Source of the DNA: Deltaproteobacteria bacterium
GTDB taxonomy: Bacteria; Myxococcota_A; Polyangia; JAAYKL01
Direction of reading: 5' to 3'
Assembly (NCBI GenBank): GCA_030621515.1
Contig: JAUXHN010000020.1
Span: forward strand, 1 to 36,246
Length of the DNA stretch: 36,246 bases
Shown: in pieces, positions 1 to 36,246 of the stretch
Position numbering within the stretch: position 1 is the stretch's first letter
Layout of the letters: every line of letters begins with the position of its first letter
Position numbers and translations under genes: made by a program
The notes under the pieces: model-generated
Told to the model about the DNA's origin: nothing
Database searches by the model: none
The model's input: the letters and a program-made list of their open reading frames with translations, nothing else

Positions 1-286
1 GTTTGAGATCCGTATCGATGCCGTGTGAGTATGTAAACTGCCCCACCTCCCAGCCGATGACATCGTTGAAATGCAGCGAATATGCACCTGTAAATGTCAG
101 CCCCTTTGTGAAGGCATCCAGGGGCAACGTGCCGATCCATACACCGAACTCATGGGTCATGGTGTGTTGGCGGTTCTGAACAGCCAGCGTTTCCATACCC
201 TCGTCACCTTCATCCTCTGCCGCAAACAATGCCGACGGCGCCGCAAATAAGGCCACACAGAAGAGAGTCGCAATTGTTGTCCTCAT
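1..286 (-). CDS. Outer-membrane beta-barrel protein, N-terminal part (3' end cut by window)
   Basis: This is the first 95 residues of a secreted protein that runs off the left edge. Residues 1-20 form a Sec signal peptide (MRTTIATLFCVALFAAPSAL) with cleavage near FAA|ED. The mature start has VQNR, then EFGVWIGTLPLDAFTKG and alternating strands ending WEVGQFTYSHG. This pattern resembles the outer-membrane beta-barrel family common in Myxococcota (OMP_myx_plus type); that family assignment is from memory of the motif. I chose the ATG at 286 over the in-frame ATG at 295 because AAGGA lies 8 bases before it, while it almost touches the upstream ATG. It starts 16 bases after the FHA/TonB-like gene and is probably the next gene of the motor operon, so it may be the outer-membrane partner of that machine. 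Confidence 0.75.
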   Translation of the reverse strand, partial: MRTTIATLFCVALFAAPSALFAAEDEGDEGMETLAVQNRQHTMTHEFGVWIGTLPLDAFTKGLTFTGAYSLHFNDVIGWEVGQFTYSHGIDTDLK

Positions 287-302
287 CAATTTCATCCTTT
301 TG

Positions 303-2156
303 CTATGACGACACATTTCTGAACAAGAACGGGAACGTCACCGGCACGTCACCGCCGCTTGGTTTGGGAAACTTCCAACGTTTCAGCTTGTTGAGCATGC
401 AATTGGTCGCGGTGGAGCTGCCGAGGGTCGATGAGCGGACCCGGGCGCCCTTGACCTTGCCCGTCAACGATATTGTCCAATCAAACACAACTCTTCCGGC
501 CAGGCTCGGATTGATCATCAGAGCCTTCTCGTAACAGGCCTGGAAGTGGTGGGCGTTCGCGTTCACCACCCGTGCGACCTCGGCCTTGCTCAGGCTCCCC
601 TTGACCTTTGCCCCGGAGGTCATCTTTGTTACTTTGCCGCGAACTTTCTTCTTTGACTTGCTCTTTTCCAGGTGCGTTATCTTGGTGTCCTTGCCGGCCA
701 CCTGATCTCCGCTCAACGTGGAAATATACCCACCGCCGCCCTTCTTGGCGATGTTCACGTCTCCGCCAGGCAAACTGGCGATGGCGCCTGCGATGTTGAA
801 TCCACCAGCCAATCCGCTTCCCGGCGCAACTGCATCCACATTTGACACGAGATCCTTCAGGTTGTCGCTGGCCCCTTCCTTGCCGCTGCCCTTGCTCAGC
901 ACGCTGAGAAGGCTACTCACCGACGGGCTGGTCGTCGTATCGGAAGCCTTTTCCCTGATGCGCTTGATCGCCCTCCTTGAAACCGCCGGCGCCTTCTCCG
1001 ACAGGGTCAACGTGTCCTTCGGCTTTGGCGCCTCTTCCACCTTGACCTCGTCCTTGAGGGCCTCGGGTTTGTCCATTGTAACTTCGGCGAATACCTCACC
1101 AGCCGCATCAAGGTCGCCAACTTCGACCTTGAGCATCATTGTTACGGCCGCTACGGCAATACCTGCCGCCAGGTGTACGGCCGCTGCGATACCGATGGCG
1201 GAGAAAAAGGATGGGTTGATCCTGAAGCCCCCGGCCCGCTCCGCACGCGGTGGCCGGTAGACCTCCATCTTGTACGTCCCCTCCTGGCCATCGATCAATG
1301 CGCTGTTCCCGTCCAACAGAACTGTTTCACGGCGCCCGCGCTTTATGGGCAAAGATTTGATGTCGAGGTCATTGGATCCGCTCGTAATAGTTCCGGCAAC
1401 ATGGGATGCAACCTTGAGGGTTGCCTTGCCCCGGGTGATCCGGCAGCGAACCTCGCCGGTTCGTGAAACAAAAGAGCGTCCCGGCAATACGCCGAAAGCC
1501 TCGCATACGCGCCCGCCAACAAGCCGTACGATGTGAGTCGCGCAGTAAGGTTCTCTCGCAACCGTCGTTTTCTCATCCCTGTGTGAGATGAGCATATCGG
1601 CAAGATCGAACGGCTCTACAAAAGCAAACTCATCCTCCTCCTCATCGGCGCTGTCATCGTAAAAATAGTAGTCCTCGTCGAGGCTGCTTTCTTCTGCGTA
1701 TTGTGCCGGCGCGGGTTTCTTCTCGATAACCGGCGCGGACTTCTTCTCGACAACCGGCGCGGGCTTCTTCTCAACCACCGCAGTCACGGGGGGAGATGAG
1801 GCTCGTTTCGGTCTCGCTGCGGGCGCAATGGACTCCCTGGCCTCGGCCAGCTCCACTTTGAAAGTGAGGGGTCCGATCTTGACAATATCGTCGGGCCCGA
1901 GGGCGGCGAAGTCTACGGATTCTCCGTTTACGAGCACTTCCGCTCCGGGCTCCGGAACGAGTGTCAGTTCACCATCTTCTGAAAAGATGGTGGCGTGTTT
2001 GGGAGCGACCGATGCTCCTGCCGCCCGGATGCTGCAGCCTTTCTCGGAACCTATTGTGACCGTGTCGGAACGAATCTGATACGCGCGCACGACCTTGCCG
2101 GACCGAAGGAGCCTCATCCTGATAACTATATCTTGGCTCCCCGGGGAATCGTTCAC
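303..2156 (-). CDS. FHA domain / transmembrane / AgmX-PglI C-terminal (TonB-like) protein
   Basis: 617 residues, likely an inner-membrane transducer spanning the periplasm. Residues 12-102 are FHA-like (VTIGSEKGCSI, PKHATI, NGE), but the usual phosphate-contacting Arg and Ser positions are S37 and A51, so phosphothreonine binding is doubtful. Next come EKKPAP-type repeats (about 125-150), an acidic stretch, a second beta-rich domain (about 205-300), one transmembrane helix (about 318-342), a low-complexity periplasmic region and a C-terminal domain (about 520-615: AEVARVVNANAHHFQACYEK, then VVFDWTISLTGKV) of the AgmX/PglI type that resembles TonB. It starts with GTG at 2156, overlapping the upstream stop by four bases (GTGA), which suggests translational coupling. 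M14 is an alternative start. It follows ExbB/ExbD genes and is therefore the likely energy-coupling arm. Myxococcus GltG has a similar FHA-TM-TonB plan; equivalence is inference. Confidence 0.88.
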   Translation of the reverse strand: MNDSPGSQDIVIRMRLLRSGKVVRAYQIRSDTVTIGSEKGCSIRAAGASVAPKHATIFSEDGELTLVPEPGAEVLVNGESVDFAALGPDDIVKIGPLTFKVELAEARESIAPAARPKRASSPPVTAVVEKKPAPVVEKKSAPVIEKKPAPAQYAEESSLDEDYYFYDDSADEEEDEFAFVEPFDLADMLISHRDEKTTVAREPYCATHIVRLVGGRVCEAFGVLPGRSFVSRTGEVRCRITRGKATLKVASHVAGTITSGSNDLDIKSLPIKRGRRETVLLDGNSALIDGQEGTYKMEVYRPPRAERAGGFRINPSFFSAIGIAAAVHLAAGIAVAAVTMMLKVEVGDLDAAGEVFAEVTMDKPEALKDEVKVEEAPKPKDTLTLSEKAPAVSRRAIKRIREKASDTTTSPSVSSLLSVLSKGSGKEGASDNLKDLVSNVDAVAPGSGLAGGFNIAGAIASLPGGDVNIAKKGGGGYISTLSGDQVAGKDTKITHLEKSKSKKKVRGKVTKMTSGAKVKGSLSKAEVARVVNANAHHFQACYEKALMINPSLAGRVVFDWTISLTGKVKGARVRSSTLGSSTATNCMLNKLKRWKFPKPSGGDVPVTFPFLFRNVSS

Positions 2157-2824
2157 TTGCTCTCTCCGTTTTCTTTCTTGTCATCCATCTTCTCCACCAC
2201 CGCGGTCTCCGGCTCGTCGCCCTTCTTGTCCTCGACCTCCTTCTTGGTGCCCGGTTCAAGAGCCCTATCGTCTCTGGGTTCCTCACGGCTGTCTTTTCTC
2301 TTGGTGTACACCACCGGCTTGAGCTGCCGCTCTCCAAGCACCGGCGTAACAATCCTCTGCCGATAACTGCGACGCATGGGCACCAGGCCGGGAAGCTTTC
2401 TCGGCACTCTCTTGAAGAGATAAACAGCCCCCGATTTCGCCGTCTGCCCCTTGACCAACCGCTCATCGAACTCCATCCGTGAAGACCGTCGCATCGATCC
2501 CATGGATGGAGACCCACCTGCCGGTACAGAGCTGTCTGTCGTCGATTCGTCGGACGGTTCCTCCTCGGGCTCTTTCTGGTCGTCTCCTTTTTCCGAGTCC
2601 TCGTCTTCGCCCCAGGGATCCTCGGCTATTTCGCCGGAGGGGATCGCCTCTTCCTTATCTGCCTTGGAGCTTTCGTAAGGATTTTTCTTCTTGGCCTTCT
2701 TCTTGGCCTTCTTCTTGGCCTTGCCCGGAGAAGCCTCGGCATTTGCCAGCGATGTAGCCGCCGGGACAGCGCCCAGAACCATCAGCGCCGCCAGAACCAT
2801 GAAAAACAGAGATATCAAACGCAT
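2153..2824 (-). CDS. Secreted Lys/Glu-rich protein of the ExbB/ExbD operon, unknown function
   Basis: 223 residues. It has a Sec signal peptide (hydrophobic residues 3-22, likely cleavage ANA|EA near 30) and no lipobox. A basic run follows (KAKKKAKKKAKKKN), then a long acidic, Ser-rich, probably disordered region (about 60-120). The C-terminal third contains VYLFKRVPRKLPGLVPMRR and RQRIVTPVLGERQLKPVVY, which may be the folded or binding part. I do not recognise the family. It lies 3 bases after the second ExbD gene with a good ribosome site (GAAGGA, 7 bases before ATG) and its stop overlaps the GTG of the FHA/TonB-like gene. The context points to a periplasmic or cell-wall-facing accessory of the motor. 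The opposite charges of its two low-complexity segments are unusual. Confidence 0.8.
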   Translation of the reverse strand: MRLISLFFMVLAALMVLGAVPAATSLANAEASPGKAKKKAKKKAKKKNPYESSKADKEEAIPSGEIAEDPWGEDEDSEKGDDQKEPEEEPSDESTTDSSVPAGGSPSMGSMRRSSRMEFDERLVKGQTAKSGAVYLFKRVPRKLPGLVPMRRSYRQRIVTPVLGERQLKPVVYTKRKDSREEPRDDRALEPGTKKEVEDKKGDEPETAVVEKMDDKKENGESK

Positions 2825-2827
2825 TTA

Positions 2828-3307
2828 TTATTCCTTCTCCACAACCAGGCGAAAACGGTAGGCACCTGCGTAAGCGGCACTCCGCATTACAATATGGATT
2901 GTCTTGTAAGGGAGCTTCTCGTCCGCCTGAATCACGACGACATTCTCCTCGCCATCTTTTCTTTTCAAACCCTTCAACCTGTTCTCGACCGCTGCCACCA
3001 GGGAGTCAATCTTGCCCTTCTCGTGGTACACGCCGGGCACCTTCCCACCGGCCTCGAGATCGACCACTTTGGCCCCCTCCACCAGAATGTCTTCCAGGGT
3101 GATCGCCAGGTTCACACCCGTCTTGAATGGGCTCTTCGCGCTGCTACCGGGAAGCTCCAGGCCAGAGTGCAATACAAAATCCTCATCCGCAGATTGAAAG
3201 CTCACCATCAGGAAAACGAGTATGATCGTGAACATGTCGAGCAGGGACGTCAGCTGCAGAGCCATCTTCTTGCCGCCGATCTTGCGTCTGGACTTGAGCA
3301 TTCCCAT
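2828..3307 (-). CDS. ExbD/TolR-family protein with intact transmembrane Asp
   Basis: 159 residues, normal for the family. A short basic N-terminus (KSRRKIGGKK) precedes one transmembrane helix, LTSLLDMFTIILVFLMVSF (19-37), with the conserved proton-path Asp at D24. The rest is a periplasmic domain ending AAYAGAYRFRLVVEKE, typical of ExbD/TolR. ExbD proteins sit inside an ExbB pentamer and couple proton flow to movement of a periplasmic partner. The gene starts 5 bases after the preceding ExbD-like gene, so the two ExbD-like proteins are co-translated and may form a mixed pair. This is the copy expected to carry the proton. Confidence 0.93.
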   Translation of the reverse strand: MGMLKSRRKIGGKKMALQLTSLLDMFTIILVFLMVSFQSADEDFVLHSGLELPGSSAKSPFKTGVNLAITLEDILVEGAKVVDLEAGGKVPGVYHEKGKIDSLVAAVENRLKGLKRKDGEENVVVIQADEKLPYKTIHIVMRSAAYAGAYRFRLVVEKE

Positions 3308-3312
3308 TCAGA

Positions 3313-3828
3313 TCATACCTTCCTCGACAACACGACAACGGGGAACAAGGGCTTCTTCTGCTCCACACCATCCTTCTCCAACTTGTACTCCCTGGCGGAA
3401 TCGAGAATCCTGATAACGTCCAGATACTCGATCGTATCGTCCGGCAACACGATGATGGTATCGCTCTTCTTGTAGCGGCGTTTGATTTCGAACAGCGCCT
3501 TGCTCAGCATCTCCAGATCGAATCCCTTGTCGGTCTTCTTGATGACGAGAGACAAACCCGCCAGGGTCTCCTCGTCGAGCACGGCACTGGATGCGCTCAG
3601 CCGCAGCTGACCCGGCTCCACGAGCAGGTTGACCGTTACCGAGATGTTGTCGGCCGCGATATCCGAGGTCTCGTCTGTCTGCGATGGCAAGGACGTGGGT
3701 ATCACCCCCACGTGGTAAAAAGCGGCTGCGAGCAGTAAAAAAGGAATGAGCGTGACGAACAGGTTCATCACCGGGATGAGGTTGACCTCTGTTGCCTCAC
3801 GAGCTTGATGGTATCGACTGAAGAGCAT
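3313..3828 (-). CDS. ExbD/TolR-family protein with Asn in place of the transmembrane Asp
   Basis: 171 residues. The transmembrane segment reads NLIPVMNLFVTLIPFLLLAA (16-35). In ExbD/TolR the position after PxL/M is an Asp that carries the proton; here it is N22. The periplasmic part (about 40-171) has the family pattern, including KSDTIIVLPDDTIEYLDVIR, matching the usual stretch before the last helix. The gene follows the ExbB gene by 15 bases with AAGGGA close to the ATG. Asn-bearing ExbD relatives of the form MNLxxxLVPFLL occur in other proteobacteria as far as I recall, so this is probably a real subfamily and not a damaged gene. With the Asp-bearing partner beside it, an asymmetric ExbD dimer is a reasonable inference. 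Confidence 0.9.
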   Translation of the reverse strand: MLFSRYHQAREATEVNLIPVMNLFVTLIPFLLLAAAFYHVGVIPTSLPSQTDETSDIAADNISVTVNLLVEPGQLRLSASSAVLDEETLAGLSLVIKKTDKGFDLEMLSKALFEIKRRYKKSDTIIVLPDDTIEYLDVIRILDSAREYKLEKDGVEQKKPLFPVVVLSRKV

Positions 3829-3843
3829 TCCCTTGCCTTTCGG

Positions 3844-4515
3844 TCAACTCGCGTTCACGCCATCCTGTTTGGACGGCACAGCCGACTTTGGTTCCTTCAA
3901 CCTGCCCGCCAGGGCGCCGAGAAGTCCGGAAGCTCCTTCTTCGATCTGAATAAGCAACTTGTCGACACGACCGGAAATCATCATATGAAAAAAGAGAATC
4001 GGAACGGCAACGATGAGACCGAAAGCCGTTGTGTACATGGCCATCGAGATACCTTCCGCAAGGACCTCCTGCCTGGCGGCCGCACTGGCGGCGCTCACGC
4101 CGGAGAACGCACGAATCAGTCCGAAGATCGTTCCCAGCAGTCCCAGAAGGGTTGCGCTGTTGCCCAGCAATCCGAGGAATCCCACACCCCTTTGCATTGG
4201 TGGTATCGCACGAAGCATCTCCTCTTCCATTGCCCGCTCTATTTCCTTCTCGCGTCTGTTGGCCTTGGCGATGCCGGCCTTCAATACGCGTGGAAGAGGG
4301 TGCTGTGAGCGAACGTTGCACGATTCTATCGCTTCAGTATATTTCCTGTTCTCGACGAGGCCCTTGATCCGGACCATGAAGGCGCCGACGTTGAGTCTGG
4401 CACGGATATAGATCATGATGACCCGCTCCAGAGTAATCGCCAGGGCGATTATGGAAATACCCAGAATCACCCACATCATCCACCCGCCGCGCCCCAAGAG
4501 CTCCAGTAGCATCAT
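3844..4515 (-). CDS. ExbB/TolQ/MotA-family proton channel protein
   Basis: 223 residues, typical ExbB/TolQ length. Transmembrane segments lie at about 12-36 (WVILGISIIALAITLERVI), 111-135 (GLLGNSATLLGLLGTIFGLI, the family signature) and 155-180 (ISMAMYTTAFGLIVAVPILF). Between the first and second there is a charged cytoplasmic loop with REKEIERAMEEEM. ExbB pentamers form the stator-like channel through which protons drive ExbD. AAAGGAG stands 9 bases before the ATG at 4515; a second ATG follows immediately. It is the first gene of the motor operon (ExbB, ExbD-Asn, ExbD-Asp, Lys/Glu-rich protein, FHA/TonB-like, beta-barrel). The order ExbB-ExbD-ExbD matches Myxococcus AglR-AglQ-AglS. Confidence 0.93.
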   Translation of the reverse strand: MMLLELLGRGGWMMWVILGISIIALAITLERVIMIYIRARLNVGAFMVRIKGLVENRKYTEAIESCNVRSQHPLPRVLKAGIAKANRREKEIERAMEEEMLRAIPPMQRGVGFLGLLGNSATLLGLLGTIFGLIRAFSGVSAASAAARQEVLAEGISMAMYTTAFGLIVAVPILFFHMMISGRVDKLLIQIEEGASGLLGALAGRLKEPKSAVPSKQDGVNAS

Positions 4516-4681
4516 TGCATCAGTCTCCTTTACGAAAAACTACAACAGCATCACGTGTTTCTACTCTGTTTTCTGCATGGGTATTCAACCACATTCGACC
4601 GAACATTGCATGAATGAATTGGTAATTATTGCCGTATTCCCCAGTGCTCGCATGACATATTTTCAAGTTTGTCAATAACTA
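4516..4681 (-). promoter_or_regulatory. Intergenic leader of the motor operon, possible promoter
   Basis: These 166 bases separate the last gene of the lipoprotein operon from the ExbB gene and are clearly more AT-rich than the flanking genes. On the minus strand there is a consensus-like TTGACA at 4675-4670, but no good -10 hexamer at the usual 16-18 base distance. The strong ribosome site AAAGGAG lies at the end. A separate promoter for the motor operon is plausible; read-through from the lipoprotein operon is equally possible because no terminator hairpin is evident. Confidence 0.3.
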
Positions 4682-5155
4682 TTATTTGAGTTCAGCTATC
4701 AATAGATATTCAGTGCTCGCATCGGAGTAGATTTCGAGCACATGCTCTCCTTCTCCCTCTACACCGAGTTCGAACATCAACGTATGATCATCCCCTGCCT
4801 CGTCGAAAATATCCACATCCTCGAGATGCAAACGACCCTCAACGGTGTTCACAGTACAATCCGGTTCGTACAACTGCACCAACATCTCCGTACCGGACCC
4901 TTTCATGTTCTTCAGAAACAGGCGTACGCTGAACTCCGCGTCCCGTTCGTCGGATTCCACGACAACCCGCCGAACACCGGGGAAGGATCCCTTCACGTAA
5001 TGGTTGCCGTTCAACACGCAACCCGTGGGGAAATTGCACAGCATGTACGAGTCGTTGCAGATCTCGAGCAATCTATCTCCGATGAACTCCTCCTGCGCCG
5101 TCTGGCAGGATACGAGCACCGCGAAAGCAAGGAATAACGGTAAACGGTTCTTCAT
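4682..5155 (-). CDS. Small lipoprotein, unknown (PPC-like beta-sandwich suspected)
   Basis: 157 residues. The signal peptide ends in a lipobox VLVSC with the lipid Cys at C17. Three further Cys (ICND, MLCNF, TGCVL) lie close together at about 33-46, and another near 100, so disulphides are likely. The rest is strand-rich and acidic. The C-terminal GEHVLEIYSDASTEYLLIAE resembles the last strands of bacterial pre-peptidase C-terminal (PPC) domains, but this is a weak impression. It is the last of seven lipoprotein genes, 17 bases after the degenerate vWA gene, and probably belongs to the same transcript. Function unknown. Confidence 0.8.
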   Translation of the reverse strand: MKNRLPLFLAFAVLVSCQTAQEEFIGDRLLEICNDSYMLCNFPTGCVLNGNHYVKGSFPGVRRVVVESDERDAEFSVRLFLKNMKGSGTEMLVQLYEPDCTVNTVEGRLHLEDVDIFDEAGDDHTLMFELGVEGEGEHVLEIYSDASTEYLLIAELK

Positions 5156-5172
5156 ATTATTGATTTATCTTT

Positions 5173-7107
5173 TCATTTGCCGATGGCCACGAACTCCGAA
5201 TCGGTTACCAGAACAAGCGGTTCACTCGGTTCCCGCCCGGTTTCCGGGTGGTAGACAACCGGTATATGAGCTACACGGAACAGGCCGGGCAAGGTCAGAT
5301 TCCCTGCCGGGGATTCAGCAAAATAAATGAATACGTCATTGCGTCCGGACTTGTTCGAATCTCCAACAGTCTCTACGAGGCGGATGTTTCGAACTGTGAA
5401 CGTCAAACAATGCCTGTCGCTCATCTCCACGAGCAGTTTTTCCGATTTCATTTCCGGTGGCATCAGGTCCGGACTTACCGACACCTGTATCCACCGTTCA
5501 AGTTCATCCACCGACGATGATGAGATCTGAAACTCCCCCCCCCCGGAAACATCAACCTCCGGACCGGCGGCGGAATCCTGGGGATCCTGCCAGCTGAGCG
5601 TTGCCGGATTCGGGGAGTAGGCCAGTGTTCCAAGCCCGCCGGAGGTATCCCCTCCGGCCGACGACACCGTCACACCTGTTATCGCCTTGGGCTTCGAGAT
5701 TCCCGCCTGGGAAACCACACCCTCATCGACAATGTCGTATCTGTAGCTGCTCGCGAGATGTGATGCCGCGTCGCTGGCCCTGGGATCGGTGTGGTTCTTG
5801 AGCTCGGTCCCATTGACAACACCATCTCCGTCACTGTCCAATAGAGCATCGTTGTGAAGATAGTCGGTACCGGACGTGACCTCCATCCAGTCGGGAATTC
5901 CATCTCCGTCCGTATCCGGCAGAGATCCGTCGGTCCCTATCAGCAGTTCCTCACATTCGTTGAGTGTGTCCTGGTCGTCGTCGGAAAAGGGCGGCCCCTC
6001 GAGACCGATACAGACCGCAGGGTTCTCCCCGGCGTTTAGCGGATCGAAAGAGATGAGCACCTCGATAAAATCTCCGATACCGTCTCCATCGCTGTCCCAG
6101 AGGGTGGGATCGGTTCCAAAGGCTGCTTCATCCGAGTCCGCCATACCATCTCCGTCGCTGTCTTTCTGAGGTTCCTCCAGGCCTGGCAGTGTGCTCTTGT
6201 TGGAAACAACGATGGCCTTCGGCCCCAACAGGGAAGAGATCTTCAACAACCCGATCCCGTCCAGAGTGATCGCGTCCGCACTGTTGAATCGCTCGAATCT
6301 CCCCGCGCCCACGAAAGCCATCTCCTGGAGTATCGGCTCCAGCTGGTCGTTCTCTTCTTCCGTTCCCGCCGCCAGGAAGAGCGTGTGAAAACTGAAGGAG
6401 AGGGCCCCGCCCTCCTCGATATCCTCGCGAAGATCGATGACATGCTCCTGCAGAACAGTCTGCGTGCATGCGACCGAATATTCACAAACGGAATAATCGC
6501 AATCCTCCACGAGGGGATCGCAACACTCGTAGGAACAGGTCCAGGGATCGGGTCGGCCGCCGGTCATGTGAACGACCGTGTACTGGGTGCGGCTTCTCTC
6601 ACCCGCTGTCAACTGGGACATGTCACCTTCGATCACCGACCGAACCAGATCGAGCGCGCTCCCGTAGTCCCGACAAATACCGGCCATGCAACCCTGTGGC
6701 AAGGCAAGCATCGCCACCGCGTTGTCCAGCTCGCCGGGGTTTCGCGTGAAGAAACCCTCCTCCGGCGCGAGCAGTCTGGGCGAAGCGGCGTACCCAATTA
6801 CGGCGAACGAAAACGCGTCGTTGCCGTTGTGAATGGACAGGGATTCCCTCAGAGCCATGATTCGTACCAACTCGGGATCGAACCCGGCGAAGACCGGTCC
6901 CATGGCCACGTCCACCAGTAAAACCACCCGGACGGGAAAGCCGGCTTCTTTGGGATCACTGGTGCACACGCGCCCGGTGAGCGCCAGTCGGTCCGCAGAG
7001 AAATCCTCTCCGCCGATCTGGTATAGATTGGTGTCCGAGCAGCTTGCGAACAAGACGAGAAGCGCGACAACGCCGGCAACCCGTCCAGGGAAATTGAACA
7101 ATCTCAT
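5173..7107 (-). CDS. vWA-like lipoprotein with Asp-rich Ca-binding repeats, MIDAS lost
   Basis: 644 residues. The lipobox is LFASC (C23). A 'LTGRVCTS...FPVRVVLLVD' lead-in (43-66), shared with the two paralogues in this operon, opens a vWA-like domain (about 58-300). All three metal-site (MIDAS) elements seen in the paralogues are altered: DxSxS is D66-V-A-M-G70, the Thr before D/N-Y is R146, and S/T-D-G is T182-G-G184. The region 190-215 is rich in Cys. Repeats of DSDGDG type follow (about 316-440), as in TSP3/calcium-binding surface proteins, then a Gly/Ser-rich stretch and a C-terminal domain (about 540-644) similar to the one in the paralogues. GAGG precedes the ATG; the gene starts 7 bases after its neighbour. 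It is probably a paralogue kept for protein contacts and not for metal-dependent adhesion (inference). Confidence 0.9.
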   Translation of the reverse strand: MRLFNFPGRVAGVVALLVLFASCSDTNLYQIGGEDFSADRLALTGRVCTSDPKEAGFPVRVVLLVDVAMGPVFAGFDPELVRIMALRESLSIHNGNDAFSFAVIGYAASPRLLAPEEGFFTRNPGELDNAVAMLALPQGCMAGICRDYGSALDLVRSVIEGDMSQLTAGERSRTQYTVVHMTGGRPDPWTCSYECCDPLVEDCDYSVCEYSVACTQTVLQEHVIDLREDIEEGGALSFSFHTLFLAAGTEEENDQLEPILQEMAFVGAGRFERFNSADAITLDGIGLLKISSLLGPKAIVVSNKSTLPGLEEPQKDSDGDGMADSDEAAFGTDPTLWDSDGDGIGDFIEVLISFDPLNAGENPAVCIGLEGPPFSDDDQDTLNECEELLIGTDGSLPDTDGDGIPDWMEVTSGTDYLHNDALLDSDGDGVVNGTELKNHTDPRASDAASHLASSYRYDIVDEGVVSQAGISKPKAITGVTVSSAGGDTSGGLGTLAYSPNPATLSWQDPQDSAAGPEVDVSGGGEFQISSSSVDELERWIQVSVSPDLMPPEMKSEKLLVEMSDRHCLTFTVRNIRLVETVGDSNKSGRNDVFIYFAESPAGNLTLPGLFRVAHIPVVYHPETGREPSEPLVLVTDSEFVAIGK

Positions 7108-7114
7108 GGTCGCC

Positions 7115-7588
7115 TCATTGCATGTCGACTACATCGATATCGGAGGAGAACCCTCCCCTCAATGTCATCTTGCTGCCGTCGGTTTCAAGGAAAATCGCAT
7201 CGAAATCACCTCTGACCGCGCTTCCGTTTTCCGGAGAGTACTTCTCGAGCGTAAGGTCTCCGGATTCGAGATCCGGCAGATAACCGGAACTGTAGCCCTG
7301 CCCTCTTCCCACTGTCCCATGAACCGCCAGGTCGTATGTGATTCCTTCCGCGAGCGCAACATCGGTTATGTTGATTGTCACGCGCAGCGGCACCTTCTCA
7401 CCATCGCTGTCGTTCTTCACGTACTCTATCGAGAGTTCGCTGTCCTCGTACAACCTCACCCGAACCTTGTCGAACTCCATGCTGTAGACTTTTGTAAGGC
7501 TGCCTTCGAGGTAGTTATCCCCACGATCATCGCACCCGGCAAACACAAGAAGGCAACATATTGTTGCCCCGATCAAACACGCTCTCAT
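7115..7588 (-). CDS. Small lipoprotein, unknown function
   Basis: 157 residues. The signal peptide ends in LVFAGC (C19), followed by DDRGDN, an acidic start to the mature protein. The remainder is predicted mostly beta-strand without Cys and ends with SSDIDVVDMQ. I recognise no family. Its ATG overlaps the stop of the upstream propeller lipoprotein (ATGA), so it is translationally coupled to it, and it precedes the degenerate vWA gene by 7 bases. The position between two large surface-type lipoproteins suggests a subunit of the same assembly. Confidence 0.8.
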   Translation of the reverse strand: MRACLIGATICCLLVFAGCDDRGDNYLEGSLTKVYSMEFDKVRVRLYEDSELSIEYVKNDSDGEKVPLRVTINITDVALAEGITYDLAVHGTVGRGQGYSSGYLPDLESGDLTLEKYSPENGSAVRGDFDAIFLETDGSKMTLRGGFSSDIDVVDMQ

Positions 7589-8991
7589 AGAGCCCCCTGG
7601 ATGTTCTTGCTTGCAACGAAAAGCCTGAATGAAAATCCGCCATCAGTTTCAACCGTACACCTGTATGCGATGTGCGCGTTTCCGCTTAAGTCGAACACGA
7701 GCGAAGAATATTCACCACAGCTTCCGAGACCACCTTGTACCGCAGTTTGAATATCCCACTCGTCACCATCTTGAATGGCGAACATCACAGCCTCGTCATT
7801 ATGATCGCACGAATCCGACCCGGAGGACAGGAGCCTGCACCTGTGATAAGCGAGCGCCAGTCGCCCGGAAGGCGTAAACGCCAGGGACACGTGCCGGCCT
7901 TCGTCATACTGGGGCGAGCATACAAGCTCGCTTGTCCACGCGCTCACATCGGTGAAGCTATCGTGGTCATCGAGCCGCCTCACACGAACTGCGTAGTTTT
8001 TGGCGGAATAGAAGGCTGTCACAATGTCGCCGGTGTTCGGATCGACCCGCGCGGAGATCTCCTGGTGAATCGATCCGGAATGAAGCTTGACGGTGTTCCA
8101 GGTTCCGTCGCTCTCTCTCCTGGCCGCCCACACACCGTGACGGGAAACAGTCTGTGAGTCGAGAGGAATCAGATAGAAAGCCACCGGCCTGCCTTCCTGG
8201 TCGAACACCAGGGCATTGTATCCGCCCGCGCCCTCTCCGTAGTCGATAGCCTCATGTGTCCAGTTCGAACCGGAGCGCCAGGCAAACTCCGCGTCGGCCC
8301 TTCGAAAATCGTCACTCTGAAGCGCGCCGAAATGAACGTCCTTGTGAACTATGGCGGGTTCGCCCTGTGAATCGTACGCCAGGGCCGGCCAGAAACCGAC
8401 CACAAAACCCGCGTCGGAAGCGGGATCTCCGGTGGCGGATTCTCCACTCTCGGCAGCGGCGGTTTCAAAGGTCCATTCCTGGTTCGCGCGCACACCCAGT
8501 ACAGCATCGTTCGAGCCGCAGAACTGCATCTGCGGATCGCCGCCGGTGAACGCAACGGCGGGGCGACCGTCGGGATCGTACGCCAGGCTCAGGCCCGTCG
8601 GTCCAAAGATAACCACCGGCGCAACTACCAGCTCGGTTGACCATGACTGGCTACTCGATGTCTTTTGTGCGAAACGAAGTTCCTGCCGCAATCGAACAGG
8701 CGGGTCCACCGGAATCTCGTCGCAGAGCCCATCCTCGTAGGATTCGTTGGCCCAGTATGCGATAGCGAGCTCTTCTTGAGGACCAACGACCATCTGGGCT
8801 TGCAGGCCCACGCTGATATCCTCTACCTGTTCGATGGTCCATTCGTCAGGAACCGTATCCGTGTCCGTGTCGCCCCCGTCCGGGGGAATGACCGTGTTCT
8901 TTCCGTCCGATGAACAGCAACAGAGAATGAGCACCGGCCAGGCAATCAAGGCCGCCGCGAAGAATCTACTATTAACTGGATGGAGATCCAC
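7585..8991 (-). CDS. Lipoprotein with seven beta-propeller-like repeats
   Basis: 468 residues with the start placed at GTG 8991. The open frame extends upstream to 9198, but the extra part overlaps the preceding gene and would bury the signal peptide at residue 75. From the GTG the N-terminus reads MDLHPVNSRFFAAALIAWPV followed by LILCCC, a good lipoprotein signal with the lipid Cys at about 24, and GGGGA lies upstream. A short DTDTDT tether follows. The body contains seven copies of a pattern like SLAYDxxGxPAIAY (ALAYDSQGEPAIVH, SLAFTPSGRLALAY, SLVFDLSGNAHIAY and others), spaced roughly 50-60 residues apart, which suggests a seven-bladed propeller. It overlaps the preceding gene by 20 bases and the next by 4. 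Ligand unknown. Confidence 0.82.
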   Translation of the reverse strand: MDLHPVNSRFFAAALIAWPVLILCCCSSDGKNTVIPPDGGDTDTDTVPDEWTIEQVEDISVGLQAQMVVGPQEELAIAYWANESYEDGLCDEIPVDPPVRLRQELRFAQKTSSSQSWSTELVVAPVVIFGPTGLSLAYDPDGRPAVAFTGGDPQMQFCGSNDAVLGVRANQEWTFETAAAESGESATGDPASDAGFVVGFWPALAYDSQGEPAIVHKDVHFGALQSDDFRRADAEFAWRSGSNWTHEAIDYGEGAGGYNALVFDQEGRPVAFYLIPLDSQTVSRHGVWAARRESDGTWNTVKLHSGSIHQEISARVDPNTGDIVTAFYSAKNYAVRVRRLDDHDSFTDVSAWTSELVCSPQYDEGRHVSLAFTPSGRLALAYHRCRLLSSGSDSCDHNDEAVMFAIQDGDEWDIQTAVQGGLGSCGEYSSLVFDLSGNAHIAYRCTVETDGGFSFRLFVASKNIQGAL

Positions 8992-11059
8992 AACCGGCGT
9001 CCCCGTAAAGCTGACACGGCGGCTCCTGACATCCGTTCGCGACTTTCTCAACACAGAATCGATAGGCCTGATCGGAACTCCAGTCCCAGGTTCCCTCATC
9101 TTCATGTCCTTCCGAAACGTATATGGTGTCCCGTATGGGTAAATAATACCAGAATGGGGTTCCAGTGTGACCCCTCCATGCATAGAAGCAATAGTCACTC
9201 GCTCCCAACCCGCCGAAATAACCGCTCAGTGCTGCATGGGAGCCGGTGTCCGCGATATCGCAGAGGTTGTCGAACCAGGGTGTGTCACCATCATAAACCT
9301 GCACGTACACATCGACCTCCCCCGGATCCAGATCGTAAACTATACGAACCATGCAGTCTTCGCTGGGACAGGGGTGTTGATATTTGAACCAATCCTGATC
9401 GTATTTATACGAGAGGTACGCCTCCTCCCAGGTTCCTGAGTTGCAGCAATCGGGGGCCCCTGCATCGGGGGCGGGATCACAGTCGTGAACTGGTACTTCC
9501 ACCGCCCAGGCCGCATGAATTGCGGCCTCCTCTTCGGTCTCAGGGCCCGGCGGTCCGGCGGCGAACGCCTCGTTGTGCTCTGTCGTGTCGGGATCCTTCC
9601 TGACCCGCACCCTGAACGTGTACTGATGACTCATCGAGTAGGAATCACCATGATAATCTGCCACTCCAATCAAGTATGGCGGTGTCCAGCTTGACAAGAG
9701 CGTCGAAAATTCAACGGTACCCCGGTTGGGATTGACTATTTCGGCCGACGGATCCCCCGGATCGGGGATTGTCTCCGGAGCGTACTCCGAATAGTAATCG
9801 ACCATGCAGTTCCCGCTGGTGAGGCAGGCGCCCCCCCCTGCGCATACTCCCTGGGAAAGACAGTTATTTCCAAACCATGCACAGCCCAGGTTGATTTGAC
9901 AGGTCCGAGGGATCTCCAGGCAGTCCTGATCATTGTCACACGTGTAGACAATTGAATCGCGACCGATCCTTGCGGACACCTGGAAATCGTCCGGCAGGGA
10001 CGTCTCGTTTTCGAACTGCACTTCGATATCCAGGATGCACCTTGAAAGAGCAGAAATGTCTAACGAGAACCAATCAATGTCTCCCGAAGAGGCTATGTAT
10101 CCTTGCACCTCCACCCAGGAACTCCAGGTTGTTGCACTACAGTTCAGCGAAGTCATTGGAGTCGCCTGGTTCGGATGATCGTTGGTCTCATTTGGATCCG
10201 GATCCGGAGTGATTGTCAATTCCAGGATGTAAGGAACCTCGAAATCGAATTCCATGTTGTTGTCATCCGACACAACAACGTAGTAGGCGCCTGCGGTTTC
10301 CACAGCCTGCATATAGTGGAGCGTGGTATCCTCAAACTGACCGGCCTCGTTGGAGCCGGACACCAGCAGATCGCTGTCCGCGTTGATCATCCTGTAAGCC
10401 GGCTCGATCCCTCCTGTCGGCATCGTCAGGTTGATACCGACAAGCTCATGGTCTTGCACGTCAATCCGGTACCAGTCCTCGTCTCCGCGATATGATACAT
10501 ATCCCTCAATAGAGCCGGCGCCCAGGTCCGTGGCATCCTCCATCGTGTTGTTGGGCTCGTTGACGTCGGGGTCTACGTGCCCCAAAATGGTCAGTTCGTA
10601 AGGATGATAGACATCCTCCGCATCGCTGGCCCTGTCCCTGACGACGACAAAATAGTCGCCGGACTGCATGCCATGGGTGATCTCGATTGGATTGTTGGGC
10701 TCCGCGGATTCGGTCGATTCAGGTGACACCACCACCTCATCACTGGTGGAAGACCATACATCGTAGGTCAGGTTAACCGCAGTAACCGGTGCGTCAATGG
10801 AGAGCGAAACCGATAACAAATCTATCCCATCGGGGATGGAAAAGCTGTACCAATCCTGATCTCCTATCGGACAGAGATACCCTTGCGCGGGACTTTCAAA
10901 ATCAAGAGACGACGCCTTGGCCTGAATATCGTCCTCGTCCCAGGGACACGCGGACTGCCCCGCGTCGATGCCGGAGTCACCCTTGCCGGCGCCGTCGGAT
11001 TTACATCCAATGATCGGCAGAGCAACACATATTGCCAGAACGATGCAGTTTTTTTTCAT
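8972..11059 (-). CDS. Large lipoprotein with pre-peptidase C-terminal (PPC)-type domains
   Basis: 695 residues. The lipobox is PIIGC (C19). At least three PPC-like beta-sandwich units are visible, each with a D-W-Y/F-S/R core: GDQDWYSFSIPDG, GDEDWYRIDVQDHELVGINL and SGDIDWFSLDIS, each closed by a G-x-Y-x-V-V-V-x-D strand (GDYFVVVRD, GAYYVVVSD). A central segment (about 385-435) is rich in Cys and resembles small disulphide repeats. A fourth unit near the end has QDWFKYQHPC and CMVRIVYDLDPGEVDVYVQV. PPC domains are usual on secreted proteins; no peptidase core is present, so this is a binding or structural protein. The start overlaps the upstream vWA gene (ATGA) and the stop overlaps the next gene by 20 bases. 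Confidence 0.87.
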   Translation of the reverse strand: MKKNCIVLAICVALPIIGCKSDGAGKGDSGIDAGQSACPWDEDDIQAKASSLDFESPAQGYLCPIGDQDWYSFSIPDGIDLLSVSLSIDAPVTAVNLTYDVWSSTSDEVVVSPESTESAEPNNPIEITHGMQSGDYFVVVRDRASDAEDVYHPYELTILGHVDPDVNEPNNTMEDATDLGAGSIEGYVSYRGDEDWYRIDVQDHELVGINLTMPTGGIEPAYRMINADSDLLVSGSNEAGQFEDTTLHYMQAVETAGAYYVVVSDDNNMEFDFEVPYILELTITPDPDPNETNDHPNQATPMTSLNCSATTWSSWVEVQGYIASSGDIDWFSLDISALSRCILDIEVQFENETSLPDDFQVSARIGRDSIVYTCDNDQDCLEIPRTCQINLGCAWFGNNCLSQGVCAGGGACLTSGNCMVDYYSEYAPETIPDPGDPSAEIVNPNRGTVEFSTLLSSWTPPYLIGVADYHGDSYSMSHQYTFRVRVRKDPDTTEHNEAFAAGPPGPETEEEAAIHAAWAVEVPVHDCDPAPDAGAPDCCNSGTWEEAYLSYKYDQDWFKYQHPCPSEDCMVRIVYDLDPGEVDVYVQVYDGDTPWFDNLCDIADTGSHAALSGYFGGLGASDYCFYAWRGHTGTPFWYYLPIRDTIYVSEGHEDEGTWDWSSDQAYRFCVEKVANGCQEPPCQLYGDAGCGSPSS

Positions 11060-12876
11060 TGTGCGTCACCAGGTGCGATGCAGTGAACCTCGGCGTCGAA
11101 TTCGGAAATGTTTACGAAATCACTGTCAGTGATCTCCACACGGCCGGAGGGTGGATTCTTGTAGTTGCCCTCGAACCGGAAGCTCGCCTCGACGCAGGCA
11201 ACCCTGAATCTGTCGTAACTCTCCAGATCGTCGAACGGGACCTCGCCGAGGAACACCAGGATACGATTGCTGCCGTGATATCCCTGGCCGGCCGGCCCCG
11301 AGACATTGTCATACTCATCGTTGCCAAGGATCTCCGTCAAGGAGATGTTGCTCACCTCGAAATCGTAGCACGTGCTACCGTCGATCATCGAAGATTCCCA
11401 CACCTTGTAAATGTATGCCAGATCGTGCCGACCGGTCTCGCTCTTGTGGTGAGGATCCGTACCGGTCTTCACCTCTTCGCCGTTGGAAACCGAGTCCCAG
11501 TCGTAATCGTCTTCCACGTCGTGCAAGTCCGGACTCGTTCCGGCGTTGAACTCCAGAAAATCGACCAGGCCGTCGCCGTCCGTGTCGGGCCCGCGGCGAT
11601 TGGTTCCCGTGTATCGCTCCTCGCAGTCGAACAGGCCGTCCCCGTCCGAATCGGTGTAGTTCTCCGGATCGCAGATCCCGTCGCCGTCTGCGTCGATGCA
11701 ATCGCAAAGACCGTCCCCGTCGTTGTCCTCGCAGCAGGAACCCTCCGGCTCGTCCCCACAATCGCACAGACCGTTATCGTTCTCATCGTAACAATAGTCC
11801 GGCAACAGGCATTCGCAGTCACCCGGATCAATCGGATCCATGCCGGAAGTACGGTACCTGTATTCGAGCCCGTCCCTGCACCCGTCTCCGTCGCTGTCAG
11901 GCGATGCAGGATCAGTACCGATAAGGAGCTCTACCCCGTCCTCGATACCGTCACCGTCAGAGTCCGGAAGCACCTTGTCGCCCTTCACGAGGGCGTTGAT
12001 GTTCTGCACCACCAGCGTCTTCAAGGTGAACACGCGCTCGAGGGCCGTCAGGTTTACGAACAGGAAGTTGAGATCTCCTCCCGAATCGAAGGCCCGGAAC
12101 ATACCGTCGCCTTCTTCGGCCATATCCTGCAGCAGGTCGGTAGCGGCATTGTCAACCTGTGGATTGCCCGAAGATATGAGCGCCGTGTTGACTGCAATCG
12201 TGCCGATATGAAAGATCTTGCCCAACTCCATGATCGCTTCAACGGACTCCATGATGTTCTCGGCGCTATTCTCCGCCGCTTCGTCTCCCTCCACATCGGG
12301 AATTCCGTCGGTGATCATGATCACCTGGTAGGTGGAAAGGGCGAGCGCCTCCTGATCCGAGTGCATCAGCTCGTGTCTGATCTCCGCATATGCCTCGGCG
12401 AGCGCGGCGATGTAATTTGTGGTGCGGTCCGTCTCTCCGAGCACCGGAATCTTGGTCAATATAAAATTCAGATCATCCGTAAAATAACTTTCGAACTGGC
12501 CATCATCGTTCATGACGGCGGTGAGCGGTTGCGATTCCGATGAGAACCGCACTACGGAAACCTTGACATCGGCTTCATCCGCAAAGAGGTTCTCGACGGT
12601 CTCACGAACCGCTCGCTCCCTGCCCGTTTCGCCCGAGGGATCCGGAGGATCGTTGACCTCCATGCTCTCAGAGCAATCGACCAGGAAGATCACCCGAAGC
12701 GGAAATTCGAGACTCTCGGTCGGCTGGGTGCAAACATTTCCTATCACCGTCAACTTGTTGTCCGGGATAGGCAATGGAGGATCCGGAAGTTTCTCGAGGG
12801 AAGCGTCCGTGCACGCAACCAGTCCTGTCGAAAAAACGACCAACAGGAAGAGGAAGAATAGTCCTCTTGTACCCAC
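11056..12876 (-). CDS. vWA-domain lipoprotein with intact MIDAS and Asp-rich Ca-binding repeats
   Basis: 606 residues. GTG start at 12876 with GGAGG 7-8 bases upstream, 2 bases after the previous stop. The lipobox is GLVAC (C22). The vWA domain (about 58-300) has a full metal-ion-dependent adhesion site: D67-C-S69-E-S71, T153 before NY, and D190 in ITDG. Asp-rich repeats (DSDGDGIEDGVE, DADGDGICD, DTDGDGLVDFLE; about 305-465) include a Cys-rich insert near 360-400. The C-terminal domain (about 495-600, with NRILVFLGE, SFRFEGNYKNPPSGRVEI) is shared with the neighbouring paralogues. vWA domains with intact MIDAS bind protein ligands through a metal; the lipid anchor places this at the outer membrane. 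CglB of Myxococcus is a vWA lipoprotein adhesin; similarity of role is inference. Confidence 0.92.
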   Translation of the reverse strand: MGTRGLFFLFLLVVFSTGLVACTDASLEKLPDPPLPIPDNKLTVIGNVCTQPTESLEFPLRVIFLVDCSESMEVNDPPDPSGETGRERAVRETVENLFADEADVKVSVVRFSSESQPLTAVMNDDGQFESYFTDDLNFILTKIPVLGETDRTTNYIAALAEAYAEIRHELMHSDQEALALSTYQVIMITDGIPDVEGDEAAENSAENIMESVEAIMELGKIFHIGTIAVNTALISSGNPQVDNAATDLLQDMAEEGDGMFRAFDSGGDLNFLFVNLTALERVFTLKTLVVQNINALVKGDKVLPDSDGDGIEDGVELLIGTDPASPDSDGDGCRDGLEYRYRTSGMDPIDPGDCECLLPDYCYDENDNGLCDCGDEPEGSCCEDNDGDGLCDCIDADGDGICDPENYTDSDGDGLFDCEERYTGTNRRGPDTDGDGLVDFLEFNAGTSPDLHDVEDDYDWDSVSNGEEVKTGTDPHHKSETGRHDLAYIYKVWESSMIDGSTCYDFEVSNISLTEILGNDEYDNVSGPAGQGYHGSNRILVFLGEVPFDDLESYDRFRVACVEASFRFEGNYKNPPSGRVEITDSDFVNISEFDAEVHCIAPGDAQ

Positions 12877-12878
12877 TG

Positions 12879-14669
12879 CTATTCCTCCACCGGAGCCGAT
12901 CCGGGATCCTCACCGGTCTGCAGACAATGTAGGTCCGGATCGAACTCGGCGGTCTCGACGAAGCGCAACGGTGAGAGTCCCCGTACCCAACCGCTGGGAG
13001 GATCTTTGAATGTATCGCCAAGATACCTGACATCGATACAACTGACCCAGAACCGACCGCGACTACCCGCCATATTCTCGGGCTCCTCCTCGGCGAAGAT
13101 CAGGATTCTGTTCATTCCCGACACATCGTCCTGTCCCGTTCCCCTCAGGCTGGGAACGAGCGTCACGTTCTGAATGGTAAAATCGTAACAACGGTTTTCC
13201 GTAACCTCATTGAAAACGCCCGCGATCACAGAGTAGTGGACCTGGTGAACGACCAGTTCTTCTTCGTCAAAAAGCAACGGGCTCGTTCCCATCGCAACCT
13301 CGTCCCCCGAGAGCTTGCCATCGAAATCGTGATCGATTTTCGTGTCATGCACGGTTGCGTCCATGCCGAGTCGCAGCTCGATTCCGTCCGGGATACGGTC
13401 ACCATCCGTGTCTGGAAGAAGCGGATCGCTGCCCAGAAAGATCTCTTCACATTCCCTCAAGCCATCCCCGTCTCGATCGAGATTCGCCGCGCAACCCATG
13501 GCGGGTATATCCGCGTCTTTCGGGTCGAACCCCTTGGACGCAAATTTAAATTCGAAAAGATCGCTGAAACCGTCGCCATCCGTGTCTGCCGAAAGCCGGT
13601 CGAGGCCCGCAATGAACTCCACGTCATCGGGCAGGCCGTCGCGATCCGAATCGACGGCAGCGCCCATTTCCGCGGGAATCGCGTTCATGTTCAACGCAAA
13701 GAACCCGGCCAGTCCGTAAGGCGCACGAAGCGACTCGAAATTGAAACTGAGGAAATCGAGATCGGTTGATATGTGAATGTCTCTGAACGTGCCGAGACCC
13801 TCCTCTGCCATGCCGATCAACAACGGCAAGGCCTCGGCCTTATCGTATCCAAACTGGGCGGCGGCATCGGGGCAGACCTGGTTGATCTCCTCCAGGGAAG
13901 TAAAAAGAAGGATCGTGCTCAGGGAGATATCGCCCACTCCGTAGAAATCCCCCAGAGACATGATGTCCGATACCTTCTGCATTATCTGCTCCGGCTGATT
14001 GTAGTCGGGGCACACCGAATTCATGTCCACATAAACGTCATCGGGAATATCTGCCAGCGTGTTGCATACACCGTAGAGGCTGTCGGGGGGGGTGTCGCCG
14101 TCGTCGCATCCGGCGTTGCACTTCGGTTCGGGACACCCGTCACTGAAAAAGAGCACCATGTATTTCGTTCTGGCCGTTTCTGCGGGACCGGAAGCGACCA
14201 TATCCTGCTCGAGCACCCTGAGAACCGTCGAGAGAGCGCCCTGGTAGTCGGTTGCCGGGCCGCCCTGCCCGCCCTCCGGCGCGAGTGCGTCGCGAGCAAT
14301 GCTCCAGTCGTGAGTGAATTCCGTTATGGCGCTCCAGGAGGCAAAACCCACAACCCCGAACTCCACATTTGGAAGAGGGTCTAGCTCGCTGCCCATGAGG
14401 TCGAGGGCTGCCAGGCGATTGTTACCCGGATCGGTGCACTGGAGCGAGGCGGACTGATCCATGACGATGAGCAGCTTGACGGGAAATATCACCTCGTCCG
14501 CCGGGCTGGTGCAGAACTCCCCTGTTATTGAAAGTTTGTCATCTATGTACTCCACCATGCTGTCGTCGATGGCCGCGAGCCCCGCATCGGTACAGGCGGC
14601 AATGACAATGGCCGCAAGTAATGAGGAAGAAAAGATCAGACATACAACAAATGCATTTCGTTTATACAT
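12879..14669 (-). CDS. vWA-domain lipoprotein with intact MIDAS, first gene of the lipoprotein operon
   Basis: 596 residues. The lipobox is VIAAC (C26), followed by TDAGL, like the TDASL of the next gene. The vWA domain (about 58-320) keeps the MIDAS: D71-Q-S73-A-S75, T140 before DY, D177 in FSDG. A Cys-rich loop follows (CPEPKCNAGC and CPDYNQ). Asp-rich repeats (DSDRDGLPDDVE, DTDGDGFSDLFE, DRDGDGLRECEE, DTDGDRIPDGIE) occupy about 335-450. The C-terminal domain (about 485-590, with NRILIFAEEEP and FKDPPSGWVRG) matches the other two vWA paralogues. It heads a run of seven co-directional lipoprotein genes, and its leader holds a TATAAT and a 13-bp tandem repeat. It is probably a metal-dependent surface adhesin or assembly subunit. 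Confidence 0.92.
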   Translation of the reverse strand: MYKRNAFVVCLIFSSSLLAAIVIAACTDAGLAAIDDSMVEYIDDKLSITGEFCTSPADEVIFPVKLLIVMDQSASLQCTDPGNNRLAALDLMGSELDPLPNVEFGVVGFASWSAITEFTHDWSIARDALAPEGGQGGPATDYQGALSTVLRVLEQDMVASGPAETARTKYMVLFFSDGCPEPKCNAGCDDGDTPPDSLYGVCNTLADIPDDVYVDMNSVCPDYNQPEQIMQKVSDIMSLGDFYGVGDISLSTILLFTSLEEINQVCPDAAAQFGYDKAEALPLLIGMAEEGLGTFRDIHISTDLDFLSFNFESLRAPYGLAGFFALNMNAIPAEMGAAVDSDRDGLPDDVEFIAGLDRLSADTDGDGFSDLFEFKFASKGFDPKDADIPAMGCAANLDRDGDGLRECEEIFLGSDPLLPDTDGDRIPDGIELRLGMDATVHDTKIDHDFDGKLSGDEVAMGTSPLLFDEEELVVHQVHYSVIAGVFNEVTENRCYDFTIQNVTLVPSLRGTGQDDVSGMNRILIFAEEEPENMAGSRGRFWVSCIDVRYLGDTFKDPPSGWVRGLSPLRFVETAEFDPDLHCLQTGEDPGSAPVEE

Positions 14670-14682
14670 AGTGAACCATCAT

Positions 14683-14708
14683 GACTTTCTCTCAAGACTT
14701 TCTCTCAA
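14683..14708 (-). repeat. Perfect tandem 13-bp repeat in the lipoprotein-operon leader
   Basis: The 13-mer GACTTTCTCTCAA (plus strand) occurs twice head to tail without mismatch. On the coding (minus) strand it lies between the putative -10 box at 14734-14729 and the ATG at 14669, so it would be in the 5' untranslated RNA as two purine-rich GAGAGAAAG blocks. It could be a regulator site or simply a local duplication. Confidence 0.6.
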
Positions 14709-14728
14709 GAAAGCACCTTCCCACACTG

Positions 14729-14734
14729 ATTATA
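14729..14734 (-). promoter_or_regulatory. Candidate -10 box of the seven-lipoprotein operon
   Basis: On the minus strand these bases read TATAAT, a perfect sigma-70 -10 hexamer, in the 115-base gap before the first vWA lipoprotein gene. It would start RNA about 50 bases before the ATG. No convincing -35 hexamer stands 16-18 bases upstream, so activation or another sigma factor would be needed. Read-through from the TSP3 gene is the alternative. Confidence 0.35.
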
Positions 14735-14784
14735 ACGAAAACCGTTGTACCGAGGAGCTAAATCGACCAATACCACCAAATGCC

Positions 14785-16119
14785 CTAGCGCGATTCGCGC
14801 CGTGAAAGGACAATGGTCAGCCCGAGCAAGAGTGTAAGGAGCATTCCTCCACCAAGACCGCTATCCCCGCCGACCGGAGCCGTGGAACAAGCATATCCTC
14901 CTACAACGTCGCCCGCCGCCACAATGTACGAATAGGTCTCGGCCGAGACACCGGTCTGGCCGGTTACCTCGTCTTCCCATACCTGTTCGGAAACTACGCG
15001 CACCTTGTAAGTGCCGGGCTTGTCCGCCTTGAAGGTGACCAGCCTATCCTGAAGGTAATGATACTCGTACGGCGTCGAAACACTCGCCGCCCCCTTGGGA
15101 TTCTTGATCATGGCGCTGGATCCGGAAGGCGCTTCCACGATCTCCCAGTGATAATTGAGCGGCTGGTTCACCCGATTTGCGAAAAGCCGGAGCCTGATGG
15201 ATTCCCCGGTTTCTACCGTCAAATCGGGGCTATAAACGGTGTAGATATCCTCCGGGTCCAGGCAGTTCTCCACGTCATCCAGCACCACGTAGCAGTACAG
15301 GTCGTCACAGGCTTCCCCGATGCCGTCGCGATCCAGATCCTTTTGCTCCGGGTTCTCGATTGCAGGACAATTGTCTTGCAGGTTCATGATGCCGTCTCCG
15401 TCCATGTCCGAATCACAGACATTTCCAAGGAGATCTATGTCGATATCATCTTGATCGTAGTTGGCATCGTTGATGCAATTATCATAAGTGTCTCGGATTC
15501 CATCGCCATCGCTGTCATTATCGCAAGCATCGCCCCAGATGCCCGGGTCGTCGTCACTCTGATCCGGATTGTACACCAGCGGGCAATTGTCCTCGAGGTT
15601 CAGAACCCCATCCGCATCCATATCGTCGTCGCATGCATTCCCCAGACCGTCTCCATCGGTGTCGTACTGCAGGGGATCCGGGTTCATCGGGCACAAATCC
15701 TGACCGTTGTCGAAACCGTCGCCATCGATATCGCCGTCGCAAACATTGCCTATCCAATCCGCATCAATATCAAATTGGTCGATGTTGAACGTATTGGGAC
15801 AATTGTCGCATGCGTTCCCGTACTCGTCGCCATCGTCATCCGCCTGATTTGCGTTTTCGACAAACGGGCAATTGTCATACGGATCTTCTATCCCATCATC
15901 ATCATAGTCATCGGCATACTGATACGTGTCGCCAAGATCAGTATTGTTGATGAGGATGCTGCCCCCGCCACCGCCGCCGCCACCGCCTGACTGCTGTGGG
16001 GTTCCACACTCACCGAAATTGTCATCACACTCGTAGGGTGGCGGTTGAGCATCGACTATTCCCGCCCAAAGCAGAACCACGCCTACACATAGAATTGAAT
16101 GTAACTTAATGAGGTTCAT
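14785..16119 (-). CDS. Thrombospondin type 3 repeat protein with MYXO-CTERM-like anchor
   Basis: 444 residues from ATG 16119, preferred over the longer frame from 16176 because AAGGG lies 7 bases before it and it begins a normal signal peptide (MNLIKLHSILCVGVVLLWAG, cleavage VDA|QPP). A nine-Gly tract follows. About six Ca-binding TSP3 repeats (DDDGIEDPYDNCP, DIDGDGFDNGQDLCP, DADGVLNLEDNCP, DSDGDGIRDTYDNC, DMDGDGIMNLQDNCP, DRDGIGEACDD) fill about 70-275. An Ig/PKD-like domain follows (YHWEIVEAPSGSSA, TFKADKPGTYKVRVVSEQ). The C-terminus has GYACS, a hydrophobic helix and RRESR, the arrangement of MYXO-CTERM surface-sorting tails. It ends 115 bases before the lipoprotein operon on the same strand, so it may be an adhesin made with that set. 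Confidence 0.9.
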   Translation of the reverse strand: MNLIKLHSILCVGVVLLWAGIVDAQPPPYECDDNFGECGTPQQSGGGGGGGGGSILINNTDLGDTYQYADDYDDDGIEDPYDNCPFVENANQADDDGDEYGNACDNCPNTFNIDQFDIDADWIGNVCDGDIDGDGFDNGQDLCPMNPDPLQYDTDGDGLGNACDDDMDADGVLNLEDNCPLVYNPDQSDDDPGIWGDACDNDSDGDGIRDTYDNCINDANYDQDDIDIDLLGNVCDSDMDGDGIMNLQDNCPAIENPEQKDLDRDGIGEACDDLYCYVVLDDVENCLDPEDIYTVYSPDLTVETGESIRLRLFANRVNQPLNYHWEIVEAPSGSSAMIKNPKGAASVSTPYEYHYLQDRLVTFKADKPGTYKVRVVSEQVWEDEVTGQTGVSAETYSYIVAAGDVVGGYACSTAPVGGDSGLGGGMLLTLLLGLTIVLSRRESR

Positions 16120-16223
16120 GATTTTCCCTTTCTTGAAGACGACATTTTGATCGCATTGATGCTTAGCAATATTCATGCCCCAGAAAAAAATACCACACCA
16201 TCATGCTAAATATAAACAACATT

Positions 16224-16397
16224 TCAGGTTATCTCGACACCCGAAGAACACTCGCCCTGTCGGCATCTCATGTATGCTTTACCCATCAGTTTGGTGGGTG
16301 AACCCCACATCCCGATATATAGTTCATCATCCGCACAACAATTGAGCGTGAACCGGTAAACTGCTACATCTTCCCAGGTGTCACACCATCGAATCAT
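16224..16397 (-). other. 57-residue small frame, possible gene remnant
   Basis: In the otherwise unassigned 16120-16377 gap the minus strand holds a frame from ATG 16397 to a TGA at 16224. Its residues look protein-like: WCDTWEDVAVYRFTLNCCAD, then DELYIGMWGSP and AYMRCRQGECSSGVEIT, with six Cys in 57 residues. No ribosome site precedes the ATG, and upstream it becomes a shadow of the plus-strand phosphodiesterase gene, whose GTG lies inside it. It may be the tail of a secreted Cys-rich protein truncated by arrival of the 16378-22424 genes, or chance. The rest of the gap (16120-16223) is AT-rich with no clear signal. Confidence 0.25.
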
Positions 16398-17760
16398 AGA
16401 TCTCCTGTCAATCTTTGCAGCAGCTGCCCTTTGCGCGTGTTCCGGATCGGACTCTTCTGAAAGATCCGATCCAGAAAAAGTCGACAGCAAGCTCCTCCTG
16501 TTCGGCATAGACGGCGCCACGTGGGACCTGATGGATCCGCTCCTTGAAAAGGGGCTCCTACCCAACTTCGAAAAGCTGATCGACCACGGCGTGAGATCTC
16601 CCTTGAAAACCTACAAACCCACCCTCTCCCCGCTCATCTGGACCACCATCGCAACAGGGTTTGCGCCCAAAAAACACGGCATCGAGGGGTTCACCGCAAA
16701 GGTCCGGGGCACAGGCGAGACGGTGCTGGTCACGAGCAACATGCGCAAGGTCAAGGCCGTGTGGAACATCCTGTCCGAGCACGAGAAGACCGTCGGGGTG
16801 ATCGGCTGGTGGGCGTCGTACCCCGCTCAAAAGGTGAACGGCTTCGTCATCTCCGATCAGGCCGGCACGCTGCGCAAGGAGAACTATCGCATCGCGCTCG
16901 ATCTGAAACCTGCGCACGACGCCGGAATAGACCCCAAGACCACCTGGCCTCCCTCCCTGGCCACGGATCTGAAAGATCACCTGAGGCTGTCTTCCAAAAT
17001 CGATGTGGCGATCATCGATCGTTTTTTCGAGCTTGACGCAAAACAACGGGAAAAGCTCGCGCAAGACGGAACCGTGGACAAGGAAGACATCCTGTCCATC
17101 TTCAAATTTGCTTACCTCATCGACCGATCATTCATCGATTCCGGGCTGGTTGCCCTGGCAAAATACAAACCCGATTTCGGGGCGCTCTACCTCAACGGTC
17201 TCGACGCTGCGGAACATCATTTCTGGAAGTACTTCGAGCCGGGCAAATTCGAAAACGTCCGCGCGGAAGACATCGCCAGATACGAAAAGATCATTCACCG
17301 ATACTACATTTACATGGACGAAATCCTCGGGCGCTTGATGAAACTTTATCCTCTGAAGTCATCGACGATCATGGTGGTATCGGACCACGGCCACGAGGCG
17401 AACGCAAACTACGATCCGTCATCGTCCGACCATTACAACCGCATCTGTTCGGGGGGTCATGAGGAAGCCCCGGACGGGATCTTCATCCTGGGCGGCGTCC
17501 TCGCCGGCCGAGGCAAGATCCCCAGGCCCAACGTGTTCGATGTGACGCCGACGATTCTCGCGCTGATGGGAGCTCCCGTGGGTCAGGACATGCCCGGAGA
17601 GATCACTCTGGAGTCCATCGATCGGAAATTTCTGAGGTCCCATCCCCCGACGAAGGTCAAGACCCACGGGCCGAATCCGTTCTTCTCCGCGACGCCCGTT
17701 CCTTCCGCGATGAACGACGCGCTCAAGGAGAAACTCAGGGGGCTTGGCTATATCGAATGA
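16378..17760 (+). CDS. Alkaline phosphatase superfamily (type I phosphodiesterase-like) lipoprotein
   Basis: 460 residues. The only usable start in frame is GTG 16378, without a clear ribosome site. The N-terminus (FAAAALCAC, lipid Cys near 21) looks like a lipoprotein signal. The catalytic fold is the alkaline phosphatase superfamily, phosphodiesterase/nucleotide pyrophosphatase branch: LLLFGIDGATWD (metal D45), PTLSPLIWTTIATG with S84 at the usual nucleophile position, HGIEGF, LNGLDAAEHHFWKYF (metal D/H), VVSDHGHEA (metal D-H) and the late metal His in SGGHEEAPDG. The protein ends LRGLGYIE, nearly the same tail as the second superfamily member in this operon (LRALGYVE). It probably hydrolyses or transfers a phosphodiester-linked group on an envelope molecule; the substrate cannot be told. 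It is the first of four plus-strand genes. Confidence 0.88.
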   Translation: MSHHRIIDLLSIFAAAALCACSGSDSSERSDPEKVDSKLLLFGIDGATWDLMDPLLEKGLLPNFEKLIDHGVRSPLKTYKPTLSPLIWTTIATGFAPKKHGIEGFTAKVRGTGETVLVTSNMRKVKAVWNILSEHEKTVGVIGWWASYPAQKVNGFVISDQAGTLRKENYRIALDLKPAHDAGIDPKTTWPPSLATDLKDHLRLSSKIDVAIIDRFFELDAKQREKLAQDGTVDKEDILSIFKFAYLIDRSFIDSGLVALAKYKPDFGALYLNGLDAAEHHFWKYFEPGKFENVRAEDIARYEKIIHRYYIYMDEILGRLMKLYPLKSSTIMVVSDHGHEANANYDPSSSDHYNRICSGGHEEAPDGIFILGGVLAGRGKIPRPNVFDVTPTILALMGAPVGQDMPGEITLESIDRKFLRSHPPTKVKTHGPNPFFSATPVPSAMNDALKEKLRGLGYIE

Positions 17761-17779
17761 AGCTCATAGAATTACACTC

Positions 17780-18598
17780 ATGAACACCACCGCATGGAAA
17801 AAGATCGAGACTGCCCTCCTGGTGCTGCTGCTCGTAACCACCGCCGGGCTCGGCGTCTATCTTGTAACAACCGTCGATCAGATCAGGGACCGGCTCGGCC
17901 GGCTGGAAGACGAGGTTCTGGATCTGGCTCACCCTGACGGCGCCACGAGATCCGCCGCAACGAGAATGAAGAAGATGTCAGCCGACATGGCCGACCTCAC
18001 GGAGCGGATAAAGGCGCTGGACGACCGCATCGGCGCGATCCTCCTCAAGGCGCGCGCAAACTCCAAGCGCCTGGACAACCTGGAGGCGGGAGATCTGTCC
18101 GACCTGGGATTGGGCGCGCTTATCGACCGGAAGCTGAAAGGGGGCGCGCACGGAGCGGGCCCGTTGGGGCCTTCCACGGGCCACGACATAGATTCGATCG
18201 GCGACAAGATCCAGCTCACCGATCTGCAGCGTCGTCGCATCGCCAACTTGATGAACACGGCAAAAGAGGATGTCATGAGCGTGCTCACCGCAGCTCGACA
18301 GGAGGATCCCGAACTGGTCGAGTACATCGGAAAAGTCATGCGATCGGGAGAGGATATCAAGAGCATCGCCAACCAGCTTCTTCCCAAGCTCTTCAACAAC
18401 AACGTCCCGGGCACCGACGAGAGCTACTTCTCCACCCTCCTGGATATTCGCCAGAACGCCGCCGGCGACTTCAGGGACATCCTGTCGGCCGATCAGTTCG
18501 ACACTTTCGGCAAGCTGGGAATCGACATATTCGGCATCGGAACGGGCTACTCGCCGTTCAAGAAAGAAGGAGAAAAACTGGCGACGGAGAACCAGTGA
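17780..18598 (+). CDS. Inner-membrane-anchored coiled-coil protein, unknown function
   Basis: 272 residues with ATG 17780; the frame could open at TTG 17744 inside the previous gene, but the ATG gives a normal anchor. A single transmembrane helix (ETALLVLLLVTTAGLGVYLV, 10-29) is followed by a heptad-rich coiled coil (about 30-105: DQIRDRLGRLEDEVLDL, MADLTERIKALDDRI). A Gly-rich hinge and a helical C-terminal domain follow (about 140-250: LTDLQRRRIANLMNTAKEDV, ILSADQFDTFGKLG). The LTxxQ...LSxxQ spacing recalls periplasmic Spy/CpxP-like helical proteins, but I would not assign it there. Its TGA overlaps the next gene's GTG (GTGA). It may tether or organise the enzymes of this operon. Confidence 0.8.
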   Translation: MNTTAWKKIETALLVLLLVTTAGLGVYLVTTVDQIRDRLGRLEDEVLDLAHPDGATRSAATRMKKMSADMADLTERIKALDDRIGAILLKARANSKRLDNLEAGDLSDLGLGALIDRKLKGGAHGAGPLGPSTGHDIDSIGDKIQLTDLQRRRIANLMNTAKEDVMSVLTAARQEDPELVEYIGKVMRSGEDIKSIANQLLPKLFNNNVPGTDESYFSTLLDIRQNAAGDFRDILSADQFDTFGKLGIDIFGIGTGYSPFKKEGEKLATENQ

Positions 18599-21042
18599 CC
18601 CCCAGGCCCACCCCACCTCGAATAGGCATAGGCATCGCGCTGCTGAGCACCTGCCTCATCACCATCGAGCTGGCGCTGACCCGACTGTTTTCCGTGACCA
18701 TCTGGTACCACTTCGCCTTCCTCGCCATATCGGTGGCCCTCTTCGGCATCGGCGCCGCCGCCCTGACGGTGCACATGATCCAGCACCGCCTGGCCCCCGA
18801 GCGAACGAACTCTATCCTGGCAAGGGCATCCATCGCCCTTGCGCTGGTCACGATCATTTCCAACTGGGTGCTGCTCAACTTCACGCCCCACATGGCCACG
18901 GGCGCGCAGTTCGATTTCTTCTCGCGGGTCACTCTCAACCTGGTCATTACTTTCATCGCCGCGGCGGCCCCATTCTACGCAGGGGGGTTTGCCATCAGTC
19001 TGGCCATGACTCGACACTCCCGCGCGATACATTCGCTCTACTCATGGGATCTCTTCGGAGCGGGGCTGGGATGTCTCCTGGTGATCCCGGCCCTCGACCT
19101 CGCGGGCGCGCCCGTCACGCTGGTCCTCGTATCCTCCCTCGCAGCCCTGGCGGCGGCGGTTTTCTACGGTGAATCGGGAAGGAGTCGCGCCTGGACATGG
19201 GTGTCGGCGTCTCTCGCGGCGGCGATAGTCACCTTCGCCGTCATGTCCCCGGGCCTCGGGCTCTTCGAGTTGCGCACGGCAAAGGGCCTGAACATGGAGC
19301 GCCTGGAGATCGAGTTCAATCGCTGGAACTCCTTCTCCCTGGTGAGCGTCCTTCCCGGCGGGGGCTTCAAGGGCTGGGGGATGAGCCCGAAGTTCAAAGG
19401 AGAGCTTCCGGAACGCAAGACTCTCATCATCGACATGAACGCGATGACCCCACTCATAAACTTCGACGGCGATCTCGACGCCGCTTCTCACATGCTGCAC
19501 GATCTCTCCTCGTTCGTGCACCACGTCCATCCCTGGAAGGCGCCGGGGCATGTCTGCGTGATCGGCGCCGGGGGCGGTCGCGATGTGCTCGCGGCCCTGG
19601 TCAGCGGCGCGAATCACGTCACCGGCGTGGAGATCAACCCGCTCATCGTGGACGACGTCATGCTCGGGCAGTACAGGGAATATACCGGGAGGCTCTACGA
19701 ACGCCCGGACGTGACCATCATCACGGACGACGGCCGGGGAGTTGTCCGACGATCGAATGAGAAATTCGGCATCATTCACCTGAGCATGGTGGACACATCG
19801 GCGGCGACCGCGGCGGGCGCTTACTCTCTCACGGAAAACAGCCTGCACACCGTGGAGGCCTTCGCGGACTACCTGGAACACCTGGAGCCGGAAGGCCTCC
19901 TGTCGGTATCATCGGTCACCATGCCCGGGCTCGCGGGCGGCGCGGAGTTGAGCGCCCTGGCCTGGAAATCCCTGAAGGACACAGGAGCGGATCCATCCAC
20001 CAATGTCGCTGTCATCTCCACACCCTGGATAGGCCGCCCCGGCTGCATCCTTCACAATGTCATCGTCAAACCCGAGCCGCTCACCGGGCGGGAGATCTCC
20101 TCCATTCGGGAGAACACCCGTCGTCTGGGTTTTCAGGTCGCCTATCTGCCGGGGGAAAAGACACGCCCGGGAAAATGGATCGGCCCCATCCTTACAACCA
20201 CAAACGAGTCGGATCTCGCCGCGCTCATCGACGGCTGGAGTCTGGACGTGACACCGGCGACGGATGATCGGCCCTTCTTCTTCTACCAGAACAGGCTGTC
20301 CGATCTCAGCGCGATGCTGGCATCCGGTATGCCGACATACCTCTTCGGGAACGGCCTTTTCATCCTGGCCAAGGTGGCCCTTATCGCCCTCGCGATGGTC
20401 ATCCTCTTTTTGCTGATACCGATCATCGCAGCCAGAAAATCCGTCGAACGCGGCCGTGGGCGAGCCATGTGGGATCTGGGATACGTGGCCTGCCTGGGGG
20501 TCGGGTTCATGTGTGTGGAGATCGCGCTCATCCAGAAGTTCACACTCTACCTGGGGCGACCCACCTATACACTGGTGGTCGTCCTCTTCGTGCTGCTGAT
20601 GGGGAGCGGCCTCGGCAGCCGACTCTTCGGCCGATTGTCGCAAGGCGGCTCGATCCGCAACAGGCTCGTCATCGCCATCGGCACACTTCTGGCTGCGCTG
20701 TTCGCCCTGTGGGTTTTCGGTCTCGGAGATCTCCTGCTCGCTTCCACGTCGGGATGGCCGACCGGCGGCCGTATCGCACTCACCGTCGCCGTCCTCGCCC
20801 CTATCGGGTTGCTCCTCGGGATGCCCTACCCCGCGGGTCTCTCCGCGGTCGCACGGCGCGCCGAAACGAGGATCCCCTGGCTGTGGGGGATCAACAGCGC
20901 GACGTCCGTCCTGGGGTCGGTGCTGGCTGTGCTGATCTCCATGCACGCGGGCATCCCGTCCACGCTTCTCGTGGGCACCTTGCTTTACTGTGTCGCGCTC
21001 CTCGTTTCCATCAAGGTGACCGGGAAGGAGAACCCCGGATGA
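18595..21042 (+). CDS. Multi-pass membrane protein with spermidine-synthase-like domain
   Basis: 815 residues, GTG start overlapping the previous stop. About six hydrophobic helices (10-220) include the typical YSWDLFGAGLGCLLVIPALD segment. A soluble Rossmann domain of the spermidine synthase/methyltransferase type follows (about 320-460): CVIGAGGGRDVL for nucleotide/SAM binding, GVEINPLI for the ribose-binding acid, ITDDGRG, and SLTENSLHTVEAFADYLEHL after the active-site strand. A second membrane part (about 580-810) has several helices, including LGYVACLGVGFMCVEIALIQ and MPYPAGLSAVARR. Such fusions are common but uncharacterised; the catalytic stretch here is HLSMVDTSAATAAGAYSLTE, without the canonical D-x-x-D-P of true aminopropyltransferases. 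A role in modifying an envelope molecule with its AP-superfamily neighbours is inference. Confidence 0.87.
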   Translation: MTPRPTPPRIGIGIALLSTCLITIELALTRLFSVTIWYHFAFLAISVALFGIGAAALTVHMIQHRLAPERTNSILARASIALALVTIISNWVLLNFTPHMATGAQFDFFSRVTLNLVITFIAAAAPFYAGGFAISLAMTRHSRAIHSLYSWDLFGAGLGCLLVIPALDLAGAPVTLVLVSSLAALAAAVFYGESGRSRAWTWVSASLAAAIVTFAVMSPGLGLFELRTAKGLNMERLEIEFNRWNSFSLVSVLPGGGFKGWGMSPKFKGELPERKTLIIDMNAMTPLINFDGDLDAASHMLHDLSSFVHHVHPWKAPGHVCVIGAGGGRDVLAALVSGANHVTGVEINPLIVDDVMLGQYREYTGRLYERPDVTIITDDGRGVVRRSNEKFGIIHLSMVDTSAATAAGAYSLTENSLHTVEAFADYLEHLEPEGLLSVSSVTMPGLAGGAELSALAWKSLKDTGADPSTNVAVISTPWIGRPGCILHNVIVKPEPLTGREISSIRENTRRLGFQVAYLPGEKTRPGKWIGPILTTTNESDLAALIDGWSLDVTPATDDRPFFFYQNRLSDLSAMLASGMPTYLFGNGLFILAKVALIALAMVILFLLIPIIAARKSVERGRGRAMWDLGYVACLGVGFMCVEIALIQKFTLYLGRPTYTLVVVLFVLLMGSGLGSRLFGRLSQGGSIRNRLVIAIGTLLAALFALWVFGLGDLLLASTSGWPTGGRIALTVAVLAPIGLLLGMPYPAGLSAVARRAETRIPWLWGINSATSVLGSVLAVLISMHAGIPSTLLVGTLLYCVALLVSIKVTGKENPG

Positions 21043-22424
21043 TCTTCGAAAAGAAGCCATTTCGGGTATTCGTATTTATCGTCCTGCTCGGGCTGGTCGC
21101 CGCGGGGATAGCGTACAAGCTGACCGACGATCCCGATCCGACACAGCCCGATGTGATTTTCATAGTCATGGACATGGTTCGCTCGGATCGCCTGTCCATG
21201 TGCGGCCACAACCGCCCCACGTCACCGGTGCTCGATGCTCTCGCCGAAAAACCGGGCGTCCAGGCAACGTGCAACGCCTACTCGCCCGGCACATGGACCC
21301 TTCCGAGCCACGCCAGCTACTTCACCGGCGAGGAGGTGCCGGTCCACGGCGCGGACTGCATTCTCAAACCCGACGGAGTCGATTCGGTCTCCCTGTGGGG
21401 CGATCCGGTTCGCCCCCTGACCGGGAACATTCCAACTCTTGCGCAGAGGATGCGCGAGCGGGGATACAGGACCGTGATGGTATCCGGCAACCCGATAGTC
21501 TCGAGGTGGGCGGCCACCGGCCTGGATCGCGGTTTCCAGGTGCTTCGCGAATCCAGACAGTTCGGAGATCTCTACGGAGACGACCTCGTGGCCGCGCTGA
21601 AGAGCGCTCTCGGGGAAGTAACAGAGGATGCCCCCCTCTTCCTGTTCATCAACATCGCCGACGTTCACCATCCCTGGCTGCCCGTCCCGAAGGACCTCGG
21701 GTGGGTGCCACCGCGCCCATTCCTGGATAATCGACCCAGGATTCCCGACAACCCCTACCCGCGATTTTTCAGGGACGAGATGACCGATGAGGAGAGGATG
21801 AGCTTCCTGGCCCACGCAAACGATTCGTACGATTACGCCGTATGGAGAGCGGACAATACCCTGAGCCGGGTGCTCGAGATACTCGAAAAGCGCGGCACGA
21901 CAAGGAGGCCGCATCGCCTGATCGTCACCAGCGATCACGGCGAATTTCTCGGCGAGCACGATCTCCTCTCTCACGGGATCTTCGTGTACGAGCCAGACAC
22001 CCGCGTGCCGCTGGTGTTCGCATCTTCCTCTCCCTCCTCTTCATTCGAAACCTCCAGACCCATGGCCGCGCTCGCGTCTTACGATCTCGCCCTCGATGGA
22101 GCGCTCTGGAACATCCCCCGCTCCGTACGCGCCGCGGGATATCCGGACGGTCTCCTGAGCAAACTGTTCGGCGACAGGCTCACGGCCACGACCGCCGCCC
22201 ACTGGAACGGCGATGAGAAACTGTTCTACATCAACGGAAAGTATTCCCTCTTCAATCTGAGAACAGACCCGGGCGAACTCGACCCACACCCCATGCCGGA
22301 CAATCACCCCCTCAGGAAACGCTTCGAGGGCTTCGTCAGACAGATCCTGGAGACCTCCCGTCGAAAGACCGAGCCGTCACGAGAAATGATCGAAGCGCTG
22401 CGCGCGTTGGGTTACGTGGAATAA
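21039..22424 (+). CDS. Sulfatase-fold (alkaline phosphatase superfamily) membrane-anchored enzyme
   Basis: 461 residues; ATG 21039 overlaps the previous stop (ATGA). An N-terminal anchor helix (VFVFIVLLGLVAAGIAY, 10-26) is followed by the sulfatase fold: DVIFIVMDMVRSDRLSMCGH (metal Asp), SPGTWTLPSHASYFTG, INIADVHHPW, VTSDHGEFLGEHDLLSHG (metal D-H and basic/His residues) and a C-terminal YINGKYSLFNLRTDPGELD. In true sulfatases the Cys or Ser of C/S-x-P-S-R becomes formylglycine; here the motif is T-L-P-S-H, so formylglycine cannot form and a Thr nucleophile, as in phosphotransferases of this superfamily, is more likely. It ends LRALGYVE. Its stop abuts the stop of the convergent lipoprotein gene with no base between. 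Confidence 0.88.
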   Translation: MIFEKKPFRVFVFIVLLGLVAAGIAYKLTDDPDPTQPDVIFIVMDMVRSDRLSMCGHNRPTSPVLDALAEKPGVQATCNAYSPGTWTLPSHASYFTGEEVPVHGADCILKPDGVDSVSLWGDPVRPLTGNIPTLAQRMRERGYRTVMVSGNPIVSRWAATGLDRGFQVLRESRQFGDLYGDDLVAALKSALGEVTEDAPLFLFINIADVHHPWLPVPKDLGWVPPRPFLDNRPRIPDNPYPRFFRDEMTDEERMSFLAHANDSYDYAVWRADNTLSRVLEILEKRGTTRRPHRLIVTSDHGEFLGEHDLLSHGIFVYEPDTRVPLVFASSSPSSSFETSRPMAALASYDLALDGALWNIPRSVRAAGYPDGLLSKLFGDRLTATTAAHWNGDEKLFYINGKYSLFNLRTDPGELDPHPMPDNHPLRKRFEGFVRQILETSRRKTEPSREMIEALRALGYVE

Positions 22425-23513
22425 TCATTCACAATAGACAACTCCCTCGGTCCCCACCGCGAACACTTCGCCGGTCTGCGCCACCCATACATCATTGAGC
22501 GGAAAATCGAACGGGCCGGTCACTTTGGACCAGGAAGAACCATCGTAGTGGAGAACCACGCCCTCGGTTCCCTCACCGCCCACGGCAAAGATGTCCGACG
22601 AAGATCGCCCCCCGATTCCGGTCAGGACGACATTTGCACCATCAGGGCCGAGATAGACCTCGCTCCACCCGCCGGCATCCTTGTGGAACATGGACGCGTC
22701 GGACCCCATGATCGCGCCGCCCACCGCGTGGATATCCATGGAAGAGCTGCCCCATATCGCTTCCAGGGAGGAGAACATCACCAGCGTCGCCGCCTCGGAA
22801 GACCAGCTCGATCCGTTGTAGTGGAGGATGCCACCACTCCCCACCACATAGACATTACTGCCCGAGGTGCCCCACACATCGGTCAGAAGAGCGGGTGTTC
22901 CCGGGATCCCCGTCATCTCCGTCCACCCCGCACCATCGTAGTGCGCGACCATCGGCGACAGAAGGCCCCCCACTGCGAAAACGTCGTCGCTCGACGCGCC
23001 CCACACCCCTCTCAGGAAATCTGCGATGCCGATGACGGTTGGGGACCAGCTCAACCCGTCGTAGCGGAGGACGAGGTCGGGCTCGCCGACGACGAACACA
23101 TCCGTGGCGCCGGTTCCCCATACTCCGCGAAGCCCCACCGCACCGATCCCCGGATCCAGCGCACCCCATGAGCCGTTGTGGTAGTGGATCACCGTGGTCA
23201 CCACCAGAGTGTCGCCGCCCACCACGAACACATCGTTCGCGGATGCCCCCCACACGGACGAGAGAGAAGCCGAGGTGTACACATCCCACACGCAGGGGAA
23301 ATCCGTGTCGGAGTCAGTATCGACATCTGTATCCGTGTCCACATCGGTGTCGATGTCCGTATCCGTATCGGCATCCGTGTCCGTATCGGTATCCGTGTCC
23401 GTATCTGTATCCGTGTTGCCCATCCGTCCCAGGGGCACCACCCTGTCGCAGCCCAATGCGCAACAGGAGGCAACCAAAACGGCGCAGACAGCTGCATGGA
23501 TTGCTCGTGTCAT
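22425..23513 (-). CDS. Lipoprotein with Asp-Thr tether and seven-repeat propeller
   Basis: 362 residues with ATG 23513; the longer frame from 23774 has no plausible N-terminus and crosses the divergent promoter region. The signal peptide (MTRAIHAAVCAVLVASCCAL) ends with the lipid Cys at C22. A 38-residue tether of alternating Asp and Thr/Ser/Val/Ile (DTDTDTDADTDTDIDTDV...) follows. Then seven repeats of about 40 residues match L-x-x-V-W-G-x-S-x-x-D-V-F-A-V-G followed by H-Y-D/N-G-x-x-W (SVWGASANDVFVVGG, GVWGASSDDVFAVGG, DVWGTSGSNVYVVGS, IWGSSSMDIHAVGG). Seven blades fit a complete propeller. No ribosome site is visible and a promoter sits just upstream, so the mRNA may be leaderless. Surface binding protein of unknown ligand. 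Confidence 0.85.
   Translation of the reverse strand: MTRAIHAAVCAVLVASCCALGCDRVVPLGRMGNTDTDTDTDTDTDTDADTDTDIDTDVDTDTDVDTDSDTDFPCVWDVYTSASLSSVWGASANDVFVVGGDTLVVTTVIHYHNGSWGALDPGIGAVGLRGVWGTGATDVFVVGEPDLVLRYDGLSWSPTVIGIADFLRGVWGASSDDVFAVGGLLSPMVAHYDGAGWTEMTGIPGTPALLTDVWGTSGSNVYVVGSGGILHYNGSSWSSEAATLVMFSSLEAIWGSSSMDIHAVGGAIMGSDASMFHKDAGGWSEVYLGPDGANVVLTGIGGRSSSDIFAVGGEGTEGVVLHYDGSSWSKVTGPFDFPLNDVWVAQTGEVFAVGTEGVVYCE
23301..23414 (-). repeat. Asp-Thr hexanucleotide tract in the propeller lipoprotein
   Basis: 114 bases of period 6 (GAY ACN on the minus strand) encode 38 residues alternating Asp with Thr, plus a few Ala, Ile, Val and Ser. The tract lies directly between the lipid-attachment region and the propeller. 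The interruptions and mixed synonymous codons show that it is not a fresh pure microsatellite. Confidence 0.85.
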
Positions 23514-23519
23514 GAAAAT

Positions 23520-23548
23520 ATTGTATCGACTCGAGCAGTTACCCACAA
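23520..23548 (-). promoter_or_regulatory. Candidate promoter for a leaderless lipoprotein mRNA
   Basis: On the minus strand TTGTGG (23548-23543) and TACAAT (23525-23520) are 17 bases apart, a good -10 with a partial -35. The expected RNA start, about seven bases past the -10, falls on or next to the ATG at 23513. That agrees with the missing ribosome site. Confidence 0.4.
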
Positions 23549-23615
23549 TAATAACTAGCCTCGCAGCTGCCTTTAGTGACGCGCGACGATATTTACTTGA
23601 TTGGCCCATCGCACT

Positions 23616-23654
23616 AAAAAAAAAACTTTCGAAACAAGTTTTTCGATGTACAAT
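23616..23654 (+). promoter_or_regulatory. Candidate promoter and palindrome before the 1581-residue lipoprotein
   Basis: A run of ten A (23616-23625) resembles an upstream (UP-type) element. TACAAT at 23649-23654 is a likely -10, with only a weak TTTCGA at 23627-23632 in the -35 place, 16 bases before it. An inverted repeat TCGAAA-6-TTTCGA (23629-23646) fills the space between the two boxes and could be an operator. RNA would begin near 23661, about 38 bases before the ATG at 23699. Confidence 0.4.
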
Positions 23655-23698
23655 CTTATTGGACAATTTCAACCCAGTCAAAGCAGATGGAGACAGAT

Positions 23699-26600
23699 AT
23701 GAACAACAAAATAATGCAACTATTGGTAATAATGGTTTCATGTTTTCTACTGGCCCAATGTTCCGACAACCCATCTGACCCGGACTTTGATTCCGGAACC
23801 GGCGACACCGACACGGATACCGATACGGATACCGATACGGACACGGATACCGATACCGACACGGACACCGATACGGACACGGATACCGATACCGATACCG
23901 ATACGGACACCGATACCGACACGGACACCGATACCGATACCGATACCGACACGGATGCAGATGCCGGGCCTGATTCCGGCGATGACGGGGGAACGGACAT
24001 CGATACCGATACCGACACAGATACCGACACGGATACCGACACGGACACCGATACCGACACGGACACCGATACCGACACGGATACCGATACCGACACGGAC
24101 ACCGATACCGACACCGATACCGACACGGATACCGACACCGATGTAGATGCCGGACCCGACGGCGGCGGGGACGCAGGACCGATCGATCTCTGCCCGGGCG
24201 ATCCTCTCAAGACAGATCCCGGTGTCTGTGGTTGCGGTGTCCCGGATGTGGATCTCGATCTCGACAGCACAATGGACTGCCTGGATACCTGCATCGATCT
24301 GGACGGTGACGGCTACGGTTTGCCCGGGGGCGCGGGAGACACCTGTCTCGGCGCGGACTGTGATGACGATCCGTCCGCGTGCGGCGCGGGTTGCTATCCC
24401 GGTAACCTGGCCCCGGATATCTGCGACACATACAACCAGGATTGTGACGCCTTTGTAGACGAGGACCCGGACCTTACGTGGTATGCGGACGCGGACGGCG
24501 ACACATACGGCGATCCCGCCGTCACCCTCAACGCATGCACCGCTCCGGGCAGTTATGTCGCGGACAACACCGACTGCGACGACGACACATCCGCATGCGG
24601 CGCGGGTTGCTATCCCGGTAACCCGGCCCCGGACATCTGCGATACATACAACCAGGACTGCGATTCCCTGGTTGACGAGGACCCGGACATCACCTGGTAC
24701 GCCGACACGGATGGTGACGGCTTCGGAGATTTCACGGTCACGTCCAACGCATGTTCAGCTCCGGTCGGTTACGTCGCGGACGGCACCGACTGCGACGACG
24801 ACACATCCGCGTGCGGCGCGGGTTGTTATCCCGGCAACCTGGCCCCGGATATCTGCGACACGTTCGACCAGGATTGCGATGGCTTTATTGACGAGGACCC
24901 GGACATCACCTGGTACGCCGACACGGATGGTGACGGCTTCGGCGATCCCACGGTCACCGTAATCGCGTGCATCGCTCCGGGCGGTTATGTCGCGGACAAT
25001 ACCGACTGCGACGACGACACATCCGCGTGCGGCGCGGGTTGCTATCCCGGCAACCTGGCCCCGGATATCTGCGACACGTTCGACCAGGATTGCGATGGCT
25101 TTGTTGACGAGGACCCGGACATCACCTGGTACGCCGACACGGATGGTGACGGCTACGGCGATTTCACGGTCACGACCAACTCATGCTCAGCTCCGGTCGG
25201 TTACGTCGCGGACGGCACCGACTGCGACGACGACACATCCGCATGCGGCGCGGGTTGCTATCCCGGCAACCTGGCTCCGGATATCTGCGACACGTTCGAC
25301 CAGGATTGCGATGGCTTTGTTGACGAGGATCCTGACATAATGTGGTACGAGGACTCCGACGGTGACGGTTACGGTAATTTCATGGTCACGACCATCGCGT
25401 GCACCGCTCCGGTCGGTTATGTCGCAGACGACACGGACTGCAACGACTCATACGACGGCTGCTGGCAACTCGGAGTCGAAACCGCAACATGCGATCCCAA
25501 CTGCACCTCCGTCATCTGTGGCGACACGTACGTCAACGCCACCGCCGGAGAAGCTTGCGACGACGGAACCAATGACGGTTCCTACGGTACATGTATGCCC
25601 GGCTGCGGGTCTCTTGCCCCCTATTGTGGGGACGGAGCCACCGAGCCCGGTGAGGAAGACTGCGACGATTCCGGCGAGTCCGTCACCTGCGACTCGGACT
25701 GCACCTTCGCCGTTTGTCCGGATGGCACTCTCAATACAACCGCCGGGGAGATCTGCGACGAGGGCGGCGACACCGCAACCTGTGACGGAGACTGCACCGC
25801 GGTCCTGTGCGGCGATACGTATGTTAACGGCGCCGCCGGAGAGATATGCGACGACGGTACCAATGACGGTTCCTATGGCACCTGCATGCCCGGCTGCGGC
25901 TCTCTGGCCCCCCATTGCGGAGATGGAATCACCGATCCTCCGGATGAGGAGTGCGACGGAGATCCTGATTGCAATACCGATTGCACATGGGACTTCTACT
26001 GTTCCTCCGTCAGCCCGGGAACCCTCTCGAGCACGACGGACTGCGATCTCACGGCTCTGGGTAACGGTTTCGATACGGACATGACGGTCACTCTCATTGG
26101 ACTACCTCCACTCAACCCGTTGGTCGACAATGCCGTGCTCAACCCCTACTGGCTCACGAACACGGGCTCCGTCTCGCTGGTGGCGGCGTCCCTGGGGTTG
26201 AACGACGGCACCTACCAGGTCGTGCTCGACAACGTGGCCGACGCCGAGACGGCTCTTTGCGCCGATACGGTCGATCTGGTGAGCACACCCGGAATCACGG
26301 TAACCGACGTCGAACCCGACATCGCGTGGACGGGGACGGGCACGGATAGCATCATCTCCGACATGATCGTGGAAGTCATCGGGACCGGGTTCACGGAGGT
26401 TCCCATGGTCACATGGATCAACGAGAGCAACCCGAGCATTCGCTTCGACGCGCCGTATGTAATCTGGAACAACTCCACTTCCCTCACGGCCCTGTGTCCG
26501 ACGGAGAGCGAGAGCATGCCTCCGGGTATGTACAACGTGGAGGTCGTGAACCCGTTGCCCCTGGACGTGGGCGCCTTCTGGATAGATGTCGCGGTTCTCG

Positions 26601-28444
26601 GCGAGTTCGAGGTCACGTCTTCGCCTCCTCCCATTATCAATGAAATGGATCCGTTCAGGTCGCCGGCGAGCACTTCCAATCTGGTGACAATCGAAGGCGC
26701 CAACTTCGCGACAGGGGTTGTCGTTCAGCTTCTCGACGCTTCCGACTTGTCGGTGCTGTATACCTTCACGCCTGCTCCCGGGGATGTGGATCCGCTTGGG
26801 ACCTGGCTCGACGTTACGATTTCCGGCGTAGTCCAGGGTGTCTACCCGGTCAAGGTGCTGAACCCGGACGGTCAGTTCGATCTGTACTACTTCTGGGGAT
26901 CGACCTCGGCGGCTGTGGCCCATCTCACGGAATTCGTCGAATACCCGACCGTGACAATGACCACAGCAAGATGGCGTCATGCGTCCGTTCCGGGGTTCGA
27001 TCCGTATGGAGGAGCATACATTTATACCGGCGGAGGTCTCGACGCAGCCGGAACCGTTCTCGACACAATGGAGATCATGCCCGTTTCAATTTCCGGCGAT
27101 CTCGCTCAACCCTGGATCTCCCAGAAATGGGACCCCTCCACCGAGACTCATGTAGACAATACCTTCAACACCGCGCGCCAGGGGCTTTCGCTGGTCAGGT
27201 ACGGCAACTGGGTTTACGCGCTCGGCGGCACTCAATTCAACACAACGCTGGATACAACTGTCCATCCGGCTCTCGACGACATAGAAATGGCCGCCATACT
27301 TGACACTGATGAACAACCGTTCATCACTTCATACAGTGTGGACGACACGGTCGGCAGTACCGTTCTGGGCACCTGGTACTACCAGGTTTCCGCCGTCGGC
27401 CCCTGGGGCGAATCCCTCGCTTCTATTCTCAGGATGGTGCCCAACGGCGAGGGGACAATCACAATCAACTGGGGCCCGGTCCCTGGCGCCACGCACTACA
27501 ACATCTACAGAAACATCAACACCGATGGCGATGGCGGCGAGACATTCCTGGTCGACACTATTTTGGCGGCATCCACCAGTTTCGTCGATACCGGGGTAGC
27601 CGCGGATCCCACCGAGAAGCCACTGCCCCTGGGCGCCATAGGCGAGTGGGAGACACTCTCCACAACAATGAACAGCCCGAGAGAGGGTCTCGACGCAGTC
27701 AAGATTGCCGTCCCGGACGGAGCGGGAGGAGCAACGCCCTTCATCTACGTGGTCGGCGGTCGAGCGGATTCCGCCGCATCCGATCCCGGGCCACCGGAGT
27801 CTGAGGCCTGGACGCTGGATACGGTTGAGCGTTCTACCATAGGAATGGCCGGGGCTCTCTCAGCCTTCACTATCCTGACGGAGACTCTCAACAACGAACG
27901 CGCGTTCTTCCCGCTTCTTACAAGTCAGGGTCAAAACGCTTTCGTTTCCAGAGAAGAGGTGTTTGACGACTCCGAGATTCTGCGGTTGATCGCCATCACC
28001 GGGGACGATTTCTGGGATGATTTCACCATTCCAATAACCCAGGCAAACAAGGGTCAGGACTTGATTGACATCTGCACCATCATCGACACCGCAGGCAATA
28101 TCAGCCCGTGGGTCACGCAAAACTTCTCAGCCGTCAAGCTCAACCACGGCGACGACTCTCTGCTCTTCTTCGACGCGCTCTTCGTTTTCAACGGAGTAAA
28201 ATCCGAGACCCTGGGAGCATATCCCAGCGCCCACGGTGGGACCACCCAGCGCCTCCTTTACGATGAAACACTCTTCTATCCCGACCTCGTTGCCATGGAA
28301 GACATTCTGTACGCCAGCAGTTCATCAAACGAGACTCCGCAGAACCGCGCATACCTTTCGGTGGTAAGGCTCAACGGCTACATCTTCGCCATTGGCGGTG
28401 TTGACAGCGGTCCGCCTATCGCGGAGATCGACAGAGGGTTCTAG
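23699..28444 (+). CDS. Giant mosaic surface lipoprotein: Asp-Thr tether, MopE-like repeats, Cys-rich, IPT and Kelch parts
   Basis: 1581 residues; ATG 23699 is preferred to 23687 because GGAG lies 6-7 bases before it. The lipobox is LLAQC (C21). Parts in order: two pure Asp-Thr tethers (36-85 and 102-147); a short Cys segment; five 72-residue MopE-like metal-binding repeats (220-579: DCDDDTSACGAGCYPGN, ICDTFDQDCDGFVDEDPDI, WYADTDGDGFGD); DUF4215-like Cys repeats (about 600-760: CGDTYVNATAGEACDDGTND); three IPT/TIG-like Ig units (about 765-1080: VEVIGTGFTE, VTIEGANFATGVVVQLLD); and Kelch-like blades (AYIYTGGGLD, WVYALGGTQ, FIYVVGGRAD, YIFAIGGVDSG) interrupted by an Fn3-like module (YYQVSAVGPWGES, INWGPVPGATHYNIYRNIN). 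It is probably a cell-surface, metal-loaded recognition protein; the ligand is unknown. Confidence 0.9.
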   Translation: MNNKIMQLLVIMVSCFLLAQCSDNPSDPDFDSGTGDTDTDTDTDTDTDTDTDTDTDTDTDTDTDTDTDTDTDTDTDTDTDTDTDTDADAGPDSGDDGGTDIDTDTDTDTDTDTDTDTDTDTDTDTDTDTDTDTDTDTDTDTDTDTDTDVDAGPDGGGDAGPIDLCPGDPLKTDPGVCGCGVPDVDLDLDSTMDCLDTCIDLDGDGYGLPGGAGDTCLGADCDDDPSACGAGCYPGNLAPDICDTYNQDCDAFVDEDPDLTWYADADGDTYGDPAVTLNACTAPGSYVADNTDCDDDTSACGAGCYPGNPAPDICDTYNQDCDSLVDEDPDITWYADTDGDGFGDFTVTSNACSAPVGYVADGTDCDDDTSACGAGCYPGNLAPDICDTFDQDCDGFIDEDPDITWYADTDGDGFGDPTVTVIACIAPGGYVADNTDCDDDTSACGAGCYPGNLAPDICDTFDQDCDGFVDEDPDITWYADTDGDGYGDFTVTTNSCSAPVGYVADGTDCDDDTSACGAGCYPGNLAPDICDTFDQDCDGFVDEDPDIMWYEDSDGDGYGNFMVTTIACTAPVGYVADDTDCNDSYDGCWQLGVETATCDPNCTSVICGDTYVNATAGEACDDGTNDGSYGTCMPGCGSLAPYCGDGATEPGEEDCDDSGESVTCDSDCTFAVCPDGTLNTTAGEICDEGGDTATCDGDCTAVLCGDTYVNGAAGEICDDGTNDGSYGTCMPGCGSLAPHCGDGITDPPDEECDGDPDCNTDCTWDFYCSSVSPGTLSSTTDCDLTALGNGFDTDMTVTLIGLPPLNPLVDNAVLNPYWLTNTGSVSLVAASLGLNDGTYQVVLDNVADAETALCADTVDLVSTPGITVTDVEPDIAWTGTGTDSIISDMIVEVIGTGFTEVPMVTWINESNPSIRFDAPYVIWNNSTSLTALCPTESESMPPGMYNVEVVNPLPLDVGAFWIDVAVLGEFEVTSSPPPIINEMDPFRSPASTSNLVTIEGANFATGVVVQLLDASDLSVLYTFTPAPGDVDPLGTWLDVTISGVVQGVYPVKVLNPDGQFDLYYFWGSTSAAVAHLTEFVEYPTVTMTTARWRHASVPGFDPYGGAYIYTGGGLDAAGTVLDTMEIMPVSISGDLAQPWISQKWDPSTETHVDNTFNTARQGLSLVRYGNWVYALGGTQFNTTLDTTVHPALDDIEMAAILDTDEQPFITSYSVDDTVGSTVLGTWYYQVSAVGPWGESLASILRMVPNGEGTITINWGPVPGATHYNIYRNINTDGDGGETFLVDTILAASTSFVDTGVAADPTEKPLPLGAIGEWETLSTTMNSPREGLDAVKIAVPDGAGGATPFIYVVGGRADSAASDPGPPESEAWTLDTVERSTIGMAGALSAFTILTETLNNERAFFPLLTSQGQNAFVSREEVFDDSEILRLIAITGDDFWDDFTIPITQANKGQDLIDICTIIDTAGNISPWVTQNFSAVKLNHGDDSLLFFDALFVFNGVKSETLGAYPSAHGGTTQRLLYDETLFYPDLVAMEDILYASSSSNETPQNRAYLSVVRLNGYIFAIGGVDSGPPIAEIDRGF
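23804..23953 (+). repeat. Asp-Thr hexanucleotide tract 1 (25 units)
   Basis: 150 bases of GAY-ACN encode exactly 25 uninterrupted Asp-Thr pairs just after the lipobox. Units mix GAT/GAC with ACC/ACG; a few 12-18 base blocks recur, suggesting growth by duplication. Unit gain or loss would keep the reading frame and change only tether length. Confidence 0.92.
24002..24139 (+). repeat. Asp-Thr hexanucleotide tract 2 (23 units)
   Basis: 138 bases encode 23 uninterrupted Asp-Thr pairs. The tract is separated from the first by a 16-codon acidic Gly/Pro linker, and a similar DADAGPD/DVDAGPD motif closes both tracts. This suggests that tract plus linker was duplicated as a unit. Confidence 0.92.
24356..25435 (+). 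repeat. Five tandem 216-bp repeats (72-residue MopE-like units)
   Basis: Five head-to-tail units of exactly 216 bases begin at 24356, 24572, 24788, 25004 and 25220; the anchor TGCGGCGCGGGTTG recurs at that spacing. Units 3-5 are the most alike, and variation concentrates in the middle part after GDG. A sixth, diverged start (GACTGCAACGAC) follows at 25436. Each unit codes for Asp/Cys-rich metal-binding-type sequence. Strong nucleotide similarity indicates recent duplication or gene conversion. Confidence 0.93.
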
Positions 28445-28452
28445 GCCTGAAA

Positions 28453-30036
28453 CTAGAGCCCCCGCTCGTCGATGAGCTCGATGACCCGTTGCACGCCCAC
28501 AAGCCTGGCGAAGGTGCCGAACCTGGGTCCCCGCTCCTGCCCGAGGAGCACCTGGTAGATGGCAGCGAACAGATTCTTCGGCTCCACGTCTTTTTCTCTG
28601 GCGATATCGAACACCAGGCTCTGGAGTTCCTTCTCACTCATCTCTGACGCGCCGGGCGCGCTCAGGGCCTCTTTGAGATCCTCGAACAGGCTTTTCTCAA
28701 CATCCGTGGGCTCCCGGTACTTCTTGTTGGGCAGGATCCGGTCATTGTAGTAGGCGATCCCCTTTTTCACGAGAGTGTCGACGACCTCCGAGTACTTCGC
28801 CACCTCCGTGTCGTACCGTGTCATGAACCCGCGCACCAGCTCCACTTCCGGGTTTCCCAGGGCCGAAACCAGGTTGTTGACCATGGTGAAGTTGATGGTG
28901 GACCCATACTCGGGCACGGAGGCGCCGGCCTCGTGAATGTGCCACAATGGAGAATCCAACCGTTTGACCTCGTCCATATCCCGATACCGCCGCAGATTGT
29001 CGAGGTACTCGTCCACGGTCCTCGGGATCATGTCCAGGTGGAGCTTCTTGGCCTGCCTGGGATCGCGAAAGATGAAGTACGCCAGGGATTCGACCGGCGC
29101 GTACTCGAGCCACTCCTCCACGGAGACACCGTTACCACGGGACTTGGAGATCTTCTCGCCGTTCTCATCGAGGAACATCTCGTAAAAGAAACCGCACGGC
29201 GGAGTACCACCCATGATCCGGATAATCTTGTTGGACAACTCCGCCGAGGGGATCAGGTCCTTGCCGTACATTTCGTAGTTGACGCCGTACGAGAACCAGC
29301 GCAGGGCCCAATCCACCTTCCAACCCACCTTCACACCGCCGTCGAGCACAGAGGCTGTTCCCTGGTGCCCGCAACCAATGACCTCGCCGAAGGGCGCGTC
29401 GCACACGTAGTCAACGGTGAGTTCGTCCGGGTGATAGCCGGTAACACGGGTGGTGTAGAGCCTGTTACAGCTCTCGCACGCGGGGAAAAACGGGGACCAA
29501 CCCTCCCGATTCTCCTCCTTGAGAGTGGGCAATATGATCTCCAGGATCTTGTCCACGTTTCGCAAAAGGAGCTTCAGCCCCTCGTTGAAATCTCCGTTTC
29601 TGTATGCCTGCGAAGCGCTGCGCAACTCGTAGTCGAACCCGAAAGTATCCAGAAACTCCTTCAGCTTGCCTATCATGTGCCCCGAGAACGATTCACAACA
29701 ACCATACGGATCCGGGATGTCCGACAGGGGCTTGCCCAGGTTCTGCCGGAGCATCTCCGGTTTCGGAAGGTTGTCGGGCACCTTGCGCAACCCATCGAGG
29801 TCGTCACTGAAGGCGATGAGCCTGGTCTTCGCGCCGGTGAGTTTCTCGTATGCCCTGCGCACCCAGGTGGTTCGCGCCACCTCGGCGAAGGTTCCTATGT
29901 GCGGCAACCCGCTGGGGCCGAAACCGGTCTGGAAAACAACCTCCCTGCTCAACCCGCCGGGGCCCACGAACTTGATTATCCGCCGGGCCTCCGTGAAGGG
30001 CCACGATTTGTAGTTGATTTTTTTGCCGGTGTTCAT
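28453..30036 (-). CDS. lysK: Lysine--tRNA ligase, class I
   Basis: 527 residues, the usual length. It charges tRNA-Lys with lysine in the cytoplasm. Class I signatures are clear: PSGLPHIGTF (41-50, HIGH motif at P45-H-I-G) and EKISKSRGNG near 293-302 (KMSKS motif). A Cys-rich zinc-type segment (FFPACESCNRLY, VCDAPFGEVIGCGHQ) lies between them, and the C-terminal helical anticodon-binding part contains YREPTDVEKSLFEDL. Class I LysRS is the archaeal and spirochaete form, scattered among bacteria in place of class II LysS. The gene lies 45 bases after the LptE-like gene on the same strand and is convergent with the giant lipoprotein gene, 8 bases apart. No strong ribosome site precedes the ATG. 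Confidence 0.96.
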   Translation of the reverse strand: MNTGKKINYKSWPFTEARRIIKFVGPGGLSREVVFQTGFGPSGLPHIGTFAEVARTTWVRRAYEKLTGAKTRLIAFSDDLDGLRKVPDNLPKPEMLRQNLGKPLSDIPDPYGCCESFSGHMIGKLKEFLDTFGFDYELRSASQAYRNGDFNEGLKLLLRNVDKILEIILPTLKEENREGWSPFFPACESCNRLYTTRVTGYHPDELTVDYVCDAPFGEVIGCGHQGTASVLDGGVKVGWKVDWALRWFSYGVNYEMYGKDLIPSAELSNKIIRIMGGTPPCGFFYEMFLDENGEKISKSRGNGVSVEEWLEYAPVESLAYFIFRDPRQAKKLHLDMIPRTVDEYLDNLRRYRDMDEVKRLDSPLWHIHEAGASVPEYGSTINFTMVNNLVSALGNPEVELVRGFMTRYDTEVAKYSEVVDTLVKKGIAYYNDRILPNKKYREPTDVEKSLFEDLKEALSAPGASEMSEKELQSLVFDIAREKDVEPKNLFAAIYQVLLGQERGPRFGTFARLVGVQRVIELIDERGL

Positions 30037-30081
30037 CGCTCGACTATGGCCGCGCGGGGGAACATGTCAAGTGGGTAACGA

Positions 30082-30606
30082 TCACCGCGCCTCGAGCACC
30101 ATCAACACCACGCGCTGCGCCAGATCCCCCACGATCTCCTCCCGCGCTGCAGCGCTCAATGACTCCACCGATGCCACGCTCCCCTGTGCGACGCCCCTGC
30201 CCTTTGCCTCCATCCGGATGGGCCCGATCATCTCAGTGCCGTTCGCCCCATCGAGCGCAACGCGAAGCACCACGGTCCACACAATGTCACGGGGGGTCAG
30301 GCGATTAGACTCCACGCCCAACATGCCCGGAACCCCGTTTACACTTTCTATGGCGAGCTTGAGCACAACCGCCTTCTCGTTGCCGCTCACCGTCTCCACT
30401 CCGCTACGAGCGAGGCCACGCCTCACTGCGGATGTCAACGGGGCGCTCATCCCTGCATACGAGGTCTCGTTTCTCGCGGCGGGCACCTTCACCGGGCCGA
30501 TGGAATCGCTCCTCTCTCCCAGCAACGGTCTGTAACCGCACGAGAAGATCGCAGACACGAGCACAAGCGCCGTGGCAATCCAGGTTGTTGTCTTCATCGC
30601 CGTCAT
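30082..30606 (-). CDS. LptE-like LPS-assembly lipoprotein
   Basis: 174 residues. The signal peptide ends AIFSC with lipid Cys at 23 (from ATG 30606; ATG 30597 is equally possible and gives a shorter n-region). The mature protein starts GYRPLLG and has the LptE pattern: VPAARNETSYAGMSAPLTSA, then AVRRGLARSG and a strand-rich middle, with a C-terminal helix AREEIVGDLAQRVVLMVLEA. LptE plugs the LptD barrel at the outer membrane for LPS insertion. Sequence divergence in LptE is high, so the assignment rests on the CGYR start, N-E-T motif and length. LptD is not in the window. Divergent from the DUF1648 gene. Confidence 0.7.
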   Translation of the reverse strand: MTAMKTTTWIATALVLVSAIFSCGYRPLLGERSDSIGPVKVPAARNETSYAGMSAPLTSAVRRGLARSGVETVSGNEKAVVLKLAIESVNGVPGMLGVESNRLTPRDIVWTVVLRVALDGANGTEMIGPIRMEAKGRGVAQGSVASVESLSAAAREEIVGDLAQRVVLMVLEAR

Positions 30607-30661
30607 GTCAGGTTCAATCTACTCTCTTCACCCCATCTTCGAAACATGTTCTATTCATGAC

Positions 30662-31198
30662 ATGCACGAGAAAACCCCGACCGTGGCGCGGGCAATGATT
30701 GCCATGATCACTGCGGTAGTCGTTCACGGAACTTTCGCACTCGCCACCTTCGGAAATCTTCCCGACAAGATTCCTGTTCACTTCGGCGCCGACGGTGTCG
30801 CGGACAGCTTCGCCGAACCTTCCGTATGCTCCTGGTTCGGACTGTTCTTCGTTTCCGTCGGCACGGGACTTCTCATGGGAACCATCGCTCTGTCGGTCTT
30901 CAAGATCCCTTCACGCTACCTGAGCATCCCCCGCAAAAAGGAATACCTGGCGCTTGGAGAACACCCGAGGAACCGGCTGATGGGGGTGATCGCCACTCAC
31001 ACTCTCATCATGGGAATCGCGAGCGTCGTCCTGATGCTCTGCGTTCATATCTCGATGGCCCTCCTCGCCCACGGAAGTATCGATAGGTTTCCCGCGTGGA
31101 TTGTCTTCGCGGCCATGCTTGTCATCATCATCGAATTGGTAGTAATGATCACTTCGTTTTTGAGAAAACTGGACAATGAAATAAGGAGAATGAAATGA
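30662..31198 (+). CDS. DUF1648-type four-helix membrane protein
   Basis: 178 residues from ATG 30662; the longer frame from 30572 overlaps the divergent lipoprotein start and is unlikely. Four transmembrane helices are visible (MIAMITAVVVHGTFALATF, WFGLFFVSVGTGLLMGTIAL, ATHTLIMGIASVVLMLCVHI, WIVFAAMLVIIIELVVMITS). Between the first two is LPDKIPVHFGADGVADSF, the DUF1648 signature, seen in SdpI-like immunity proteins and other small membrane proteins. The function of stand-alone members is unknown. The stop overlaps the ATG of the cyclophilin gene (ATGA), so the pair is coupled. Confidence 0.82.
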   Translation: MHEKTPTVARAMIAMITAVVVHGTFALATFGNLPDKIPVHFGADGVADSFAEPSVCSWFGLFFVSVGTGLLMGTIALSVFKIPSRYLSIPRKKEYLALGEHPRNRLMGVIATHTLIMGIASVVLMLCVHISMALLAHGSIDRFPAWIVFAAMLVIIIELVVMITSFLRKLDNEIRRMK

Positions 31199-31887
31199 AA
31201 GCCATCACATTATTGACCCTCGTCACCATCCTCTTGCTGGTGTGCCCCTTCGGCTGCGGCGATGACGACGGCGGAACCGATTCGGATTCGGACGGCGACT
31301 CCGATTCCGACAGCGACTCCGATTCCGACACCGACTCCGATTCCGACACCGACTCGGACACCGACTCCGATACGGACTCGGACACCGACAGCGATTCCGA
31401 CACAGACCCCCAGAGCTTCACCGAACGCGTGGAGATCACCACGTCGATGGGGAGCTTCATAGTAGGCCTGTACGGCAACGCCGCGCCGATAACCGTGGAT
31501 AACTTCCTCGCCTACGTGGACGACGACTTCTACACCGACCTGATCTTCCACCGGGTAATCTCCGGCTTCATGATCCAGGGCGGCGGCTACGACGAGAGCA
31601 TGGTTCAGGCTCCGACCGATCCGCCCATCACGCTGGAGATCGTCGACTGGTTATTACATGAGCCGGGGGTGATTTCCATGGCCCGCACGAGCGTCCCGGA
31701 CAGCGCCACCAGCCAGTTCTTCGTCTGTGTGTCTACTTACCCCAGCCTCGACGGCGAATACGCGGCCTTCGGAGAGACCGAGAGCGGTTACGACGTGGTG
31801 GAGGCAATCTCCCTGGTGGCCACCGATAGTTCCGACGTGCCCGTGACACCGGTTATCATCGAGTCCGTGGTGCGATTGGGGCTTTAG
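31195..31887 (+). CDS. Cyclophilin-type peptidyl-prolyl isomerase lipoprotein with Asp-Ser/Thr tether
   Basis: 230 residues; AAGGAG stands 6 bases before the ATG. The signal peptide ends in CPFGC (C21). A 43-residue Asp-Ser/Asp-Thr tether (29-71) leads to a compact bacterial cyclophilin domain (75-230): FHRVISGFMIQGGGY (118-132, catalytic Arg in FHR and Gln in IQGG), SMARTSVPDSATSQFFVCV and AFGETESGYDVVEAI. Cyclophilins catalyse cis-trans isomerisation of X-Pro bonds; the lipid anchor and tether put this one in the periplasm or at the cell surface, where it could help fold the many Pro-containing lipoproteins (inference). Confidence 0.92.
   Translation: MKAITLLTLVTILLLVCPFGCGDDDGGTDSDSDGDSDSDSDSDSDTDSDSDTDSDTDSDTDSDTDSDSDTDPQSFTERVEITTSMGSFIVGLYGNAAPITVDNFLAYVDDDFYTDLIFHRVISGFMIQGGGYDESMVQAPTDPPITLEIVDWLLHEPGVISMARTSVPDSATSQFFVCVSTYPSLDGEYAAFGETESGYDVVEAISLVATDSSDVPVTPVIIESVVRLGL
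31279..31407 (+). repeat. Asp-Ser/Asp-Thr tract in the cyclophilin lipoprotein
   Basis: 129 bases of period 6 (GAY followed by TCC, TCG, AGC or ACC) encode 43 residues, every second one Asp. One Gly interrupts it. It occupies the same place, directly after the lipobox, as the Asp-Thr tracts of the other lipoproteins here. Confidence 0.85.
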
Positions 31888-31897
31888 CGGCCGGGGA

Positions 31898-32308
31898 TCA
31901 CAGGATTGACATGTCTCCGCAGCACCACTGGCCGTCCGGGCAACCCATCTTCCATCCATCTTCCGGACACCCCTGATCATCGCAATAGAGCCCGACCATT
32001 TCGTACTTCTGGCACTGATCCTCGAATATGCAGCACTTGAGATTGTCCCTGTTGGGGCAGTCACCGCTTTCATCGTCGGGAAAGGTTCCGCCGGGACAAT
32101 CCTCGGGGAGCGCATCCTTGTGAATGCACTCGCCGTCCATGGTGCCCATGCCGAACAGGTCGACTTTACAAGGTTCGCCCTCGCCCTCTATTCCATCTCC
32201 ATCCTCTACCTCTAACTCATCGAGGCCGATGATCTGCTCGCAACCCAGCGCCGCCAGAGCAATGAGACTAATAGTGAGCAACCCCATCCCGGCCTTATTA
32301 ATACGCAT
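31898..32308 (-). CDS. Small Cys-rich lipoprotein, unknown function
   Basis: 136 residues. The signal peptide ends LAALGC (C23), followed by EQIIGLDEL and an acidic Glu/Gly stretch. The rest has 12 Cys (47-130) including two CC pairs (KCCIFEDQC, WCCGDM), suggesting a disulphide-knotted fold somewhat like WAP-type or small Cys-repeat proteins. No family recognised. The gene starts 2 bases after the TPR/PEGA gene and closes the three-gene unit S46 peptidase - TPR/PEGA - Cys-rich lipoprotein. Confidence 0.82.
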   Translation of the reverse strand: MRINKAGMGLLTISLIALAALGCEQIIGLDELEVEDGDGIEGEGEPCKVDLFGMGTMDGECIHKDALPEDCPGGTFPDDESGDCPNRDNLKCCIFEDQCQKYEMVGLYCDDQGCPEDGWKMGCPDGQWCCGDMSIL

Positions 32309-32310
32309 GA

Positions 32311-33258
32311 CTAAAACCTCCCCGTTATCAGAAGGCCTGCACCGTTCGGCCCGGCAGCGGCTCCCACCTCGACGTTCTTTTCCCTGGATTTGCGGCCGAC
32401 TATGAGAAGAACAACCCCCGCAGTGATCATCAGGCCCGAAACAACACCCAGAACGGTGGACGCGGTCGCCGTTCTGACAGCCTTGTCGTAGTCATTCCTG
32501 TACTCCGGCGGGCACGAACCGTCAGGACAAACGCCATCCAGATCCTCCGTATGGGACACGGCGGCCACACCGGTAAGCGCTGTTCCCATGATGGCCACCC
32601 CCCCCGCAGCCAGGGCCACTACCCCCAGAACGCGTAAGGTCTTGGACCCACCGTCGGCCTGCGCTTCGGGCACATACAGCGGCACCAGTGTGGCTTCTTT
32701 CACCGGCGCAGTCTCTATCCGAATGGGCAACTCCTGCCCCCCGGCCACCCGAACAAACTCATGAAACAGTTCCTCTCCGGATATCTTGACGACAACTTCG
32801 TGCTCCCCGAGTTTGACCATGACCGGCTCGTCGAAGGGCGCCTCTCCCATCCGCCTGCCGTCGACCATCAGGACGGCTCCATCCTGCGCTCCCTCCACCC
32901 TGAACGAACCCACCAGGGTTTTCAGTCGCGCGATCTCCTTGTCCACCGTTTTCTTCCTGTCGGCGGGGATATCGTCGCCACCCTCCTCCAGGTAACGCAT
33001 GTACGCGTCGAGGGCGCGCACGTAATCCCCGTTCTCATTCTCGACCTGGCCAATATTGAAGAGGATCTTGAACGCCGGCTTGAGTTCGTAAGCCCGCTGA
33101 AAAGCGATGGCGGCTTCCGTGTATTTGTCGGCCCCGTAGAGTTCCTTGCCGCGCTCATATTGGGCGCGCGCCTCTTCGTCGTTTTCATCGGCGACGGCGC
33201 TCCCGACATGCAGGGCGACCGTGGCGAGCACCGCAATGAAAATTAAAAATCGTTTCAA
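32311..33258 (-). CDS. TPR and PEGA-domain membrane protein
   Basis: 315 residues if it starts at TTG 33258, which has AAGGAG exactly 6 bases upstream and opens a clean signal peptide (KRFLIFIAVLATVALHVGSA, cleavage AVA|DE). The other TTG, 33276, would overlap the upstream stop. Two to three TPR-like helices (about 35-95: ARAQYERGKELYGADKYTEA, AFKILFNIGQVENENGDYVR) precede a PEGA-type beta domain (about 115-175: GAVLMVDGRRMGEAPFDE). Two transmembrane helices (about 210-235 and 270-295) flank a Cys loop, and a Gly-rich tail ends GLLITGRF. Such proteins are frequent in Myxococcota with unknown roles; an envelope scaffold is likely. Start 14 bases after the peptidase gene. Confidence 0.83.
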   Translation of the reverse strand: MKRFLIFIAVLATVALHVGSAVADENDEEARAQYERGKELYGADKYTEAAIAFQRAYELKPAFKILFNIGQVENENGDYVRALDAYMRYLEEGGDDIPADRKKTVDKEIARLKTLVGSFRVEGAQDGAVLMVDGRRMGEAPFDEPVMVKLGEHEVVVKISGEELFHEFVRVAGGQELPIRIETAPVKEATLVPLYVPEAQADGGSKTLRVLGVVALAAGGVAIMGTALTGVAAVSHTEDLDGVCPDGSCPPEYRNDYDKAVRTATASTVLGVVSGLMITAGVVLLIVGRKSREKNVEVGAAAGPNGAGLLITGRF

Positions 33259-33272
33259 TTTCTTCTCCTTGA

Positions 33273-35528
33273 TCAATTGGGTCCGGGCGCGCCCAGTTTC
33301 ATTTCAGCGAGAACGACCTTCGCGTCGTGGACCTTCTGGGCCAGGAAGAGCGCGTAACGAATATCCACGACAATAGAGCGTTGCTCCTTTTCCAGGTACT
33401 GCCAATCGCTGAGCTGTGATTCCGGAGTTCCATCGAACAGAAGGCCCACGAGCCTGCCCGACGCATCGAGGACGCCGGAACCCGAGTTGCCTCCGGTGGT
33501 GTCCAGGGTGCAAGTGAAATTGACGGGAACATCATCGATGTTGGTGTCCACAAAGCTACCCTTGTCTTCCCGCGCCGCCTCCTTGAGATTATCGGGAACG
33601 TCGAACGGGGCCTCGCCCTTGTCCTTGTCGAGCACTCCCTGCAGATCGGTGATGTATCGATGCACCTTCCCATCCCGGGATGCGGTGTAATCGTCCACCT
33701 TTCCGTGACTGAGCCGCACCTGGAAATTGGCGTCCGGATATGTGGCCTCCACGGCCTCCACGTACTTCGGTCTCAACACCGTGTCGAAGGTCTCCTCTAC
33801 CGCTCGGTAGGGTCCTTTTTTGATTCGCTCCAGCTCCACCGCCACGTTGCGGGCAAAGTCGAGCAGCGGATCCTTGAACCTCCTGGCCTCCTTGACGTCG
33901 TTGTAAAACAAGCGCCGGCGCTGGAACAGGGCGCGATCCATCTCGGCGCGATCCGGACCATGGGCGATGAGCATTGTCCTGGCGTACATGAGATCGATGG
34001 CGGTGGTGACAGGATCCTTTACCGGATCCGAGCCTGTCAACTCACGGTAGTGTTCGTCGTACGGCTTCCCGGCCTTTCGCGCTTCTTTCTTGAGGACTCG
34101 CTTGGCTTTCACACCCCATCTGAGGAGCTTCTTCACGGCCCTGATCTTTGCTTTCCCCGGGAGTTTCTGAGCCTCCTTTATTATGTGCCCGAGCAATGCC
34201 TTCTCGGCCTCGATGGTCATTTGCTCGTCCAGGAGGTCGGACTTGCCCACGGTCTTGTACATATTCTTGTTCTTGTATGCTTCTTCCTTGCGCTCCCGGT
34301 CGGGCTTGACGCGCTCCTTGGTCCACATTGCAATGTCCAACGAGGTTCCCACGCTCTTGACGATCCATGCCAGCCGACGAAGCATGAAGAACTTGGGGTA
34401 GACGCGGTTGAACCGCTTGTAGATCCCATCGATCTTCTTGACGAGTTTCTTGTCGACGGTTTTGTCCCGTTGCTCTCTTTTTTCCACAATCTTCCATTGC
34501 TCGAAACTGTTCATCACGTCGGCGTAGTACTTGGTGGCGTTTTTGAGGCCCGCGTCGAGACCCTGGTAGCGCCGCTTTGCGAGATCGTCCTTTTCGCTCA
34601 CCTTGTTGAGCACCTCGAGCAGCCCGTCGTAAATCTTCTTGCGGGTGGGCATGTCGACCTGGGAGGCGAAGCGTGCGGACGCGGCGGGAAAATTACGCTT
34701 GGTGCGAGCGGGAAAACCTATCACCAGGACCTGATCGCCCTTCGCCACTCCCCGGGTTGACACCTCCAGGTGAGCCGACGGCCTGAACGGCACGTTGCTA
34801 CCCGAAAACGCGGCGCCCTTGCCATCCACATCCACGTACGCGCGCAGGAACGTGAAATCCGCCGTATGGCGCGGGTATCTCCAGTTGTCCACATCGCCGC
34901 CGAATTTACCCAGAGCCGCTTGCGGCGCGTACACGAGACGAACATCCTTGATCAGTTTGTACACCATCATGTGGTAGCGGAGGCCGCCGTCCAGCGGGGC
35001 GGCGTCGCAGTAGAAACCCTCGTCAGCCTGAAGGCACTCACTCTCCAGATCCTCCATCGCCAGACGGATCGCCTCGAACCTCTTGTGCCCCTTCAGCTTC
35101 ACGCTGACGGATCCGCGCACCTTGTCCGTGATGTCTCGAACATCCTCCACTACCATCAGATCGTAGCCCGGGCAGGGGATCTCCTGGTCCCGCGTGGCGG
35201 CCACGTGTCCCCTCTTCATCACGCCCTTGTGCTCGACCGTCCCGTCCAGGGCCGCCAGACACCGATAGGCAACGTGGTGGTTTGTCACCAGCAGACCGTC
35301 CGAAGATACGAACGAACCGCTGCCTCCGCCGGCCACCTTGGCCACCGCCTTGCGGAGATCCATGAGATCCGCGGGCTCCATCTTCAACCCGTCCTTCTTC
35401 ATCTTCTCGAGCGGCCACGATTCCGTGCTGTCCAGCGGGTACATCCCCTCGTCGGCGATTGCCGCGCAGCACACGGTCATTGTCGTGATGACAAACGCGA
35501 GCGCGACAAGAATCCTGATTGCCCTCAT
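33273..35528 (-). CDS. S46-family dipeptidyl peptidase (DPP7/DPP11 type)
   Basis: 751 residues, slightly longer than usual (about 700-720). A strong ribosome site GGAGG precedes ATG 35528, and residues 1-25 are a signal peptide (cleavage AIA|DE). The chymotrypsin-like catalytic set is visible: H85 in LLVTNHHVAYRC, D224 in RHTADFTFLRAY and S682 in TTGGNSGSGVLDASG. The long helical domain that closes the exopeptidase site lies between about 300 and 560. The residue 18 after the Ser is Gly (FDG, G700); in DPP7 this place is Gly and in DPP11 Arg, so hydrophobic rather than acidic P1 preference is predicted. These enzymes cut dipeptides from peptide N-termini in the periplasm for nutrition. First gene of a three-gene unit. 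Confidence 0.94.
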   Translation of the reverse strand: MRAIRILVALAFVITTMTVCCAAIADEGMYPLDSTESWPLEKMKKDGLKMEPADLMDLRKAVAKVAGGGSGSFVSSDGLLVTNHHVAYRCLAALDGTVEHKGVMKRGHVAATRDQEIPCPGYDLMVVEDVRDITDKVRGSVSVKLKGHKRFEAIRLAMEDLESECLQADEGFYCDAAPLDGGLRYHMMVYKLIKDVRLVYAPQAALGKFGGDVDNWRYPRHTADFTFLRAYVDVDGKGAAFSGSNVPFRPSAHLEVSTRGVAKGDQVLVIGFPARTKRNFPAASARFASQVDMPTRKKIYDGLLEVLNKVSEKDDLAKRRYQGLDAGLKNATKYYADVMNSFEQWKIVEKREQRDKTVDKKLVKKIDGIYKRFNRVYPKFFMLRRLAWIVKSVGTSLDIAMWTKERVKPDRERKEEAYKNKNMYKTVGKSDLLDEQMTIEAEKALLGHIIKEAQKLPGKAKIRAVKKLLRWGVKAKRVLKKEARKAGKPYDEHYRELTGSDPVKDPVTTAIDLMYARTMLIAHGPDRAEMDRALFQRRRLFYNDVKEARRFKDPLLDFARNVAVELERIKKGPYRAVEETFDTVLRPKYVEAVEATYPDANFQVRLSHGKVDDYTASRDGKVHRYITDLQGVLDKDKGEAPFDVPDNLKEAAREDKGSFVDTNIDDVPVNFTCTLDTTGGNSGSGVLDASGRLVGLLFDGTPESQLSDWQYLEKEQRSIVVDIRYALFLAQKVHDAKVVLAEMKLGAPGPN

Positions 35529-35556
35529 ATTTTCCTCCGATTACTGAAGTCGTCGT

Positions 35557-35562
35557 TTTATA
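35557..35562 (-). promoter_or_regulatory. Candidate -10 box of the S46 peptidase operon
   Basis: The minus strand reads TATAAA about 29 bases before the ATG at 35528, in the 66-base gap after the ankyrin gene and just past its likely terminator. No good -35 was found. Confidence 0.3.
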
Positions 35563-35567
35563 GAACG

Positions 35568-35589
35568 AAAAACTGGCACATGAATGTGC
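35568..35589 (-). terminator. Possible weak rho-independent terminator of the ankyrin gene
   Basis: On the minus strand, six bases after the ankyrin TGA, GCACAT and ATGTGC form an inverted repeat with a very short loop (effective stem 5, loop 4). CAG and five T follow. The stem is short and AT-containing, so efficiency is doubtful. Confidence 0.4.
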
Positions 35590-35594
35590 GATGG

Positions 35595-36246
35595 TCAATC
35601 CGCCAACGCGCTCCGCAGGACTTGCGCGGTCTTCGAGTGACCGGCGGTATTGGCGATCTCGGCGGCGTTCTGGCCGAGGCCGTCCCTGACCTTCGGATCG
35701 GCGCCCCTTTCGAGAAGAAGAATTACCACCTCGTGATGTCCCTTTCCGGCGCCGAACATGAGAGGCGTCCAGCCGACCCGGTTGACGCTGTTCGGTGCGG
35801 CCCCTGCATCGAGAAGCAGCTTGACGATCTGAACGTTCCCGTTTCCGGCTGCCAGCATGAGCGCATTGAGCCCGTGGCCCTTGGACGCATTCACATCCAC
35901 CCCGGCCTCCAGCAAGAACCCCACGAATTCCACCCGCCCCTTCCGCGCAGCTACCATCAAGGGCGTCTCCCCCTTCTTATTCGCTGCTTTCGGATCCGCT
36001 CCTTTCGCGATCATCAGCTCGCCGATCTTTTCATCCCCGCCGAAGGCCGCAGCCATCATTATCGTTCCCCCATCATCGTCCGTGGTATCAACGACCGCAC
36101 CACTCGTAACCAACAACTCGACCAGCGCGAGGGTCCCCGAAGTAGCCGCAAACGCCAGCACGGTCTTCCCGTCCGTCCGCACGGTGGAGGCGTCTATTCC
36201 ACGGTCAAGCAAGAGGCGCACAACGCTCACGTGCCCCTCAGCGGCA
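35595..36246 (-). CDS. Ankyrin-repeat protein, 5' end outside the window
   Basis: At least 216 residues; the frame continues past the right edge (AAEGHVSVVRLLLDRG reads straight through the first internal GTG), so the start is missing. At least six ankyrin repeats of about 33 residues are visible, with the G-x-T-x-L-M-x-A-A and VxxLLxxGAD consensus (GETPLMVAARKGRVEFVGFL, ALMLAAGNGNVQIVKLLLDA, TPLMFGAGKGHHEVVILLLE). Ankyrin repeats bind proteins; bacterial ones may be cytoplasmic or periplasmic and no targeting signal can be judged here. It ends SKTAQVLRSALAD. It lies upstream of the S46 peptidase on the same strand with 66 bases between. Confidence 0.9.
   Translation of the reverse strand, partial: AAEGHVSVVRLLLDRGIDASTVRTDGKTVLAFAATSGTLALVELLVTSGAVVDTTDDDGGTIMMAAAFGGDEKIGELMIAKGADPKAANKKGETPLMVAARKGRVEFVGFLLEAGVDVNASKGHGLNALMLAAGNGNVQIVKLLLDAGAAPNSVNRVGWTPLMFGAGKGHHEVVILLLERGADPKVRDGLGQNAAEIANTAGHSKTAQVLRSALAD

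Follow-up and report, generated by a model that had tools for sequence, protein, structure and literature searches.

Four genes on the forward strand (P0001-P0002-P0003-P0004, positions 16378-22424) form a conserved operon that we read as an extracytoplasmic unit that tailors or recycles, in the periplasm, an envelope (glyco)lipid linked to a prenyl or polyprenyl group, the best of the readings considered, with a probability of roughly 0.42. The window, that is, the whole 36,246-nucleotide stretch of DNA analysed here, is one entire contig of a 4.6-Mb draft genome (G000). Every part of the operon is a member of a known family or similar to one, and comparison with related genomes shows that the operon does not stand alone but belongs to a lipid-linked gene neighbourhood that recurs in the Myxococcota, with named partner genes.

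The Operon, Its Surroundings, and Its History

A gap of 19 bp lies between P0001 and P0002, and the overlaps of stop and start codons (GTGA and ATGA) that a preliminary description had used to tie the genes together are present at both later junctions (Table 1). The best start of P0002 is ATG 17780, which is conserved in the sister species G002; TTG 17744 is unlikely. The 651-amino-acid ORF given for P0004 is too long; translation of the enzyme begins at ATG 21039. Compared with two sister species, all four proteins show 88-92% identity and dN/dS values of 0.15-0.24; they are under purifying selection and are therefore not chance ORFs.

The same description placed the block between surface genes of the opposite strand, and both flanking genes do lie on the reverse strand. 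A literature search of incomplete coverage returned no relevant paper on MtsC or MtsD by name. Downstream of P0004, the order of the genes encoding Thr-Asp (TDTD) repeats is also kept in G002; one of these predicted surface proteins has 1585 residues.

Table 1. Positions of the operon, neighbouring genes, and related features (window coordinates unless a locus is named)
Feature	Positions	Strand	Description
ExbB-ExbD-ExbD proton-channel set	2828-4515	-	FHA-domain protein nearby; MtsC/MtsD-like genes further along
Two MtsD-like genes	11056-14669		VWA-containing; follow the MtsC homologue; score below MtsD cut-off
MtsC homologue	14785-16176	-	Upstream flank; MYXO-CTERM cell-cell cohesion protein, TSP3 repeats; 511 bits versus cut-off of 350
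P0001	16378-17760	+	460 aa; AP-superfamily phosphodiesterase-type hydrolase, lipoprotein signal, LGYIE tail
P0002	17780-18598	+	Single-TM periplasmic coiled-coil protein, weak LTXXQ match
P0003	18595-21042	+	815 aa; 14-TM protein with SpeE-like domain
P0002/P0003 overlap	18595-18598	+	GTGA, read from the sequence
Stretch absent from G002	18645-21079	+	Deletion of ~2435 bp; P0003 start joined to P0004 TM anchor
P0004	21039-22424	+	461 aa; TM-anchored AP/sulfatase-fold hydrolase or transferase, LGYVE tail
P0003/P0004 overlap	21039-21042	+	ATGA, read from the sequence
Downstream flanking gene	22425-23774	-	Predicted surface protein, long TDTD repeats
TDTD-repeat gene(s)	23687-28444	+	Predicted surface protein(s), long TDTD repeats
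GTC family	L128:5976-7970, with homologues in L060, L178-L196, L201-L206, L234		Often with linked UbiA gene
Arylsulfotransferase-like gene (PF05935)	L129:5526-6893	-	In G050, directly upstream of P0002 homologue and GTC gene

G002 carries P0001, P0002, and P0004, all intact, without P0003. At the deletion junction the first codons of P0003 are joined to the TM segment of P0004, which is still anchored and in frame, and the three remaining genes are under constraint (dN/dS 0.17-0.20 for P0004). Directly upstream of them, and divergent, G002 encodes a 664-residue multi-TM member of a family that we call GTC. The GTC and UbiA genes of the window's genome are on contigs other than the window's; its GTC, on contig C241, has the same far-side neighbours as in G002, so that operon and GTC were probably separated in this genome. 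Barring assembly error, a small possibility in these draft MAGs, the simplest reading is that GTC / P0001-P0002-P0003-P0004 once stood together as one ancestral block, which was later broken up in the lineage of the window and lost P0003 in G002. The ancestral gene order is kept across the genus. The four genes may thus be called one operon, as first proposed, but not an obligate set, since G002 does without P0003.

Linkage to GTC and to Genes of Prenyl Lipids

GTC is a family of membrane proteins of about 660 residues found in many Myxococcota; Pfam covers hardly any of their sequence, and they have an invariant C-terminal pair of cysteines (C628, C633). The term "GT-C-like" rests on weak matches in 4 of 23 members (best E 3.3e-5) to PF10131, which we take to be a member of the GT-C clan; no relative was found among PDB sequences.

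The preliminary description had called for a neighbourhood survey of the 815-residue family. The clade of P0003 is present in 15 of 241 genomes of the class, all 15 of which bear GTC, itself present in 57 of the 241 (Fisher 8e-11, or 1e-9 without the genus, kinship being ignored). Orthologues of P0001 (5/241 genomes of the class) and relatives of P0002 (only 5/144 relatives) are likewise restricted to GTC-bearing genomes, and the P0002 relative adjoins GTC in G050 and lies near it in G006 and G002. In a phylogenetic tree of the sampled sequences the P0003 clade contains only Myxococcota, and several distinct clades of the P0003 family adjoin GTC. P0001 and P0003 recur as an overlapping pair in G017 (locus L034), a genome from a different family of the class, at 45% and 42% identity. 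All seven Polyangiaceae-type MAG loci retrieved with enough flank (L201-L206, L234) have a P0003 homologue, 43-50% identical to P0003, within about 5 kb of GTC; the contig of an eighth locus, L200, breaks off there.

Several of these loci also bring in genes of prenyl metabolism. The order in L201 and L205 is SPE3 (the P0003 homologue), UbiA, GTC, and a geranylgeranyl-reductase-family enzyme; mevalonate genes lie beside the P0003 homologue and GTC in L203 and L234, and with SPE3 and a GTC fragment in L206. The linked UbiA genes are assigned to that family by PF01040 (66.2 and 59.1 bits, cut-off 34.2), and score 23-50 bits against the NCBIfam models of DGGGP synthase, the cut-offs of which are 296-353. 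Among 39 relatives, UbiA follows GTC in distribution, being present in 12 of 15 GTC genomes versus none of 24 others (p 1e-7, kinship ignored). Taken together, the UbiA, reductase, and mevalonate partners suggest a lipid that carries a prenyl link; the reductase and mevalonate genes come from loci of other lineages only and do not adjoin this operon. AP-superfamily enzymes with LGY tails (see below) lie near GTC in G011, G026, G034, G042, and G003, and given the size of this superfamily in G000, some proximity is expected by chance. The GTC/UbiA/P0003 neighbourhood is not described in the papers searched, which covered the literature incompletely.

The main rival treats P0003 as a dispensable passenger, a polyamine or SAM enzyme carried along in a loose, genus-level set of envelope hydrolases (P0001, P0002, P0004) that would scavenge or remodel phospho- or sulfo-esters. 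This is what the deletion in G002 allows, the other three genes there being intact and constrained; the roughly 34 AP-type genes in the same genome favour it as well, as do the P0003-family members in other phyla, most of which have no AP neighbours. More distant P0003 homologues from other phyla had no GTC in the fetched flank. Against the lipid reading, in G006, source of the nearest homologues outside the genus (54-56% identity), neither GTC nor AP genes lie beside them. The renewed pairing of P0001 with P0003 in G017 speaks against the passenger explanation, as does the restriction of P0001, P0002, and the P0003 clade to GTC-bearing genomes; we regard it as possible, if doubtful. Tailoring of a prenyl-linked lipid remains our preferred reading. 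The original idea of an envelope operon acting on a surface polymer or lipid thus gains from the genus-wide gene order, the G017 pair, and the GTC and prenyl genes; the docking of tails discussed below is not supported.

P0003, the Hydrolases, and the LGY Tail

The AF2 model of P0003 (28 sequences; pLDDT 89, pTM 0.91) consists of 6+1 helices, a mixed SpeE-like domain at about residues 240-560, and 1+6 helices, 14 TM helices in all. Foldseek ranks the SpeE aminopropyltransferases 1uir/3anx first (E 2e-8 to 1e-7), the best match having a probability of 1.0, an E value of 2e-8, and a target TM-score of 0.58, which assigns the domain to the aminopropyltransferase fold. P0003 itself has no Pfam match, PF01564 included; some of its relatives match PF01564 weakly or clearly. 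The glycine motif G324-G326-G328 and the acidic E346 of the nucleoside site are retained. The catalytic Asp pair of SpeE lies in the motif D-[ST]-x-D-P, in place of which P0003 has D400-T-S-A-A-T, keeping the first Asp and losing the second. An ordinary SpeE was rejected on this loss and on the family model TIGR00417, against which P0003 scores 13.4 bits, far below the cut-off of 249.55. A literature search of incomplete coverage found no relevant paper on membrane proteins of this kind.

Topology was assigned from the model helices and the K+R charge per loop residue over 5, 17, or 28 sequences. Loops assigned to the inside carry 0.196 K+R per residue versus 0.087 outside (28 sequences; the smaller sets are similar), and from this positive-inside pattern the outer face is the predicted location of the SpeE-like domain, which is bounded by TM7 and TM8. 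Residues 142-191 form a single long helix in the AF2 model; with about 45 hydrophobic residues, it was read as two passes, and if it were a single pass the predicted side of the domain would flip. A SpeE-type domain on the outside is not described in the papers searched, a partial coverage of the literature, and would have no obvious supply of SAM, which counts against the outer-face model. P0003 might instead face the cytoplasm as a spermidine-synthase-like membrane enzyme, exporting a polyamine-type product through its own transporter-like helices for modification of a surface polymer. SpeE-type enzymes as nearest solved folds, together with the preserved glycine motif and E346, would suit such an enzyme; the charge pattern, the DTSAAT sequence, and the failure of SpeE-specific models make it quite unlikely.

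That the operon contains two AP-superfamily enzymes was correctly recognized: P0001 matches PF01663 (E 3e-34; 119.6 bits, cut-off 23) and P0004 matches PF00884 (E 5.5e-18; 65.7 bits, cut-off 25). P0001 has a lipoprotein signal, LCAC with Ser at +2, read by eye, and its metal-ligand-type residues (D276, H280, D336, H337, H361) are invariant in nine relatives. P0004 has one N-terminal TM helix and a Thr at the nucleophile position (Thr87); T87, D299, H300, and H312 are conserved in alignment A5. The motif T87-L-P-S-H, of which 90% or more of A5 share the Thr and the Pro, replaces the sulfatase C/S-x-P-x-R. A formylglycine (type I) sulfatase is ruled out because the nucleophile position holds this Thr and no Cys or Ser. 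G000 has a large set of AP-superfamily genes (about 34 with PF00884 or PF01663 in 4.6 Mb), many with TM segments or LGY tails. P0002, which consists of one TM helix and a coiled coil, scores 21.1 bits against PF07813 (LTXXQ/CpxP-Spy), below the cut-off of 24.3.

Both hydrolases end, as first noticed, in L-R-x-L-G-Y-x-E (KLRGLGYIE in P0001, ALRALGYVE in P0004). Defined as [LIVMA]xx[LIVMAS]GY within the last 25 residues, the tail occurs in 51 of 79 AP-superfamily proteins versus 20 of 1205 others, in a sample that is not random, its loci having been chosen for their relationship to P0001 and P0004. Where homologues of P0002, P0003, or GTC lie nearby, 13 of 14 AP genes carry it, as do 38 of 65 with no partner gene in the fetched flank. 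G000 has it on 14 of 33 AP genes checked, or 15 of 34 once P0004 is added, and only P0001 and P0004 of these belong to the operon. The tail is also seen outside this group (L210 and L260). In a search of solved sulfatases, five alignments all end before the tail columns; among the best stretches listed, only 7obi (a designed repeat protein) and, in part, 7snj/7sno, 7lha, and 9s03 reach them.

The tail had been proposed as a private docking signal, by which both hydrolases would bind P0002 in a processing complex; the shared ending, the invariance of L454, G458, and Y459 of P0004 among 22 relatives (23-92% identity), and a short tail helix (448-456) with pLDDT of about 50 or below in an AF2 model built on only 22 sequences, as for a flexible motif, would fit, and yet this is very improbable given the unpartnered AP enzymes that carry the tail, the 13 others in G000, the 9 of 16 tailed P0001-type enzymes that begin straight at the catalytic core without an export signal, and the rarity of P0002. 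Such a spread of the tail over AP-superfamily proteins that lack the partner is what the preliminary description itself had named as refuting its proposal. Judged by sequence distribution, the LGY tail is common among these AP-superfamily enzymes in general. In the choline sulfatase of Sinorhizobium meliloti a C-terminal tail is responsible for oligomerisation and also gives the active site its shape (PMC5870055). The wide occurrence of the LGY tail and this analogy favour a role that is probably intrinsic, in assembly or active-site shaping, over docking to P0002. A misleading lead is thereby removed, and the tail deserves study in its own right.

Proposed Pathway and Comparison with Known Systems

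From the signals of P0001, P0002, and P0004 and the charge pattern of P0003, all four proteins are predicted to act outside the cytoplasm. The operon, its conservation, the gene linkage, the folds, and the Thr at the nucleophile position of P0004 are direct results of the analysis; for the preferred reading, tailoring of a prenyl-linked lipid, we infer membrane side, substrate, donor, and order of steps as follows. Sugar transfer by GTC would take place at the outer face of the inner membrane, with a prenyl-phosphate related to the UbiA-type product as donor or acceptor. P0003, its domain on the outer face and its MFS-like helices supplying the donor, would modify the lipid or its head group with a SAM-type substituent (aminopropyl, aminocarboxypropyl, or methyl). 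P0001, an outer-membrane-type lipoprotein, and P0004, anchored in the inner membrane, might act on phosphoester groups by cleavage or transfer, such as release of a prenyl-phosphate carrier or relocation of a phosphate-linked substituent, and P0002 may serve as a periplasmic helical chaperone or spacer. Against this scheme, G002 does without P0003. The membrane side of the SAM-type domain in P0003 offers a simple experimental prediction. A bolder proposal, which we think rather unlikely, makes P0003 the first member of a new class of membrane enzymes in which an outer-face aminopropyltransferase-fold domain, fed a SAM-type donor through an MFS-like half-channel pair, decorates a prenyl-linked glycolipid that is the product of a hitherto undescribed GTC/UbiA system present in many Myxococcota.

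Known systems resemble the operon part by part. The soluble domain of P0003 shares with SpeE (1uir, 3anx) its fold, the glycine-rich nucleoside motif, and the acidic E346, but P0003 differs in its 14 TM helices, incomplete Asp pair, predicted extracytoplasmic domain, and scores short of the SpeE models. Where P0003 homologues and GTC have UbiA-type and geranylgeranyl-reductase-family genes as neighbours, these recall the archaeal-type lipid genes described in bacteria (PMC7852524), in a paper whose main text names neither Myxococcota nor Deltaproteobacteria; in contrast to those genes, the linked UbiA falls below the family cut-offs of DGGGP synthase. P0001 is like the type I phosphodiesterase / nucleotide pyrophosphatase (NPP) family of PF01663 in domain score and metal-ligand-type residues, and unlike the family at large in being a lipoprotein with an LGY tail. 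Choline sulfatase and P0004 are both AP-fold enzymes with a conserved C-terminal tail, although the tail sequence is different and P0004 is not a sulfatase by its nucleophile. With the EptA/MCR phosphoethanolamine transferases, P0004 shares the PF00884 fold, the Thr at the nucleophile position, a periplasmic catalytic domain on a TM anchor, and weak local similarity to the MCR/EptA models; it has one TM helix rather than a multi-helix membrane domain and does not reach the family cut-offs, and a hydrolase and an EptA/MCR-type transferase are equally possible.
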